In this document: positions 1-64,000 of the stretch, in pieces
How positions within the stretch are numbered: the first letter of the stretch is position 1
Layout: each line of letters opens with the position of its first letter
DNA from: Candidatus Mycolicibacterium alkanivorans
Lineage (GTDB): Bacteria > Actinomycetota > Actinomycetes > Mycobacteriales > Mycobacteriaceae
Assembly (NCBI RefSeq): GCF_022760805.1
Contig: NZ_JAIVFL010000001.1
Span: forward strand, 1,302,001-1,366,000
Direction of reading: 5' to 3'
Length of the DNA: 64,000 bases
Translations under genes and position numbers: made by a program
Notes under the pieces: model-generated
Seen by the model: the letters and a program-made list of their open reading frames with translations, nothing else
What the model was told of the DNA's origin: nothing
Databases searched by the model: none

Positions 1-691
1 ACAGCGCCCAGGTCGCATTGTCCTTTTCCTGGCCGTAGATGGTCATGCCTCGCGGTGCTTCGGCGGCAGCCTTGAGGAGCAGTGAGCCGGAACCGCAGGC
101 GGGGTCGTAGACGGTCTGGTCCTGGCGGGTGTTCGGTCCGATACCGACGACCTTGGCGAGGATGCGCGAGACCTCGGCCGGGGTGTAGAACTGGCCCTTG
201 GATTTGCCGGATTCGGTGGCGAAGTGGCGCATCAGGTACTCGTAGGCATCGCCGAGCAGGTCGTCGCCCTCGGCGCGTGAGCCCCGGAAGTCGAGGTCGT
301 TGAAGATTGTGACGAGCTTGGAGAGGCGGTCCTGCATCTCCTTGCCCTTGCCGAGCTTCTCCTCGTCGTTGAAGTCAGCCTGGTCGATGACGTTGCGCAG
401 GTCGTTGGCTTCGGCGAGCTTGGCGATGATCTTGTTGAAGCGGTCGCCGATCTCCTTGTCGCCCTTGGCGGCGAGCATGTCGTCGAACGAGCCACCCGCG
501 GGCACCTCGATGAGGCTGTTGGCATCGGTCTTGGCTTTGTCAGAGACGTACTTCACAAACAGCAGTGTCAGGATGTAGTCCTTGTACTGGCTAGCGTCCA
601 TTCCGCCACGAAGCTGGTCGCAACTTGCCCACAGCGATGAGTAGAGATCCGACTTCTTCAACGCCACCTGGCGTGCTCCTTTACCTGCCAT
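1..691 (-). CDS. hsdM: Type I restriction-modification DNA methyltransferase subunit HsdM, 5' part only
   Basis: The reading frame starts at the ATG at 691 and runs off the left edge, giving about 230 N-terminal residues. The start region (LKKSDLYSSLWASCDQLRGG) and following helices match the HsdM N-terminal domain. Then come the QFYTP signature and the SAM-binding motif I DPACGSG; the catalytic NPPF motif would lie off the window. HsdM methylates adenine with HsdS and supports HsdR restriction; hsdS and hsdR are presumably further left. Only 113 bp separate it from the recombinase-module gene upstream on the same strand, so its native promoter may have been replaced. No defect is visible in the part seen. 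Confidence 0.93.
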   Translation of the reverse strand, partial: MAGKGARQVALKKSDLYSSLWASCDQLRGGMDASQYKDYILTLLFVKYVSDKAKTDANSLIEVPAGGSFDDMLAAKGDKEIGDRFNKIIAKLAEANDLRNVIDQADFNDEEKLGKGKEMQDRLSKLVTIFNDLDFRGSRAEGDDLLGDAYEYLMRHFATESGKSKGQFYTPAEVSRILAKVVGIGPNTRQDQTVYDPACGSGSLLLKAAAEAPRGMTIYGQEKDNATWAL

Positions 692-804
692 TCCTGCCCG
701 TGGACAGGTCTGATGCGTACCCGCCCGGCGACAAGTTTGTCAGCATCCAGACCATTTCTAGGCAAGTCGGGCTACGCGCGCCCCTCAGGCCATCGGACAT
801 GGCG

Positions 805-1218
805 TCATGGGCCGGCTCCGGTTCGAAGCGGTACGACTTTACGCAGGTCCGGATCGCTTGACCGGAATTGCTGGTTCTCCAGCGCCAAGACCTGGATGAT
901 GCGCTCCAGCTGATGGATCGTCGCCGTGAGCGCACTGACCTCGGCGGTGAGCTCTTTCACGCGCTTCTGAGCATCGGTTTTCTCCTCGCGGAGTGCCTGC
1001 AGGATCGGCGGCTCCGGGTTGGTGCTGGCGATGCGGGCGCGGAATTCGTCTTGGAGGTCGGTATGCCGATGCGTGAGGAGCCATCGTTTGACTCGTGCTT
1101 CCTCGGCGAGTGACTTCACGGTGAGCTTGCCGTCGGAATGCAGCGCCTTGCCCTCGATAAGTCGGTCCATCGCGTCGCGGATCGCGCGGCGCACCCGTTC
1201 GTCAGCCTGGTCGGTCAT
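805..1218 (-). CDS. Small coiled-coil partner of the recombinase trio (TnpC/DUF6262-like)
   Basis: The protein has 137 residues, starting MTDQADERVRRAIRDAMDRL. An N-terminal helical, HTH-like portion (TVKSLAEEARVKRWLLTHRH) is followed from about residue 75 by a heptad-rich coiled coil (KRVKELTAEVSALTATIHQLE). This is the architecture of the small third protein of Tn554-like elements (TnpC, DUF6262), thought to assist or orient the recombinases. The ATG at 1218 is preferred to a longer upstream extension inside the 718-aa gene, which reads as low-complexity shadow. The 17-nt overlap with the upstream recombinase indicates translational coupling. The family assignment rests on architecture and context only. 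Confidence 0.7.
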   Translation of the reverse strand: MTDQADERVRRAIRDAMDRLIEGKALHSDGKLTVKSLAEEARVKRWLLTHRHTDLQDEFRARIASTNPEPPILQALREEKTDAQKRVKELTAEVSALTATIHQLERIIQVLALENQQFRSSDPDLRKVVPLRTGAGP

Positions 1219-3358
1219 CACGGCTCCCCGTTGTTTGATGCTCGTCCACGATGGTTTGGAGGGCGGTGATGCGTTGTTCGAGTCGGCCGCGCAGGGGTAT
1301 CGGCGTTGTAGGCGAGGCGATCTCGGCCTCATGCCGCGCGATGGCGTCCTGCATCTGGTTGATGTTCTGGTCGGTTCGAGCGATGTTGCCGCATCCGGGT
1401 TGGCAGTGTGAAACATCAGGTGAGCGGTGCTGGCTTGCCGTGACCTGCCGGTCGGGGTGGCATAGGGCCTTGGCCTGGTCGTAGCAGCAGGTCACGAACT
1501 GTTGCGGGTTGTCGTAGATCCGCAGTTGCGGGTTGGTGCGCAGCGCGGCTGCCTGCTTATTGCTCAAGTAGCGGCCGCGGAATTGCCGATCGAAGAGGTG
1601 GATGGCCTGGGTGTATCGGTCGGCAGCTGGACCGCTCACCTGCTCACCGTTTTCGAGGCGTTGATGTGCGTCTTCGAGGTAGTCGGCTCGGGCGAGGGCT
1701 TCCTCCATCGGGAAGACGTCTCTGAGGCCGCTGGCGACCCGTGATCCGTAGCCATCGGTGGTATAGCCGCGCAAGTGCCCGTACTGCACGCCGAGGGCCA
1801 CTCGGCCGCCTGGCTTGCGGTAGATGAACCAGGCCAGTGTGCGCCTGAACCGCTTGACGGTCACGGCTTCCTCGGGATCGGCAGGGATCACCTCGTGAGG
1901 ACGTTCGAGCCTCACGGCGGCACGATTGCTCCAATCGATCAAGTCCTGGATGCGGTCCCGAACCATGCGGGCGTGCACGGCCTTTCCCGCGTTGACACCG
2001 CAGGGCCATAGCGAGAACGCGTCGATCGGAAACAGAAGTTGGGAAGTGGGGTTCAGTGCTTCCATCACGGCGACGGCTTTCGCCACCGGCGCGATGGCCA
2101 GCCAGGGTTGTTCCCGTTCGACGCCGACGGGTATTGCGTTGCCCGACTTATCAAGTGCACCTTTGAAGGTTCTGCCGTGAAGACGGTAATGGAGTTGCCC
2201 GGTCGCGGGATCGGTGTGGGTTCGGCAGGAGCCACGCTCCAGTGCGCGGCACTCCTCGCCCCGCATCCCGGTCAGGTAGGCGACGACCACGAACGCAGCG
2301 GTCGCCAGGTGGCGGCACAACTCCTCGACTTCGTAGAAGCCGATCGCCGGCGTCCAGTCTTTCCCGTCGATGGAACCTGTGATCGGCATAGGGAGGTGCG
2401 CTTCGTCGCTGGCACTCAGGCCGGCTATCGGCCAGTGCGAATTCATCACCTGTGTCTCTTCGCGGGACAGACCGAGCTGCCAGCCGATGAATCCCTTTGC
2501 CAGAGAGCGCATGTGCGGCCGATTGGGAGCCACCCACCCAGGCACCGTCTGTGAATCCCGACGCCGCTGCTCGACGTAGGCGCGAAACCTTTGATAGGGC
2601 GTCAGGGCCTGAAGACTCGGCGGGACGTCACGGGGTGTGGCTTTCAGCGTCTTTGCGGCAAGGATGTCGTCGCTGAAGTCGGTGACGAAGCGCATCGCCC
2701 ACACCAGTAGGCCGGCCATCGTCTGCGGATGAATAGGGGTTGTCTTGTTCTCGCTCGACCAGTTCGCAGGGCCGAGCACCGAGGTGCGCCCGATATGGCT
2801 GCTCTCCCATGGCGGTCGTGCGAGGCGATCGACTTCGGGAAGGTACGGAGCGTAGAGCCAGGCACGGGTCACGGCGAATAGCACGTTGCCCACGTTCTCC
2901 CGTGAGCCGCGGTGTCGTTTGAGGTGCTCGGCATACTCGTCGTAGACGTCGCCGGTGACCGCGCAGAACTCGTGAATGTCTCTCTCTGCCAGCCACGTCA
3001 TCCACTGCCTCAGGAATCGCGCGAAGGTGCAGACGGTCGCCGGCGCGAGTTGACTGCGCGCTGCCGAGGAGCGTTCCAGATCCTCTAGCGGCGTCGGCTT
3101 GTTGATGCTCGCCCAGATCAATCGCTTGGCCGTGGCGACATAGCGCGGCGGGAAGGTGTCGAAGACGATGCTCAGCGTGCCCGCCACGGTCTGTTTCTGC
3201 ACCAACGTTGTGAGATCCCAGCGATTGTCGCCCACGGTGGAGAGAATTCCTCGCCGCTTTTCAGGCACGCGCTCGATGTCGGCGATGACCGGTTCGGCGT
3301 CGTCAAGTTCGAGGTGACCAGTCTGCTGTGGCCACGGGCTGGCTGCTGCGGTGCTCAC
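1202..3358 (-). CDS. Third recombinase of the trio: large tyrosine recombinase-like protein
   Basis: The protein has 718 residues. A SAM-like N-terminal core-binding region precedes a catalytic domain with the box I arginine in YLTGMRGEECRALE (about residue 375), an RFRRTLAWF segment in the box II position, and YGHLRGYTTDGYGSR supplying the late H-x-x-R and candidate tyrosine. A cysteine/histidine-rich stretch (VTCCYDQ, LCHPD, CQPGCGN) near the C terminus looks metal-binding, and the tail is coiled coil. Its start overlaps the stop of the 606-aa gene by 4 nt (GTGA type), so it belongs to the same operon. It is much longer than ordinary integrases, as expected for the second or third member of such elements. 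Confidence 0.8.
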   Translation of the reverse strand: MSTAAASPWPQQTGHLELDDAEPVIADIERVPEKRRGILSTVGDNRWDLTTLVQKQTVAGTLSIVFDTFPPRYVATAKRLIWASINKPTPLEDLERSSAARSQLAPATVCTFARFLRQWMTWLAERDIHEFCAVTGDVYDEYAEHLKRHRGSRENVGNVLFAVTRAWLYAPYLPEVDRLARPPWESSHIGRTSVLGPANWSSENKTTPIHPQTMAGLLVWAMRFVTDFSDDILAAKTLKATPRDVPPSLQALTPYQRFRAYVEQRRRDSQTVPGWVAPNRPHMRSLAKGFIGWQLGLSREETQVMNSHWPIAGLSASDEAHLPMPITGSIDGKDWTPAIGFYEVEELCRHLATAAFVVVAYLTGMRGEECRALERGSCRTHTDPATGQLHYRLHGRTFKGALDKSGNAIPVGVEREQPWLAIAPVAKAVAVMEALNPTSQLLFPIDAFSLWPCGVNAGKAVHARMVRDRIQDLIDWSNRAAVRLERPHEVIPADPEEAVTVKRFRRTLAWFIYRKPGGRVALGVQYGHLRGYTTDGYGSRVASGLRDVFPMEEALARADYLEDAHQRLENGEQVSGPAADRYTQAIHLFDRQFRGRYLSNKQAAALRTNPQLRIYDNPQQFVTCCYDQAKALCHPDRQVTASQHRSPDVSHCQPGCGNIARTDQNINQMQDAIARHEAEIASPTTPIPLRGRLEQRITALQTIVDEHQTTGSRDDRPG

Positions 3359-5175
3359 GCGTCGAGTTTCCTTCCGATGAGCGCTGTGACGATGTCGCGG
3401 TCAGTGTCGGTGACGTGGCGGCGGGCATCGCCGATCTCGGCGTTGGTTGCGTGCTGTTCGAGAATCGCTTGTAGACGCGCGTAGTGGTCTCGGTAGTTCG
3501 TCTCCCACCGGGCTGGGGACACGAGCGTGGCGACATTGTCGAGGGCATCTAGCAGCGTGGCCAGGCGCGGCAGATGCTCGGGAGTGATGACTGCGTTCGT
3601 GCAGGTAAAGCAGGCGAAGAATGAGGCCGGGCAGGGTTCGCCGGCGTGGGCGGCGAACGGGCTGTTCAAGAAGTCGGTGCACGCGGTGGTGGCGGTGTCG
3701 AGGCTTCCGGCGAGCAGTAGCTTCAGTGTCGGCACCGGGATACCCAGCTGTGTCGCGGCGGTTTCCGGGTCGGTGCGTGCGGCGGTCACTTCAGCAGCAT
3801 TCAGCGAGCGGATCGTGACCGTGGCTTTGGCATGAGCCACTGCATCGGCTTGTCCGTCAATGATGGTGTCGGCGGCCCCTTCGGCGGTGGCCGGGTCTGG
3901 GGTTCGATAGATGTCTTCGCTGACGGATTCGCTGTTTTGCCGGGCATGTTGGTTCAACACCTGCTCGGACAATCGCAGCCGTCGCAGACTCACCCGCAAG
4001 GGTGTCCCGTCGTCTGCCAACAGGCCGGCATCGGCCATGTAGTGATCGCCGATGCCCGCGGTCAACCATTCCTGCCGGAACGGGCCATCGTCGGTGAGGT
4101 TCTTGTGCCGGTGGGCGATGAGTAACTTCTCCGACGGGGTTCCGAGCTCTGCCAGTGCGGTGCGGCATGGCTCGGTCAAGCGGACGGCATTCTCCCATAG
4201 CTTTCCGGCCTCGCCAGCGAGGATTTCTGCGCTGTAGCGCTTGGTTCCTCTTCTCGGTTTGTCGGTGTTGACGGTGTATACAGAGTCTTCACCGGCACCG
4301 TCGGATGCTCTGAACGAGGTGACCGTGAGGTTGTCCATGACGGAGAGGTTGAATCCTCTTTCGCACACGAGAAGGACCATCAAGCAATAGATTTCCCGTA
4401 TCGACGGGAACAGCGCCTGCGCCGGATTCGACACGCCAGTCAGATCGAAGCCGCCCTTGAGGACCACCCGGTTCGCGAGGTACTGCGAGGGAAGCATCCC
4501 ATTTCGCGACAGATATTCCAAGAGCGATCCGGTGCTCCACCGCTCCCCGCCGACATTGAACGTGATTCCGTCACCGACATCACCAACCTCGCGGTACCGG
4601 TGCAGCCTCTCGGTGTTGGTCCGCATTCTGCGGAGCGCTCGACGTACCTCACCCTTGGCCGCACTGCGGATCCGCCCGAACTCGTCGCGACTGTAGGAAT
4701 CATTCTCCGGCAAGCGTTTCCGAGGCTTCACGGCCTTCGCTCGCATCGCCTTTCGTGTGGTTTCGGGGAGTCGCGGCGACTCCGACAGCACGGTCCGCAT
4801 GAGGTTCACTTGCCCCGGCCAACGGGCCTGGCTTTCCTTGACAGTCCGCCACGCCCACCACACCTCGGGACCGAAGTCGGTGATCGAGTGAACCTCGGGG
4901 AACTCTGTGCCCAGATAGGCAATCAGTTGTCGTACGGCACTCACCGCCGCATCGACGGTCGCCAGTGTGTGCCAACGGCCACCGGATTGGGAACCGTTCG
5001 CCAGCGCGGTAACGAGGTCGTCGATCAGTTCAACGGGCCCGTCGACGTCATCGAATGAGAATGTCCTCGTGCGTCCCGCCTCGTCGGTGAAGCAGAGCCG
5101 CCGAAGCTCAGGGTCTGCCAGGGCGGGCCGGGCGTACTTGCCCGCCGGGAGTGCCGCTGTTCTACGCGAGGCCAC
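3355..5175 (-). CDS. Second recombinase of the trio: divergent tyrosine recombinase-like protein
   Basis: The protein has 606 residues. Its middle resembles a degenerate tyrosine recombinase: a box I-like CERGFNLSVMDNLT and a box II-like VSLRRLRLSEQ, where the usual H-x-L-R histidine is not evident. A C-terminal Cys cluster (CPASFFACFTC) resembles a zinc site. It starts 3 nt after the stop of the 501-aa recombinase and ends overlapping the 718-aa gene. The weak catalytic signature suggests a structural or DNA-binding role within a multi-protein recombination complex rather than strand cleavage. That role is inference. Confidence 0.7.
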   Translation of the reverse strand: MASRRTAALPAGKYARPALADPELRRLCFTDEAGRTRTFSFDDVDGPVELIDDLVTALANGSQSGGRWHTLATVDAAVSAVRQLIAYLGTEFPEVHSITDFGPEVWWAWRTVKESQARWPGQVNLMRTVLSESPRLPETTRKAMRAKAVKPRKRLPENDSYSRDEFGRIRSAAKGEVRRALRRMRTNTERLHRYREVGDVGDGITFNVGGERWSTGSLLEYLSRNGMLPSQYLANRVVLKGGFDLTGVSNPAQALFPSIREIYCLMVLLVCERGFNLSVMDNLTVTSFRASDGAGEDSVYTVNTDKPRRGTKRYSAEILAGEAGKLWENAVRLTEPCRTALAELGTPSEKLLIAHRHKNLTDDGPFRQEWLTAGIGDHYMADAGLLADDGTPLRVSLRRLRLSEQVLNQHARQNSESVSEDIYRTPDPATAEGAADTIIDGQADAVAHAKATVTIRSLNAAEVTAARTDPETAATQLGIPVPTLKLLLAGSLDTATTACTDFLNSPFAAHAGEPCPASFFACFTCTNAVITPEHLPRLATLLDALDNVATLVSPARWETNYRDHYARLQAILEQHATNAEIGDARRHVTDTDRDIVTALIGRKLDA

Positions 5176-5178
5176 CGC

Positions 5179-6684
5179 TCATTGCTCCTCGGCGTCAACA
5201 ATTCCGGGAGCCGCCGCTGCGATGTTCGTGATGAAATCGGCGATCGAGGCATCCTCGGCCACGTCGTCATTGAGGAACAGGTCCACCTGCAGGCCCGACA
5301 CCGGTTCGAGATAGCAGTTGCGAGTGGTTTCCACGTTCACGTGGCCCAGTAGCGTTTGAACCAAAACCCAAGGGTCACCGAAGATGTGGCGATACTCGCG
5401 CCGCTCGGCAGGGGTGATGCCCATCTTGCGTTCGTGTGCGTAGATCAACGTGACCAACATCCTCAGGGCGAACGAGTGGCGTAGCATATGCGGGTGACAA
5501 TGGATGTCTACCCCAAGGGTCTGACACCGCATATTGGCCGTGGTGAAGATCGCTTCCCAGGTGCGGTAGGGCATCGGCAGACCGGCTTCGGACAGCCACA
5601 CCATCCAGGGTTCAAGCCCGCGATCAGTGGTGATGTAGAAGTTGAGCCGATCATTCGCGTCGAGACTGTCCAGCGGTACCGTCCCCTTGCTGCCGTCCCG
5701 GTCGGTGAAGTGGACGCGGCGGTGATGGTCCACCGTGTCGACGATCTTGATGTCGGTCAGCGCGTCATAGCGCCCCTCAGATCGGGCCCGGTGAACCGCT
5801 GCCGCGCGGGTTGAAATGACGTAGTTGTCAATGCTTTTCAATGCTGCGGCACTGATCCAGAAATCACGGCCGCGACCCTTCGCCACGGCTTGACCGACTC
5901 GGGCCTTGGCGTAACGCACGTCGCTGTCGGCGTTGGGGATTTCTCCCAGGACCAGCGTTCCGGCCTCACGCAGTCGCAGTCCGCTCGACCACAGTGCTTC
6001 GGCGAACGCCAGGTTGCGGCCGTCGTTGCGTCCTCGCCAAATCGCATCCCGGCGCCCGTCGCTGCGGTAGCCGCCGAGGCCCACGTCGCGCCAGCGCTTG
6101 AAGGCCCGAGGCGTCAGCCACTTCAATTGGACCGAGCGGACAGCACTCGGTTGCAACCGCGTGGAGCCTGAGTCCCCAGCCGAGCTGGGTTTGTGCAGGG
6201 CGACAGGAGAAACAGCCACGTTGCCGCGCCACTGTTGCCAGTCGTAGAACTTCTTGATCGCAGCCAAATCCCGTGAAAACGTGGCCGCACCAACTCGATC
6301 CGGGTTCTGCTGGTCGCGTCGCCGCCAGAACTCATAGTCGGCGAGATGCTCGAATGTGGCAGCCCTCCAGTCGATGTCTTGAACGGAGAGGAAGGAGAGA
6401 AACAGCTGGATGTCCGGGGCATAGGACTCCTGCGAGCCGGCCGCCAACGATTGGAACGCCGCCGACCGGAAGAACTCCAGAACCTCAACGTCCGGCCGGC
6501 CATCGGCCATCAGGAGAAACGGCTGCCCGGGACGTATTCCGAGCGCAGCCTCACGCTCGGCTAGATCCGGGAAGTCTGCAAGGACATCGGACCTCGCGGT
6601 GTGCGACCGGCTAGGCTGCCGCGCCCAACACAGCCTCCAGCGGGAGCCGTCGTCGTGTTGTTCCACAGCAACAGAACCTGCCAC
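5179..6684 (-). CDS. First recombinase of the trio: catalytically complete tyrosine site-specific recombinase
   Basis: The protein has 501 residues with a GTG start at 6684. The core-binding domain is at about 70-165. The catalytic domain carries box I arginine in SSGLRLREAG (R237/R239), a lysine near 269, HPHMLRHSF (H399-x-x-R402), LLGH (H448) and the nucleophile Y458 in TTRNCYLE. All catalytic residues are therefore present, making this the likely strand-cleaving enzyme of the element. The start lies about 20 bp inside the presumed right end of the element. An upstream gene fragment ending in NPPF in another frame shows that the ribosome would have to restart here. Confidence 0.88.
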   Translation of the reverse strand: MAGSVAVEQHDDGSRWRLCWARQPSRSHTARSDVLADFPDLAEREAALGIRPGQPFLLMADGRPDVEVLEFFRSAAFQSLAAGSQESYAPDIQLFLSFLSVQDIDWRAATFEHLADYEFWRRRDQQNPDRVGAATFSRDLAAIKKFYDWQQWRGNVAVSPVALHKPSSAGDSGSTRLQPSAVRSVQLKWLTPRAFKRWRDVGLGGYRSDGRRDAIWRGRNDGRNLAFAEALWSSGLRLREAGTLVLGEIPNADSDVRYAKARVGQAVAKGRGRDFWISAAALKSIDNYVISTRAAAVHRARSEGRYDALTDIKIVDTVDHHRRVHFTDRDGSKGTVPLDSLDANDRLNFYITTDRGLEPWMVWLSEAGLPMPYRTWEAIFTTANMRCQTLGVDIHCHPHMLRHSFALRMLVTLIYAHERKMGITPAERREYRHIFGDPWVLVQTLLGHVNVETTRNCYLEPVSGLQVDLFLNDDVAEDASIADFITNIAAAAPGIVDAEEQ

Positions 6685-6703
6685 AACACACCGACATTCT
6701 ACG

Positions 6704-6745
6704 GAAGGGCGGGTTGCCGATGACGACGTCGAACTTCTTGCTCAT
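6704..6745 (-). pseudogene. 5' stub of a DNA adenine methyltransferase cut after its NPPF catalytic motif
   Basis: An ATG at 6745, one base after the stop of the upstream helicase gene, begins MSKKFDVVIGNPPF. This is the canonical start of Eco57I-type methyltransferase halves that carry motif IV (NPPY/F). The next codons (RRMSVCCGRFCCC) bear no resemblance to the family, and the sequence passes into the recombinase-trio element. The rest of the gene (normally several hundred residues with the target-recognition domain) is not found in the window. I conclude that an insertion or associated deletion truncated it right at the catalytic motif. Confidence 0.75.
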
Positions 6746-6746
6746 G

Positions 6747-9700
6747 TCAGTTGCCTCCCGTCAGCATGTCGTCGACCGTCTTCTGCCGTTCCGCCTTGCT
6801 CATCCGGGCCAGGTCTCCGATCCTGAAGTGACCGGACTCCTCGATCCACGCCTTTCGTTCCGACACTCCGCCGGAGACGGCCTCGATGGTGATGCGATGC
6901 AGGATCGCGTTGTGACTCATCTCGAAGATCTGAGAAGTCAGGATGTGCCGTAGCCTGACATCCTGATCCGGGAAGACACTGGCAAGGCCGGTGTCCAGGC
7001 GCCGCACGAGCTCCATCAAGAACAGCCCGGCCGTGGAGAACAGGTCCGCGAAAGTCTTTGTGGGGTCGGTAAAAACGTCCGGGTCCTCAGTCTCGAGGGT
7101 GTCGACCATCATCTTCACGACTGGCGACGGGGTGAAGACAAGCGACGTCTTCTGCTGCGGGATGTAGGCGAAGATGTCCTCGGTCTGCGCATCGTCAAAG
7201 TAGTCCGCAAGAGCCGCCTTCTTGTCCAGGAACTCGCGGATGGCCTCATCAAAGACGGCTTCGTCGAACAACCCCGGGATCATCGCTACAACGCCGTTCT
7301 CGTCGGTTACTTCCTGACCGTCGCGTAAGAGGCGAAACTCGGCTTCGGTGATCCCTGTGATCTCCTCGAACACGTCATCGGGGGTGTAGTCGTCGAAGTT
7401 TGAGAGCCGGATACCAACGTCGCCATATGCCATGAGAAACATTGGAATCGTTCGCGCGAAGCCTCGTAGGTGCGACCGTGCGTCCTCCATCGCCTGATTT
7501 GCGCGCTTTTGCTCCTTCCTTGTCTCCTCGCGCGTAACCACCTCTGGCACAATCGATTCCATCGTTCCGTCGACGATGTCGAGGATGCCCTTCTTGAACG
7601 CTTCGTCCTTCTCAGCCTTCTTGGCCTCAACGGCCTGGGCCTCAGCCTCGGTGGCCGCGTTTTTCAGTTCGTTATCGAGGTGCTTGCTGGCGATGTTGTA
7701 TTCGGTGTAGGCGCGCTCAACTTGGTCCTTCACGGATTGTTCGGTCCGCTTCTCATCGCGCTCGACCTCCTTGGCCGTGAGCCCGTATGTTTCCTTCAAC
7801 TCCTGACGCTTCTCGCGGCTCTGCTCAATGACCGACTTCGCGATCTGACTCGCTGCCGTGTACGCGGGTGTATCGGGTTCGACAGTCGCGATGTCCTCGG
7901 AGCTATATACGGGTTTACCGAGCTCGGCGACTTTGGAATTGATGACTGTCTCTACGTCGACCTGGACGTTCCCGTTTGGGTCGGTGACGGGCGGTGGGTG
8001 GGGGATCTCGATGCCTTGCCCGGTGGAGACCTTGCCTTGCTTGGCGGAGGGCAATTTGTCGAGGATCTTCGTGACGTGTTCGGAGTAGCGGAAGATCCCG
8101 GCGACATTCGCGAACAGCAGGTTCGATAGGAACCCGCGTCGTACGACCTCGCGGGCTTTGAAGACTTGCGGGAAGGTCAGTACCTGGGAGGCGTCCAGTT
8201 CGATCATCCGACCCGCGGAGTCTTCTCCCAGCACGGGGAAGAAGTTGAGCAGCCGGCGGATGTTCTGCTGCCGAACGACCAGGTCGCCTGAGGGATTCGG
8301 GTTCAAGTTATTCGCGAAAGCGTCGAAAATCGTGAGTGTGCGCTCCGGTGCGAAGTCAAATATGTAGGCGTTCTGCTTCTGGAACACCTGCCCGGCACGC
8401 TCGAAGGTGCAGGGGTTTTGCGCCCGGAACGCCGCTTGCATATACGCAGCCGGCGACGAGAGGTTGGAGAGCATTATCACCGCTGTCCATTCGGGCACCG
8501 TGACACCGGTGGTCAGCTGGCCGACTGACAGGGTGATGGTCTTGCCACCAGTCTTCTCTGCATCGCCGATCGCCTTTCGGACCTTCTCCAGCGACTTGCC
8601 TACGGCGACCGGGTCATTGTCGTCGTAGGAGCGCCCGTCACCTGCAGCCAGGATGACGGTGTAGTCCTTGAAGACCTCGTGATTCTTCAGCAACCGCTGC
8701 AGCGCCTTGGCTGACGCGACGCGGTTGAGCAGCCAGAAGGAGTGACGGATCTCCTCTCGGAGTGCGGGCGTTGAGAACGGGTATTTGTCGTTGGTGGTCA
8801 TGCAGTTGAGGAACTTGATCACATCGGTTTCGTGCTCGAAAAACCCGGTCTCCTTTGTCGCGAAGAACTCGTTGAGATCGAAAGCGAAGTCGATGTTGGC
8901 CTCGTCTTCATCGATGGCGACGCCCTCGGATAGGCGGTCGGTAATCATCCGGGAGATCTGGTAGGTCAGCAGGTTGAGCGTCGGCAGTGCCGCGTAGGGA
9001 TTCTCCCGAGCGTCGTCTTCCCACTGATGGCGGGCAACCTGTTCGTCCTCGTAGGTCCAGTTGAAAATCTGGTCTGGGCCGAACCTGCCCGACGCCAGCG
9101 CCTTGAATGGCGTGCCCGACAGGTGCAGCGTCCGCTGCCGCTTGATCTGATCGAACGCGACGTCCGTCTTGGTGGTGACGATGCCTTCGTGGGCCTCGTC
9201 GATTACCAGCAGGTCCCAGTCGACCTGAGCGATGTGTTGGAGCTTGTCATAGGAGCCGCCGAAGTACTGCGAACCCTTCAGGTCTTGCAGTGAAATGAAC
9301 TCGACGATGCGCGGATGATCATCCTGATGGTTGGCGGAGTAAGCGCGCCACTGCTCGCGCGTCATTGGAGAACGACCGGCCAGGGAAGGTGACTCGGACA
9401 CAAATCGAAAGGTGGTCTGGTGGGCGATAAAGCGCGCGAAGTCGTCGTACCAGGAGTTCGCGATCGCCGGGCGGTTGGTGACGATCAGCACCGTGCGGAC
9501 GTCCAGGGTCCGCATCAGCTCGTAGGCCGTCAGCGTCTTGCCGAACCGGGGTTTGGCGTTCCACAGCACCTCGGCCTTCCCTTCCTGGAAGGCGTCGACG
9601 GCCTGATCCACGGCCGCCTGCTGCTCGGGACGAAGGACGTAGTCGTCCTCCACGCTGTCGCTTCGAAATTGGGTGAAGTCCTGGCCTGCGAAGTCGTTGA

Positions 9701-10052
9701 AATACTCCTTCGACGTCTTAGGGGCCGTCGCGAAGTTATGCCACTCTGTCCGCGGGCTGATCTCGCGTTCAACGCGTTGCTGCTTGAGGTAGGCGTGGAA
9801 GTCTGTGTCCGTGAATCGTCCGCCGGCTTCCGTCATGTACATCGCACGACGGGACCAGACGATCTCCTTCCTGATGGACATTTGGCTGGCCTGCTGGGCG
9901 ACGCGCGTGTCTGCGCTGGCCTGCTCGGTGTAGCCGATTTTTTCCCAGCCGTCGTACTTGGGAACGTCGGGGGTTTTCCAGGAATAGATGAGCGGAACGA
10001 TCTCGCGGAACGTTCTGATATCCGGACTAGCCACCGATCCTCGCTTGCTCAT
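6747..10052 (-). CDS. GIY-YIG-like nuclease / SF2 helicase / methyltransferase-half fusion protein (restriction enzyme)
   Basis: The protein has about 1,101 residues. Residues 20-95 look like a GIY-YIG nuclease of the T5orf172/MUG113 type: PLIYSW, then GWEKIGYT and a conserved R in ADTRVAQQ, and a later E. Residues 140-560 form a superfamily 2 helicase: Walker A in NAKPRFGKT (166-173), VIDEAHEG, LSGTPFKA. A long charged coiled coil follows. The C terminus has FTPSPVVKMMVDTLE and DLFSTAGLFLMEL, the first half of an N6-adenine methyltransferase with a modified motif I, and it lacks NPPY. ATG 10052 overlaps the upstream methyltransferase gene by 26 nt; GTG 10034 is an alternative. The next gene begins 1 nt downstream and would have supplied NPPF. 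Confidence 0.85.
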   Translation of the reverse strand: MSKRGSVASPDIRTFREIVPLIYSWKTPDVPKYDGWEKIGYTEQASADTRVAQQASQMSIRKEIVWSRRAMYMTEAGGRFTDTDFHAYLKQQRVEREISPRTEWHNFATAPKTSKEYFNDFAGQDFTQFRSDSVEDDYVLRPEQQAAVDQAVDAFQEGKAEVLWNAKPRFGKTLTAYELMRTLDVRTVLIVTNRPAIANSWYDDFARFIAHQTTFRFVSESPSLAGRSPMTREQWRAYSANHQDDHPRIVEFISLQDLKGSQYFGGSYDKLQHIAQVDWDLLVIDEAHEGIVTTKTDVAFDQIKRQRTLHLSGTPFKALASGRFGPDQIFNWTYEDEQVARHQWEDDARENPYAALPTLNLLTYQISRMITDRLSEGVAIDEDEANIDFAFDLNEFFATKETGFFEHETDVIKFLNCMTTNDKYPFSTPALREEIRHSFWLLNRVASAKALQRLLKNHEVFKDYTVILAAGDGRSYDDNDPVAVGKSLEKVRKAIGDAEKTGGKTITLSVGQLTTGVTVPEWTAVIMLSNLSSPAAYMQAAFRAQNPCTFERAGQVFQKQNAYIFDFAPERTLTIFDAFANNLNPNPSGDLVVRQQNIRRLLNFFPVLGEDSAGRMIELDASQVLTFPQVFKAREVVRRGFLSNLLFANVAGIFRYSEHVTKILDKLPSAKQGKVSTGQGIEIPHPPPVTDPNGNVQVDVETVINSKVAELGKPVYSSEDIATVEPDTPAYTAASQIAKSVIEQSREKRQELKETYGLTAKEVERDEKRTEQSVKDQVERAYTEYNIASKHLDNELKNAATEAEAQAVEAKKAEKDEAFKKGILDIVDGTMESIVPEVVTREETRKEQKRANQAMEDARSHLRGFARTIPMFLMAYGDVGIRLSNFDDYTPDDVFEEITGITEAEFRLLRDGQEVTDENGVVAMIPGLFDEAVFDEAIREFLDKKAALADYFDDAQTEDIFAYIPQQKTSLVFTPSPVVKMMVDTLETEDPDVFTDPTKTFADLFSTAGLFLMELVRRLDTGLASVFPDQDVRLRHILTSQIFEMSHNAILHRITIEAVSGGVSERKAWIEESGHFRIGDLARMSKAERQKTVDDMLTGGN

Positions 10053-10674
10053 GAATCTGGTCGATCGGGCACTCCGCGAAAGTGTCGTAGGCGGTGAAGT
10101 CAATCATGCTGTCCTCGCGCAGCGCGGCAAATTTGAACGGCTCGCGCTGAACCATCGCGGCGGCCCCGACGATCCGGTTCCACCACGAAAACTGGAGCTC
10201 CTCACCAAGCCAGGTCAGGCCTGTGAGGGTGTCGCCGCGAACGATGTTGGTGTCGATAAGAAATGCCGCAGCTCGCCATAGGTTCGTGGTCGTACGGCAC
10301 GGAACGTCGTGGCTGGTGTGGAAGCGCACGAACTCCTTTAGCATGGCCTGCTTGGCGTCTCGGTGGTTGTCCTCCAACAACTCGATGCCGTAGATCGACG
10401 CCAAAGCGAACAGGGACTCCTCGGCCCATGTCTTCGGCGGGTACCGCTTCTCGATCGCGCTGAGTTTCCGTTGCAGGATGGCGACAAGGAAGTTGCCGTG
10501 ACCGGCCGAGGGCTCAAGGAAGGTCTTGTCGACGAAATCCGGGCCGGCTTCCAACTCGTCTCGAACCAGGTCGAGCATCCGGTGGACCATGTGACGGGGC
10601 GTGAAAACCTCACCGTAGGTCTTCACTCGGTGACGGGACTTTACCGCCTGCTCCTCAACGATCGCTTGCGTCAT
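10027..10674 (-). CDS. DNA methyltransferase half carrying motifs X and I, first gene of the restriction-type operon
   Basis: The protein has 215 residues. YGEVFTPRHMVHRMLDLV is the usual FTP region, FLEPSAGHGNFLVAIL is SAM motif I, and IYGIELLEDN carries the motif II acid. No NPPY/F catalytic motif is present and the length is half that of a complete enzyme, so it should need a partner. The truncated gene at 6745 (NPPF) is the natural candidate. It overlaps the nuclease-helicase gene, so the two are co-translated. With that partner destroyed, methylation by this system is probably lost. This is inference from motif content. Confidence 0.85.
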   Translation of the reverse strand: MTQAIVEEQAVKSRHRVKTYGEVFTPRHMVHRMLDLVRDELEAGPDFVDKTFLEPSAGHGNFLVAILQRKLSAIEKRYPPKTWAEESLFALASIYGIELLEDNHRDAKQAMLKEFVRFHTSHDVPCRTTTNLWRAAAFLIDTNIVRGDTLTGLTWLGEELQFSWWNRIVGAAAMVQREPFKFAALREDSMIDFTAYDTFAECPIDQIHEQARIGG

Positions 10675-10808
10675 CGGTCTCTCCCGTCCACACCGCGGGG
10701 AGTCACTGGCGGAGGCGCGGCGCTCTCCATTCTGCAGGTCGAGTCCCCTCCCGCCAGACGCTGGGACCGTCCCGACGCTTTGCTCATGTTCGCGCTCGCT
10801 TTCGAGAC

Positions 10809-10864
10809 GTCACCCCCGAGGGGGCGAGTCGACGCGAACGCATCCGATGTCACCCCTGTCACCC
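10809..10864. promoter_or_regulatory. Triple GTCACCC motif, possible operator
   Basis: GTCACCC occurs at 10,809, 10,849 and 10,858, and the first copy is followed by CCCCGAGGGGG, a short palindrome. It lies 135-190 bp upstream of the methyltransferase start. Restriction operons are often controlled through short repeated operators, but no controller protein is visible, so the role is a guess. Confidence 0.25.
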
Positions 10865-11087
10865 AACCATTGTGTCGTAACCCTGCGACACTGACCCTCA
10901 TCGACATGGACTGCACTCGATCGTTGTCCCCCACGCCCAACGTCTAGGGACACTGCACGACCGCTGATCAACACCAGCCATCGAGTCCTCATGGACGGAC
11001 CGCCCTACCGACCCCGGAAACGACCACGGCCAGCCACCACCTGACAAGCCGTCGCACCACCGGCCCAGCAGCAGCGCCCGAACACGG

Positions 11088-11125
11088 GGAATTACGTGAC
11101 GGCAACCCCTGAGGAATTACGTGAC
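11088..11125. repeat. 13-bp direct repeat GGAATTACGTGAC, two copies
   Basis: GGAATTACGTGAC occurs at 11,088-11,100 and 11,113-11,125, spaced 25 bp start to start, and both copies are followed by a G/C-rich G. Closely spaced direct repeats like this are typical of the ends of IS21-family elements in actinobacteria, so this may be a solo relic end. No transposase gene is nearby. It could equally be a regulator-binding site. Confidence 0.4.
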
Positions 11126-11159
11126 CGTCGGCACTTATGGTGGCAGACTGAAAGGGGAG

Positions 11160-11531
11160 TCAGTCTGTGTAGTTAAAGGGTTGCAGGCCAGCAACTCTCA
11201 TCAGAATCACTCGTGCTCCGTAAAACTTCCGAAGTACCTGACTCAAGTCACGGGCGGCATCCGCCAACTGTGAGCGGGACACGGGGTCGCCCAGCGTGGA
11301 AAGCGCCTCGGTTGCTTCCTGAAGGGCTTCAAGGTATTCGATGACGTCGCTTGTATATCTGGCGGTCGTGATTGCGGTGGCGTTGCCGGGCCGGCGGAGG
11401 TGATCGCGCATGAGACCAACCCAGTCTTTGATTGTCCGTTGATCGAACTTGTGTAAGGCGGTGAGGATCCATCGACGCAAGACTGGTTGGCGCCTTGGAA
11501 GTGAGTGGAGTAACGGTGACGGAGCGTTCAT
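11160..11531 (-). CDS. Hypothetical 123-aa protein with a decayed paralogue at 18.2-18.4 kb
   Basis: The product is a helical, basic protein that I do not recognise. Its C terminus (SRSQLADAARDLSQVLRKFY, ending FNYTD) closely parallels the tail of the broken reading frame at 18,193-18,420 (RHQLADAALDLKSALDGLYE, ending VTYD). There is no signal peptide or membrane segment. It lies downstream of the protease gene (104-bp gap) on the same strand, so it may be the last gene of the ATPase-protease operon. Its recurrence on both sides of the island end suggests a family associated with mobile elements or defence. No function can be stated. Confidence 0.6.
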   Translation of the reverse strand: MNAPSPLLHSLPRRQPVLRRWILTALHKFDQRTIKDWVGLMRDHLRRPGNATAITTARYTSDVIEYLEALQEATEALSTLGDPVSRSQLADAARDLSQVLRKFYGARVILMRVAGLQPFNYTD

Positions 11532-11635
11532 AGCCCGACGCTACGACTGCCGAATCGACTCTAGCAACGCCCAAAGCCCACCGATCTGAAGTTCTTAGGG
11601 CGTACGCATTCGGCCGAAAAATACTGGGCGAGGGG

Positions 11636-14197
11636 CTATGTCGCGGTGATCTCGGTTTCGATCGGGATCTGCAGCTGTGTAGCGATCGGGGTGTAAAGGT
11701 CTATCCCTAGTTCCGCTGTTCTCAACGACAGAATGAGCGCGTACCGGACTGGAAGATCCTTCCGATCGCTCCGGCCGTTGTTCTTCCACCAACCCCCGAC
11801 TGGGAATACAGCGACTGAGTTGCAGCGCGCCAGCTCACTCCCGGATCCAGTCCACTCGTCCTGGTGGAGCGACCCAAGGTTGCGTTGCTGCTCACCGAGG
11901 AGCCATCGGTCAGTTGTCGTTGCTCCGCCGGCTCCTCCGTCTTCCTGTACTTGCGCATCGCGATTGATGCGGTTTATGAATTCCTGACGGGTCTCGACTT
12001 GGCCCTGAAGGTCGAAACGCAGCGAGTGTGAAGCGTACGCATACCGATTTCGCCAGCCCCGACGCGAAGCTGAGGGCTCGATGAAGTAAGACAGGGTGAT
12101 TCGCAACCGCACATCCGCGGCGCCGAGTTCCTCAAGCGCCTCGCGCGGCCATGGCAAGGTGTGGAGCCGGAACTGCCTCATGTGGAAGTCCGCGCCTTCG
12201 AACGGGACGAACTGGTCTTGAGTGACGAGAGTGACTGCCCGCGTTGAAGAATTCAGCACCGCATCCTCCTTCGGCGCACCCCAGCCGTAACGCCGTAGTT
12301 GTTCGAGGCGCTTCTTCTTCCCCTGAGGGGGATGGATCCTCCGATCCATCGCGGGCGTCCAGTCCGCCTCGTGGGTCAACAATCCCCGGATGGACTCCGG
12401 CCAGTAGGCGGGGTATCTGTCCATAGCCAGCACGGCGAGACGCGCGGCTTGGGCAGCGGCGGCGCTTGTGGCATTTGCAGAGGTCAGGGCAATGTCACTC
12501 GTATTACTGGTGGAGCGCAGGGAGAGGATCGGCAGTTTGTCCTCGAACATCTGCCCGCCGTCGGTGAGGACATTTCCGCCCTCCATGCAGATATCCGGCT
12601 TTATCGGTGTCTTCCGGTGCTTGAACAACATCGATGTCCGGCTATGTGGCGACAGTTCTCCGGGCTCGGCGAGAGGTTTCCAACCGGCGTACTGGGGATG
12701 CTGGGGAGTCTCTGTCATTTCGGTGTAGGCGCCAACCGTCAAAGCGTTCCATGCTTGTGCGGGGTCTTCGATAGCAGACAGGTCCGAGTTGGTGAGGTGA
12801 TCACCGACGTAGGCGTCGACATTGCCCGCCGCAACAACGATCAGCCGGGAAGCGTCAGCGTCCGGTAACGAGATCAGTCGAAACTGGTCACCGTCGCGAT
12901 CGGAGTCAGTGCCCACCGCCAAGGCGTCGATCGCAGCCGACCACAGTGTGGGCTCACCTGGATTGTCCGGCTCGGCGCTGAGCGTCAGTGCGAACACCCG
13001 CGGGCGATCGGCCGTGATCTCCGGCAGCGCAACGGCCTGGACTGTGGCGCTCCCGTCGTCCAGCGGATCCAAACTCGCTTCATCGGGTCCTGGTTCCATA
13101 CGAACCGATTCGAGGCGATGGCGCAGTCGGATCGGTTCGGCACTCTGTAGCGCGGCATCGAGGTCTCCAAACAGCGCGATGCCGGCCATAGATGTGCCGT
13201 GTCCGTAAGGGTTCATGTCGGTGCCGGAAGTGCCGATGACAGTGTGCAGGTCAGACTGGTCTAACGACGCGGCGAGAAGTACATGGTTGCGAAACACCCC
13301 GGTGTCGAGATGGCAGACGGCCGGCGCGTCATCGTCGGCCGCACTAAGGCGCTCGGCAAGTTCGGAAACGTATTCTCCCTGCTCAGCGGTTGAGAGGTCC
13401 TCGATTGTTTCGATGAATTCGGGCCGTCGAATTTCTGCTACGGGCACAGCGGTGAAAGGCAATGGTTGGAGCTCGGCCCAACTAGCTTCAATCCAAAAAA
13501 CAGCGCGGTCACGAAATCGGAACGACCGCGACTGTATCCGAAGTTCGTGTGCGACAGCGTAGCCACGGATAATGTCCACGTGCGCGCTGGCCGTGTCCAG
13601 CCAGAGTTCCCACCAGTGCCGGCCATGTCGAGGCGGCTCTCCCTCCGACGTCCACAGGTCATCCAGGACTGCGGAACGGATGCGTGAGATGTTGGCAACC
13701 AGGTCTTGGTTTTTGGGATTGCCTTTCTTCGTGTTCTCGGCGAGATAGTCCTCGAAGAGCTTCATGAATGCTGCGCGGTGTTTGTCCGAAACCCACACCG
13801 TCGCTCGCTCGGGTTCTGTCTCCGTCGCCGGCCGCACTGAAAGGAGTAGCCACCTCGGCTGTTTGGGTACCTTCTGGTGCCTGGTCAGGCTGTTGAGGGA
13901 ATCAAGTTTTAGCGGATAAGCGGCACCTTCCCCCTCAAGCACGACGATTGTGCCCTGCGCCCCTAGCTCGTCGTCGGTGAACTCGGTGGCCACGCGCGCG
14001 GCCTCAGAGGCGGTGAATGACTCTTCGAGCTCACCGTTGAGGGCAGCTCCATGCGAAGCGCGATTGACCTTGCGCCGTTTGCTAGGGCCGCCACCTCCGT
14101 CGGCGTAACGACGGAACTCCTCAGAACCCGAATATCCCTGAACGTAGAGATGGTCGTACTGTTCTCCCCCGGCTGTCGAGTCGCCCCCTTCAGCCAA
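11636..14197 (-). CDS. ietS: Subtilisin-like serine protease of an IetAS-type defence module
   Basis: The protein has 853 residues and is an S8-family peptidase. Catalytic Asp298 is in VCHLDTGVF, His333 in YGHGTSMAG, Asn459 in VVAAGN and Ser578 in SANATSAAAA. A long N-terminal domain of about 280 residues precedes the protease and a beta-rich domain follows. There is no signal peptide, so it acts in the cytoplasm. Its start overlaps the AAA ATPase stop by 8 nt. An AAA ATPase followed by a cytoplasmic subtilase of this size is the defining layout of IetAS, known as an anti-phage system and earlier as a plasmid stability pair. Assignment is by architecture. Confidence 0.8.
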   Translation of the reverse strand: MAEGGDSTAGGEQYDHLYVQGYSGSEEFRRYADGGGGPSKRRKVNRASHGAALNGELEESFTASEAARVATEFTDDELGAQGTIVVLEGEGAAYPLKLDSLNSLTRHQKVPKQPRWLLLSVRPATETEPERATVWVSDKHRAAFMKLFEDYLAENTKKGNPKNQDLVANISRIRSAVLDDLWTSEGEPPRHGRHWWELWLDTASAHVDIIRGYAVAHELRIQSRSFRFRDRAVFWIEASWAELQPLPFTAVPVAEIRRPEFIETIEDLSTAEQGEYVSELAERLSAADDDAPAVCHLDTGVFRNHVLLAASLDQSDLHTVIGTSGTDMNPYGHGTSMAGIALFGDLDAALQSAEPIRLRHRLESVRMEPGPDEASLDPLDDGSATVQAVALPEITADRPRVFALTLSAEPDNPGEPTLWSAAIDALAVGTDSDRDGDQFRLISLPDADASRLIVVAAGNVDAYVGDHLTNSDLSAIEDPAQAWNALTVGAYTEMTETPQHPQYAGWKPLAEPGELSPHSRTSMLFKHRKTPIKPDICMEGGNVLTDGGQMFEDKLPILSLRSTSNTSDIALTSANATSAAAAQAARLAVLAMDRYPAYWPESIRGLLTHEADWTPAMDRRIHPPQGKKKRLEQLRRYGWGAPKEDAVLNSSTRAVTLVTQDQFVPFEGADFHMRQFRLHTLPWPREALEELGAADVRLRITLSYFIEPSASRRGWRNRYAYASHSLRFDLQGQVETRQEFINRINRDAQVQEDGGAGGATTTDRWLLGEQQRNLGSLHQDEWTGSGSELARCNSVAVFPVGGWWKNNGRSDRKDLPVRYALILSLRTAELGIDLYTPIATQLQIPIETEITAT

Positions 14198-15158
14198 GGG
14201 TTGCCGATCGACGAGCCTTCAGAGCCACGATGACGTCCTCTCGCTCCACCTGTGTTTCGCCACGCATGAGCACAGCTTTGGCCGCCGACTCGGCAGCTTT
14301 GACGAGATCAGCATGGCTTAGGCCGTCGGTGTACCTGCCGAGTTTGGTCAAATCTGTCTTGGCAGCCAGTGAGCCGAGCCGTCCCCGCATGACCGTCACG
14401 GCCTGACGCGCATCCGGAAGCGTGTAGTCGAGGACCATGTCGAACCGGCGGAACAACGCCTTGTCTAGGATCGCGCGGTGATTCGTGGCCGCGATGACGA
14501 TTGACTCCGGGCTTGAGTTCTCAAGGAAGACAAGAAACGAGTTGAGTATCCGGCGGGCCTCGCCGACATCGTTTCCGGAACGATCCGCGCCCAACGCATC
14601 GAACTCGTCGAAAAGATAGACGGCGCGCTCAGCAGCCACAGCGTCGAACACGACACGTAACTTTGAGGCTGTTTCGCCCATGAACTTGCTCAGCAAGCCA
14701 TCGAGACGCACGGTGTACATCGGTAAGGAGAGCTCGGTCGCAAGCACCGACGCCGTCATTGTCTTCCCTGTGCCGGGCGGACCTTCTAGAAGCAAACGGT
14801 GTGACGGCGCGAAGCCGTGTTCGAGAAGGTTCTTTCGCTGACGCTGCTCTGCAAGGATCTGCTTGATCTGGGCGATGCGCTCGGCCGGGGCAACGAGTTC
14901 TCGTAGTTTGACCTGCGGATTCGAGACCTCGACGAGACCAGCCAGATCACCGCGGACTCGAGGAAGGGTGGTGACGTTGGCCAACGGTGCACGTTCGCGC
15001 GACGAGTCCACTGCCTTTTTGATGTTCGCGGCAAGTACGTGGTGTCCTTGGCGGGCTTCTCGCGCGGCGATCTGGAGTGCCACGGAATAGAAGGCTGCAT
15101 CGTCGCCCGCTGCGTGATTTCGAACCATCGCGGTGATGTGTTCGCCCAGCCCAGCCAT
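14190..15158 (-). CDS. ietA: AAA ATPase of an IetAS-type defence module
   Basis: The protein has 322 residues. Walker A GPPGTGKT is at 126-133, Walker B YLFDEFDALG at 181-190, sensor 1 ATNHR, and an arginine-finger region LFRRFD, which is a classical AAA domain. The N-terminal 90 residues are helical and would serve substrate or partner binding. I chose ATG 15158 because a strong AGGGGAGG ribosome-binding site lies just upstream. It overlaps the subtilase gene, so the two proteins are produced together. The ATPase is presumed to regulate the protease; the phage trigger is unknown. Confidence 0.8.
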   Translation of the reverse strand: MAGLGEHITAMVRNHAAGDDAAFYSVALQIAAREARQGHHVLAANIKKAVDSSRERAPLANVTTLPRVRGDLAGLVEVSNPQVKLRELVAPAERIAQIKQILAEQRQRKNLLEHGFAPSHRLLLEGPPGTGKTMTASVLATELSLPMYTVRLDGLLSKFMGETASKLRVVFDAVAAERAVYLFDEFDALGADRSGNDVGEARRILNSFLVFLENSSPESIVIAATNHRAILDKALFRRFDMVLDYTLPDARQAVTVMRGRLGSLAAKTDLTKLGRYTDGLSHADLVKAAESAAKAVLMRGETQVEREDVIVALKARRSATLG

Positions 15159-15330
15159 TTCGCCTCCCCTCCGTCGCCGGTAAATAATGTGTCTCTGATG
15201 GTACGGTCCCAGCGCCATCCGACACTTGGCGTCGGATGATTCGGGGGTGTCGGGCCCAGAAGGGTCTCCACCTGCCGTTTTCCGTGCCAACCAATCTCCT
15301 TGGGATCCAACTAGGCGCTAGTTCGGATGC

Positions 15331-16815
15331 TCAGCCGAGGTTCAAAGCTGTCGCGAGCTGCGACGCGAAGGCCGGCCCGTGGTTGACCAGTGCGTATCCG
15401 CCGGCGAGGCCGCCTCGATTGCACAGGCTCCGTCGTCGCCGCATCCGCCGATGCACGACGACGCCGGTGTTGTGGTCGACGCGTGGAACCAGGCGCGTGG
15501 CCGTGCGCGGCACAACGGCGGTGGGGAAGCGGCTAGCGGAATCGCCGTACACCGCCTGGTTGCGTGACCACCGCCGCACGATGCGACGCGCAGCCAGGTA
15601 GGCGTCCTGGGGCACTTCCACGACGGCGACCGCCTTGTTCAGTCCGTACACGCCCCAGAACCGACCTGGCCCGCGCCCGGGCCGCCGCCACACTTCGGGC
15701 ACGATGTGCTGGTATTCCTTGTCGCCTTGCAGGTTTGGCGACGAGTGCTTGGTGAAGTAGATGGCCAACCGTTTCGGATCGCAGGCCCGTAGTCCGTTGC
15801 GCACGTCGATCGCCGTGCCGGCGAGGCGGTGCCGTGCCTTCTGCTCGGCGTCAGGATGGTCGACAACTTGAACCCAGGTTTCGGACAACCAACGCGCGAA
15901 GCTCTGACCTGAGCGCCCCGGTGACATTGGTGGCGCCATCCACAGGTGGATATGCGGAGCGCCGCGTCGCTGAAACTCCAGCTTCCAGATGTAGCGAGCC
16001 GGCTCGCCGTACTCGCGTTGAAAGCGCTTGCGCCACAGCACCATGTGCCGCTTCACGCTGGCCCCGTCGGGGGCGACGACTTCCCAATCCCCGGGGTAGG
16101 TGAGCGTGACCATCGCAGGCACGCGGCCGGATTCGACAAGTGGGCTGTAGTCGAGTTCGGCGAAGGTGCGGCACATCGAGGATCGTGATTTCCGGGACCA
16201 TTCGGTGATGACACCGCCGGAACTGCGCTGGTCATTTTCCGTAGCCCGATGATCGTCCCCGGCAGCCAGATCGTTCTTGACTCGAAGCTCTGCATCGTCA
16301 ACGTCACGTTGGTGATGTCCAAAGGCCCGTTCGGCGGTCTTCTCGGCACGAACAGGATTGGTCCAGCTCAGTCGCACAACACCAGGACCGACGGTGATGC
16401 GAAACCGTCCGGATTCCGGCTCGACCCCGCGACGCGCAGGACCTGATGCCCACGGAGCCGCAGGCTCGAACAACGCCGCAGCGGCGGCGACCATCTCGGG
16501 ACTCGGGAACCGAAGACCCAACGCATCGACCGCCCGCAGCTCGCCGGTCGCGGTCCCGTCACCGATCGATTCGCGGACATTTTCGGCACATATAACAAGC
16601 CCGCCGGCCGCGGCCGGGTTGAGGCCGGGTGCCTCGGTCGACGTACGGCCGACCGCTGGCGCTCTTCCGCCCTGCGGCCTGGCGGCCTCGGGCGCTCGCG
16701 ACCTCCCGTCCACCGCGGCACCCGCGGAACCGAGCCCGAATGGCGGTCCATCAGGTGCCGATGAGCCGTCCGCCGGTGGTGTCGAGACGGTGGCTGATGG
16801 TGCGAATCTGGGCAT
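15331..16815 (-). CDS. Rolling-circle (HUH) replication initiator of an integrated element
   Basis: The protein has about 494 residues. The core contains VTLTYPGDW, the HUH metal-binding motif in RGAPHIHLWMAPP (about 288-290) and a candidate nucleophilic tyrosine in AIYFTKHSS (about 353), as in actinobacterial plasmid and AICE RepSA-type initiators. The N-terminal 200 residues are low-complexity Pro/Ala-rich and less certain. ATG 16815 was chosen over the TTG at 16860. It is the gene nearest the tRNA-Phe scar. In intact elements rep usually sits beside xis-int, but neither is seen here. This suggests an integrated element that can no longer excise by itself. Confidence 0.75.
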   Translation of the reverse strand: MPRFAPSATVSTPPADGSSAPDGPPFGLGSAGAAVDGRSRAPEAARPQGGRAPAVGRTSTEAPGLNPAAAGGLVICAENVRESIGDGTATGELRAVDALGLRFPSPEMVAAAAALFEPAAPWASGPARRGVEPESGRFRITVGPGVVRLSWTNPVRAEKTAERAFGHHQRDVDDAELRVKNDLAAGDDHRATENDQRSSGGVITEWSRKSRSSMCRTFAELDYSPLVESGRVPAMVTLTYPGDWEVVAPDGASVKRHMVLWRKRFQREYGEPARYIWKLEFQRRGAPHIHLWMAPPMSPGRSGQSFARWLSETWVQVVDHPDAEQKARHRLAGTAIDVRNGLRACDPKRLAIYFTKHSSPNLQGDKEYQHIVPEVWRRPGRGPGRFWGVYGLNKAVAVVEVPQDAYLAARRIVRRWSRNQAVYGDSASRFPTAVVPRTATRLVPRVDHNTGVVVHRRMRRRRSLCNRGGLAGGYALVNHGPAFASQLATALNLG

Positions 16816-17203
16816 CGGGATGCCTGCTCCCCGGAGCCTCCGAGGCCGCCCACAACGCAAACGGCAGCACTGAAGCTCCTGGTCAGGAGCGCAAGCACCG
16901 TGTCCGGTTTATGTCCGTTCGTCGGACAGACTGAATACGTCAGCGCAGCTCAATGCGGCGCATACGACGCATAGACTCAGATAAACCGCAGGTCAGTGGC
17001 TATCCCGTCCGCCTGAAAAGCGGAAGGTCGCCGGTTCGATCCCGGCCCTGGCCACCAGTGGATCACCCGTGCTGAGAGCAGTCGGGTCGGGATGCGGTGC
17101 GCCATAGTGACCGATCCACCCACGCCAATGTCCGATCCGAGCGGCCATCGCTACACTTCTTCGTGCGCCTTCAACGAAGGTTCTCAGCCTGCTCGCTGGT
17201 CAG
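16816..17203. other. Non-coding stretch holding the island end
   Basis: Apart from the tRNA-Phe scar (17,006-17,057) there is no gene here. It contains TGTCCG and CGGACA arranged as a short inverted repeat at about 16,900-16,931, upstream of rep, a possible origin or regulatory hairpin. Confidence 0.4.
17006..17057 (+). other. 3' half of tRNA-Phe left at an integration site (attR-like)
   Basis: The sequence gives an anticodon stem-loop TCCGC-CTGAAAA-GCGGA with anticodon GAA, a variable loop, a T arm GCCGG-TTCGATC-CCGGC, the acceptor 3' strand CCTGGCC, A, and encoded CCA. The 5' side (acceptor strand GGCCAGG and D arm) is missing: upstream bases do not pair with CCTGGCC. It therefore cannot make a functional tRNA and is the duplicated attachment site produced by integration into a tRNA-Phe gene. 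The orientation predicts that the intact gene lies to the left. Confidence 0.8.
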
Positions 17204-17395
17204 TCAGGACTGTCGGCGACTAGGGCTATCGCTGATCCCGCGTTTGTCGTGCAGGCCGCCGAGTACGTAATCCAGCTCGAAGAGAATCCCGGACCCCCGC
17301 GCGGGCGCGTACGCCTCCTCGGTGGGCAGCTGCAGCAGAAAGTCACGCCGAAGGCTCGGCACAAGGGCGCAGGTGTCGAGGACGGCGCGATACAC
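17204..17395 (-). pseudogene. Truncated PIN-domain toxin
   Basis: The frame from a GTG at 17395 encodes YRAVLDTCALVPSLRRDFLL, the start of an actinobacterial PIN-domain toxin (first catalytic Asp in LDTC), through GSGILFELDYVLGGL. It then ends after 63 residues at a TGA. Family members are about 180 residues long and need three more acidic residues, which are absent. It directly follows the intact antitoxin gene. The toxin is therefore probably dead; the 3' part was likely deleted near the island boundary. Confidence 0.65.
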
Positions 17396-17426
17396 AGGGG
17401 CGAGTCTTTCAGACGCGGCGGATAGG

Positions 17427-17942
<516 letters not shown>

Positions 17943-17991
17943 GGGTCTCACTATCCTTTCGCCCCACCTTCGGAACTGGGCCCAGCGTAGC

Positions 17992-18009
17992 AAAGTTACG
18001 AAAGTTACG
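17992..18009. promoter_or_regulatory. Tandem AAAGTTACG repeat upstream of the antitoxin gene
   Basis: AAAGTTACG occurs twice back to back at 17,992-18,009, 50 bp upstream of the antitoxin start. It is an A/T-rich island in GC-rich DNA. Toxin-antitoxin operons usually bind their own promoter through such repeats; I infer an operator. Confidence 0.45.
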
Positions 18010-18192
18010 AAGGCACGGTGAGGCGTCGGGCTATGCGCTCGTCGCGTAGGCGCCGACGCCGCCGGACTTCTCGCCGACGGCGCTTGCCCGTCTTCTCATT
18101 GATCCCGACCGCCACGCGGGTTGCCGTCAGTGGCTCAGCAGGTAGGTCATCATAGCGGGAATCTACTGCGCCACACTGACAATTGCCCGACG

Positions 18193-18420
18193 CTAATCGT
18201 AAGTAACGCGTTCGGCGCCAGCGGCTTTCAGCAGCTGGTCCCGTGCTTCATATAGACCGTCGAGAGCGGACTTCAAGTCGAGAGCGGCGTCGGCCAGTTG
18301 GTGGCGCGCTGCAGGGTTGCCGTGTAAAGCACAGTATTGCGGTCGCCGAACACAGCCTGTCCACGTAGAGCAGCGCTTCGACGGCAACACCGGTGCTGAA
18401 GGCCGCCTTGCCGGCGAGCC
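18193..18420 (-). pseudogene. Decayed paralogue of the 123-aa hypothetical protein
   Basis: The last 38 codons (RHQLADAALDLKSALDGLYE, ending VTYD, stop 18193) align with the C terminus of the hypothetical protein at 11,160-11,531. The matching upstream part (AVEALLYVDRLCSATAIL, compare VIEYLEALQEATEALSTL) lies in a different frame, so there is a frameshift around 18,320. No intact start is seen. The upstream end abuts the stop of the acyl-CoA dehydrogenase gene, suggesting truncation. Confidence 0.55.
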
Positions 18421-19584
18421 TCACTGGTTGCGCTGCGCTTCTTTGACCAGTCCACCGCCGACGATCAGGCGTTGGATCTCGCTGGTGCCCTCATAGAGTC
18501 GCAGCAGCCGCACCTCCCGGTAGATCCGTTCCACCGGCACACCGCGCATGTAGCCGGCCCCACCGTGCACCTGGACCGCGAGATCAGCCACCTTGCCTGC
18601 CATTTCGGTGCAAAACAGTTTGGCCGCCGAGGGGGCGATCCGGCGGTCCTCGTCATGCAGCCACTTCTGTGCGGCGTCGCGCACCAGCGCGCGGCCGGCC
18701 ATCACTCCGGTCTGCTGGTCAGCCAGCATCGCCTGCACCAGTTGGAAACTCCCGATCGGCGCGCCACCCTGGGTGGCGGTCGCCGCATACGCCACCGACT
18801 CGTCCAGTGCGCGCTGCGCCGATCCCACCGCCAGTGCCGCGATGTGGATGCGCCCGCGCGCCAGCGACGTCATCGCCGCCCGGTAGCCAATGTCCTCGCT
18901 ACCGCCGATCAACGTGTCGCTGCCGACGCGGACATCGGTGAAGTTCACATCCGACGTCCACGCTCCCTCCTGTCCCATCTTGGCGTCCTTCGGACCCACC
19001 TCGACACCGGGCGTGTTCGCCGGCACCAGGAACACGGCGATGCCCGGGCCCTCGGCGTCAGCGGGCCGGGTACGGGCGAACACGATGAACAGATCGGCCA
19101 CCGGGGCGTTGGTGATGTACTGCTTGCGGCCGTTGATCACCCAATCATTGTCGTCGGCAACGGCTTTCGTCTTCAATCCGGACGGGTTGGACCCGGCCCC
19201 CGGCTCGGTCAATGCGAACGACGCCACCACGTCACCGGAGGCGATCGGCTCGAGCCAACGCGCCTTCTGCTCGTCGGTACCGAAGCCGACGAGCACCTGC
19301 CCGGCGATGCCGTTGTTGGTGCCGAACATCGACCGCAGCGCCAGGCAGGTGTAGCCGAGCTCCATCGCCAACTCGACGTCCTGGGTGATGTCGAGGCCCA
19401 ACCCGCCCCACTCCTGCGGGATCGCGTAGCCGAACAGCCCCATCTTCTTGGCCTGGTCGCGCAGATCGTCGGGAACCTTGTCCTCGGCGACGATCTCTGC
19501 CTCACGCGGCACCACCGCGGTGCGCACGAAGTGCCGGGTCTGAGCCAGGATCTCGCGGAAGTCGTCGGCGTTGACGTCGGACAT
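18421..19584 (-). CDS. Acyl-CoA dehydrogenase (FadE family)
   Basis: The protein has 387 residues. It has the full acyl-CoA dehydrogenase fold: [17 protein letters not shown] (FAD and substrate loop), the [14 protein letters not shown] region, [20 protein letters not shown], and [15 protein letters not shown] with the catalytic base region near residue 370. It oxidises acyl-CoA to 2-enoyl-CoA with FAD, passing electrons to ETF. I chose ATG 19584. It is divergent from the SDR gene across a 99-bp promoter region. The position suggests it serves the same degradation pathway as the SDR and second dehydrogenase. The substrate is unknown. Confidence 0.9.
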
Positions 19585-19683
19585 CAGGGCTCTCCTTGTC
19601 TGGGGGGCGGTGGATGGACGCGATCCTATATGAAATATCATGTTGACCGATTCTCGGGTCCGCCGAACGAAATGGGAGCTCAG

Positions 19684-20424
19684 ATGTCGTTGCTGGCCGG
19701 TCAGACCGCGGTCATCACAGGTGGAGCGCAGGGTTTGGGCTATGCCATAGCCGAACGCTTCATCTTCGAAGGCGCCCGCGTCATTCTTGGTGACGTCAAC
19801 CCGGACGCCACCAAAGCGGCGGTGGAGACGCTCGGCGGTACTGATGTCGCCCGCGCGGTGAAGTGCGACGTGACGGCCTATGCCGACGTCGACGCCCTGG
19901 TGGACGCAGCGCTGGGCGAGTTCGGCCGGTTCGACATCATGGTCAACAACGCCGGCATCACCCGCGATGCGACCCTGCGCAAGATGACCGAGGACGAGTT
20001 CGATCAGGTCATCTCGGTCCACCTGAAGGGCACCTGGAACGGGCTGAAGAAGGCCGCGTCGATCATGCGGGAGCAGAAGAGTGGCGCAATCGTGAACATG
20101 TCGTCGATCTCCGGCAAGGTCGGCATGATCGGCCAGACCAACTACTCGGCGGCCAAGGCCGGGATCGTGGGCATGACCAAAGCCGCCTCCAAGGAACTGG
20201 CGCACCTGGGCGTGCGGGTCAACGCCATCCAGCCCGGGCTCATCCGCTCGGCGATGACCGAGGCTATGCCGCAACGTATTTGGGACTCCAAGGTCGCGGA
20301 GGTTCCGATGGGCCGCGCCGGCGAGCCCTCGGAGGTGGCCAACGTCGCGCTGTTCTTGGCCTCGGATCTCTCGTCGTACATGACGGGCACGGTGCTGGAG
20401 GTCACCGGGGGACGGTACCTCTGA
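19684..20424 (+). CDS. Short-chain dehydrogenase, FabG/3-hydroxyacyl-CoA dehydrogenase type
   Basis: The protein has 246 residues. TGGAQGLG is the NAD(P)-binding glycine motif, NNAGI follows at about 90, the catalytic Ser is in MSSISG and Tyr/Lys in YSAAKAG. The C terminus [13 protein letters not shown] and [19 protein letters not shown] is typical of FabG-like and 3-hydroxyacyl-CoA dehydrogenases. ATG 19684 has GGGAGC just upstream. The gene heads a plus-strand operon with a thiolase remnant, an acyl-CoA dehydrogenase and a GntR regulator, a beta-oxidation-like set. The substrate is not known. Confidence 0.88.
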
Positions 20425-20448
20425 TGAGGACCGCCGAGATCGCCGGGC

Positions 20449-20612
20449 GGCATGCTCGAGACCGCCGAGAACCTGCGTCGCGAGTACGGTATCTCCCGCG
20501 AGGAACAGGATGAGCTGGCCGTCGCCTCGCACCAGCGGGCTACGGACTTGAGCCGATGTGCATCGGCGGGGGCCAGGGCTTGGCCGCCGTGTTCGAAAGG
20601 GTGACCACGTGA
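20449..20612 (+). pseudogene. Thiolase reduced to two joined fragments by an internal deletion
   Basis: One frame gives GMLETAENLRREYGISREEQ and DELAVASHQRA, a hallmark of the acetyl-CoA acetyltransferase middle. The sequence then switches frame to YGLEPMCIGGGQGLAAVFER, the thiolase C-terminal signature, ending at the TGA at 20,610. The active-site cysteine domain and the region between are missing. The junction (about 20,535-20,544, CGGGCTAC) could belong to either flank, so a deletion between short repeats is likely. The stop overlaps the GTG of the next gene, as the intact thiolase would have done. Confidence 0.8.
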
Positions 20613-21802
20613 CCAGACTTGCGCAGACGCTCGGGCTGACCGAGTTCCAGACCGAGATCATCTCCACTGTGCGGCAATTCGTCGACAAGGAGATCATCCC
20701 GAACGCCCAGGAACTCGAGCACTCCGACACCTACCCGCAGGCCATCGTCGACCAGATGCGCGAGATGGGATTGTTCGGGCTGATGGTGCCCGAGGAGTAC
20801 GGCGGGCTCGGCGAGTCACTGCTGACCTACGCGCTGTGCGTCGAAGAACTGGCTCGCGGCTGGATGAGTATCTCCGGGGTGATCAACACCCACTTCATCG
20901 TGGCCTACATGATCCGCCAGCACGGCACCGACGAACAGAAGCAACGCTTCCTGCCGCGGATGGCCACCGGCGAGACCCGCGGTGCGTTCTCGATGTCCGA
21001 ACCCGAACTCGGCTCCGACGTCGCCGCGATCCGCACCCGTGCCCGCGACAACGGCGACGGCACCTACACCATCGACGGCCAGAAGATGTGGCTGACCAAC
21101 GGCGGAAGCTCCACGCTGGTGGCCGCGCTGGTGCGCACCGACGAGGGCGCGGACAAGCCGCACCGCAACCTGACCGCGTTCCTGGTCGAAAAGCCCTCCG
21201 GCTTCGGCGAAGTCGCGCCAGGGCTGACCATTCCCGGCAAGATCGACAAGCTCGGCTACAAGGGGATCGATACAACCGAGATGATCTTCGACGGCTACCG
21301 CGCCAGCGCCGACGATGTCCTGGGCGCCAAGCCGGGACAAGGCTTCTTCCAGATGATGGACGGTGTCGAGGTCGGCCGCGTCAACGTCGCCGCCCGTGCG
21401 TGTGGCGTCGGGATCCGGGCGTTCGAGCTCGCCGTCCGCTATGCCCAGCAGCGCAGCACCTTCGGCAAGCCCATCGCCGAGCACCAGGCCATCGCCTTCC
21501 AGCTCGCCGAGATGGCCACCAAAGTCGAAGCCGCACATCTGATGATGGTCAACGCCGCTCGGCTGAAGGACTCCGGTGAGCGCAACGACGTGGCCGCCGG
21601 AATGGCGAAATATCTGGCCAGCGAGTTCTGCTCGGAGGTCACCCAGCAGAGCTTCCGGATCCACGGCGGCTACGGCTACTCCAAGGAGTACGAGATCGAG
21701 CGCCTGATGCGGGACGCGCCGTTCCTGCTCATCGGGGAAGGCACCAGCGAGATCCAGAAGAACATCATCAGCAAGCGGCTGCTGGCCGACTATCGGATCT
21801 GA
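20609..21802 (+). CDS. Acyl-CoA dehydrogenase (FadE family)
   Basis: The protein has 397 residues. FSMSEPELGSDVAAIRTRA, KMWLTNGGSSTLVAALV, IHGGYGYSKEYEIERLMRDA and IGEGTSEIQKNIISKRLL show a complete acyl-CoA dehydrogenase of the short-chain or glutaryl-like type. GTG 20609 overlaps the stop of the thiolase remnant, suggesting former translational coupling. It differs clearly from the dehydrogenase on the opposite strand, so this locus has two non-identical oxidation enzymes. It is followed 1 nt later by a GntR regulator that probably controls it. Confidence 0.9.
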   Translation: MTRLAQTLGLTEFQTEIISTVRQFVDKEIIPNAQELEHSDTYPQAIVDQMREMGLFGLMVPEEYGGLGESLLTYALCVEELARGWMSISGVINTHFIVAYMIRQHGTDEQKQRFLPRMATGETRGAFSMSEPELGSDVAAIRTRARDNGDGTYTIDGQKMWLTNGGSSTLVAALVRTDEGADKPHRNLTAFLVEKPSGFGEVAPGLTIPGKIDKLGYKGIDTTEMIFDGYRASADDVLGAKPGQGFFQMMDGVEVGRVNVAARACGVGIRAFELAVRYAQQRSTFGKPIAEHQAIAFQLAEMATKVEAAHLMMVNAARLKDSGERNDVAAGMAKYLASEFCSEVTQQSFRIHGGYGYSKEYEIERLMRDAPFLLIGEGTSEIQKNIISKRLLADYRI

Positions 21803-21803
21803 C

Positions 21804-22487
21804 ATGAGCGCACCGGATTTCGCCCCGCGGCCGCAGCTGGCCGAGGATGTGGCGCGCTTCGTCCGCTGGCGAATCTTCAACGGCACCTATCCCGCCGGTG
21901 AGTACATTCGGCTCGACCAGCTGGCGGCCGAGCTGGGTGTCAGTGTGACGCCGGTACGCGAGGCGCTGTTCGAGCTGCGCGGCGAAGGGCTGCTGGACCA
22001 GCTGCCGCGGCGCGGCTTCGTCGTGCTGCCGTTCACGGACCGCGACATCACCGATGTCTCCAACCTGCAAGCACACGTCGGCGGCGAACTGGCGGCCCGG
22101 GCAGCGCTGAACATCACCGACGAACAACTTCACGAACTGGCCGACATCCACCACCAACTGACTGCCGCCTACAACGCCGACGACGGCGATCGGGCAGTGC
22201 GGCTCAACCACGAATTCCACCGCGCCATCAACGTGGCCGCAGACTCACCGAAGCTGGCCCAGCTGATGTCGCAGATCACCCGGTACGCACCGGAGTCGGT
22301 GTTCCCCGCGATCGAAGGATGGCCGGACCGGTCGGTCGCCGACCACCGACGCATCTTTGCGGCGCTGCAGGCCCACGACGGAGACGATGCCCGCGCCGCG
22401 ATGTCGGACCATCTGGCCGCCGGGGCGGCACCGCTGATCGAGCACCTGGTCAGGCACGGGGTCGCGCAGCGGGCGGTCCGTCCGTAG
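21804..22487 (+). CDS. GntR-family regulator with FCD ligand domain
   Basis: The protein has 227 residues. The winged helix at 15-75 includes RLDQLAAELGVSVTPVREAL and the wing PRRGFVVLPF; an FCD all-helical domain follows with metal-site candidates in NHEFH and the C-terminal histidines of DHLAAG. FadR/VanR-type members repress neighbouring catabolic genes until an acid or acyl-CoA ligand binds. ATG lies 1 nt after the stop of the acyl-CoA dehydrogenase, so it is co-transcribed and probably autoregulatory. The ligand is unknown. Confidence 0.87.
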   Translation: MSAPDFAPRPQLAEDVARFVRWRIFNGTYPAGEYIRLDQLAAELGVSVTPVREALFELRGEGLLDQLPRRGFVVLPFTDRDITDVSNLQAHVGGELAARAALNITDEQLHELADIHHQLTAAYNADDGDRAVRLNHEFHRAINVAADSPKLAQLMSQITRYAPESVFPAIEGWPDRSVADHRRIFAALQAHDGDDARAAMSDHLAAGAAPLIEHLVRHGVAQRAVRP

Positions 22488-22752
22488 CGGTCACACCACC
22501 GAGTAGCCGGCCGGCAGTCCAGCGCGCGGTGAGAGCCAGGAGCACCACTTGGCCGTCGCCCCGACCCGAGCGCGGGGATGTCCCACGCGTTCGCCGGGTC
22601 GCGTGCTTCCCGGCCAGACGATAGAGCCGGATCTGCTCATCGAGTCCGCAGGTGGCCACGACGCCGATTTCACCCGCTCGCCGGGTCTGCGTAAGGCGCC
22701 AGTCCGGCCTGACTGGCCTGAGGTCACCAGCCAGCGCGCTGCGAACTTGCAT

Positions 22753-22784
22753 TATGGCGCCATTGGCGCCATAATGGCGCCATG
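22753..22784. promoter_or_regulatory. ATGGCGCCAT palindrome array at the vapBC start
   Basis: TATGGCGCCATTGGCGCCAT followed by AATGGCGCCATG contains three GGCGCC cores inside near-perfect palindromes, and the last runs into the vapB start codon. Such repeats are where VapBC complexes bind to repress their own promoter. Placement over the ribosome-binding region suggests that binding would also block translation initiation. Confidence 0.6.
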
Positions 22785-23012
22785 CCGAGTGTGCAGATCA
22801 AAGACGTTCCAGAGGAGACCCATGCGGTGTTGCGGCAGCGTGCGGCGCGTGCACATCAGTCGCTGCAGGAGTACTTGCGTAGCAGGTTGATTGAAGAAGC
22901 GGCCGCGCCAACCGTGGACGAGGTGCTGGAGCGGGCCGCTAACAGAACGGGTGGGGCGTTGTCGTTGTCGGCAGCAGCCGACGCGATCCGAGACGATCGT
23001 GATCGTCGTTGA
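22782..23012 (+). CDS. vapB: VapB-type antitoxin
   Basis: The protein has 76 residues. MPSVQIKDVPEETHAVLRQR and AHQSLQEYLRSRLIEEA form a ribbon-helix-helix/FitA-like DNA-binding domain, and an acidic C-terminal tail would wrap the toxin. It overlaps the toxin start by 14 nt, the usual arrangement. The start ATG lies within a palindromic repeat array. Confidence 0.85.
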   Translation: MPSVQIKDVPEETHAVLRQRAARAHQSLQEYLRSRLIEEAAAPTVDEVLERAANRTGGALSLSAAADAIRDDRDRR

Positions 23013-23391
23013 CGCCAGCGTCGTGGCGGTTGCTTTGGCTGATGACGGTCCAGATGGCGTCAAGGTGCGAGAGGTTCTCAGCGGGCAGACGCTTGTCGCT
23101 CCGGAGTTGATCGACCTCGAGATCGTGTCGGTGTTGCGTCGACAGGTGAGGGCCCGCTCCATGGTCCCGCGGCGCGCGGAACTCGCGCTGCTGGATCTGG
23201 CCGAACTGCCGATGAAGCGCGCCGCGCACCGGCCATTGCTGGCGCGTTGTTGGGAATTGCGTGCGTCGGTCACGGCCTATGACGCTGCATACGTAGCGCT
23301 GGCCGAAGCGCTGGAAGTTGTCCTGGTAACCGCAGATCGCCGTGTTGCACGGGCCCCAGGCATACGGTGCCCGGTCGAGATCATCAGCTGA
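22999..23391 (+). CDS. vapC: VapC PIN-domain ribonuclease toxin
   Basis: The protein has 130 residues from GTG 22999. The four PIN acidic positions are present: D in VVDASVVAVAL, E in APELIDLEIVS, D in VTAYDAAYVALAEAL and D in VLVTADRRVAR. It should be an active Mg-dependent RNase, likely acting on tRNA or rRNA as other mycobacterial VapCs. In contrast to the truncated PIN toxin at 17.2 kb, this pair appears intact. Confidence 0.88.
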   Translation: MIVVDASVVAVALADDGPDGVKVREVLSGQTLVAPELIDLEIVSVLRRQVRARSMVPRRAELALLDLAELPMKRAAHRPLLARCWELRASVTAYDAAYVALAEALEVVLVTADRRVARAPGIRCPVEIIS

Positions 23392-23465
23392 GATACGAAC
23401 TCCATGGACTGCACTGCTCTGGTGCCGGCAGGTCACGGAGCCGTCGCACGTCGGGCACCGCCGTG

Positions 23466-23771
23466 ATGTCCGCGATCGCTGTGGCCTACTCCGGGGTCAG
23501 ACAGGAGTACCGCGGGTGCGAAAGCGACGAGATCTACGTCCCGCCCGGCACGGACCCGCGCGGCCAGCTGAGATGCCAGGACGCCAAGTACACGCTCACG
23601 CGGCAGGGCGACAAGACCAAGGTCCGCTTCGACCTGTTCCACCGCGGCAAGCGGGTTGTCGACCTCGACGTGAAGTCGCAGCGGCGGTGCGCTGCTCGGG
23701 CGGCAACAGTTAGAGTCACCCGGAATAGTTCGGAATTCGGGCCGTGCCGGCTGGCGTTGCCCCCGGTATGA
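23466..23771 (+). CDS. Hypothetical small protein
   Basis: An open frame of 101 codons begins MSAIAVAYSGVRQEYRGCES. It has a basic body with Cys residues in GCESD, LRCQD and QRRCAA and a beta-rich pattern (KYTLTRQGDKTKVRFDLF). No family is recognised. It might be the mature part of a secreted protein whose signal sequence was lost, since the upstream sequence lacks a hydrophobic stretch. It overlaps the next gene by 4 nt. The 376-bp interval from vapC to the next gene holds nothing else. Confidence 0.3.
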   Translation: MSAIAVAYSGVRQEYRGCESDEIYVPPGTDPRGQLRCQDAKYTLTRQGDKTKVRFDLFHRGKRVVDLDVKSQRRCAARAATVRVTRNSSEFGPCRLALPPV

Positions 23772-24682
23772 CGACCGGAGCAGTGATCTCGCCCAACGCC
23801 GACGCCGAGAACGCCGTCGACGATGTCATCAATCAGGCCCGCGGCGCGTATGCGGGCGGAGTTCGCCAGGTGTGGTTCGCCCAGCAGTTCGACCTCGATG
23901 CCATTTCGCTGGCTGGGTTGGTCGGGGCGGCGGTTCCCGGCCTGGGCGTGGGCACCTGCGTGGTGCCGATCAATCCGCGCCACCCACTGATCATGGCGTC
24001 GCTGGCACAGACCGCGCAGGCCGCCAGTCACGGCGGCTTCACCCTGGGCCTGGGTCTCGGGGCGCATGGACCCGAACGGGCGGCGTTCGGGCAGTCGTGG
24101 CCCAACACCGGCGACCGACTGCGCGAGCACCTCACCGTGCTGCGTTCGATATTCGACAGTGGCTCAGTCGATTTCCACGGCTCCCGGTTCACTGCGAGTC
24201 CGGAGTGGCCGACGCGAGTGCCCGGCGGAACACCGATCCCGATCTACGTGGCCGCCATGGGACCCAAGGCGCTCGCGGTCACTGGCGAGCTGGCGGACGG
24301 AACGCTGCCCTATCTGGCCGGTCCGCGCACTATCCGCGAGTTCATCGTCCCCGCGATCTCGCGGGCGGCCGCCGAGGCCGGGCGCCCCCAGCCGCAGGTC
24401 ATCGCCGCGGTCCCGGTGCTGGTCACCGACGACGTGGACACCGCACGGGAAGCCGCGGAGGCGGCGCTCGGCTTCTACGCGACAATCCCCTCCTACCGGA
24501 AGGTGATCGCCAGGGAAGGGGTCGACAACGTCGCCGACCTCGCGGCCATCGGGCCCGCCGAGTCGGTGCTCGAGCAGCTGCGATCCTATCTCGCCGCGGG
24601 CGCGAGCGAGCTCGTGCTCAGCCCGCTGCCGGGGATTCCCGCGCCGAAGGAGGCGCTATGGGAGGTCGCGGCCGCCCTGTAG
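23768..24682 (+). CDS. LLM-class F420-dependent oxidoreductase
   Basis: The protein has 304 residues with the luciferase-like TIM barrel: VRQVWFAQQFDLDAISLAGL, HPLIMASLAQTAQAAS, GGFTLGLGLGAH, IPIYVAAMGPKALAVTGELADG. Members reduce or oxidise substrates with deazaflavin F420, abundant in mycobacteria. ATG 23768 was chosen; a GTG 24 nt upstream is possible. Its 3' end overlaps the 3' end of the convergent aminotransferase by 27 bp. The substrate is unknown. Confidence 0.85.
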   Translation: MTTGAVISPNADAENAVDDVINQARGAYAGGVRQVWFAQQFDLDAISLAGLVGAAVPGLGVGTCVVPINPRHPLIMASLAQTAQAASHGGFTLGLGLGAHGPERAAFGQSWPNTGDRLREHLTVLRSIFDSGSVDFHGSRFTASPEWPTRVPGGTPIPIYVAAMGPKALAVTGELADGTLPYLAGPRTIREFIVPAISRAAAEAGRPQPQVIAAVPVLVTDDVDTAREAAEAALGFYATIPSYRKVIAREGVDNVADLAAIGPAESVLEQLRSYLAAGASELVLSPLPGIPAPKEALWEVAAAL

Positions 24683-25840
24683 CGCGCCGAGCCGCCGGAT
24701 CGCCTCGTCAAGGGTGTCGTCGCGCTTGCAGAAAGCGAAGCGCACCAAGTGTTTCCACGCCCCGATATGTGGGGACGCCGGATCGCAGAACGCCGACATC
24801 GGGATCGCCGCCACCCCGGCCCGCCCCGGCAGCTTCGCGCAGAACGCGGTGCTGTCAGAGTAGCCCAGCGGTCGCGGGTCGGCGCACAGGAAGTAGGTGC
24901 CCGCGCTGTCGTGCACCCCGAAGCCTAATTCGGTCAACGCCGCGGCCAGCCGGTCGCGCTTGGCCTGCAGTGAATCGCGCAGCGCGCCCACCCACGCTTC
25001 CTCGAAGTTCAGCGCGTAGGCGACCGCGGGCTGGAAAGGTGCGCCTCCCACATAGCTGAGGTACTGCTTGGCTGCGCGCACCCCGGCGATCAGATCCGGC
25101 GCTCCACAGGCCCAGCCGATCTTCCAGCCGGTGCAGTTGAACATCTTGGCCGCACTCGAGATCGTCACGGTGCGCTCGGCCATGCCGGGGTAGGTGGCCA
25201 CCGGCATGTGCTTCTGGTCGTCGTAGACCAGGTGTTCGTAGACCTCGTCGGTGATCACCAGCAGGTCGGCCTCGACAGCCAGCGCGGCCAGGGCACGCAG
25301 GTCGTGATCCGAGAGCACCATGCCCGTCGGGTTGTGCGGTGAGTTGACGATGAGCGCCCTGGTCCGGGGCGTCACCGCGGCGCGAAGCGCGTCGATGTCG
25401 AGGGCGAAGCCGCGGCCGTCGGGCACCAGTGGCACCGGGACGCGTTGCGAGCCGGCCATCGCGATGACGGGGGAGTAGGAGTCGTAGAACGGCTCGACCA
25501 GCAGCACCTCCGAGCCCGGTTCGACCAGACCTATGACGGCGGCCGCGATCGCCTCCGTGGCGCCGACGGTGACCAGCACTTCGGTCTCCGGGTCGTACTG
25601 CACGCCGTACTGCCGCGTGCGTTGGGCGGCGATCGCCTCGCGCAACGGGGCGATGCCCAGCCCCGGCGGGTATTGGTTGACCCCCTCGGCGATCGCTTTC
25701 TGCGCCGCCTCGAGCATGCCTGCCGGACCGTCCTCGTCCGGGAAGCCCTGGCCGAGATTCACCGCACCGACGCGTGCGGCGAGCGCCGACATCTCGGCGA
25801 AAATCGTCACCGCATAGGGCTGCAGCCGCGACACCGTCAT
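24656..25840 (-). CDS. dapC: N-succinyldiaminopimelate aminotransferase (class I/II PLP enzyme)
   Basis: The protein has 394 residues. Fold type I aminotransferase features are VNLGQGFPDEDGP, NSPHNPTGMVLS, ITDEVYEHLVYD, and the PLP lysine in ISSAAKMFNCTGWKIGW, with a C-terminal arginine region VRFAFCKR. It occupies the position of M. tuberculosis Rv0858c, annotated DapC, which acts in the succinylase branch of lysine and meso-diaminopimelate synthesis. Kynurenine or methionine aminotransferases of the same subfamily cannot be excluded by sequence alone. Confidence 0.85.
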   Translation of the reverse strand: MTVSRLQPYAVTIFAEMSALAARVGAVNLGQGFPDEDGPAGMLEAAQKAIAEGVNQYPPGLGIAPLREAIAAQRTRQYGVQYDPETEVLVTVGATEAIAAAVIGLVEPGSEVLLVEPFYDSYSPVIAMAGSQRVPVPLVPDGRGFALDIDALRAAVTPRTRALIVNSPHNPTGMVLSDHDLRALAALAVEADLLVITDEVYEHLVYDDQKHMPVATYPGMAERTVTISSAAKMFNCTGWKIGWACGAPDLIAGVRAAKQYLSYVGGAPFQPAVAYALNFEEAWVGALRDSLQAKRDRLAAALTELGFGVHDSAGTYFLCADPRPLGYSDSTAFCAKLPGRAGVAAIPMSAFCDPASPHIGAWKHLVRFAFCKRDDTLDEAIRRLGALQGGRDLP

Positions 25841-25918
25841 AGCCGGCGAGCCTATCGGTTGGGTCGAGGTGTGCGATGTCGGTGGCCGACATCGTCGGTG
25901 AGCTGACCGGAATGGTGG

Positions 25919-27442
25919 TTACGCAGCGCCACGGGCCAGCCGGAAGCGGCGGGTGAAACCGTCCGGCCGGGTCGTCAGCGACACCTCGACGCCACCGCCG
26001 GAGCTGATGACGTAACGCTCCTCCACGTCGGGCGCGGCATTCCATCGAATGACCGGCCGGCGCGCCAGATTCCGGTCGGCCCGCAGGTCAGGGTCGAACG
26101 GGAACAAGACCGGGGCGTACGGGGTCACGTCACCGTCGGGGCGGCCGTCGATGATCCGGCTGCACTCCACGAAGCGGAACCGTCCGATGTTGTGGGCGGC
26201 GCGGTAGCTACGGGTCACTACGAGCGGCGGTTCACCCTCAGCGGGAAGAGCGGTGTCCTTCGGCAGGATCGGGTCGAACACGACATCGGTGCCCGCCTGC
26301 GCTTCACGGAACACCCCGAGGTGTCGGGAGAGTCGCTCCGACAGGGTGTATCCGGCTTCCTTGTCGAGGAAACCGGCCAACCCGATGGCGGTGGCGGCGA
26401 ACGGATGCGGGGACCGCTTGACCCGCTTGTCGCCGAATGCCGCGCGCAGCATCCGGCTGACGAGCGGGAAGCTGCCCGCGCCACCCACAACGTAGATGCC
26501 GGCGACCTCAGCCCAGTCCAGGACACTGTCACGACCCGGGTCCTGGAGGACCCGTGCCAACGCGTCGACTGTCTTTTGGACCAACGGCGCGCAGGCGGCG
26601 TAGACGTCGTCCACGCCGCAGGAAAATGTCGGATGATCCACCATCGAGAGGTCGACCAGGAAGCGGCGGGTGTTGGGGCCCATCGCTTCCTTGCGGGCGA
26701 CGCATTCGTCGAGTATCGCCTCGCGGGCGTCGGAACCGATGTCGCGCAGTCCCGCATTCTTCAGAACCAGCTCGACGATGGCCTCGTCGAAATCGTCACC
26801 ACCGAGGTGGCGGATCCCCTGGCTGGTCACCACTTCGTTGAGGGTCCCCGTCATTCTCAGCAGCGAGGCGTCGAAAGTGCCGCCGCCGAGGTCGTATATC
26901 AAGACGTATTCGCGCTTGGCCGTGATCGTGGAGCGGTATCGGTGGGCATATTCGAACCCTGCTGCGGACGGCTCGTTGAGCAGTGCGACCACGTCGAAGC
27001 CTGCCTGGGTGAAGGCGTCCAGCGTCAGGAAACGCTGCGCGCTGGAAGCGTTGGCGGGCACGCTTATGGCGGCTTCGACTCGTTCGCGCTTCGGCAGCCC
27101 GGCATTCGAGCGGCGGTGCAGATCACTGCGTAGCTGGGCCAGGAATCTGGTCAGCAGATCGGGCACCGGGTAGGAGTGACCGGCCAGGGTCACCTCGGTG
27201 TCTGGTCCGGCATCGTCGAGCAGGCGTTTGAACGACCGCAGCACCGACCAGCCGGGGGTATGGCGCACCGCGGCGGCGTCCAATCCGAAGCGCAGCTTGC
27301 CGGCGACGCTGCCCGCGATCAACGACGGCCACGTGTCGGCTCCGTCGAACGACACGACGGGATAGTTGCCTCTGTCGACCACTGCCGCGACCGTGTGCGT
27401 GGTGCCGAAGTCGATGCCCAGCCTCATGTTGCCCAGCCTCAT
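25919..27442 (-). CDS. Hsp70-like ATPase (DnaK-type nucleotide-binding domain)
   Basis: The protein has 507 residues. The actin/Hsp70 ATPase motifs are present: LGIDFGTTHTVAAVV (phosphate 1), YDLGGGTFDASLL (phosphate 2), VVGGAGSFPLVSRML (adenosine). After about residue 380 the sequence does not look like the DnaK peptide-binding domain, so it is a specialised Hsp70-family protein of unknown client. The start is duplicated: a 15-bp tandem repeat gives MRLGNMRLGIDFG, so translation may begin at 27442 or 27427. It is divergent from fadA across 194 bp. Confidence 0.85.
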   Translation of the reverse strand: MRLGNMRLGIDFGTTHTVAAVVDRGNYPVVSFDGADTWPSLIAGSVAGKLRFGLDAAAVRHTPGWSVLRSFKRLLDDAGPDTEVTLAGHSYPVPDLLTRFLAQLRSDLHRRSNAGLPKRERVEAAISVPANASSAQRFLTLDAFTQAGFDVVALLNEPSAAGFEYAHRYRSTITAKREYVLIYDLGGGTFDASLLRMTGTLNEVVTSQGIRHLGGDDFDEAIVELVLKNAGLRDIGSDAREAILDECVARKEAMGPNTRRFLVDLSMVDHPTFSCGVDDVYAACAPLVQKTVDALARVLQDPGRDSVLDWAEVAGIYVVGGAGSFPLVSRMLRAAFGDKRVKRSPHPFAATAIGLAGFLDKEAGYTLSERLSRHLGVFREAQAGTDVVFDPILPKDTALPAEGEPPLVVTRSYRAAHNIGRFRFVECSRIIDGRPDGDVTPYAPVLFPFDPDLRADRNLARRPVIRWNAAPDVEERYVISSGGGVEVSLTTRPDGFTRRFRLARGAA

Positions 27443-27636
27443 GTTGCCCTGAGTCTAGGGCGCTGGCCGGGTGTGGCGCCGGGGATGAAATCGGCGCGCC
27501 GCGCGGCGCAGTTCCAGCACGTCAGACGCCCAACCAACAGGTTGGCCGAGTGGGCTGTTAGGGTGCCTTCAGAGAGGACTAGGCTCCGAAGCGCCGGACC
27601 CCGAACAATCCGAACAGGACAGGAAGGGCACGAATC

Positions 27637-28848
27637 ATGTCCGAAGAAGCTTTCATCTACGAGGCCATCCGCACTCCGCGCGGCAAGCAGCGCAACGGCT
27701 CGTTGACCGAGGTCAAGCCGCTGAATCTGGTCGTCGGTCTGATCAACGAGCTGCGCTCACGCTTCCCCGATCTCGACGAGAGCCTGATCAGCGACGTCAT
27801 CCTGGGCTGCGTCACCCCGGTCGGTGACCAGGGCGGCGACATCGCCCGCGCCGCGGTGATCGCGGCCGGCATGCCCGACACGGTCGGCGGCGTCCAGCTC
27901 AACCGGTTCTGCGCCTCCGGCCTGGAGGCTGTGAACATCGCCGCACAAAAGGTGCGCTCGGGCTGGGACGACCTGGTGTTGGCCGGTGGTGTGGAGTCGA
28001 TGAGCCGCGTCCCGATGGGTTCCGACGGCGGCGCCATGATGGCCGACCCCGCCACGTCCTACGACGCCTACATCGTCCCGCAGGGCATCGGTGCCGACCT
28101 GATCGCCACCATCGAGGGCTTCTCCCGCGACGACGTCGACGCCTACGCGCTGCAGTCCCAGGAGCGGGCCGCAGCGGCCTGGTCGGGCGGCTACTTCGCC
28201 AAGAGCGTGGTCCCGGTCCGCGACCAGAACGGTCTGCTGATCCTCGACCATGACGAGCACATGCGCCCCGACTCCACGATGGAGAACCTGGGCAAGCTCA
28301 AGCCCGCCTTCGAGGCGCTGGCCGCCATGGCCGGCTTCGACGACGTGGCGCTGCAGAAGTACCACTGGATCGAGAAGATCAACCACGTCCACACCGGCGG
28401 CAACAGCTCCGGCATCGTCGACGGCGCCGCGCTGGTGCTGGTGGGCTCCGAAAGTGCAGGGAAGGCTCAAAATCTGAGCCCGCGCGCCCGCATCGTGGCC
28501 ACCGCCACCACCGGTGCCGACCCGACCATCATGCTGACCGGCCCGACGCCGGCCACGCTGAAGGTGCTCGACCGCGCCGGTCTGACCGTCGACGACATTG
28601 ACCTGTTCGAGCTCAACGAGGCGTTCGCGTCGGTGGTGCTGAAGTTCCAGAAGGACCTGAACATCCCCAGCGAGAAGCTCAACGTCAACGGCGGCGCCAT
28701 CGCGATGGGCCACCCGCTGGGTGCCACCGGCGCCATGATCACCGGCACCATGGTCGACGAGCTCGAACGCCGCGGCGCCAAACGTGCGCTCATCACGCTG
28801 TGCATCGGCGGCGGCATGGGCGTGGCCACCATCATCGAGCGCGTCTAG
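27637..28848 (+). CDS. fadA: Acetyl-CoA acyltransferase (thiolase), beta-oxidation beta subunit
   Basis: The protein has 403 residues. The nucleophilic cysteine is in [15 protein letters not shown] (about residue 92), [12 protein letters not shown] follows, and the C-terminal catalytic His and Cys are in [17 protein letters not shown] and LCIGGGMG. Orthologue of Rv0859 by sequence type and position. It cleaves 3-ketoacyl-CoA with CoA in the trifunctional FadA-FadB complex. fadB follows 30 bp downstream, with AGGGAGT before it. A segment around [15 protein letters not shown] is as expected. Confidence 0.95.
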
Positions 28849-28878
28849 AGCCTGGAATAAGGGAGTAAGCGAAAGACC

Positions 28879-31014
28879 ATGGCAGAAAACACTATTCAGT
28901 GGGACAAGGATGCCGACGGCATCGTCACGCTGACGCTGGACGACCCGACCGGCTCGGCCAACGTGATGAACGAGCACTACCAGGAGTCGATGCACAAGGC
29001 CGTCGAACGCCTTGTCGCGGAGAAGGATTCGATCACCGGCGTGGTGATCGCCAGCGGCAAGAAGACCTTCTTCGCCGGCGGTGACCTCAAGGCCATGATC
29101 AATCTCGGCCCGGAGAATGCCGGAGATGCGTTCGCGATGGTCGAGGCCGTCAAGCGCGACCTGCGCACCCTGGAGACCTTCGGCAAGCCGGTGGTCGCGG
29201 CCATCAACGGCGCGGCGCTGGGCGGCGGCCTGGAGATCGCGCTGGCCTGTCACCACCGCATCGCCGCCGACGTGAAGGGTCTTGTGGTCGGGTTCCCCGA
29301 AGTCACCCTGGGCCTGCTGCCCGGTGGCGGCGGCGTCACCCGCACCGTCCGGATGCTGGGCATCCAGAACGCGTTCATGAGCGTGCTGTCCCAGGGCAAC
29401 CGGTTCAAGCCGGCCCAGGCCAAGGAACTCGGTCTGATCGACGAGATCGTCGGCAGCGTCGACGAACTCGTGCCTGCCGCCAAGGCGTGGATCAAGGCCA
29501 ACCCCGAGGTGCACACCCAGCCGTGGGATGCCCAGGGCTATAAGATGCCCGGTGGCACCCCGAGCAGCCCGGCGCTGGCCGCGATCCTGCCGTCGTTCCC
29601 GTCGCTGCTGCGCAGCCAGCTCAAGGGTGCCCCGATGCCCGCGCCGCGGGCCATCATGGCCGCTGCGGTTGAGGGTGCGCAGGTGGACTTCGACACCGCG
29701 AGCCGCATCGAGAGCCGCTACTTCACCGAGCTGGTCACCGGCCCGATCGCCAAGAACATGATCCAGGCGTTCTTCTTCGACCTGCAGACCATCAACTCCG
29801 GTGGCTCGCGGCCCGACAGCATCGGCAAGACCCCGATCAAGAAGATCGGTGTACTCGGCGCCGGTATGATGGGAGCGGGCATCGCCTACGTCTCGGCCAA
29901 GGCCGGTTTCGACGTGGTGCTCAAGGACGTCACCCGCGAGGCCGCGCAGAAGGGCAAGGGCTACTCGGAGAAGCTCGAGGCCAAGGCCCTCGAGCGGGGT
30001 AAGACCTCCAAGGAGCAGTCCGACGCGCTGCTCGCCCGGATCACCCCGACGGCCGATGCCGCGGACTTCGCGGGAGTCGACTTCGTGATCGAGGCCGTGT
30101 TCGAGAGCCAGGAGCTCAAGCACAAGGTGTTCCAGGAGATCGAGGACATCGTCGAGCCCAACGCGATCCTCGGCTCGAACACCTCCACGCTGCCGATCAC
30201 CGGTCTGGCGAGCGGTGTGAAGCGCCAGGAGGACTTCATCGGGATCCACTTCTTCTCGCCGGTCGACAAGATGCCACTGGTGGAGATCATCAAGGGCGAG
30301 AAGACTTCTGCCGACGCGCTGGCCCGGGTGTTCGACTACACCCTGGCGATCGGCAAGACCCCGATCGTGGTCAACGACAGCCGCGGCTTCTACACCAGTC
30401 GCGTCATCGGCACCTTCGTCAACGAGGCGCTGGCGATGCTCGGCGAGGGTGTCGAGCCGGCGTCGATCGAGCATGCGGGGGCCCAGGCCGGTTACCCGGC
30501 ACCGCCGCTGCAGCTGTCCGATGAGCTCAACCTCGAACTGATGCACAAGATCGCCGTCGCCACCCGCAAGGGTGTCGAGGACGCCGGCGGCGCCTACGAG
30601 CCGCACCCGGCCGAGGCCGTCGTCGAGAAAATGATCGAGATCGGCCGTCCCTCAAGGCTTTCCGGCGCCGGCTTCTACGAGTACGTCGACGGCAAGCGCA
30701 CCCGGCTGTGGCCCGGCCTGCGGGAGACCTTCAAGTCCGGCACCTCGCAGCCGCCGCTGCAGGACATGATCGACCGGATGCTGTTCGCCGAGGCGCTGGA
30801 AACCCAGAAGTGCCTGGACGAGGGCGTCATCACCTCGACCGCCGACGCCAACATCGGCTCGATCATGGGCATCGGCTTCCCGCCGTGGACCGGTGGTGCC
30901 GCGCAGCTGATCGTCGGCTACCCGCATGGCGGTAAGGCCGGGTTCGTGGCCCGGGCCAAGGAGCTGGCGGCCAAGTACGGCGAGCGGTTCAACCCGCCGG
31001 CCTCGCTGCTGTAG
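28879..31014 (+). CDS. fadB: Fatty acid oxidation multifunctional enzyme (enoyl-CoA hydratase / 3-hydroxyacyl-CoA dehydrogenase)
   Basis: The protein has 711 residues. The N-terminal crotonase domain includes FFAGGDLKAMINL and the catalytic glutamates in GGGLEIALACHHRI and GFPEVTLGLLPGGGG. The NAD-binding domain begins about residue 320 (KKIGVLGAGMMGAGIAYVSA) with catalytic His in GIHFFSPVDKMPLVEII. C-terminal helical domains complete the alpha subunit of the trifunctional enzyme. It matches Rv0860 in position and layout and is co-transcribed with fadA. Confidence 0.95.
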   Translation: MAENTIQWDKDADGIVTLTLDDPTGSANVMNEHYQESMHKAVERLVAEKDSITGVVIASGKKTFFAGGDLKAMINLGPENAGDAFAMVEAVKRDLRTLETFGKPVVAAINGAALGGGLEIALACHHRIAADVKGLVVGFPEVTLGLLPGGGGVTRTVRMLGIQNAFMSVLSQGNRFKPAQAKELGLIDEIVGSVDELVPAAKAWIKANPEVHTQPWDAQGYKMPGGTPSSPALAAILPSFPSLLRSQLKGAPMPAPRAIMAAAVEGAQVDFDTASRIESRYFTELVTGPIAKNMIQAFFFDLQTINSGGSRPDSIGKTPIKKIGVLGAGMMGAGIAYVSAKAGFDVVLKDVTREAAQKGKGYSEKLEAKALERGKTSKEQSDALLARITPTADAADFAGVDFVIEAVFESQELKHKVFQEIEDIVEPNAILGSNTSTLPITGLASGVKRQEDFIGIHFFSPVDKMPLVEIIKGEKTSADALARVFDYTLAIGKTPIVVNDSRGFYTSRVIGTFVNEALAMLGEGVEPASIEHAGAQAGYPAPPLQLSDELNLELMHKIAVATRKGVEDAGGAYEPHPAEAVVEKMIEIGRPSRLSGAGFYEYVDGKRTRLWPGLRETFKSGTSQPPLQDMIDRMLFAEALETQKCLDEGVITSTADANIGSIMGIGFPPWTGGAAQLIVGYPHGGKAGFVARAKELAAKYGERFNPPASLL

Positions 31015-31040
31015 TTTCTGCCGCGAGCGACATTGGCGAC

Positions 31041-31192
31041 GTGCCCGAAAGCTTTACCGAAAAGTTCGCGGCGGTCCCGACGAGCTGCGGCGACCGACCG
31101 GGCATCGAGTTCGAGGGCCGCAACCGAATTCGCTGGTTCGGTGTGCGCATGGACGCGGTCCCGACGTCACCGCGCTCTACGAGCGGCGCGCG
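31041..31192 (+). other. Possible scrap of an acyl-CoA synthetase-like gene
   Basis: Between fadB and the convergent methyltransferase the plus strand reads PESFTEKFAAVPTSCGDRPG and then IEFEGR, resembling the N terminus of FadD-type ligases, and a second short frame ends PDVTALYERRANR before a stop at 31,192. The two do not form one frame. Together they could be joined ends of a deleted ligase gene, but the match is weak. Confidence 0.2.
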
Positions 31193-31770
31193 AACAGGTA
31201 GGAGCGCGCGTCGAACCTGTCGTTCACGGACAGCCCTTGGTCGTGTCCGGTGGACAGCAACTCCCAGTCGCGGCCGAAGCGCTGTTCGACGTCCGCCTGC
31301 GCGATTCCGCGGACCGGGAACGACCCCGGCGTGACCGCGACGATCAGCAGCCGTGCGCCCGGCGCCGCGACCGCGGTGACCTCACGAACGTAGGCGTCGC
31401 GGTCGTCGTCGCTCATGCCGTGCAGGCAGCCGTTGTCGACGATCAGACCGAAGTCCGTCCCGACGCCGTCGGCGCGCAGGCGCGTGGCATCGGCATGGGC
31501 GAAGTCGACCGCCGCGCGCTTGGCCGCGGCCTTCGCGCGGGCCTTGTCCAACGCCCTGGGTACGAAGTCGACACCGGTGACCTTCCAACCGTGCCGCGCG
31601 AGGTAGATGGAGGAGTCGCCGGTGCCGCAGCCGATGTCGAGCGCGGTGCCCGGGGGCAGGGCGGCGTCGCCCTCGATGAGCTCCAGCAGGCGCGGGGCCA
31701 GCGGGTGTTCATCCCACGGCGTGATTCCGAGCCGGTACATCGCGTTGAACAGCAGGCGTTTCGACGACAC
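31177..31770 (-). CDS. Class I SAM-dependent methyltransferase
   Basis: The protein has 197 residues. Motif I LDIGCGTGDSSIYLARHG (about 50) and the acidic end of strand 2 in VTGVDFVPRALDKA are clear, with motif post-II VDNGCLHGMSDDDRDAYV. The fold is that of small-molecule or thiopurine/tellurite-type methyltransferases. I chose the GTG at 31770 (SSKRLLFNAMYRLGITPWDE) because it lies 2 nt after the stop of the upstream oxidase gene, giving a tight two-gene operon. The substrate is unknown. Confidence 0.85.
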   Translation of the reverse strand: MSSKRLLFNAMYRLGITPWDEHPLAPRLLELIEGDAALPPGTALDIGCGTGDSSIYLARHGWKVTGVDFVPRALDKARAKAAAKRAAVDFAHADATRLRADGVGTDFGLIVDNGCLHGMSDDDRDAYVREVTAVAAPGARLLIVAVTPGSFPVRGIAQADVEQRFGRDWELLSTGHDQGLSVNDRFDARSYLFARRS

Positions 31771-31772
31771 GG

Positions 31773-32198
31773 TCAGATCGCCCCCAGATCGGCCGACAGC
31801 CAGTGCCGGGGCTCGAGGAAGATCGCCACGCTCTCGCCGTGCTCGCGGCGCGCGAACTCCAGATAGCCGTCGACCTTGTCGGGCGGCAGATAGCGCTTGG
31901 TCAACTCGACGAGCTGCTCGTCGGTGCCGGGCTCGATGCGGCTGACCTGACCGTCGACCGCGACGTAGCGCACGGTGGGTTCGACACGGTCGACCATCAG
32001 CGTGAACTGCCTCTGCGTCTCGATCAGTCGGTGCTTGCGCGAGCCGTTGCCCGTGATCAGCCACGGCTCGCCGCCCGGCGTGTACTGGTACCAGATCGGC
32101 ACGGTCAACGGTCCGCGTTTGTCGCCCGCGCTCACCGACAACGCGGCGATGTGGGGTTCGGCCAGAAACTGTTCGCGTTCTTCCTTGGAGAGGGCCAT
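31773..32198 (-). CDS. Pyridoxamine 5'-phosphate oxidase-fold, F420/flavin-binding protein
   Basis: The protein has 141 residues. The split-barrel features are IAALSVSAGDKRGPLTVPIW, GGEPWLITGNGSRKHRLIE and PTVRYVAVDGQVSRIEP. Mycobacteria have many such proteins that bind F420 or FMN. ATG 32198 (MALSKEEREQFLAEPH) is favoured over an upstream ATG at 32231. It is co-transcribed with the following methyltransferase. Confidence 0.8.
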   Translation of the reverse strand: MALSKEEREQFLAEPHIAALSVSAGDKRGPLTVPIWYQYTPGGEPWLITGNGSRKHRLIETQRQFTLMVDRVEPTVRYVAVDGQVSRIEPGTDEQLVELTKRYLPPDKVDGYLEFARREHGESVAIFLEPRHWLSADLGAI

Positions 32199-32667
32199 GT
32201 ACGCCAGGCTAGTCGCGGCGGGGGAGGTCACTGCGGCCGTCGATTTCTACGGAAGGGCTGTGATTGTTGCGGGATCACGACCGTGTCGCAGAAATCGGTA
32301 GCCACCGACCCGCAAGCGTGTCTGGCCGCGGCGGACGAAGCTGACCGCCGGCACCTCGAGATGCCGACCGCGGCCAAGCCGCACCACCACGGACTGGCGG
32401 AGATCAACGACTTCTCGCACATGATGGTGCACAACCTGACGCGGCCGCGACAAGTCGTAGCCCATCGCATCGACGTCGCCGCCCTTTCCGCAGAAGTCGA
32501 CCTGCCAGCCGATGTTGATCAACGCCGTTCGGTCCCCGGGGATGTCACCGTCTTGCGGCCAGACATACGGGTTCGCCTCGGCGGTCACGGTCCGGCTGCG
32601 GCTCATGCGGATCTCCGTTCGACGGGGTTTCGCCCGGCACGACAACGGTTGCGCATAAAGTGACCTC
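32199..32667. other. Gene-poor stretch with gene debris
   Basis: No intact gene is seen. The right part holds the 5' end of an isochorismatase-like gene on the minus strand. The left 250 bp has open frames on both strands with no recognisable product (for example a plus-strand frame ending EINDFSHMMVHNLTR). Confidence 0.4.
32448..32606 (-). pseudogene. 5' fragment of an isochorismatase/biuret-hydrolase-family gene
   Basis: From an ATG at 32606, preceded by GGAGATCC as a ribosome-binding site, the frame encodes ANPYVWPQDGDIP, TALINIGWQVDFCG and GGDVDAMGYDLS, the conserved first 53 residues of cysteine hydrolases in the isochorismatase superfamily with the catalytic Asp in the WQVDF segment. 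After YDLS similarity stops abruptly although the frame stays open for a while. The lysine and cysteine catalytic parts are missing, so this is a deletion remnant. Confidence 0.6.
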
Positions 32668-33657
32668 ATGCGCTTCGGACTGTTCATTCCGCAGGGTTGG
32701 CGTCTGGATCTGGTGGACATTCCCGCCGACAAGCAGTGGCCGGTGATGCGTGACCTCGCGGCATACGCCGACGACAGCCCATGGGATTCGCTGTGGGTCT
32801 ACGACCATTTCCACACCGTGCCGGTGCCGACGAGCGAGGCCACCCACGAGGCGTGGTCGCTGATGTCGGCGTACGCGGCGACGACGTCGCGGATCAAGCT
32901 CGGCCAGATGTGCACGGCGATGAGCTACCGCAACCCCGTTTACCTCGCGAAGGTCGCGGCGACCGCCGACATCATCTCCGGCGGCCGCATCCAGATGGGT
33001 ATCGGCGGCGGATGGTACGAGCACGAGTGGCGCGCCTACGGCTACGGGTTCCCGTCCGCAGGGGTGCGGCTGGGCCGGCTCGACGAGGGCGTGCAGATCA
33101 TGCGCGACGCCTGGCGTGACGGCACCGTCAGCTTCGACGGTAAGCACTATCAGGTCGACGGCGCAATCGTTGAGCCGAAACCGTTGCAGGACGGCGGGAT
33201 TCCGCTGTGGATTGCGGGCGGCGGCGAGAAGGTGACGCTGCGCATCGCGGCCAAGTACGCGCAGTACACAAATTTCACATCCGAGCCCGAGGGGTTCGCG
33301 CACAAGTCGCGGGTGCTTGAGCAGCACTGCCGCGATGTCGGCACCGACTACGGCGCGATCGTGCGTTCGGTCAACTTCGACGCCGTGGTCGGTGAATCGG
33401 ACGCCGACGTCGCCGACCGGGTGGCCCGGCTGCGCGCCAGGCAGGTTGCCAAGGCGAACGAAGCCGCTGTCGACAGTAGGCTGGCGATGGTCACGTCACC
33501 CGATTCCGCGAGCGGCACGACCGAACAGGTCATCGAGAAGCTACAGCGCATGCGTGAGCTCGGATGCGAGTACGCGATCTGCTACTTCCCCGAGGCCGCG
33601 TACGACCGATCAGGAATCGAGTTGTTCGAGCGCGATGTCATCCCGGCGCTTCTCTGA
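32668..33657 (+). CDS. LLM-class F420-dependent oxidoreductase
   Basis: The protein has 329 residues. MRFGLFIPQGWRLDLVDI, DSLWVYDHFHTVPVP, LGQMCTAMSYRNPVYLAKVA, GRIQMGIGGGWYEHEWRAYG and IPLWIAGGGEKVTLRIAAKY are typical of the F420-dependent TIM-barrel family. It sits alone between two gene fragments (isochorismatase-like upstream, NmrA-like downstream). It is clearly intact, unlike its neighbours. The substrate is unknown. Confidence 0.88.
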   Translation: MRFGLFIPQGWRLDLVDIPADKQWPVMRDLAAYADDSPWDSLWVYDHFHTVPVPTSEATHEAWSLMSAYAATTSRIKLGQMCTAMSYRNPVYLAKVAATADIISGGRIQMGIGGGWYEHEWRAYGYGFPSAGVRLGRLDEGVQIMRDAWRDGTVSFDGKHYQVDGAIVEPKPLQDGGIPLWIAGGGEKVTLRIAAKYAQYTNFTSEPEGFAHKSRVLEQHCRDVGTDYGAIVRSVNFDAVVGESDADVADRVARLRARQVAKANEAAVDSRLAMVTSPDSASGTTEQVIEKLQRMRELGCEYAICYFPEAAYDRSGIELFERDVIPALL

Positions 33658-33802
33658 TCGCCGATCGTGCGGGCGCTATCGATTTCGCGTCGGAGACGCG
33701 GCCGCGGCGTGCGCACGTCGCGCTCACGCCGCAGACCTGGCTCAGGCGCGGGTGTGCGACGCCGTTCTGCGGGGTGAAATCGCCGAGCCGGAACGACTCG
33801 TT

Positions 33803-33862
33803 TGCTACCCCTTTTCCGGTCTTGCCGGTGCTGCCGATGACGAGAATGGTGTTGTTGGTCAT
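33803..33862 (-). pseudogene. N-terminal stub of an NAD(P)-binding NmrA-like protein
   Basis: The minus strand from ATG 33862 reads MTNNTILVIGSTGKTGKGVA, the Rossmann glycine motif of NmrA/NAD(P)H-binding proteins, and then turns into sequence without similarity (NESFRLGDFTPQNGV). The open frame ends at 33,638 and overlaps the end of the convergent oxidoreductase gene. Only the first 20 codons are recognisable, so the gene was truncated. Confidence 0.5.
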
Positions 33863-33948
33863 GGCTTGATTTCAACGGATCGCAAGCTGGACGATCCATC
33901 GGTGAAACGCTCGATGGCATGTCCGGTCGTCTAGAAGGGGCACCGACG

Positions 33949-34293
33949 ATGAACAAGGTTTCACTCACCTCACTCGCGCGCGAGCAACTCGAGGCCGCCC
34001 GTGCAGCCAGCAGTGGCCGCAGCGCGCACACCGTCTACGGCGGCCACGAGCATTCGCTGCGCCAAACCCTGATCGCGCTGACCGCGGGCAGCGAGTTGGA
34101 CGAACACGAAAGCCCCGGCGAGGCGACCCTGCAGGTGCTGCACGGCAGAGTCCGCGTCGCCAGTGCGCAGGCGCACTGGGAGGGCAGCACCGGCGATCAC
34201 ATCGTCATCCCGCAGTCGCGGCACGGCCTGCACGCACTGGACGACTCCGCCGTGCTGCTGACCGTCGTGAAATCCGTTGGACCGCACGTCTAG
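33949..34293 (+). CDS. Cupin-domain protein
   Basis: The protein has 114 residues. A single small beta-barrel contains the two cupin motifs in loose form: HEHSLRQTLIALTAGSELDE with metal-binding His/Glu candidates, and GDHIVIPQSRHGLHALDDS. LTVVK at the end is typical of small metal cupins (phosphate/LuxR-associated type). AGAAGGGG precedes the ATG. It could sense or bind a small ligand; no partner gene is adjacent. It is followed by a long inverted repeat before the convergent helicase gene. Confidence 0.75.
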   Translation: MNKVSLTSLAREQLEAARAASSGRSAHTVYGGHEHSLRQTLIALTAGSELDEHESPGEATLQVLHGRVRVASAQAHWEGSTGDHIVIPQSRHGLHALDDSAVLLTVVKSVGPHV

Positions 34294-34302
34294 TCCCTCC
34301 GT

Positions 34303-34358
34303 GAGCAGACGCAAAAGGCTCCGACACGCCGACAAAATGGCGCACTTTGCGGCTGCTC
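34303..34358. terminator. Long inverted repeat between convergent genes
   Basis: GAGCAGACGCAAA at 34,303-34,315 pairs with TTTGCGGCTGCTC at 34,346-34,358 (one mismatch), with a 30-bp loop. It fills the 69-bp gap between the convergent cupin and XPB-helicase genes, so it may serve as a bidirectional terminator. The GAGCAGACGCAAA motif reminds me of a recurring intergenic repeat in mycobacteria, but I cannot check that here. Confidence 0.5.
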
Positions 34359-34362
34359 GGCG

Positions 34363-36015
34363 CTAGATCGCAGGTCCCAGCAGGTCGTCGGCGTCCTTGA
34401 TTACGTAGCCGTAGCCCTGCTCGGCCAGGAACCGCTGCCGGTGCGCGGCGTACTCCGCATCCAGGCTGTCGCGGGAGACGACGGAGTAGAACACCGCACC
34501 GCCGCCGTCGTGCTTGGGCCGCAGCAGCCGTCCGAGGCGCTGGGCCTCCTCCTGTCGCGAGCCGAACGTACCCGAAACCTGAACGGCGACAGAGGCTTCC
34601 GGAAGATCGATGGAGAAGTTCGCCACCTTTGACACCACCAGGGTCCGCACTTCGCCGCGGCGGAACGCGTCGAAGAGCGCCTCCCGCTCGGCGTTTTTGG
34701 TCGAGCCCTGGATCACCGGGGCGTTCAACTCGGTGCCGAGTTCGTCGAGCTGGTCGAGGTAGGCGCCGATCACCAGTGTCGGCTCGTCGGGATGGCGGGC
34801 CAGGATCGATTTGACCACGGCGATTTTCGAGTGCGCGGTCGAGCACAGTTTGTAGCGCTCGTCGGGCTCGGCGACGGCATACGTCATCCGCTCGTTGTCG
34901 GTCATCGTGACCCGGACCTCGATGCATTCGGCGGGTGCAATCCAGCCCTGCGCCTCAATGTCCTTCCACGGTGCGTCGTAGCGCTTCGGCCCGATCAGGC
35001 TGAAGACGTCGCCTTCGCGGCCATCCTCCCGGATCAGGGTGGCGGTCAGCCCGAGGCGCCGGCGCGACTGCAGATCCGCCGTCATCCGGAACACCGGGGC
35101 GGGTAGCAGGTGCACCTCGTCGTAGATGATCAGCCCCCAGTCGCGGCTGTCGAAGAGTTCCAGGTGCTTGTACTCGCCCTTGGTGCGACGGGTGATCACC
35201 TGATAGGTGGCGATGGTGACGGGGCGGATCTCCTTGCGCTCGCCGGAGTACTCACCGATCTCGTCCTCGGTCAGCGACGTCCGCGCTACCAGTTCGCGCT
35301 TCCACTGCCGACCGGCCACGGTGTTGGTCACCAGGATCAGCGTGGTCGCGCCGGCCTTCGCCATGGCCGCCGCGCCGACCAGTGTCTTGCCCGCGCCGCA
35401 GGGCAGCACCACCACCCCCGAACCACCCGCCCAGAAGGAGTCGGCGGCCATCTGCTGATAGTCGCGCAGCTCCCAGCGGTCCTGCTCGAGACTGATCGGG
35501 TGGGCCTCGCCGTTGACGTAGCCGGCCAGGTCCTCGGCCGGCCAGCCGATCTTGAGCAACATCTGCTTGACCCGGCCGCGCTCGCTGGGATGGACGATCA
35601 CCGTGTCGTCGTCGACGCGGGCGCCGAGCATCGGGGTGATCTTCTTGTTGCGCAGCACCTCCTCGAGCACCGCGCGGTCGAGGCTGATCAGGCTCAGCCC
35701 GTGCGCGGGGTGCTTGACCAGCTGTAGGCGGCCGTAGCGGGCCATGGTGTCGACGATGTCGACGAGCAGCGGCTGCGGGACGGCGTAGCGGGAGAAGCTG
35801 ACCAGGGCGTCGACCACCTGCTCGGCGTCGTGGCCGGCGGCGCGCGCGTTCCACAGCGCCAGCGGCGTGATGCGGTAGGTGTGCACGTGCTCGGGCGCCC
35901 GCTCCAGCTCGGCGAACGGGGCGATGGCCGCCCGGGCGGCGCCGGCCAGCTCGTGGTCAACCTCGAGCAGCACCGTCTTGTCGGACTGCACGATCAGGGG
36001 GCCGTCGCTCGTCAT
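34363..36015 (-). CDS. ercc3: XPB/ERCC3-type DNA repair helicase
   Basis: The protein has 550 residues. The N-terminal domain is the helicase-associated damage-recognition domain of XPB. SF2 motifs are VVLPCGAGKTLVGAAAMAK (Walker A), IIYDEVHLLPAP (DEVH), LTATLIREDGREGD (RED motif), and motif VI QRLGRLLRP in the second RecA lobe. Orthologue of Rv0861c by order and features: a 3'-5' helicase with ATP-dependent unwinding. The C terminus GYGYVIKDADDL is conserved. The gene downstream of its partner (36,023-38,281) is co-oriented with a 7-bp gap, hence an operon. Confidence 0.95.
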   Translation of the reverse strand: MTSDGPLIVQSDKTVLLEVDHELAGAARAAIAPFAELERAPEHVHTYRITPLALWNARAAGHDAEQVVDALVSFSRYAVPQPLLVDIVDTMARYGRLQLVKHPAHGLSLISLDRAVLEEVLRNKKITPMLGARVDDDTVIVHPSERGRVKQMLLKIGWPAEDLAGYVNGEAHPISLEQDRWELRDYQQMAADSFWAGGSGVVVLPCGAGKTLVGAAAMAKAGATTLILVTNTVAGRQWKRELVARTSLTEDEIGEYSGERKEIRPVTIATYQVITRRTKGEYKHLELFDSRDWGLIIYDEVHLLPAPVFRMTADLQSRRRLGLTATLIREDGREGDVFSLIGPKRYDAPWKDIEAQGWIAPAECIEVRVTMTDNERMTYAVAEPDERYKLCSTAHSKIAVVKSILARHPDEPTLVIGAYLDQLDELGTELNAPVIQGSTKNAEREALFDAFRRGEVRTLVVSKVANFSIDLPEASVAVQVSGTFGSRQEEAQRLGRLLRPKHDGGGAVFYSVVSRDSLDAEYAAHRQRFLAEQGYGYVIKDADDLLGPAI

Positions 36016-36022
36016 AGGGCCA

Positions 36023-38281
36023 TTATCCGGCGTCCGCCGACATCACCGATGTGACCCGGTGCACGGCGAACTCCCGCGGCCGGCCCTGCGTCTCGTCCCA
36101 GGCCACCAATTGGCCACCGTTCACTCCCAGCGGACGCACCACGCGCTGGGTGGCCACCCCGGCGGCGTCGACGTAACCGATCACCACGTCCTTGTTCTCC
36201 ATGGCCGCCTGCTGCAGCAGCGCCATCGCCACGGCCGGGTCCAGCCGCAGGTTGGCGAACGGCGCGAAGTCCGCCCGGCGCAACATCGACACCACCGCGG
36301 CCAACGTGTCCTGGTTCGGTTTGGGCGGCGACCGGAACGCCCGGTGCTGCTGCGGGGCGGGCACCCGCGCACCGCGTTGGCGGATGTCGACGATCGTGCC
36401 CGAGGAGTCCTCGGCGGCCGGGGCGAAGCCGGCTCTCCGCAGCGCGGCGAGCACCTCGGCGATCGGCACCTGCGACACCGCGACCGTCGGCGCCAGCAGC
36501 CGCACCTCGAGATGTTCCAGTGCGGGTGCGGCCATCGCGCTGGCGAGCAGCGTCGGGTCCTCACACCGGACGAACGACGACGCCATCCCCACTCTCAGCT
36601 GGCCGTGCCGCCGCGCGACGTCGTTGATCAGATAAGTGAGCCCTTGGGGGACAGGGGTTTTGGAGTGTTTCTCGAAGAAGCTGTGCATCCCTCCGGCGGT
36701 GCGGCCGGCGTCGAGGGCATGCCGGATGGACTGCTCGCTGACCCGGTAGACCATCGCCGCGCCCGCCGACTCGACGGTGGCCACGGTGGCGAGCTGCTCG
36801 GCGAGGTCGCGCTGCAACGGGCCGGGTACCACCACGGTCAGGTCGGCCTGAACCAGGAAGTGGTCGATCGGCGGGGGCAGGACCTTCGTCATCGCATCGA
36901 TGGCGGCGTCGGGACTGTCGGCAAGCAGCACCCGGGCCGGCGTGCTCAACGCTCCGCGGCCGATCAGGCCCACGGCGTGCGCCTCGGAGAGCAGATGCCC
37001 GACCGGGCCGGGTTGCAGCCGGGCCGCCCACCTCGGCCGTCGCCAGATGAGCGCCTGTGCCGCGTGCCGGGCGTCGACCCCGGAGCCGGTCGGCAGTTCG
37101 GCGAGCAACTCCAGCAGCAGCCGACGATCCAGCGGTGCCGCGGTGGAGTGCAGCGAATCAGACAGCGCCGCATAGGGTTTGCCGTCCGGGCCGCGGCTGC
37201 CGATCAGGCCCGGCCGCGCCGGCAGGTCCAGCCACGTGCTGGCCAGCAGTTGCCAGCGCGCCGCGGTGGGGGTCTCCAGGAACCGGTCGGCGGCCACCGT
37301 CGGCGCCCAGTACGGGCCCGAGGAGTCCGGCGGTTCGGGATCGGGCATGCCGCTGGCGATCAGCCCGGCGGCGGCGCACACCTCCAGAACCAGGCCCAGC
37401 CGTTGTTCGTCTATCCCGGTGAGCTTGCTCAGCCGCTTGGCTTCGCGGACTCCGATGCCGCCGCTGCGCAACTCGGGAACCGGTGTGGCGGAAAGGGTTT
37501 CGAGCACCAGCTCGATCTCACGGATCAGATCCAGCACGGCGCCCGCTGCCGACGCGTCGGTGTCGGCGGCCGTGGTGGTGCTGACCACCGGGTCCGGTGG
37601 AACCAGGTGTGCCGGGCCGGGCTCCTCGCCGCGCAGCACCTGTCCGACGTGGCGCGGCAGGATCACGGTGTCCTCGTCGACCTGCCGCAGCAGCCCGGCG
37701 GCCAGCAGTCGGGGCACCGGCCGGTCGGGCGGCGCGCCCGGCGCCGCATCTCGGGTGCGGCCTACCGGCGAACCCATCAGCAGCCGGTTGAGCAACTCCG
37801 ACTGCGGTTCGTCGAGCGCGTCGATGGCATCGGCGATTTCCGGCGCCGGCCGGGAGACATCCTCGAGGATGACCTGCCCGGGATACCAGGGCAGTCCGGC
37901 GGCCGCCTCCGCCGAAACGCGCAGCGCGCCCTCGCCCCACACCAGGGCACGCTCGCGTAGGTCGTCGAGGGCGGCAAGCACCGACTGCTCGGTGGCCCGC
38001 TCACCGATGAGCGTGACCAGCTTCGCCACCGGCACCGGGGCGGTCTCGGCGTGCAGCACCAGCAGCGCATCGAGCACCGCCAGGTGCAGGAAGTCCAGCT
38101 GGTCGGTGGCGGCCTTCACCGATTGGCGCGCCGCAGCCCGCGCGGCAAGGGCCGCGATGCTGCCCGGGGCGGGCTGGGCGAGGTCCGGCCGAAGTTCCAA
38201 CAGGCGGATCAGCCGCTCGTCGGAGCGCTCAGCGAGCCAGGCGCCCAGCGGCACGGCTGCTGGAGCGGGAGGTTGGGTCAT
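36023..38281 (-). CDS. Helicase-associated XPB-partner protein (Rv0862c type)
   Basis: The protein has 752 residues, with helicase-associated (Helicase_C_3-like) regions and no P-loop. It starts [20 protein letters not shown] and has repeated winged-helix-like segments. A C-terminal WYL-like beta region ([22 protein letters not shown], then [20 protein letters not shown]) may bind nucleic acid. It is located immediately upstream of the XPB helicase, as Rv0862c is of Rv0861c, and is probably its cofactor or part of a repair complex. Its function has not been settled. Confidence 0.88.
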
Positions 38282-38346
38282 TGCTGACCAGCCTAAGACA
38301 GGCGGCCATGTTCACACCTCGGCGTGACTGGTGTCAGAATGATGCC

Positions 38347-38532
38347 GTGGCTGAGAAGAGTAAGTCCAGGTATGTCGACAACGGCTGGCCGACGAGGGAC
38401 CCCGAGGACCACGCGGTGAGCGAACTGGCCGCCGACCGGGTGGGCGCACTGTCCCCGTTCGGCGACCTCACGTTCCCGCTGCCGGCTTCCGACCTGCCGT
38501 ACCTGCACCCGGTTACCGTCGTCAACCGGTAG
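38347..38532 (+). CDS. Conserved short protein (Rv0863 type)
   Basis: The protein has 61 residues from GTG 38347 ([20 protein letters not shown]). It is hydrophilic with a proline/leucine-rich tail ([19 protein letters not shown]) and no known domain. It precedes moaC by 2 nt, so it is the first gene of the molybdopterin operon, as Rv0863 is in M. tuberculosis. It is divergent from the Rv0862c-like gene across a 65-bp promoter gap. Confidence 0.75.
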
Positions 38533-38534
38533 CG

Positions 38535-39019
38535 GTGACCAGCGGGCCGCAGCGCCGCCTCTCTCACGTCGACGAGCACGGTGCCGCGCACATGGTCGAC
38601 GTTACCGAGAAGGCTGTCACCGCCCGCACGGCCGTGGCGGCCGGGACCGTGCACACCACCGCTGAGGTGGTCTCGCGCATCGCGTCCGGCGGCCTGCCAA
38701 AGGGCGACGCCCTCGCCACCGCCCGCATCGCGGGGATTCTGGCGGCCAAACGCACCAGTGACCTGATCCCGTTGTGCCATCCCCTGGCGCTCACCGGCGT
38801 CGACGTCGAGTTCGCGATCGGGGAGAGCGAGGTCGGGCTGACCGCCTCGGTGCGCACCACCGACCGCACCGGCGTCGAGATGGAGGCCCTGACCGCTGTC
38901 AGCGTCGCCGCTCTCACGCTCTTCGACATGATCAAGGCCGTCGACCCGGCCGCGCGCCTCGACGACATCCGGGTGCTGCGCAAGGAGGGCGGCAAGACCG
39001 GCGTCTGGACGCGTTCAAC

Positions 39020-39023
<4 letters not shown>
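38535..39023 (+). CDS. moaC: Cyclic pyranopterin monophosphate synthase MoaC
   Basis: The protein has 162 residues. [71 protein letters not shown] and [11 protein letters not shown] carry the catalytic Lys, His and Asp residues of MoaC. With MoaA it converts GTP to cyclic pyranopterin monophosphate. GTG start. Its stop overlaps the start of the mog gene (GTGA), indicating coupled translation. Confidence 0.95.
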
Positions 39024-41352
<2,329 letters not shown>

Positions 41353-41575
41353 GGGGCGGGGAGGGCCTGCCCTGGTTGAGGGGGCCGACCTCCGACAGAC
41401 GGTAACGGGTGTCGAGAGCGCAGTCACCTTTTGCAAAATCTGGCGTTTCTGCTACCGGCAAACCTTAAAAGAGGTCTAAAGGCCCACGAAGAGGGGACGT
41501 TGTCCCTGGTAGATCAGGCTGTCAATCTGACCGTGGGCATCTCGTGACCTGATCGTGATGTGACGCAAATCATGC
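41353..41575. other. Non-coding rpfA promoter region
   Basis: There is no gene. This stretch between the riboswitch and the moaD stop holds the presumed rpfA promoter; AT-rich patches (TTTTGCAAAATCTGG, CCTTAAAAGAGG) at about 41,430-41,475 are unusual in this GC-rich DNA and could contain the -10 region. Confidence 0.4.
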
Positions 41576-41854
41576 TCATCCGCCGGCGAACGGGGGTAAT
41601 ACATCCACGATCTGTCCGGATTGCAGGCAGATGGCCCGGTTTCGGACCGCGACGCCATCGCACAGATACGAACACCTCTGTATCACCCGTGCCAATTCGT
41701 CACCCCGGCAACAAAGTTCGCCGATCAGATCGGCGACCGTCGCACCCGGGGCCAAGGTGAGCAGATCCGATTCCGCGCCGGCGGCCGCGCGTGCCGCCGC
41801 AAAGAACCGAACGGTCACCTCCACGGGCTTCAACGGCGCCGTCACGTTACCCAC
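41576..41854 (-). CDS. moaD: Molybdopterin synthase sulfur carrier subunit MoaD
   Basis: The protein has 92 residues with a ubiquitin-like fold: VEVTVRFFAAARAAAGAES, ATVADLIGEL, and the invariant C-terminal VLPPFAGG whose terminal Gly is thiocarboxylated. GTG 41854 overlaps the moaA stop; GTG 41845 is an alternative start. Partner of MoaE encoded 1.7 kb away. Corresponds to Rv0868c in order. Confidence 0.92.
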   Translation of the reverse strand: MGNVTAPLKPVEVTVRFFAAARAAAGAESDLLTLAPGATVADLIGELCCRGDELARVIQRCSYLCDGVAVRNRAICLQSGQIVDVLPPFAGG

Positions 41855-42902
41855 CGATCGCGCTCATCGGGCGCTCGGGCTGGACGAAGCCGGGATCGTT
41901 GATGCCGTGACCGGCCGCCTTGCGCCACATCGCGGCGCGCCACGCCGCCTCGAGCGCGTCGTCGTCGGCGCAGCTGCGCAACAACGCACGCAGGTCGGTC
42001 TCCTCGGTGGCGAACAAGCAGTTGCGTACCTGACCGTCGGCGGTCAGCCTGGTGCGGTCGCATGCCGAGCAGAACGCGTGCGACACCGAGGCGATGATGC
42101 CCACCGCGGCTGGGCCGCCGTCGACCCGCCACAGTTGTGCCGGGGCGGACCCGCGCGGCGCCGGGTCCGCTGTCAGCTCGAAGTGCGACGCCAGCGCGGC
42201 GAAGATCTCGTCGGCGCGCAATGCCGCATCGCGGCGCCACTGGTGACCGGCGTCCAGCGGCATCTGCTCGATGATCCGCAGCTGATAGCCGAACCGCAGG
42301 CAATATCTGAGTAGTTCCACTGCGTCGTCGAGACCGGATTCTGAGTCGAGCACGGCATTGACCTTCACCGGCCGCAATCCGGCGGCGCCCGCGGCGGCCA
42401 GTCCGTCGAGCACGTCGGAAAGGCGGTCGCGACGCGTGATGGCGGTGAAGCGCTGCGGGTCGCAGGTGTCCAGGGAGACGTTGACCCGGTCCAGTCCTGC
42501 TGCGGCCAAGGCTTTTGCGCGCCGGGACAGGCCCAAGCCGTTGGTCGTCAGCGCGATCTCAGGGCGGGGTCGCAGCGCGGCGGTGGCGGCCACGACCTCC
42601 TCGAGCGCCTTGTACAGCAGCGGCTCGCCGCCGGTGAAGCGCACGCTGGAGATACCGAGGCGGGTGACGGCCAGGCTGAGCAGGCGGGTCAGCTCGTCGC
42701 GGGAGAGCAGCTCGTCACCGGGCAGCCAGTCCAGTCCTTCGGCGGGCATGCAATAGGTGCAGCGCAGGTTGCAGCGGTCGGTCAGGGAGACCCGCAAATC
42801 AGTGGCGACCCGTCCGAAGGTGTCGACCAGCGGGCCGGCCAGGGGCATGCCCGCTGGTGGCTCGCGGCGCATCGCGGGCAGCCCGAGCGCAGTCACCGTC
42901 AT
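41847..42902 (-). CDS. moaA: GTP 3',8-cyclase MoaA (radical SAM)
   Basis: The protein has 351 residues. The radical SAM cluster C44-x3-C48-x2-C51 lies in LTDRCNLRCTYCMPAEGLDW, and the second cluster is in FCSACDRTRLTADGQVRNC; RFTGGEPLLY is also present. It usually ends in two glycines, here SAIGG, used in catalysis. With MoaC it makes cPMP. ATG 42902 sits in an ATGA overlap with the upstream membrane-protein gene. Confidence 0.95.
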   Translation of the reverse strand: MTVTALGLPAMRREPPAGMPLAGPLVDTFGRVATDLRVSLTDRCNLRCTYCMPAEGLDWLPGDELLSRDELTRLLSLAVTRLGISSVRFTGGEPLLYKALEEVVAATAALRPRPEIALTTNGLGLSRRAKALAAAGLDRVNVSLDTCDPQRFTAITRRDRLSDVLDGLAAAGAAGLRPVKVNAVLDSESGLDDAVELLRYCLRFGYQLRIIEQMPLDAGHQWRRDAALRADEIFAALASHFELTADPAPRGSAPAQLWRVDGGPAAVGIIASVSHAFCSACDRTRLTADGQVRNCLFATEETDLRALLRSCADDDALEAAWRAAMWRKAAGHGINDPGFVQPERPMSAIGG

Positions 42903-43291
42903 ACGCCCGCCTTGGTCTGGTCGACGGGAACGATCTCCTTGCCGAGCGGCGCCAGCGACACCGGCACCAGTTTGAGGTTGGCCAGGGCCAGCGGGATGCC
43001 GACGATCGTGATCGCCATCGCTACCGCGCTGACGATGTGGCCGATCGCCAGCCACAAGCCGAACAGCAGAATCCAGATCACGTTACCGATGACCGCGCCC
43101 GGCCGGGGGCCGGGCTTCTCGACGATGGTGCGCCCGAACGGCCACAACGCGTAGGAGGCGATCCGCAGCGCGGCGAACCCGAACGGAATGGTGATGATGA
43201 GAAGGAAGCACACCAGAGCGGCCAGTGCGTAGCCCAGCGCCAGCCACAGTCCGCCGAACAGCAGCCAGATAATGTTCAGGACCAGGCGCAT
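42899..43291 (-). CDS. YccF-family inner-membrane protein (Rv0870c type)
   Basis: The protein has 130 residues with two similar halves, each a hydrophobic hairpin: NIIWLLFGGLWLALGYALAA, then LLIITIPFGFAALRIASYAL with FGR, and NVIWILLFGLWLAIGHIVSA with ITIVGIPLALANLKL. The repeated IxIPFG/VGIPLA elements define YccF (DUF307). Function unknown. It overlaps moaA by 4 nt and is divergent from cspB. Confidence 0.88.
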   Translation of the reverse strand: MRLVLNIIWLLFGGLWLALGYALAALVCFLLIITIPFGFAALRIASYALWPFGRTIVEKPGPRPGAVIGNVIWILLFGLWLAIGHIVSAVAMAITIVGIPLALANLKLVPVSLAPLGKEIVPVDQTKAGV

Positions 43292-43440
43292 GTCTCCTCC
43301 AGGGGTTAGGCCAGCCTACCGAACTGAACAGGGGTGCTCGGCCGTCTCTTCTTCCCGAGTAGGATCTCCCACGCGCGTCCTGCACCGGTGGGGCGCTTTG
43401 TCACGTTGTCACGGATCCGTCAGACAAGCAGGTGAGACCA

Positions 43441-43851
43441 GTGCCGACCGGCAAAGTGAAGTGGTACGACGCCGAGAAGGGCTTCGGCTTCCTGTCCCAG
43501 GAGGACGGCGAGGACGTCTACGTGCGTGCCTCGGCGCTGCCTGACGGCGTGGAAGGTCTCAAAGCGGGTCAGAAGGTGGAGTTCGGCGTGGCCTCCGGCC
43601 GTCGCGGCCCGCAGGCGTTGAGCGTCAAGCTGATCGACCCTCCGCCGAGCATCACCCGGACCCGCCGCGAGGCGGCCGCCGCGGAGCGCAAGCACAGCCC
43701 CGATGAGCTGCACGGCATGGTCGAGGACATGATCACGCTGCTCGAAGGCGCGGTGCAGCCCGAGTTGCGCAAGGGCCGCTACCCCGACCGCAAGGTCGCG
43801 CGCCGGGTTTCCGAGGTTGTCAAGGCCGTCGCCCGCGAACTCGACGCTTAG
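43441..43851 (+). CDS. cspB: Cold-shock-domain protein CspB with C-terminal extension
   Basis: The protein has 136 residues. The cold-shock domain at 1-65 has RNP1 KGFGFLSQ and RNP2 DVYVRASAL. The extension of about 70 residues, helical and charged ([20 protein letters not shown] and a basic end), is the form found as Rv0871 rather than the 67-residue CspA. GTG 43441 was chosen. It binds single-stranded nucleic acid. It stands alone, divergent from the yccF-moaA-moaD operon. Confidence 0.92.
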
Positions 43852-43950
43852 CGGTGGATTTCCAGCAGTAGCTCCACGTTCGGCGAACGGGGAACATTGA
43901 TCGGGCCCGACCCGTGAGGGCGAGCGGGTGACAGCCGGTCACGGCGCCGG

Positions 43951-44442
43951 TTAGCTCCAGACGGCGCGCACCGACCACTCGGCATGCGGCGCGTCGTGCA
44001 GCTCGCCCTTGGGGTCCTGCACCAGGGTGAGCAGCTGGACCACGATCCCGGTCAGCTTGCCGCGATGCGGATCCGTCGTCGGAATCGTCACGGCCAGGCG
44101 GGTATTGGGACGGAACGTCGTGCTGGTCGAGTTGCTCTCGTCCTCGTAGACCTGCAGCAGACGCCAGGGTGCGCGGCCGATCGAGGCCGGCACCGACAGC
44201 TGAATGGGATAGCGCGCGTCCACCGCAAGCTCGCCCTGCGTCTGCGACTTCTGACACTCGTTGAGGTTGACCACGTTGCAGTAGACATACGGCCCCACCC
44301 GAACCGAGTGGCCATGCGAGTAGACGCTGATCTCGGGCATCGTCTCGGCACTGCCGCGGGTCAGCGCCCAGGCGGCTACCCCCGCACCCGCCGACGCCAG
44401 CACCACGACGACGACGAGAACCCAGCGGACCCAACGTGTCAC
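43951..44442 (-). CDS. Membrane-anchored DUF2771-type protein (Rv0875c)
   Basis: The protein has 163 residues: one N-terminal transmembrane segment (RWVRWVLVVVVVLASAGAGV) and an extracytoplasmic beta-rich domain with CNVVNLNEC (likely disulfide) and a C-terminal LHDAPHAEWSVRAVWS. GTG 44442 overlaps the stop of the transporter gene upstream (GTGA), as Rv0875c follows Rv0876c. Function unknown. Confidence 0.85.
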   Translation of the reverse strand: MTRWVRWVLVVVVVLASAGAGVAAWALTRGSAETMPEISVYSHGHSVRVGPYVYCNVVNLNECQKSQTQGELAVDARYPIQLSVPASIGRAPWRLLQVYEDESNSTSTTFRPNTRLAVTIPTTDPHRGKLTGIVVQLLTLVQDPKGELHDAPHAEWSVRAVWS

Positions 44443-46145
44443 TGGTCGGTCACCGCCGATGCGCCCTCCTGCTCGGCCAGCACCGGACGGTTTCCGCCGA
44501 AGCCGGGGATCAGTGAACCGCCGCGATTGCTGACGATGGTCTGCGCCAGGCCCAGGATCAGTAGCGAGCTGATCGCGGTGAACCCGACCCACAGTTCGGT
44601 GTACACCAGCACGCCGACGGCGCCGCCCATCACCCAGGCCAGCTGCAGCACCGATTCCGACCGGCCGAACGCCGAGGCCCGCGACTCCTCGGGCAGATCG
44701 TCCTGCAGCGACGCGTCCAGCGACGCCTTGGCGATCGCGCTCGACCCGGAGGTGATCAGCGTGGCCACCGCCGCGACGATCAGGTTGCCCGTCACCGCGG
44801 CGGCCAGGGCCGCGCCCGTGACCGCGATCGTGGCCCGCACCACCAGCACCGCCGGCCGGCCGAGCCGCAGGCGCGCTGCGGTGAAGTTCCCCGCGAAGTT
44901 GCCGATGCCGGCCGCCGCCCCGATGGTGCCCAACATGCCGAGCTGGACCCAGCCGCTGGCCTGATGCGCCTTGGCGACGAACGCCGGGTACAGGAACAAG
45001 AAGCCGACCATCGCCTTGATAGTGCAGTTGCCCCACAGCGAGGTGATGATGTTGCGGCCCAACGGTTGTCGCGGTGAGCTGATCGGCTCGGTGGCCGCAT
45101 CATCGGGCCGTCCGCCCAGCGGCCCGCTGTGGCCGTGGTAGGTCAAGGTGGTAGGCACCTCGCCCTCGGTGACCTCCACCCACCGCGGTATCCGCATGGA
45201 CAGCGAGGCGCCGGCCAGCGTGACGAACACGACCACGAACAACGCGCCCGGCAACTCGAACAGCGTGGTGAACACATACTCCACCCCGGCGGCGATGCCG
45301 CCGCCGACGATCGTGCCGCCGATCAATCCGAACACCGTCAGCCGCGAATTCACCCGCACCAGGTCGATCGTGGGCGGCATGACCCGTGGCGTCACCGCAC
45401 TGCGCAGCACGCTGAAGGATTTCGAGAACACCATCATCCCGAGCGCGCACGGATAGAGCACCCACGACGGATAACTGCCGGTGGCGCCGTCGTAGTTCAT
45501 GATCAGCACGATCGCCAGCGCGGTCCGCAGCATGAACGACATGGCCAGCGCCGCGCGCCGACCGTGCTGCACCCGGTCGAGGGCGGGTCCGATCAGCGGC
45601 GCGATGATCGCGAACGGCGCGATCGTGATCAGCAGGTACAGCGCCACCTTGCCCTTGCTCTCGCCGGTGGCGGCCGCGAAGAACAGTGTGTTGGCCAGTG
45701 CCACCGCCATCGCGGAGTCGACGGCGAAGTTGGCCACCACGGGCCAGGTCAGCGCGGTCAGGCCGGATTCGTCGGCCCCATCGGCGATCGCGGCACGGTG
45801 CACCATCGAGTACATCCGCTCGCCCATCTCGCGGCTGCGCATCGCGGCAGCGCGGGTGACGGTGATGCGTTCGCCGGCGCTGTCACCCACACCGCGGGAT
45901 CGCGGCGGCGGTGTGGATCGGCCCGCTGAGCGGCCGCGCTCGGAGTCCAGCGGCGGCAGGTAGCGGTTGGCGCTCGGCGTCGGGTCCGGGGGCCGACGGC
46001 CGGCGCCGCGGTAGGCGAGTTCCTCGTCACTCGGATAGTTGGCCATGCCGGGGTGCTCACCGGATGGTCCGGGGGGATGACGACGGCCCGGTTCCGCGTT
46101 CGGGTGCTCACGCCGCCTTCCAGACACGTCACGATTCTCCCCCAT
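44439..46145 (-). CDS. MFS-type transmembrane transporter (Rv0876c type)
   Basis: The protein has 568 residues. A hydrophilic, Pro/Arg-rich N-terminal stretch of about 120 residues is followed by about 12 hydrophobic segments (for example FAVDSAMAVALANTLFFAAA, LLITIAPFAIIAPLIGPALD, MVGFLFLYPAFVAKAHQASG) typical of MFS proteins. The substrate is unknown. ATG 46145 was taken; an ATG near 46,046 (MANYPSDEELAYRG) is a plausible shorter start. It is co-transcribed with the DUF2771 gene and divergent from the DUF3027 gene, with starts about 70 bp apart. Confidence 0.85.
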   Translation of the reverse strand: MGENRDVSGRRREHPNAEPGRRHPPGPSGEHPGMANYPSDEELAYRGAGRRPPDPTPSANRYLPPLDSERGRSAGRSTPPPRSRGVGDSAGERITVTRAAAMRSREMGERMYSMVHRAAIADGADESGLTALTWPVVANFAVDSAMAVALANTLFFAAATGESKGKVALYLLITIAPFAIIAPLIGPALDRVQHGRRAALAMSFMLRTALAIVLIMNYDGATGSYPSWVLYPCALGMMVFSKSFSVLRSAVTPRVMPPTIDLVRVNSRLTVFGLIGGTIVGGGIAAGVEYVFTTLFELPGALFVVVFVTLAGASLSMRIPRWVEVTEGEVPTTLTYHGHSGPLGGRPDDAATEPISSPRQPLGRNIITSLWGNCTIKAMVGFLFLYPAFVAKAHQASGWVQLGMLGTIGAAAGIGNFAGNFTAARLRLGRPAVLVVRATIAVTGAALAAAVTGNLIVAAVATLITSGSSAIAKASLDASLQDDLPEESRASAFGRSESVLQLAWVMGGAVGVLVYTELWVGFTAISSLLILGLAQTIVSNRGGSLIPGFGGNRPVLAEQEGASAVTDQ

Positions 46146-46215
46146 GGCGGCATGCCCGGGCGCACACGCGACCGGTGTGGCTGCCACAACCCGCCGTGAG
46201 GCAAGATTGGTGACG

Positions 46216-47214
46216 ATGGACAGCCAGATCGACTCCACCGAATCCGCGGCACCGGCCCACCCGGCCGAGCCGTCGGAGGCGGTTGCCGCAATCCTGAACG
46301 GCGCCGCGGAGCAGGCCCGACAGGCCGTCATCGAGTTCAGCGGCGACACCGTCGGGGAGTACCTCGGTGTCGCGTACGAGGACGACACGGCGGCGACCCA
46401 CCGGTTCTTGGCGAAGATGCCCGGCTACCAGGGGTGGCAGTGGGCGGTCGTGGTGGCGGCCTACCTGGGCGCCGACCACGCCACGGTCAGCGAGGTGGTG
46501 CTGGTGCCGGGGCCGACCGCGCTACTGGCGCCGCCCTGGGTGCCGTGGGAGACCCGGGTCAAACCCGGCGACCTGAGCGCCGGTGACCTGCTGGCCCCGC
46601 CGGCCTACGACCCGCGGCTTGCACCGGGTTACACCGCGACCGGGGACCCGCTGGTCGACGACATCGCGGTCGAGGTCGGGCTGGGCCGCAAGCAGGTGCT
46701 CAGCACCTTCGGCCGCGACGACGCCGCGCAACGCTGGCACGACGGCGACCACGGTCCGGCTGCGCCGATGGCCCGCGCCACGAAGCGGGTCTGCCGCGAC
46801 TGCGGATTCATGGTGCCGCTCGGCGGCGCGCTCGGGGTGATGTTCGGTGTCTGCGCCAACGAGCTGTCCGCCGACGGACACGTCGTCGACTTCGAATACG
46901 GCTGTGGCGCGCATTCCGACACCCCGCCGCCGCCCGGCAGCGGCTCACCGGCCTACGACCCGTACGACGACGGCATGCTCGACGTGATCGAGGCGCCGGC
47001 CATCGAGGCAGTCGACGTGGTGGAGACCGTCGAGGCGGTCGACGACGTCGACGAGCCCGCCGTCGAGGCCGCCGAGTCGGAGACTCTCAGCTCTCCGTGC
47101 GCGTCCCCGAGCGCAGCGGGCCCAGCGACTTCATCAGCCGGCACTGAGGGCTCCACTTCGGAATGTTGCCCAGGTCCGAGATCAGACTCCAGACCTTGCT
47201 CACCGGAGCGTTGA
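46216..47214 (+). CDS. DUF3027 protein (Rv0877 type) with altered C terminus
   Basis: The core (ILNGAAEQARQAVIEFSGDT, GYLGV/EYLGVAYEDDTAATHRFL, VLVPGPTALLAPPWVPWETR, KPGDLSAGDLL, and CRDCGFMVPLGGALG with CANE and YGCGAH) contains a likely zinc site. The Rv0877-type core is about 262 residues, but this frame has 332: an acidic tail (VDVVETVEAVDDVDEPAVEA) continues into low-complexity sequence antisense to the SRPBCC fragment (47,087-47,251). That last part is probably not native, so the original stop was lost in a deletion. Function unknown; actinobacteria-specific. Confidence 0.8.
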   Translation: MDSQIDSTESAAPAHPAEPSEAVAAILNGAAEQARQAVIEFSGDTVGEYLGVAYEDDTAATHRFLAKMPGYQGWQWAVVVAAYLGADHATVSEVVLVPGPTALLAPPWVPWETRVKPGDLSAGDLLAPPAYDPRLAPGYTATGDPLVDDIAVEVGLGRKQVLSTFGRDDAAQRWHDGDHGPAAPMARATKRVCRDCGFMVPLGGALGVMFGVCANELSADGHVVDFEYGCGAHSDTPPPPGSGSPAYDPYDDGMLDVIEAPAIEAVDVVETVEAVDDVDEPAVEAAESETLSSPCASPSAAGPATSSAGTEGSTSECCPGPRSDSRPCSPER

Positions 47215-47251
47215 TCTCGATCTCTGCCCGCAAGAGGAGTGGTGCTGCCAT
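47087..47251 (-). pseudogene. N-terminal fragment of an SRPBCC-family protein
   Basis: ATG 47251 (GGAGAACCG upstream) encodes AAPLLLRAEIEINAPVSKVW, then SLISDLGNIPKWSPQC, which is the start of a START-like SRPBCC lipid/ligand-binding protein. The frame stops at residue 54 (RSGTRTES), whereas intact proteins run to about 150. It overlaps the 3' extension of the DUF3027 gene, so a tail-to-tail deletion probably removed the ends of both. Confidence 0.65.
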
Positions 47252-47290
47252 CGGTTCTCCTTGGCTGTTCGCGCACACTTGGATGGTGAT

Positions 47291-47581
47291 CTACCGTCCG
47301 CGCGGCTCGAGTCCAGTCTGCGCGCCCCGCGCGCCGCGCCGGGCGGCAGTCCGCTGCCACAGGAAAATCGACGTCCCGAGCACCCCGACACCGAGGCCGG
47401 CGATCACGATCGGACGCCACGTCTCCAGAGCCGGAACGACGAATGCCCCGATGGTGGCCAGCGCCCACAACGCGGCCCCGGTCACGATTACGGGCCACGG
47501 GTCGAGAAGTGCCGCCGGCAACTGCGGCGGCTCGGGCTCGTCCGCTGCCGGTGGGTTCGGCACGAGGGGGTCGGAAGGCAT
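47291..47581 (-). CDS. DUF2530-type small membrane protein (Rv0879c)
   Basis: The protein has 96 residues. A proline-rich N terminus (PNPPAADEPEPPQLPAALLD) leads to two transmembrane helices (WPVIVTGAALWALATIGAFV and WRPIVIAGLGVGVLGTSIFL) and a basic C terminus (RRGARGAQ). Function unknown. It occupies the Rv0879c position; the MarR gene Rv0880 that follows in M. tuberculosis is absent. Confidence 0.8.
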   Translation of the reverse strand: MPSDPLVPNPPAADEPEPPQLPAALLDPWPVIVTGAALWALATIGAFVVPALETWRPIVIAGLGVGVLGTSIFLWQRTAARRGARGAQTGLEPRGR

Positions 47582-47697
47582 TGCCGTCCAAGGTAACCGA
47601 TGGGGTGATCAGCGCGACGGGCGGTTCGGCAGTTGCACATTTCGGCCCGGGCGCGGCGCGCGGCGGACCTGATGACCGTGCTCGTCTACGAAGACGC

Positions 47698-48534
47698 GTG
47701 AGCGGCAAGGCTTTCGGCGCCCTCGACGTCATCGACATCCTCGACCCGGCTGACACCCGGGTCGACGACTTCCGTGACCTCAACAGCGTCGACCGCAGAC
47801 CCGATCTGCCCACCGGCAAGGGGCTGGTCATCGCCGAGGGCGTTCTGGTAGCCCAGCGGATGCTCGCTTCGCGGTTTCGGCCGCACGCCTTCTTCGGCAC
47901 CGAACGTCGGCTTCTGGAGCTGGCCGACGACCTCGCGGACGCCGGCGTTCCGTACTACCGCGCCTCGGCCGAGGTGATGGCCGAGGTGGTGGGTTTCCAC
48001 CTCAACCGGGGTGTGCTCGGTGCGGCACGGCGACCACCCGAGCTCACCGTGCCCGACGTACTGGCGGGTGCGCGCACCATTGCGGTGCTCGAAGGCGTGA
48101 ACGATCACGAGAACCTGGGCTCGATCTTCCGCAACGCCGCCGGGTTGGGCGTCGATGCGGTGATCTTCGGAGCCGGATGTGCAGACCCGCTGTACCGCCG
48201 CGCGGTGCGGGTGTCGATGGGCCATGCCCTGCTGGTGCCGTTCGCGGGAGCGCAGCAGTGGCCACAGGATCTGAACAGTCTGCGCGACAACGGCTTTCGG
48301 CTGCTGGCGATGACACCGAATCCGGCTGCGCAGACTCTGGCCGATGTGATGGACGGGTTGGCCGGCCAGAAGGTAGCGGTATTGGTGGGCGCCGAGGGCC
48401 CCGGGCTGACCGAGACGGCGATGCGGGCCAGCGATGCGCGGGTGCGCATTCCGATGGCGCGGGGCACCGACTCGCTCAACGTCGCGACCGCCGCAGCCCT
48501 AGCGTTCTACGAGCGGGCCCGGTCAGGGGATTAG
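47698..48534 (+). CDS. SpoU/TrmH-family RNA 2'-O-methyltransferase
   Basis: The protein has 278 residues from GTG 47698. The N-terminal substrate-binding part includes DFRDLNSVDRRPDLPTGKGL. The SPOUT knot shows VLEGVNDHENLGSIFRNAAG (motif 1), VLVGAEGPGLTETAM (motif 2) and VRIPMARGTDSLNVATAAAL (motif 3). It matches Rv0881. It methylates a ribose in rRNA or tRNA; the site is unknown. It is followed after 47 bp by the DUF2537 gene. Confidence 0.9.
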   Translation: MSGKAFGALDVIDILDPADTRVDDFRDLNSVDRRPDLPTGKGLVIAEGVLVAQRMLASRFRPHAFFGTERRLLELADDLADAGVPYYRASAEVMAEVVGFHLNRGVLGAARRPPELTVPDVLAGARTIAVLEGVNDHENLGSIFRNAAGLGVDAVIFGAGCADPLYRRAVRVSMGHALLVPFAGAQQWPQDLNSLRDNGFRLLAMTPNPAAQTLADVMDGLAGQKVAVLVGAEGPGLTETAMRASDARVRIPMARGTDSLNVATAAALAFYERARSGD

Positions 48535-48581
48535 GCCCGGTGGGCAGGAGCGAAGCGACCCGGGAATTAGGCTGTCTGACG

Positions 48582-48851
48582 ATGAGCGAGGAATCGACGC
48601 CGTGGGGGACCGGGCTGACGGTCGCGGGGATGGTCGCCGCCGTCATCGGCGCCGCCATCGTCGTGCTCAGCCTCGGGATGATCCGCGTTCACCCGTTGGT
48701 CGCCGTCGTGCTCAATCTGATTGCGGCGGGCGGGCTGGCTCCCACCCTGTGGGGGTGGCGCCGGGTTCCGGTGCGACGCTGGTTCGTCCTCGGGTCCGCG
48801 GTAGGGGTGGCCGGCGGCTGGATCGCCCTATTGGCGATCGCACTGCATTAG
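48582..48851 (+). CDS. DUF2537-type small membrane protein (Rv0882)
   Basis: The protein has 89 residues with three hydrophobic segments (LTVAGMVAAVIGAAIVVLSL, VAVVLNLIAAGGLAPTLWGW, FVLGSAVGVAGGWIALLAIA). Function unknown; its place between Rv0881- and Rv0883c-like genes matches Rv0882. Its 3' end lies 10 bp from the convergent sepH stop. Confidence 0.82.
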   Translation: MSEESTPWGTGLTVAGMVAAVIGAAIVVLSLGMIRVHPLVAVVLNLIAAGGLAPTLWGWRRVPVRRWFVLGSAVGVAGGWIALLAIALH

Positions 48852-48861
48852 CGCAGGCCGG

Positions 48862-49629
48862 TCAGCGCTCACCGCTGGAGCGCACGCCGAGCAGCACGTC
48901 TTCCCACGCCGGGACCGTCGGCCTGGCCTTGCCCCGCTTGGCGCGCACCGGAGGAGCCGGTTCCTCCTCGACCGGAGCCGGTATGGGGGCAGGCGGCTCC
49001 TCGAACTGCAGTTGCGCGACCGGGGCCACGGGCCGCAGCGGGCGCTCCAAGTCTGGGTCGATCAGCTCGCTCGCCGCGTCGTCGATGGCGGTGACGGTGC
49101 CGCCGTGGGCGCCGGGGGAGAAGCGGAAGTGCGCGACGTTGTCGGACAGGCCAGCCTGCCACGCCATCTGCACGGTCCAACGGCCGTCTTCGTTACGCCA
49201 GGCGTCCCACGACGTCGCCTCGGAGCTCAGCCCGCGGGCGGCCAGGGCACTGCTGATGCTCTCCAGCAGCGTCTTCACCGCAGGCCCGTCGGCGAGCACC
49301 GGATGGGCCGCGGTGGCCAGTTCGGCCGCGCGCTGACGTTCGAGGAGCACCGGGTGGGCGAAGCGCTCGACTTTGGTGATGTCCATGCCGGACGACTCGG
49401 CGACCTGTTCAACTGAGGCGCCCGCTCGGATCCGGGCCTGAATGTCTCTAGGGCGCAACACTGTTTTGACCTCGATGTCCCTCAGGGTCTGGCCCAGGGA
49501 CCGGTCGCCACGCGCCGCGGCGCGCAGTCGGTCGTCCACTGGCAAGCTGAACTTGTCAGCCGGGTCGCGCCCTTCGCAAATGATGTGCCTGCCGTCGACA
49601 TCGAGCCCGATCACCTTGAGTTCCCGCAT
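48862..49629 (-). CDS. sepH: Septation protein SepH (DUF3071)
   Basis: The protein has 255 residues. The N-terminal conserved domain (MRELKVIGLDVDGRHIICEG) and the helix-turn-helix ASVEQVAESSGMDITKVERF are hallmarks of SepH, which binds FtsZ and promotes Z-ring assembly in actinobacteria. The C-terminal half is Pro/Ala-rich and disordered. Corresponds to Rv0883c. It is transcribed toward Rv0882-like and located next to serC. Confidence 0.9.
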   Translation of the reverse strand: MRELKVIGLDVDGRHIICEGRDPADKFSLPVDDRLRAAARGDRSLGQTLRDIEVKTVLRPRDIQARIRAGASVEQVAESSGMDITKVERFAHPVLLERQRAAELATAAHPVLADGPAVKTLLESISSALAARGLSSEATSWDAWRNEDGRWTVQMAWQAGLSDNVAHFRFSPGAHGGTVTAIDDAASELIDPDLERPLRPVAPVAQLQFEEPPAPIPAPVEEEPAPPVRAKRGKARPTVPAWEDVLLGVRSSGER

Positions 49630-49711
49630 GCCGACCTCCTTCGTCGGGACTCTAACGCAGGGCGGCGAAAATAGCGGTTAAGACACGCTGGAGTTACACC
49701 CGACGGTCAGA

Positions 49712-50833
<1,122 letters not shown>

Positions 50834-50899
50834 TCAAGCCTAGGAGTCGGCGCGCCAACCCTGAAATCCAGGGCGTTCAGCAAAGCGGGAAACCGGGCC

Positions 50900-51049
50900 A
50901 TGGCCGGCGCCGACCGCCCGGCCGACAAGCAACAGCCGGTCGATCTGGCCGAGAAGAACGGCGCCGACCAGGACGTCATCGACGCCTTGGGTGATCTTCC
51001 CGACGGGCAGGTCAGCGGCCCGGACCAGGTGCAGAAGGCCGTCTTCTGA
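50900..51049 (+). CDS. Short DUF2795-like fragment or small protein
   Basis: A 49-codon frame from ATG 50900 encodes AEKNGADQDVIDALGDLPDG followed by QVSGPDQVQKAV, which resembles the end of the DUF2795 domain (AE.NGAD..V..AL..LPD....GP..V..A). Normal DUF2795 proteins are longer at the N terminus, so this may be a truncated gene or a real short variant. It lies divergent from serC and ends 3 bp before the convergent glyoxalase-like gene. Confidence 0.45.
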   Translation: MAGADRPADKQQPVDLAEKNGADQDVIDALGDLPDGQVSGPDQVQKAVF

Positions 51050-51052
51050 CGG

Positions 51053-51502
51053 TCACATCTGGCTGACGGCCTGCTGCATCTCCTCGAAGCTCACCTCACG
51101 CACCGGCTGCCCGAGCGACCACCGGTGGCCGAACGGATCCTGGACCATGCCGTAGCGGTCGCCCCAGAACTGGTCCTCGAGCGGCATCACCACCGTGGCG
51201 CCGGCATCCAGGGCCTGCTGGAAGCGGCTCTCCACATCGGTGACGGTGAGGTGGATCGAGACCGGTGTTCCGCCAAGGGCTTTCGGTGTCATCGACTTGC
51301 CGTCGGACATTTCCGGGAAATCGTCGGCGAGCATCACGATGGCACCGTCGATCTGGACGGCGCCGTGGACCAGCCTGCCGTCCGGGCCGGCGAGGCGACC
51401 GAGTTCGACGGCGCCGAACGCCTTGACGTAGAAGTCCATCGCCGCGTTCGCGTCGTCGACGACGAGGTGCGGGGACAGTGCAGGTTGAACAACGTTCGCC
51501 AT
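51053..51502 (-). CDS. VOC/glyoxalase-superfamily protein (PhnB-like, Rv0887c type)
   Basis: The protein has 149 residues with two beta-alpha-beta-beta-beta modules: LSPHLVVDDANAAMDFYVKA with VELGRLAGPDGRLVHGAVQI, and VTDVESRFQQALDAGATVVM with WGDRYGMVQDPFGHRWSLG. This is PhnB-like, with metal-ligand candidates His and Glu. The GAGG upstream supports ATG 51502. Function unknown; possible antibiotic/glyoxalase-like activity. Confidence 0.85.
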   Translation of the reverse strand: MANVVQPALSPHLVVDDANAAMDFYVKAFGAVELGRLAGPDGRLVHGAVQIDGAIVMLADDFPEMSDGKSMTPKALGGTPVSIHLTVTDVESRFQQALDAGATVVMPLEDQFWGDRYGMVQDPFGHRWSLGQPVREVSFEEMQQAVSQM

Positions 51503-51583
51503 GGGAGCCTCCTTGGGATTTGTGACGGCCCACTCGGGCCGCTACCCGTATAGACGCTCCGGTCGGCGACAAATCATCGGCGC

Positions 51584-52708
51584 CTACACCGGGGCGTGGG
51601 CGATCTCGTCCCAGCCCTCGACCTCCTGCGGCGTGCGGGGGGCGGGGCCGACGTAGATCGCCGACGGGCGCACGAGCTTGCCGAGGTTCTTCTGCTCCAT
51701 GATGTGGGCACACCAGCCGGCCGTGCGTCCGCAGGTGAACATCGCCGGCATCATCTTGCTGTTCACCTGGGCGAAGTCCAGGATCACGGCGGCCCAGAAC
51801 TCGACGTTGGTTTCGATCGCCCGGTCCGGGCGGCGCTCCCGCAGCTCGGCCAGCGCGGCCTGCTCCAGTTGGGCAGCCACCTCGTAGCGGGGCGCAGCGA
51901 GGCGCTTGGCGGTCGCTCTCAGCACCCGGGCCCGCGGATCCTCGGCCCGGTAGACCCGGTGGCCGAAGCCCATCAGCTTGTCCTTGCGGTCGAGGATGCC
52001 CTTGACCACGGCTCGAGCATCGCCGGTGCGCTCGGCCTCTTCGATCATCGGGATCACCCGGGCGGGTGCCCCGCCGTGCAGTGGGCCGCTCATCGCGCCG
52101 ATGGCACCGGAGAGCGCGGCAGCGACGTCGGCTCCGGTGGAGGCGATCACCCGTGCGGTGAACGTCGATGCATTCATGCCGTGTTCTGCCGCTGACACCC
52201 AGTAGGCATCGATCGCCTCGACGTGCCGCGGATCCGGCTCACCCTGCCAACGAGTCATGAAACGTTCTGTGACAGTGGAGCATTCGTCGATGATCCGCTG
52301 TGGAACGGCGGGCTGGTAGATCCCGCGTGCCGACTGCGCGACATATGACAGGGCCATCACCGAGGCCCGGGCCAGATGCTGGCGGGCGGTCTCGCCGTCG
52401 ATGTCCAGTAGCGGCCGATAGCCCCAAATCGGCGCCAGCATCGCCAGGCCGGCCTGCACGTCCACCCGGACGTCGCCGGTGCGGATCGGCAGCGGGAACG
52501 GCTCCGCCGGGGGCAGCCCGTCGCCGAAGCGGCCGTCGACCAGCAGCGCCCAGACGTCACCGAATGTGACGCGGTTGGCGACCAGATCCTCGATGTCCAC
52601 GCCGCGATACCGCAGCGCGCCGCCGTCCCTGTCCGGCTCGGCGATCTCGGTGGTGAACGCCACCACGCCTTCCAGGCCGGGCGTGAAGTCTTCCGGTACC
52701 GGGGTCAT
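51584..52708 (-). CDS. citA: Citrate synthase 2 (CitA)
   Basis: The protein has 374 residues. [68 protein letters not shown], and the catalytic His in [18 protein letters not shown], with an Asp near the end ([11 protein letters not shown]). This is the divergent short citrate synthase found with gltA2 in mycobacteria (Rv0889c). It condenses oxaloacetate and acetyl-CoA. It is about 1.0 kb from gltA2 on the opposite strand. Confidence 0.92.
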
Positions 52709-52771
52709 GAGTGGATTCTTTCATTCGCCTGCGCCCGTGTCTCTACCGGCCGGTTACCGGCGGCGTACCGT

Positions 52772-53437
52772 ATGCCCGTGGAGTTCCCAGCAGGTGATCG
52801 CCTCGTGGCGATGCGAGTGGAGTACGGCTCGGTCGAGCAGGACGGCAGCAGCGACCTCGACGTCGACTGGCTGGCCGACGGCTGGCTTGCGTTGCTGCAC
52901 AGGTGGATTGCCGACGCAGAAGAGGGTGGCGTAGCGGAGCCCAACGCGATGGTGCTGGCGACAGTCGAGGACGGCAAGCCGGTCAGCCGAAGCGTGCTGT
53001 GCAAGAGCGTCGACGAGGCCGGCATCACCTTCTACACCAACTACGACTCCGCCAAGGGCGCCGAGCTGGCCGCCACCCCGTATGCGTCGGTGACGTTCCC
53101 GTGGTTTGCCCTCGGCCGGCAGGTGCACATCCGCGGCGCGGTCACCAAGGTGCGCCCGGAGGAGACCGCCGAGTACTGGGCCAACCGGCCGCGGGGCTCC
53201 CAGCTGGGGGCGTGGGCATCGGACCAGTCCCGCCCGATCGCCTCGCGGGCAGAGCTGCTGGCCAAGCTGGCCGACGTGACCGAGCGCTTCGCCGCCGACG
53301 AGCAGGTGCCCGTGCCGCCGCACTGGGGCGGCTACCGCATCGCGCCCGAGGTCGTCGAGTTCTGGCAGGGCCGGGAGAACCGGATCCACAACCGGATTCG
53401 AGTAGTGCGCGACCGTATCGTGCGGCTGCAGCCCTAA
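52772..53437 (+). CDS. pdxH: Pyridoxine/pyridoxamine 5'-phosphate oxidase
   Basis: The protein has 221 residues. [20 protein letters not shown] (FMN binding), [51 protein letters not shown] and the PNPOx C-terminal dimer region [20 protein letters not shown]. It oxidises PNP/PMP to pyridoxal phosphate with FMN and O2. ATG 52772 was chosen. It is divergent from citA over a 63-bp gap and followed by a 297-bp stretch before gltA2. Confidence 0.93.
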
Positions 53438-53734
53438 CTGTGCTGCGGCGACTCGTCGCCCGTCCAGCTCTACGCACGCTGCGCATCGTGTTCGACACCT
53501 GGGGCGGTGCCGATGGGATGCGCGTGCGAGGGGCTCGGTGCGCCCGGCGCGCCGCCGATCGAAGTGGAGGTCCTGTGCGAGCGGATCGAGTCCGCGTATG
53601 CGATGTTTGCCCGGCTGTGGACTCCCTGGCACACCCCCGGCCAGACCCGCGCAAGCGAGTAGGCAGAATAACGACTACCTTCACCTAGTACGGACTTGCC
53701 TTAGCAGGAGTCGAAGACCGCAGAAGGGGTTCTT
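53438..53734. other. Intergenic stretch upstream of gltA2
   Basis: It holds a possible short ORF (53,513-53,662) and the gltA2 promoter. The sequence AGCAGGAG and AGAAGGGG before GTG 53735 provide the ribosome-binding site. Nothing else is seen. Confidence 0.4.
53513..53662 (+). CDS. Possible small Cys-containing protein
   Basis: A 49-codon frame starts MGCACEGLGAPGAPPIEVEV and continues LCERIESAYAMFARLWTPWH. It has protein-like composition and no rare patterns, with CAC and a further Cys. Its location between pdxH and gltA2 would suit a co-transcribed small gene, but no family is recognised and it may be chance. Confidence 0.3.
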   Translation: MGCACEGLGAPGAPPIEVEVLCERIESAYAMFARLWTPWHTPGQTRASE

Positions 53735-55027
53735 GTGGCCGCAACCGACGACAACGCCACCCTGAAGTATCCGGGCGGCGAGTTGGACCTGGCGATCGTC
53801 CATGCGACGGAGGGGTCCGACGGGATCGCGCTGGGACCGCTGCTGTCCGAGACCGGCTACACGACCTTTGACCAGGGCTTCGTCAATACGGCGTCGACCA
53901 AGAGCGCCATCACCTACATCGACGGTGACGCCGGCATCCTGCGCTACCGGGGCATCCCGATCGAGCAGCTCGCCGAGAAGTCCACCTTCATCGAGGTGAG
54001 CTACCTGCTGATCTACGGCGAGCTGCCCACCGCCGAGCAGCTCGAGGCGTTCACCACCCAGATCCAGCGGCACACCCTGCTGCACGAGGACCTCAAGCGG
54101 TTCTTTGACGGCTTCCCGCGCAACGCCCATCCGATGCCGGTGTTGTCCAGCGCGGTCAATGCGCTCTCGGCCTACTACCAGGACTCGCTGGACCCGCTGG
54201 ACAACAAGCAGGTGGAGCTCGCGACGATCCGGCTGCTGGCCAAGCTGCCGACCATCGCCGCCTACGCCTACAAGAAGTCGGTGGGCCAGCCCTTCCTGTA
54301 TCCGGACAACTCGCTGACCCTGGTCGAGAACTTCCTGCGGATGACGTTCGGTTTCCCGGCCGAGCCGTACGAGGTCGACCCGGAGATCGTACGCGCCCTG
54401 GACATGTTGTTGATCCTGCACGCCGACCATGAGCAGAACTGCTCGACCTCCACGGTGCGGCTGGTCGGTTCGTCGCAGGCCAACCTGTTCACTTCGATCT
54501 CGGGTGGTATCAACGCGCTGTGGGGCCCGCTGCACGGCGGCGCCAACCAGGCCGTGCTGGAGATGCTGGAGAAGATCCGTCTCGAGGGCGGCGACGTCCG
54601 CGAGTTCGTCCGCAAGGTCAAGAACCGCGAGGACGGCGTGAAGCTGATGGGCTTCGGCCACCGGGTCTACAAGAACTACGACCCGCGGGCGCGCATCGTC
54701 AAGGAGCAGGCCGACAAGATCCTCGGCAAGCTCGGCGGCGACGACGAGCTGCTCGACATCGCCAAGGCGCTGGAGGAGATCGCGCTCACCGACAACTTCT
54801 TCGTCGAGCGCAAGCTCTACCCGAACGTCGACTACTACACCGGCGTGATCTACCGGGCGATGGGCTTCCCGACCCGGATGTTCACCGTGCTGTTCGCGCT
54901 GGGCCGGCTGCCCGGCTGGATCGCGCACTGGCGGGAGATGCACGAGGAGCCCAACAAGATCGGGCGCCCGCGGCAGATCTACATCGGCTACGGCGAGCGC
55001 GACTACGTCACCATCGACGGCCGCTGA
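53735..55027 (+). CDS. gltA2: Citrate synthase I (type II, hexameric class)
   Basis: The protein has 430 residues. [40 protein letters not shown], the catalytic His in [36 protein letters not shown] and Asp in [20 protein letters not shown] region. This is the main TCA-cycle citrate synthase (Rv0896). GTG start with AGAAGGGG upstream. A hairpin 16 bp downstream (55,043-55,071) is the probable terminator. Confidence 0.95.
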
Positions 55028-55042
55028 CTTTGGGTGCGCGCC

Positions 55043-55071
55043 GAGCGTCACTCCACTCCGGAGCGACGCTC
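55043..55071 (+). terminator. Terminator-like hairpin after gltA2
   Basis: GAGCGTC pairs with GACGCTC, with an inner CTCC-GGAG extension, making an 11-bp GC-rich stem with a 5-base loop and single unpaired bases. There is no T-run, as is common for mycobacterial terminators. Confidence 0.55.
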
Positions 55072-55143
55072 GACTTCACTTCCGCTGCACGGCCATTGGC
55101 CGCCACCATCGACGCTGCCTCCAATGTGCCCGATGCGTGCGCG

Positions 55144-56463
55144 TCAAAACGACGAAGCCAGCACAGCGGCGAACTCCGTGCAGAACCAGTCGACGTCGGA
55201 ATCGGAGAACACCAGCGGCGGCCGGATCTTCAACACGTTGCCGTCGTGGCCGCACACCGAGATCAGCACCCGGCGCTCCCGCATGGCGTTGACCACCGCA
55301 CGCGCGGCGGCACGATCGGGTTCCCCTGTGTCGCTGATGATTTCGACACCGATATAGAGCCCGGCTCCGCGCACATCCCCGATTCTGGGGTGATCGCCGG
55401 CCAGTGCCGCCAGGTCGTCGCGCAGCTGACCGCCGACCTCGGCCGCGTTGACCAACAGCTTCTCGTCCTCGAGGACGTCGAGTACGGCCGCAGCGGCGGC
55501 CACGGTCACCGGGTTGCCGCCGAAGGTGTTGAAGTAGGGGACACCGTTGGCGAACGCCTCGAGCACCTCCGATCGGGCGGCCATCGCCGCGATCGGCAGC
55601 CCGTTGCCCATCGGCTTGCCCATGGTGACGAGGTCCGGTACCACGCCGTGGCGCAGGAATCCCCACATCGCCGCACCCGTGCGGGCGAAGCCGGGTTGAA
55701 CCTCGTCGGCGATGAACACCCCGCCGGCCCGGCGCACCAGCTCGACCGCCGGCGCGAGCACTGACGGGTCGGCGTAGATGCCGTCGGAGGAGAAGATGGT
55801 GTCCACGATCAGGCAGCTCACCCCGTTGCCTGCGGCCTGCAGGTCCTCGATCGCCGCGCCGACGTCGGTGGCGAACCGGCCGGCCAGTTCCTCGGTGGCG
55901 GTCCGGTAGCTGTCCGGCGGTGGGACTGCGCGCACATGTGGACCCATCGAGGTCGCCCCGCCGATCGACGGCGAGATCGCCGTCACCGCAGCGGTGTTGC
56001 CGTGGTAGGCGTCGGTCGTGATGATCACACCCGTTGCGCCGGTGTGAGTTTCGGCCACCCGAAGGGCGAGGTCGTTGACCTCGGAGCCGGTGCAGGCGTA
56101 CATCACCTGGCCGATCTCGTCGGGCATGGTGGCCAGTAGGCGCTCGCTGTAGTCGACGATGCCGTTGTGCAGGTAACGCGTGTGGGTGTTCAGGGTGGCC
56201 AGTTGCCGGCCGACGGACTCGACCACGTGCGGGTGGCAGTGGCCGACACTGGCGACGTTGTTGTAGGCGTCCAGGTAGCAGGCGCCGTCGGCGTCGTAAA
56301 GGCGGGTGCCCACACCGCGAACCAGATGAACAGGCCGTTCGTAGAACAACCGGTAGGACCGCCCGAGCATGCGCTCGCGGGCCGCGATCAACGATTCGGT
56401 GGCGGGATCGAGTGGCTGATCCGGGGAGTAGCTATTGGAGTCCATGATGTTCGAGAAACCCAT
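55144..56463 (-). CDS. Class III aminotransferase, probable amino-alcohol-phosphate phospho-lyase
   Basis: The protein has 439 residues. The sequences YLDAYNNVASVGHCHPHVVE, CTGSEVNDLALRVAETHTGA, TDAYHGNTAAVTAISPS, DTIFSSDGIYADPSVLAPAV, IADEVQPGFARTG, the PLP lysine in TMGKPMGNGLP, and KIRPPLVFS resemble the AGXT2L family that includes ethanolamine-phosphate phospho-lyase and 5-phosphohydroxylysine phospho-lyase, rather than standard omega-aminotransferases. It lies 39 bp downstream of a permease on the same strand, and an APH-type kinase is divergent. I infer a phospho-lyase; an ordinary aminotransferase remains possible. Confidence 0.85.
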   Translation of the reverse strand: MGFSNIMDSNSYSPDQPLDPATESLIAARERMLGRSYRLFYERPVHLVRGVGTRLYDADGACYLDAYNNVASVGHCHPHVVESVGRQLATLNTHTRYLHNGIVDYSERLLATMPDEIGQVMYACTGSEVNDLALRVAETHTGATGVIITTDAYHGNTAAVTAISPSIGGATSMGPHVRAVPPPDSYRTATEELAGRFATDVGAAIEDLQAAGNGVSCLIVDTIFSSDGIYADPSVLAPAVELVRRAGGVFIADEVQPGFARTGAAMWGFLRHGVVPDLVTMGKPMGNGLPIAAMAARSEVLEAFANGVPYFNTFGGNPVTVAAAAAVLDVLEDEKLLVNAAEVGGQLRDDLAALAGDHPRIGDVRGAGLYIGVEIISDTGEPDRAAARAVVNAMRERRVLISVCGHDGNVLKIRPPLVFSDSDVDWFCTEFAAVLASSF

Positions 56464-56502
56464 ATCGCTACTCTTTCACCTCGTTGATCGCGGCCCGTGC
56501 AC

Positions 56503-58071
56503 TCAGCGCTCGTGTGCCTCTTCGAGCACGATCCGCCCCAGCTCGGAATATCGCTGCGGTGACTTGTATTTCAGGTACACGGCCAACAGGATTCCGCTGA
56601 TGCCCACCACGCCGACGACGTACGGGATGATGGTGAACACCCAGTCGGTGGCCGCCGAGCCCGCCGCGAACGAGGCGTTCTTGCCCAGCAGATAGATGAC
56701 GTAGAGCATGCCAAGACCGCCCAGCAGTGGCGCGGTGAAGGTGCGGAACCAGTGCGCCGTCTCGGGATGGTGCTTGCCGACGTGGAAGTAGGCGATCACC
56801 GCGAACGCGGCCAGCGCCTGCACGATCAGGATGGCCGTGGTGCCCAGCAGCGCCATCAGACCGTACAGACCGGTATAGGGGTCACGGCCGGTGAATGCGA
56901 AGAACAGCACCACGACGGTGGCGAAGATGATCTGCGCGAGACCGGCGACGTGCGGCGAGCCGTGCGCCGAGTGGGTGGCGCCGAGGGTCTTGCGCATACC
57001 GGGGACCACGTTCTCCCGGCCGAGGGCGTAGATGTAGCGCGCGGCGCAGTTGTGGAACGCCATGCCGCAGGCGAACGAGCCCGTCATCAGCAGGATCTTG
57101 AACATGTCCACGGCCCACATGCCCAGGTTCTTGCCGACCGGGCCGAAGAAGATGTCACCGGCCGTGGTCGAATCCTGGGCCAGCGCAATGGCGTTCTGCG
57201 GGCCGGTGCCGACGATCGCCATCCAGGAGATGAAGACGTAGAACACCCCGATACCAACCACCGAGCTGATCACCGCGATGGGGATGATCTTCTTCGGGTT
57301 CTTGGACTCCTCGCCGTACATCGCGCTCGACTCGAAACCGACCCACGACCAGAAGGCGAAGAACAACCCGATTCCGGCCGAGCCGGCCACCGCGATCACG
57401 CTGCCGTCCGGTCCGGTCACCGACCCTGACAGGCTGGTAAAACCGTCGAGCGGGTTCAGCGATCCCCACGACCAGCCCTGCGGTCCGCCACCGGTGAATA
57501 GCACGGAGAACGCCATCAGGGACAGCATGATGATCTCGGTGATCAGGAACACGCCGAGCACCTTGGCGGCCAGATTGATGTCGAAGTAGGTCAGCACCAG
57601 GTTGACCACCAGCATGCCGATCGCGAACACGATCCACGACACGTTCAGGTGGAACAGGCTGTTGAAGGTGTCATTGGCGAAGAACGCGAAGATACCGATC
57701 AGGGACGCTTCGAACACCATGTAGGCCATGGTGGTCAGGAAGCCGGCGCCGAGTCCGACGATGCGGCCCAGTCCGTGCGAGATGTAGCCGTAGAAGGCGC
57801 CTGTCGCGGTGATGTGCTTGCTCATCGCGGCGTAGCCGATCGCGAAGAGTGTCAGCACGATCGTGGCGACGAAGTATCCGGCCGGCGCGTAGGCTCCGTT
57901 TCCGAAGCCGACGGCGATCGGCACATTGCCGACCATCGCCGTGATCGGTGCCGCCGTGGCGACCGCCATGAACAGCACGCCGATCAGGCCGACGGCATTG
58001 GGCTTGAGCCGCTGGACGGTGTCGGGTTTGGTGCCGGCCTCCGCCGCCGGCGGGACGATGATGTCGCTCAT
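56503..58071 (-). CDS. APC-superfamily amino acid/amine permease
   Basis: The protein has 522 residues with about 12 transmembrane segments, e.g. VGLIGVLFMAVATAAPITAM, YFVATIVLTLFAIGYAAM and LFFAFWSWVGFESSAMYGEE. It has APC features: the helix-break region with GNVPIAVGFGNGAYAPAGY, GFESSAMYGEESKNPKKIIP. It imports an amino acid or amine. It precedes the phospho-lyase-type aminotransferase in the same operon. The likely substrate is an amino alcohol or hydroxylysine (inference). Confidence 0.9.
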   Translation of the reverse strand: MSDIIVPPAAEAGTKPDTVQRLKPNAVGLIGVLFMAVATAAPITAMVGNVPIAVGFGNGAYAPAGYFVATIVLTLFAIGYAAMSKHITATGAFYGYISHGLGRIVGLGAGFLTTMAYMVFEASLIGIFAFFANDTFNSLFHLNVSWIVFAIGMLVVNLVLTYFDINLAAKVLGVFLITEIIMLSLMAFSVLFTGGGPQGWSWGSLNPLDGFTSLSGSVTGPDGSVIAVAGSAGIGLFFAFWSWVGFESSAMYGEESKNPKKIIPIAVISSVVGIGVFYVFISWMAIVGTGPQNAIALAQDSTTAGDIFFGPVGKNLGMWAVDMFKILLMTGSFACGMAFHNCAARYIYALGRENVVPGMRKTLGATHSAHGSPHVAGLAQIIFATVVVLFFAFTGRDPYTGLYGLMALLGTTAILIVQALAAFAVIAYFHVGKHHPETAHWFRTFTAPLLGGLGMLYVIYLLGKNASFAAGSAATDWVFTIIPYVVGVVGISGILLAVYLKYKSPQRYSELGRIVLEEAHER

Positions 58072-58351
58072 ATGTGGTTTCCCGTCTCAAACACGACCCG
58101 TGGTCGCGCTGCTTTTGGTCTGGTTTGGCCCGGGATGCGACTGCGTCCGGGGAGCGCTGGTGATGTCGAGGACGACGCTGTGATACGACGCCGACATTGT
58201 TACTCCAGCGAAATAGGCTGGTCAACAGGAAGAATCAGCGGAATCCTCCCCTTGTTAAGGCGGTGTTTCCGATCGGCCCGCCGCGAAACGCCCGCGTTAA
58301 ATGTGCCGATTTGGTCTGCTCGATGGCCCATTGCGGTCCACACTGTTGGGC
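58072..58351. promoter_or_regulatory. Divergent control region of the permease and kinase operons
   Basis: This 280-bp region separates two divergent operons and contains no gene of its own. An AT-richer patch (TTGTTACTCCAGCGAAATAG at about 58,197-58,216) is a candidate promoter or GntR operator. The regulator at 60,169 could act here. Confidence 0.4.
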
Positions 58352-59365
58352 ATGCCGGGACTGCCGCCGACCCATGAGTTGTTTGCGCGCGCAGCACTCC
58401 CGGCCTACGGGCGAGGCCCCGATTCAGCGCTGCGACTGCTCAGCTTGTCCGAGAACGCCACCTACCTCGCCGACGACGACGCTCCGATCGTGCTTCGGGT
58501 GCACCGCCCCGGCTATCACTCGCTGGAAGCGATCCACTCGGAGTTGGCCTGGATGAAGGCACTGCGGACCGAAACGTCGGTGACCACACCGGAACTGATC
58601 CCTGCGCGGGACGGAACCGACGTCGTGGTCGCCGAGGCCGCCGGCGGCGCGCTGCACGTCGATGCCGTCACGTTCGTGCCCGGCTGCACCGCAGAAGAGG
58701 ATCCGGATGCCGTCGGGTTCGACGAGCTGGGCCGGATCACCGCCGTAATGCACGACCATTCCAGAAGGTGGACCGCGCCAAGCGGTTTCACGCGGTTCCG
58801 GTGGGATCTGGAGACTATTCTGGGTCCGCATGCCCGCTGGGGTAACTGGCGGCGGGCCCCGGGTCTGACCGAGACCGACCGCGGCTGGATCCAGCGGGCG
58901 GCCGACGACATCACCGCCAAGCTCACCGAGTTCGGCTGCGGGCCAGACCGATTCGGCCTGGTGCACGCCGATCTGCGGTTGGCGAACCTGATGGTCGACC
59001 CGGCCGATGTCGCCGCCGGCATCACCGTCATCGACTTCGACGACTGCGGCTGGTCGTGGTATCTGGCTGATCTGGGTGCGGCGGTCTCCTTCATCGAGGA
59101 CACCCCCGCCGGCGAGCGGATCATCGCCGACTGGCTGGCCGGCTACTTCGATGCGGGCTCTATCCCGGCCGAACATCTGGAACTCATCCCGTCGTTCGTG
59201 ATGATGCGCAGGATCATGCTCACGGCATGGATCGCCTCGCACCACGACGCCGACGCCGCCATCGGGGTGGGGGAGCAGTTCGCTCCCGCCACCGCGCGCC
59301 TGGCCCAGCGGTACCTCGAGGACCGAACTTGGTTGCAGGAAGCCGTTTTCGGCTCGCGCGTCTAA
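58352..59365 (+). CDS. APH-family kinase (choline/hydroxylysine-kinase-like phosphotransferase)
   Basis: The protein has 337 residues. An aminoglycoside phosphotransferase/choline kinase fold: N-lobe [20 protein letters not shown], catalytic loop [14 protein letters not shown] (HxDxxxxN), and metal-binding [16 protein letters not shown]. Together with a phospho-lyase-type aminotransferase and a permease this recalls hydroxylysine kinase (AGPHD1/HYKK) or ethanolamine kinases. It probably phosphorylates the imported substrate. ATG 58352 follows a divergent promoter region shared with the permease. Confidence 0.85.
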
Positions 59366-59388
59366 GTACACCGGCAGAAAGGTTCCAC

Positions 59389-60165
59389 ATGTTTGATCTG
59401 CAGTCGACCGCTGTTCTGGTGACCGGCGGCAGCAGGGGTATCGGGCGCGGGATCGCCTCGGTGTTCGCCGAGGCGGGCGCCGATGTCGCCATCGCGGCGC
59501 GCTCGCTCGTCGACATCGACGCCGCGGTGGCCGACCTCGACTCCCGTGGTGCCGGGAAGATTCTCGGGGTGCAGGCCGACGTTTGCGATCCGATGTCGTG
59601 TGCGAATCTGGCGGCCGAGGTCATCAACACCTTCGGCGGCATCGACGTGGTGTGCGCCAACGCCGGCATCTTCCCGGAAGCGCCGCTGGCCACGATGACA
59701 CCAGCCCAGCTGGCCGAGGTTCTCGACGTCAACGTCAAGGGCAACATCTATACCGTGCAGGCCTGCTTGGATGCGCTGATCGCCTCCGGGCGTGGTCGGG
59801 TGATTCTGACCTCGTCGATCACCGGGCCGATCACCGGGTTCCCGGGATGGTCGCACTACGGCGCATCCAAGGCCGCTCAGCTTGGCTTCATGCGCACCGC
59901 CGCAATCGAATTGGCGTCGCAGGGCATCACGGTCAACGCGGTGCTGCCGGGCAATATCTTCACCGAGGGTCTCGCCGACATGGGCGAGGACTACATCGCC
60001 GGTATGACGCGGGCGATCCCGGCCGGCGCGCTGGGCAAGCCGGAGGACATCGGCTACCTGGCGGCGTTCCTGGCCACCAAAGAGGCGGGCTACATCACCG
60101 GCCAGGCCATCGCCGCTGACGGCGGGCAGGTGCTGCCAGAGTCGCCGGACGCCGTGCGTCCGTAA
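59389..60165 (+). CDS. Short-chain dehydrogenase/reductase
   Basis: The protein has 258 residues. [20 protein letters not shown] (cofactor), CANAGIFP, catalytic Ser in TSSITGP, Tyr-x3-Lys in [11 protein letters not shown], and the C-terminal [16 protein letters not shown]. Classical SDR. It follows the kinase by 23 bp and is probably part of the same operon, perhaps acting on the aldehyde released by the phospho-lyase. That step is inferred from context. Confidence 0.88.
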
Positions 60166-60168
60166 CCG

Positions 60169-60972
60169 GTGGAGGAGTCCGAGGGCGGACCGATCGCGGA
60201 GGACGTCCGGCGGCGCGTCCTGTCGATGCTGGCGCAGGGCGCGTTGCGGCCCGGTTCACGCCTGGGCACCGAACGCGAGATGGCCGAGCAGTTCGCGGTG
60301 TCCCGGTCGACGCTGCGCAGTGCGCTGCTGCCGCTGAGCCGGGCCGGCGTGCTGGAGCGGCGCACCGGCCGCAACGGCGGCACCTTCGTCCGCGCCGACG
60401 TGGTGCAGCGCAATGCCGCCGAACTGGCCGGGTTGCCGGCCCGGCTGCGCAGCGGCGGGCACACCAGCGCGACCCGGGTGCTGGCCACCGACCGGCGGAC
60501 CGCCACGCCGGCCGAGGCGGCCGCACTCGAAATCAGCACAGGAGACGAGGTTTTGGCGATCCGACGGCTGCGTTTCGCCGACGGAGTGCCGCTGTCGGTC
60601 GACCTCGCCTGCTTTGTGGCCGAGCAGGTCGACGATCTCCTCGAGCAGCCACTGGGCGGATCGCTCTACGAGTTGCTGGCCGTGCGCTACGGTCTGGTTC
60701 CGGCGACCTCGACCGAGATGATCGAGGTGGTCAGCGCACGCCCGCGGGAGGCCGACTGGCTGGGCATCCCGACCCGGCAGCCACTGCTGGCCATCACCAG
60801 GATCACCCACGATGCGTCGGGCCGACCGTTCGAGTACGCCTATGACCTCTTCCGCGCCGACCGGGTGCGCCTGACCGCGACGGCCTCGACCGTCACCGTC
60901 GTCGCCCAGGCCGACGAATGGGCGACAAACGGCGCTGCGACGACACCGAAACGTCGAGTTCGACCCGACTAG
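60169..60972 (+). CDS. GntR/HutC-type regulator (UTRA domain)
   Basis: The protein has 267 residues. The winged helix at about 10-80 (VRRRVLSMLAQGALRPGSRL, AEQFAVSRSTLRSAL) is followed by a UTRA effector domain (ATRVLATDRRTATPAEAAAL, FADGVPLSVDLACF, GSLYELLAVRYGL). It starts with GTG 3 nt after the SDR stop, so it is the last gene of that operon and likely its autoregulator. UTRA regulators often sense phosphonates, amines or sugars. Confidence 0.88.
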   Translation: MEESEGGPIAEDVRRRVLSMLAQGALRPGSRLGTEREMAEQFAVSRSTLRSALLPLSRAGVLERRTGRNGGTFVRADVVQRNAAELAGLPARLRSGGHTSATRVLATDRRTATPAEAAALEISTGDEVLAIRRLRFADGVPLSVDLACFVAEQVDDLLEQPLGGSLYELLAVRYGLVPATSTEMIEVVSARPREADWLGIPTRQPLLAITRITHDASGRPFEYAYDLFRADRVRLTATASTVTVVAQADEWATNGAATTPKRRVRPD

Positions 60973-60982
60973 GGTGGGTGCG

Positions 60983-61345
60983 GTGACGACCAAACCCGAG
61001 ATCGACTTTCCCGAAGGACCGGCCCCCACCGAGCTGGTCATCCAAGATTTGGTGGTGGGCGACGGCGACGAAGCCAAGCCCGGCGACCTGGTGGACGTCC
61101 ACTACGTGGGCGTCTCCTACGACACCGGAGACGAGTTCGACAGCTCCTGGAATCGCGGCGAGTCCATCAGTTTCCCGCTGCGGGGCCTGATCCAGGGTTG
61201 GCAGGACGGGATTCCCGGCATGAGGGTCGGCGGTCGGCGTCAGCTGATCATCCCGCCCGAGCAGGCCTACGGCCCGGCCGGCTCGGGCCATCAACTCTCC
61301 GGCAAGACGCTCATCTTTGTCATCGACCTGCTCGGCACCCGATAG
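60983..61345 (+). CDS. FKBP-type peptidyl-prolyl cis-trans isomerase
   Basis: The protein has 120 residues: PTELVIQDLVVGDGDEAKPG, DLVDVHYVGVSYDTGDEFDS, SWNRGESISFPLRGLIQGWQ, DGIPGMRVGGRRQLIIPPEQ, AYGPAGSGHQLSGKTLIFVI is a complete FKBP domain with the usual Tyr/Asp/Phe/Trp active-site residues. GTG 60983 was preferred to GTG 60974. No signal peptide, so cytoplasmic folding helper. It stands 10 bp after the GntR stop but probably belongs to a separate unit. Confidence 0.92.
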   Translation: MTTKPEIDFPEGPAPTELVIQDLVVGDGDEAKPGDLVDVHYVGVSYDTGDEFDSSWNRGESISFPLRGLIQGWQDGIPGMRVGGRRQLIIPPEQAYGPAGSGHQLSGKTLIFVIDLLGTR

Positions 61346-61428
61346 TTGACAACTGAAGCACTTGGCGAAGAACTGTGCCTTTGTCGGTGGGACAAGATCC
61401 TCCGCTGATCGCGGCGGGAGGAGATCCA

Positions 61429-61987
61429 CTAACGCGGCGCGGGCAGCCGCAGCATCAGCCGTGCTCCGCCCAGCGGGCTGTTCTCCAACGACGCGGTGCC
61501 ACCGTGGATTTCGGCCTGTTGAGCCACCAGCGCCAGACCCAGACCGGAGCCGGAGTGTGACGCCGTCGACCCGCGGGCGAACCGCTGGAACACTGCGGTG
61601 CGTTCGGCCTCGGGGACTCCGGTGCCGTTGTCGTCGACCGCGATCTCAACACCCTCGCGGGAGCTGACCGCCGACAGCCGCACCCTGGTCGTGCCACCGT
61701 GTTTGACCGCGTTGGCGATCGCGTTGTCCACGGCGAGCCGAAGACCGGCGGGCAGGCCGATGATGATGCACGTCGGCGACGGCCTGGTCCAGGCCGCGCG
61801 GCACGAACGGGACGGCGAACCCGGCGGCTTCGTCGAGCCGGCGGTCGAGGCGTTCGAGGCGGTCGTTGGTGATGCCGATCCAGACGATGGTGCCGACGAT
61901 GGTCACCACGATCGCCGCGCCGATCGCCGTCGCGAACGCCACCCGGGTGCGCAGGGACGGTGTTCGGCGGAAGATGCGCGCCAGCAT
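61429..61987 (-). pseudogene. prrB: PrrB sensor kinase with a large internal deletion and frameshift
   Basis: ATG 61987 begins LARIFRRTPSLRTRVAFATA with the first transmembrane helix and ITNDRLERLDRRLDEAAGFA, matching the PrrB N terminus. After about 72 residues the sequence jumps, out of frame, to TCIIIGLPAGLRLAVDNAIA, the start of the ATP-binding domain, which then runs normally (N box NAVKHGG, G1 DDNGTGVP, G2 GSGLGLALVAQQ, end LMLRLPAPR). The periplasmic domain, second helix, HAMP and dimerisation-phosphoacceptor (H box) parts are gone: about 260 of the usual 446 residues, about 780 bp. The gene cannot make a kinase in this form. It follows prrA by 13 bp. Confidence 0.88.
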
Positions 61988-62000
61988 CAGGTCGGGAAAG

Positions 62001-62702
62001 TCACTGGGTGCGCAGCACGAAGCCGACGCCGCGCACGGTGTGCAGCAGTCGGGGCGCGCCGCCGGCCTCGATCTTGCGGCGCAGGTAGCCGATGAACACG
62101 TCGACGACGTTGGTGTCGGCGGCGAAGTCGTAACCCCAGACCAGCTCGAGCAGCTGCGCCCGGCTCAGGACGGCCGTCTTGTGCTCGGCGAGGACGGCCA
62201 GCAGGTCGAACTCGCGTTTGGTCAGGTCGACGTCGACGCCGTTGACCCGGGCCCGGCGGCCCGGGATGTCGACCTCGAGCGGGCCGACCTGGATGGTCTC
62301 CGAGGAGAACGTCGCCGTCGACCCGCGCCGGCGCAGCAGCGCCTTGACCCGGGCCACCAACTCGGCCAGCACGAACGGCTTGACCAGGTAGTCGTCGGCG
62401 CCGGCCTCCAGGCCGGCCACCCGGTCGTCGACCGAGCTTCGGGCCGAGAGCACACATACGGGCACGTCGTTGTCCATCGCGCGCAGGGCGGTCACCACGC
62501 TCACCCCGTCGAGTACGGGCATGTTGATGTCGAGCACTATCGCGTCGGGTCGGGTCTCGGTCGCCGACCGCAGCGCTTCGGCACCGTCGACGGCGGTGGC
62601 CACCTCGAATCCGGATAGCCGCAACCCGCGCTCCAGCGATGCGAGCACATCGGGGTCGTCGTCGACGACGAGCACCCGCGGTGACGCCGAACTACTGTCC
62701 AT
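62001..62702 (-). CDS. prrA: Response regulator PrrA
   Basis: The protein has 233 residues. The receiver domain has the phosphoacceptor Asp58 in [12 protein letters not shown], acidic pocket LVVDDDPDV, Thr/Ser position [12 protein letters not shown] and Lys in LVKPF. The C-terminal OmpR/PhoB winged helix ([20 protein letters not shown]) includes [18 protein letters not shown]. It is nearly identical to M. tuberculosis PrrA, a regulator of respiration and growth, as far as I recall that sequence. Its cognate kinase downstream is broken, so phosphorylation would need another donor. Confidence 0.95.
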
Positions 62703-62890
62703 GGACTCATCTTGCCTGATGGCCGCCCGGTGCAGTGGGAGGCCGGACGTGGACACGTTTCGCCGAATTGACCTCGATCACAGTCGTGGTCGATAACCGA
62801 TTGCCGCCCGTGGAATCATCGGAATCGGGGGGGCGACCGCGGTGTTGTTGCCAGCGGGTAGCGGCGGTCGATGACAAGGGAGACGGTCTG

Positions 62891-64000
62891 TTGGGCGAGG
62901 TGACCTCCGAACCGGGGATCGCCCCGCCGCGTCCGCACCCTCGCGCCGTGTCCGACCTGCTGCGATTGCTGCCCTATCTGATGCCCTACCGGGCGCGCTG
63001 GATCGCGATGCTCGTCGTCGCGGTCGTCAGCCTGGGGGCCACCGTCGCCATCCCCTTGATGACCAAGGCGGTGATCGACGGACCGGTCCGCCACCACGAT
63101 CAGCGTGGACTGTGGGTGGTGGGCTCGGCGGCACTGGCCATCGGTGTGTCCGAGGCGCTGCTGTGGTTCATCCGGCGGTGGCTGGTGGCGCGGGCGACCA
63201 TGGGGGTGGAGGCCGATATCCGCAAGGATCTCTACGCCCGGCTTCAGATCCTGCCGATGTCGTTTCACGGGCGGTGGCAGTCCGGCCAGCTGCTGTCCCG
63301 AATCATGAACGACCTCAACACTATTCGGCGACTGTTGTCGTTCGGTTTGGTGTTCCTGATCCTCAACGTTCTGCAGATCGCCATCGTCACGGTGATCCTG
63401 CTCGCGATGTACCGGCCGCTGGGTGTCGTCGTGCTGATCTCCATCGCGCCGATCACGCTCATCGTGCTGCACTTCGAGCACCAGTTCACCCGGCTGTCCC
63501 GGCTGGCGCAGGACCAGGCGGGCCACGTCGCCACCCACGTCGAGGAGTCGGCGCTGGGCTTACGCGCGGTCAAGTCGTTCGGACGCGAGGACTACGTCTA
63601 CGACAGGTTCGACGAGCAGGCGTCGATGCTCTACGACACCCAGATCCGCAAGGTCGCGGTGTCGGCGAAGTTCTGGACCCTGCTCGAGGTCATCCCGAAC
63701 CTCACGCTGATCGTCGTCCTGGGATTCGGCGCGTATGCCGCCGGGCACGGACTGGTCACCCTGGGCACCCTGGTCGCGTTCATCACGATGATGCTGTCGC
63801 TGGTGTGGCCCATCGCCTCGCTGGGATTCCTACTGTCGATGACCCAGGAGTCGATGACAGCGGCCAACCGGATCGCCGAAATCTTCGACGCGCCGCGCGA
63901 GATCACCGACGGGCACGGCCGCGTCGCGCCCAGCGGTGGACGGCTCGAACTCGTCGACGTCGGGTTCCGGTTCCCGGCCTTCGACGACGATGCGGGGCGA
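62891..64000 (+). CDS. ABC-type exporter (permease plus ATPase), 5' part only
   Basis: About 370 residues are visible. The six-helix exporter domain has WIAMLVVAVVSLGATVAIPL, LWVVGSAALAIGVSEALLWF, DIRKDLYARLQILPMSFHGR (coupling region) with SGQLLSRIMNDLNTIRRLLS, and further helices LTLIVVLGFGAYAAGHGLVT. The start of the nucleotide-binding domain (LELVDVGFRFPAFD) is at the edge, with Walker A off the window. TTG 62891 (AAGGGAG upstream) or GTG 62900 is the likely start. Substrate unknown; divergent from prrA. Confidence 0.85.
   Translation, partial: MGEVTSEPGIAPPRPHPRAVSDLLRLLPYLMPYRARWIAMLVVAVVSLGATVAIPLMTKAVIDGPVRHHDQRGLWVVGSAALAIGVSEALLWFIRRWLVARATMGVEADIRKDLYARLQILPMSFHGRWQSGQLLSRIMNDLNTIRRLLSFGLVFLILNVLQIAIVTVILLAMYRPLGVVVLISIAPITLIVLHFEHQFTRLSRLAQDQAGHVATHVEESALGLRAVKSFGREDYVYDRFDEQASMLYDTQIRKVAVSAKFWTLLEVIPNLTLIVVLGFGAYAAGHGLVTLGTLVAFITMMLSLVWPIASLGFLLSMTQESMTAANRIAEIFDAPREITDGHGRVAPSGGRLELVDVGFRFPAFDDDAGR

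What the first reader, a model, noticed from the sequence alone, without database searches (positions are those of the whole stretch)
6704..10674. Nuclease-helicase-methyltransferase operon with a split methyltransferase
Gene 1 (215 aa) has motifs X and I but no catalytic NPPY/F. Gene 2 fuses a GIY-YIG-like domain, an SF2 helicase, a coiled coil and a second first-half methyltransferase region (FTPSPVV, DLFSTAGLFL). Gene 3, now only a stub, began with VVIGNPPF. The intact operon would be two motif-I halves and one motif-IV half sharing one active site, plus its own nuclease and translocase. I do not recognise this exact combination as a named defence system, though parts resemble known restriction enzymes.
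Basis: partly seen in the sequence, partly recalled or inferred. Interest (0 to 1): 0.75.

Follow-up and report, generated by a model that had tools for sequence, protein, structure and literature searches.

The report
Restriction operon split by motif-homing island
A widespread bacterial DNA-defence-like operon, whose DNA-methylating enzyme is spread over three protein pieces, has here been cut exactly at its catalytic motif by a mobile island whose close relatives sit in that same motif in several other restriction systems.

Summary
The operon is real. Gene 1 is the S-adenosylmethionine (SAM)-binding half of an amino-methyltransferase (motifs X, I, II, III). Gene 2 is GIY-YIG nuclease, SF2 helicase, coiled coil and a second first-half (p-half). 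Gene 3 carries NPPY and the target-recognition part. The family is very large. In the aligned set gene 1 keeps the first Gly of motif I (226 of 226), the p-half has T or K there (331 of 331), and NPPY is kept.

Gene 3 is not simply missing: its other half lies about 16 kb away. Of 16 relatives with TnpA about 50% identical or more and a readable left flank, 15 sit at [ND]PP of an amino-methyltransferase gene (one frameshifted; four share one site). For five insertions both junctions were read. More distant relatives: 0 of 17.

AF2 and covariation pair NPPY with the p-half rather than gene 1, so 'one shared active site' is open. None of my ten paper searches listed a report of either feature.

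The parts
10027..10674 (-). gene 1: SAM-binding first half of an amino-methyltransferase (motifs X, I, II, III), no motif IV, 215 aa
   Evidence: PADLOC MTase_II 5.1e-12; first Gly of motif I kept in 226 of 226 and motif II acid E217/D9
6747..10052 (-). gene 2: GIY-YIG - SF2 helicase - coiled coil - p-half; 1,101 aa if it starts at the ATG at 10052
   Evidence: model mf22290693213 pLDDT 82.4, pTM 0.73
9732..10016 (-). GIY-YIG-type nuclease domain of gene 2 (residues 10-104 of the 1,098-aa numbering)
   Evidence: PDB profile search without a credible hit
8124..9647 (-). SF2 helicase/translocase core (about residues 133-640)
7455..7865 (-). coiled-coil helices (about residues 727-863)
   Evidence: secondary structure of model
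6747..7166 (-). p-half: degenerate SAM half of the methyltransferase (about residues 960-1098), motif I DLFSTAG
   Evidence: first Gly of motif I is T or K in 331 of 331; LlaBIII aligned over model 133..1098
6704..6745 (-). gene 3, left fragment MSKKFDVVIGNPPF; the last codon (6704-6706) is element sequence
6707..6712 (-). left copy of the two proline codons, inferred 6-bp overlap of the insertion
   Evidence: comparison of left and right junctions
1..6706 (-). part of the GInt-type element inside the window; it continues to about G000:C1:1292660 (about 16.0 kb in all)
5179..6684 (-). TnpA/GinA-like tyrosine recombinase, 501 aa
   Evidence: Phage_integrase 2.6e-9
3355..5175 (-). TnpB/GinB-like protein, 606 aa (recombinase by position; no Pfam match above cut-off)
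1202..3358 (-). TnpC/GinC-like protein, 718 aa (recombinase by position; no Pfam match)
805..1416 (-). small protein, GinD/Tn554 TnpC-like by position; only sub-threshold coiled-coil-type Pfam matches
1..691 (-). start of cargo hsdM (type I methyltransferase by sequence, 817 aa; rest with hsdS and hsdR outside the window)
   Evidence: the homologous M. poriferae cargo is annotated as type I R-M (84-87% DNA identity)

Best explanation
The locus is a broken copy of a widespread ATP-dependent restriction-modification-like system with a fragmented methyltransferase, and it was broken by a mobile island that homes to the codons of the catalytic motif. Intact relatives encode (1) a small SAM-binding half-methyltransferase, (2) a GIY-YIG nuclease-translocase ending in a second first-half whose motif I is degenerate, and (3) an NPPY half with the target-recognition part. 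SHOWN by sequence: this composition, its conservation, the motif states and the insertion. SUPPORTED by model and covariation only: NPPY half and p-half form the methyltransferase core, like type ISP LlaBIII/LlaGI. INFERRED: gene 1 brings or senses SAM; the complex methylates its own sites; on unmethylated sites the motor translocates and the GIY-YIG domain cuts. In this genome a GInt-type element carrying a type I R-M system recombined into the two proline codons of motif IV of gene 3, which should abolish both methylation and site recognition (inferred); its own R-M cargo now sits there.
Against: No activity is shown for any member. Gene 1's role is inferred: 136 of 226 gene-1 proteins have Ala for the second Gly of motif I. 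Gene 1 was not detected in 6 of 40 viral-collection loci (L083, L085, L087, L098, L110, L115; some cut at an end, but L083 and L110 have several kb of flank) nor in the genome fragments L049 and L050, which have flank. The AF2 alignment had more p-gene 3 rows than gene 1 rows, and rmsds to PDB chains are large (5-6 A for the best hits; 17.9 A for LlaBIII, so that domain arrangement is not superposed). With loci alone (74 rows) the best p beta1 - beta4 pair ranks only 14; the gene 1-gene 3 beta1-beta4 pair ranks 64 of 19,000, weak but above its shuffles. One close relative (L123, TnpA 93%) sits at SPPF outside any methyltransferase frame. Distant TnpA relatives show no such site (0 of 17), so the habit belongs to one clade. 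L071, L121, L122 and L126 share one target site.
Confidence: 0.7

Rival explanations
1. Gene 1 and gene 3 form the active methyltransferase (intact motifs X-I-II-III from gene 1, IV onward from gene 3). The p-half is a decoy that holds gene 3 in an inactive, restriction-competent state.
For: Only gene 1 keeps the first Gly and the acid of the SAM motifs throughout. Natural gene 1-gene 3 fusions and p-gene 1-gene 3 chains place the intact half before NPPY. NPPY Asn is kept in 314 of 319 (the other five are this genome's right fragment, twice, and three gene fragments), so methyl transfer is expected.
Against: AF2 competition model of the L042 chain: hits without an N-terminal helical domain (CamA, M.TaqI, M.BseCI, METTL5) start at residues 103-129, in or just before the p-half, e.g. 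METTL5 183 aligned over 114..511. Covariation favours p-gene 3. The p-half, not gene 1, is fused to gene 3 in the second clade.
Confidence: 0.25
2. p-gene 3 is an ordinary methyltransferase that tolerates T/K in motif I and binds SAM itself; gene 1 is a regulatory or structural duplicate.
For: Model and covariation. Asp before and Gly after the lost Gly are kept in 330 and 331 of 331, and Glu is kept at motif II in 167 of 331. Gene 1 is undetected in some loci.
Against: The motif II acid is absent from p in the rest (G 123, A 38, I 3). Gene 1 is present in 46 of 46 genome loci L003-L048, with its SAM motif kept.
Confidence: 0.3
3. The NPPY preference of the element is not homing but survivorship: it inserts at short sites everywhere and only insertions in dispensable defence genes persist.
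For: The 12-bp site RAYCCNCCNTAY occurs 17 times in this 4.05 Mb genome (reversed control pattern 27). Defence genes tolerate loss. L123 lies outside a methyltransferase gene.
Against: Both junctions fall in the same two codons in all five fully read cases, across unrelated methyltransferase families. Among the 16 close relatives only L123 was seen elsewhere.
Confidence: 0.3
4. Gene 3 was simply truncated by deletion, and the recombinase genes are unrelated neighbours.
For: Within the window only a 44-codon stub is visible.
Against: The remainder of gene 3 lies at the element's other end; the junction pattern repeats in relatives.
Confidence: 0.01

Closest known systems
Type ISP R-M enzymes (LlaGI, LlaBIII)
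   Same: linear order nuclease - SF2 motor - coupler - gamma methyltransferase (recalled); structural matches of gene 2 and of the p-gene 3 core
   Different: GIY-YIG in place of Mrr nuclease; methyltransferase cut after motif III; additional SAM-half subunit (gene 1); no ISP_coupler among the families matched by 37 gene 2 members and no Type_ISP_C in gene 3
DnmA-YeeB-YeeC cluster (PMC9973331, passages read)
   Same: adenine methyltransferase + SF2 helicase + T5orf172/GIY-YIG nuclease
   Different: MmeI-type complete methyltransferase and separate helicase and nuclease genes; against a look-alike set (L072/L120, named by resemblance) BLASTP gives E 0.21 for gene 2, 0.004 for gene 1 around motif I only, 0.076 for gene 3 around NPPY only
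GInt / Tn6571-family islands (PMC5385486, outline and passages; PMC10121019, passages)
   Same: three recombinase genes plus a small protein, cargo, imperfect flanking repeats, about 6-nt overlap; known to carry defence systems
   Different: targets named in the passages read are an ABC transporter gene and ssb; 'methyltransferase' has 0 occurrences in the main text of PMC5385486; the clade here sits in methyltransferase motif IV; 3' end not AT-rich (GC 0.58)
Tn554-type transposons
   Same: multi-recombinase site-specific insertion with a 6-bp core (recalled)
   Different: target and cargo

Membership tests
GIY-YIG nuclease superfamily (gene 2 N-terminus) | conserved Y...(Y/K)IG, R, H/Y, E | tested here: met
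   Y20, K35-I36-G37, R47, H83 and E100 invariant in 12 of 12; T5orf172 in 17 of 37 and MUG113 in 7 of 37 members
GIY-YIG nuclease superfamily (gene 2 N-terminus) | GIY-YIG fold | tested here: inconclusive
   model secondary structure fits; no separate fold search of the domain; PDB profile search gave one chance-level hit; the window protein alone is below the Pfam cut-off
Type ISP R-M | SF2 motor + coupler + gamma methyltransferase order | tested here: met
   LlaBIII and LlaGI matches, at large rmsd for LlaBIII
Type ISP R-M | N-terminal Mrr-type nuclease | tested here: not met
   GIY-YIG-type instead; no Mrr family among the ten Pfam families matched by 37 members
Type ISP R-M | all functions in one polypeptide | tested here: not met
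   three genes, or two with gene 1 separate, in most loci; a single chain in the twenty proteins
DnmA-YeeB-YeeC | MmeI-type complete methyltransferase | tested here: not met
   gene 1 MmeI_Mtase E 0.0017, below cut-off; gene 3 Eco57I only
gamma amino-methyltransferase (p-half + gene 3) | motif I GxG and motif IV NPPY in one protein | tested here: not met
   first Gly replaced in 331 of 331 p-halves; NPPY kept
GInt island | operon of three recombinases plus a small protein | tested here: inconclusive
   four-gene order present; only TnpA has a recombinase Pfam match, B and C by position; in a distant relative in R. opacus the third is annotated site-specific integrase; not compared with GinABCD sequences
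GInt island | imperfect repeats at the ends and 6-nt overlap | tested here: met
   CCNCCN at both ends of five insertions; the overlap length is inferred from these
GInt island | AT-rich 3' end | tested here: not met
   GC 0.58 in the last 100 bp, 0.64 in the last 500
restriction-modification system | methylates DNA and restricts unmethylated DNA | not testable with these tools
   needs experiment

The most novel reading that the evidence does not exclude
A clade of GInt islands has evolved to recognise the codons of the one catalytic motif, [ND]PP[YF], shared by almost all DNA amino-methyltransferases, so that it lands in whatever R-M system the host owns, silences it and substitutes its own R-M cargo: a defence-replacing element. 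One of its victims here is an R-M-like family in which SAM is supplied by a separate half-domain subunit to a methyltransferase core that has lost its SAM motif.
Probability: 0.45. Interest if true: 0.92.

Novelty: new variant of a known kind. Interest (0 to 1): 0.8.

Why it matters
If right, a very common R-M-like family, unnamed as far as my searches show, uses a fragmented methyltransferase whose SAM site and catalytic motif lie on different proteins, which can be tested directly by SAM binding and methylome sequencing. Separately, a mobile island that targets a protein motif conserved across otherwise unrelated restriction enzymes would explain how defence islands turn over: the conserved catalytic codons become an attachment site present in many hosts. 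It also warns annotators that 'truncated' methyltransferases ending in NPPF may be element junctions.

Tried and rejected
Rejected: simple truncation of gene 3. My own first idea, gene 1 + gene 3 as the methyltransferase fold, was noted and weakened; it is kept as a rival. I first took L040 (gene 1-gene 3 fusion) as proof of a shared fold, but gene 1 keeps its own tail there, so it shows association only. The module tally counted overlapping hits of the related gene 1 and p models twice; it was redone with overlaps resolved, and the numbers given are those.

Led nowhere: PDB sequence searches with gene 2 and chain profiles (none) and with the GIY part (one chance-level hit); viral scan with TnpA (none); Rfam on 1-15400 (none); class-wide TnpA search (only the window among 394 genomes at 1e-90); passages of PMC8432527, PMC12602166, PMC1564403 and PMC8713573 concern other systems. 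Most subscription journals and bioRxiv are not covered.

Not examined: 60 of the 66 plasmid records with TnpA matches (I opened 6) and 77 of the 83 plasmid records with gene 2 matches (I opened 6). L130 was dropped from the junction count for lack of flank. In the scan for distant relatives the recombinase start is only aligned, not annotated. The window's gene 2 model was searched whole; GIY-YIG alone was not folded. Covariation used 194 and 212 rows (Meff 97 and 74), which is few, and related sequences are among them.
Full report
1. What is there. Gene 1 (10027-10674) has motifs X, I, II and III of amino-methyltransferases and stops before motif IV (motif names recalled). Gene 2 (6747 to about 10052) has a ResIII helicase (1.7e-15) and a sub-threshold GIY-YIG-type match. 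Gene 3 starts at 6745, one base after the stop codon of gene 2, and reads MSKKFDVVIGNPPF before running into foreign sequence.

2. Family. A protein search scored 7,997 homologues of gene 2, which is the cap. In 46 of the 50 genome loci (L003-L048) gene 1 is present in 46 and gene 3 in 45: 39 separate downstream, 3 fused to gene 2, 3 upstream; L035 lacks it and has a shortened gene 2. By HMM with overlaps resolved, 44 of those 50 loci, 6 of 6 plasmid loci opened and 24 of 40 viral-collection loci carry all five modules (gene 1, GIY, helicase, p-half, gene 3). Another 8 viral loci lack only the GIY match; gene 1 is undetected in 6 of the 40. On plasmids 83 records match, in Enterococcus (33), Lactococcus (9), Arthrobacter (2) and others.

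3. Permutations. The three Bacillota plasmid copies opened fuse genes 2 and 3 (1,417-1,456 aa). Macrococcus fuses genes 1 and 3 (L040); the 120 listed hits to that protein (itself included) are 625-653 aa and cover 98-100% of it, and most that bear an organism name are Streptococcus. Twenty listed proteins (P0242-P0257, P0260, P0270, P0271, P0289) are single chains in the order helicase - p-half - gene 1 half - gene 3, 17 of them with a precomputed T5orf172 match. A second clade in viral-collection contigs (20 loci: L091-L097, L100-L109, L111, L113, L114; best segments 31-34% identical) has gene 1, then a p-gene 3 protein of about 520 aa (in two frames in L101), then a helicase protein, with a GIY match in 12 of the 20.

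4. Motifs. Aligned by HMM, the first Gly of motif I is T (167) or K (164) in 331 of 331 p-halves, while the preceding Asp (330) and the last Gly (331) are kept. In gene 1 the Glu and first Gly are kept in 226 of 226, and the motif II acid is E (217) or D (9); the second Gly is Ala in 136. NPPY: Asn in 314 of 319; Glu in 2, both rows of this genome's right fragment (L002, L059); gaps in 3 fragments (L045, L048, L058). The rows include close relatives (300, 185 and 244 distinct). Thus the SAM signature and the catalytic motif are on different pieces throughout this set.

6. Nuclease. T5orf172 is matched in 17 and MUG113 in 7 of 37 members. Tyr20, Lys35-Ile36-Gly37, Arg47, His83 and Glu100 are invariant in 12 of 12, and the model gives beta-beta-alpha-beta-alpha-beta. 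The profile finds no credible solved relative.

7. How gene 3 was broken. Searching the genome with an Arthrobacter gene 3 found one match, residues 11-346, at G000:C1:1291667-1292668(-), about 16 kb from the stub. Between them lie TnpA (501 aa), two further large genes (606 and 718 aa), a small gene, hsdM, hsdS, hsdR, a metallopeptidase-like gene and an 800-aa gene (cargo names follow the annotated homologous element, except the 800-aa gene). The left junction is target AAC + CCGCCC + TTCCGTA...; the right is ...TGTACGGAA + CCCCCA + TAC, so a Pro-Pro codon pair lies at each end. The right fragment reads EPPY and the left NPPF: neither keeps NPPY. Intact copies exist in other bacteria.

8. The target is recurrent. 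TnpA relatives were collected from plasmids (6 of 66 records opened) and from genomes (10 of 397 at 1e-60; 1 of 394 at 1e-90; 17 of 297 at 1e-90). Sixteen have TnpA about 50% identical or more and a readable left flank: L060 (window), L071-L075, L121-L129, L137. In 14 of them a [NDS]PPF lies 31 bases before the TnpA start, in L074 13 bases by alignment offset; L075 has a one-base frameshift in the motif. Fifteen are amino-methyltransferase frames; the exception is L123 (SPPF, no gene). Ten left fragments were scanned: type ISP (L071, L072, L075), HsdM (L073, L124), Eco57I/PglX-like (L128), HSDR_N + N6_Mtase (L129), DUF1156 (L137); no family for L074 and L125. L125 is ISP-like and L127 HsdM-like by my reading of the sequence; L121, L122 and L126 carry the L071 site. 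TnpA relatives at 33-46% identity (L061-L070, L076, L131-L136) show the motif in 0 of 17. The 12-mer RAYCCNCCNTAY occurs 17 times in this genome (reversed control 27).

9. Cargo. The recombinase module (about 5.8 kb) is 89-90% identical in two other genomes, beyond which the alignment stops, while the M. poriferae element shares the cargo at 84-87%. Cargo includes type I R-M (window, M. poriferae), an MmeI-type methyltransferase + DEAD helicase + GIY-YIG gene set, which resembles DnmA-YeeB-YeeC (R. pyridinivorans), and an NgoFVII-type endonuclease with a methyltransferase (Gordonia).

10. Mechanism proposed. Motor and p-gene 3 core recognise a site as in type ISP; gene 1 supplies or senses SAM; methylated sites are spared and unmethylated ones lead to translocation and GIY-YIG cleavage. 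Only the parts list is shown. The insertion should remove both modification and recognition at once, so it need not kill the cell, which may be why such complexes are tolerated targets (inference).

11. Comparison and novelty. The operon works like a type ISP enzyme with a GIY-YIG nuclease but fails the one-polypeptide and Mrr criteria. It resembles DnmA-YeeB-YeeC in parts (PMC9973331, passages) but hardly in sequence. The island matches the GInt class by gene order and overlap (PMC5385486, outline and passages; PMC10121019, passages); homology to GinABCD was not tested. I found no print mention of motif IV targeting or of this three-piece methyltransferase in the ten searches named under Tried and rejected. 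Confidence in the main explanation was lowered from 0.72 to 0.70 on rechecking, because gene 1 proved undetected in more loci than first counted.

Noticed in passing
window 11636-15290: Subtilase plus AAA ATPase pair matching PADLOC IetS (3.4e-32) and IetA (1.1e-67), an anti-phage pair beside the operon.
   Followed up: no
L002 1-4500 and window 15331-18000: Tyrosine-integrase-like, FtsK-like, GntR-like and rolling-circle-replication-like proteins flank the region; looks like an actinomycete integrative conjugative element (recalled from the translations, not tested).
   Followed up: no
L072/L120 (NZ_CP096039.1 435-6054): The related element carries an MmeI-type methyltransferase + DEAD helicase + GIY-YIG set resembling DnmA-YeeB-YeeC.
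   Followed up: partly
G780:C5 (L138, L139): Two elements about 11 kb apart, one in an HsdM gene, the other in a DUF1156 methyltransferase gene; possibly nested.
   Followed up: no
L091-L097, L100-L109, L111, L113, L114: Second deep clade of the operon in viral-collection contigs, p-half with a CSK..C.YCG zinc-ribbon-like insertion.
   Followed up: partly
L002 8778-11180: 800-aa cargo gene between the type I R-M genes and the right end of the element; no Pfam or NCBIfam match.
   Followed up: no
L123: Close relative of the element at an SPPF site outside any methyltransferase reading frame: the one exception to the target rule.
   Followed up: no
L049, L050 (Tetrasphaera australiensis): Partial copies with only the end of gene 2 and gene 3, no gene 1 nearby; near-duplicates in one record that also holds a full copy.
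   Followed up: no
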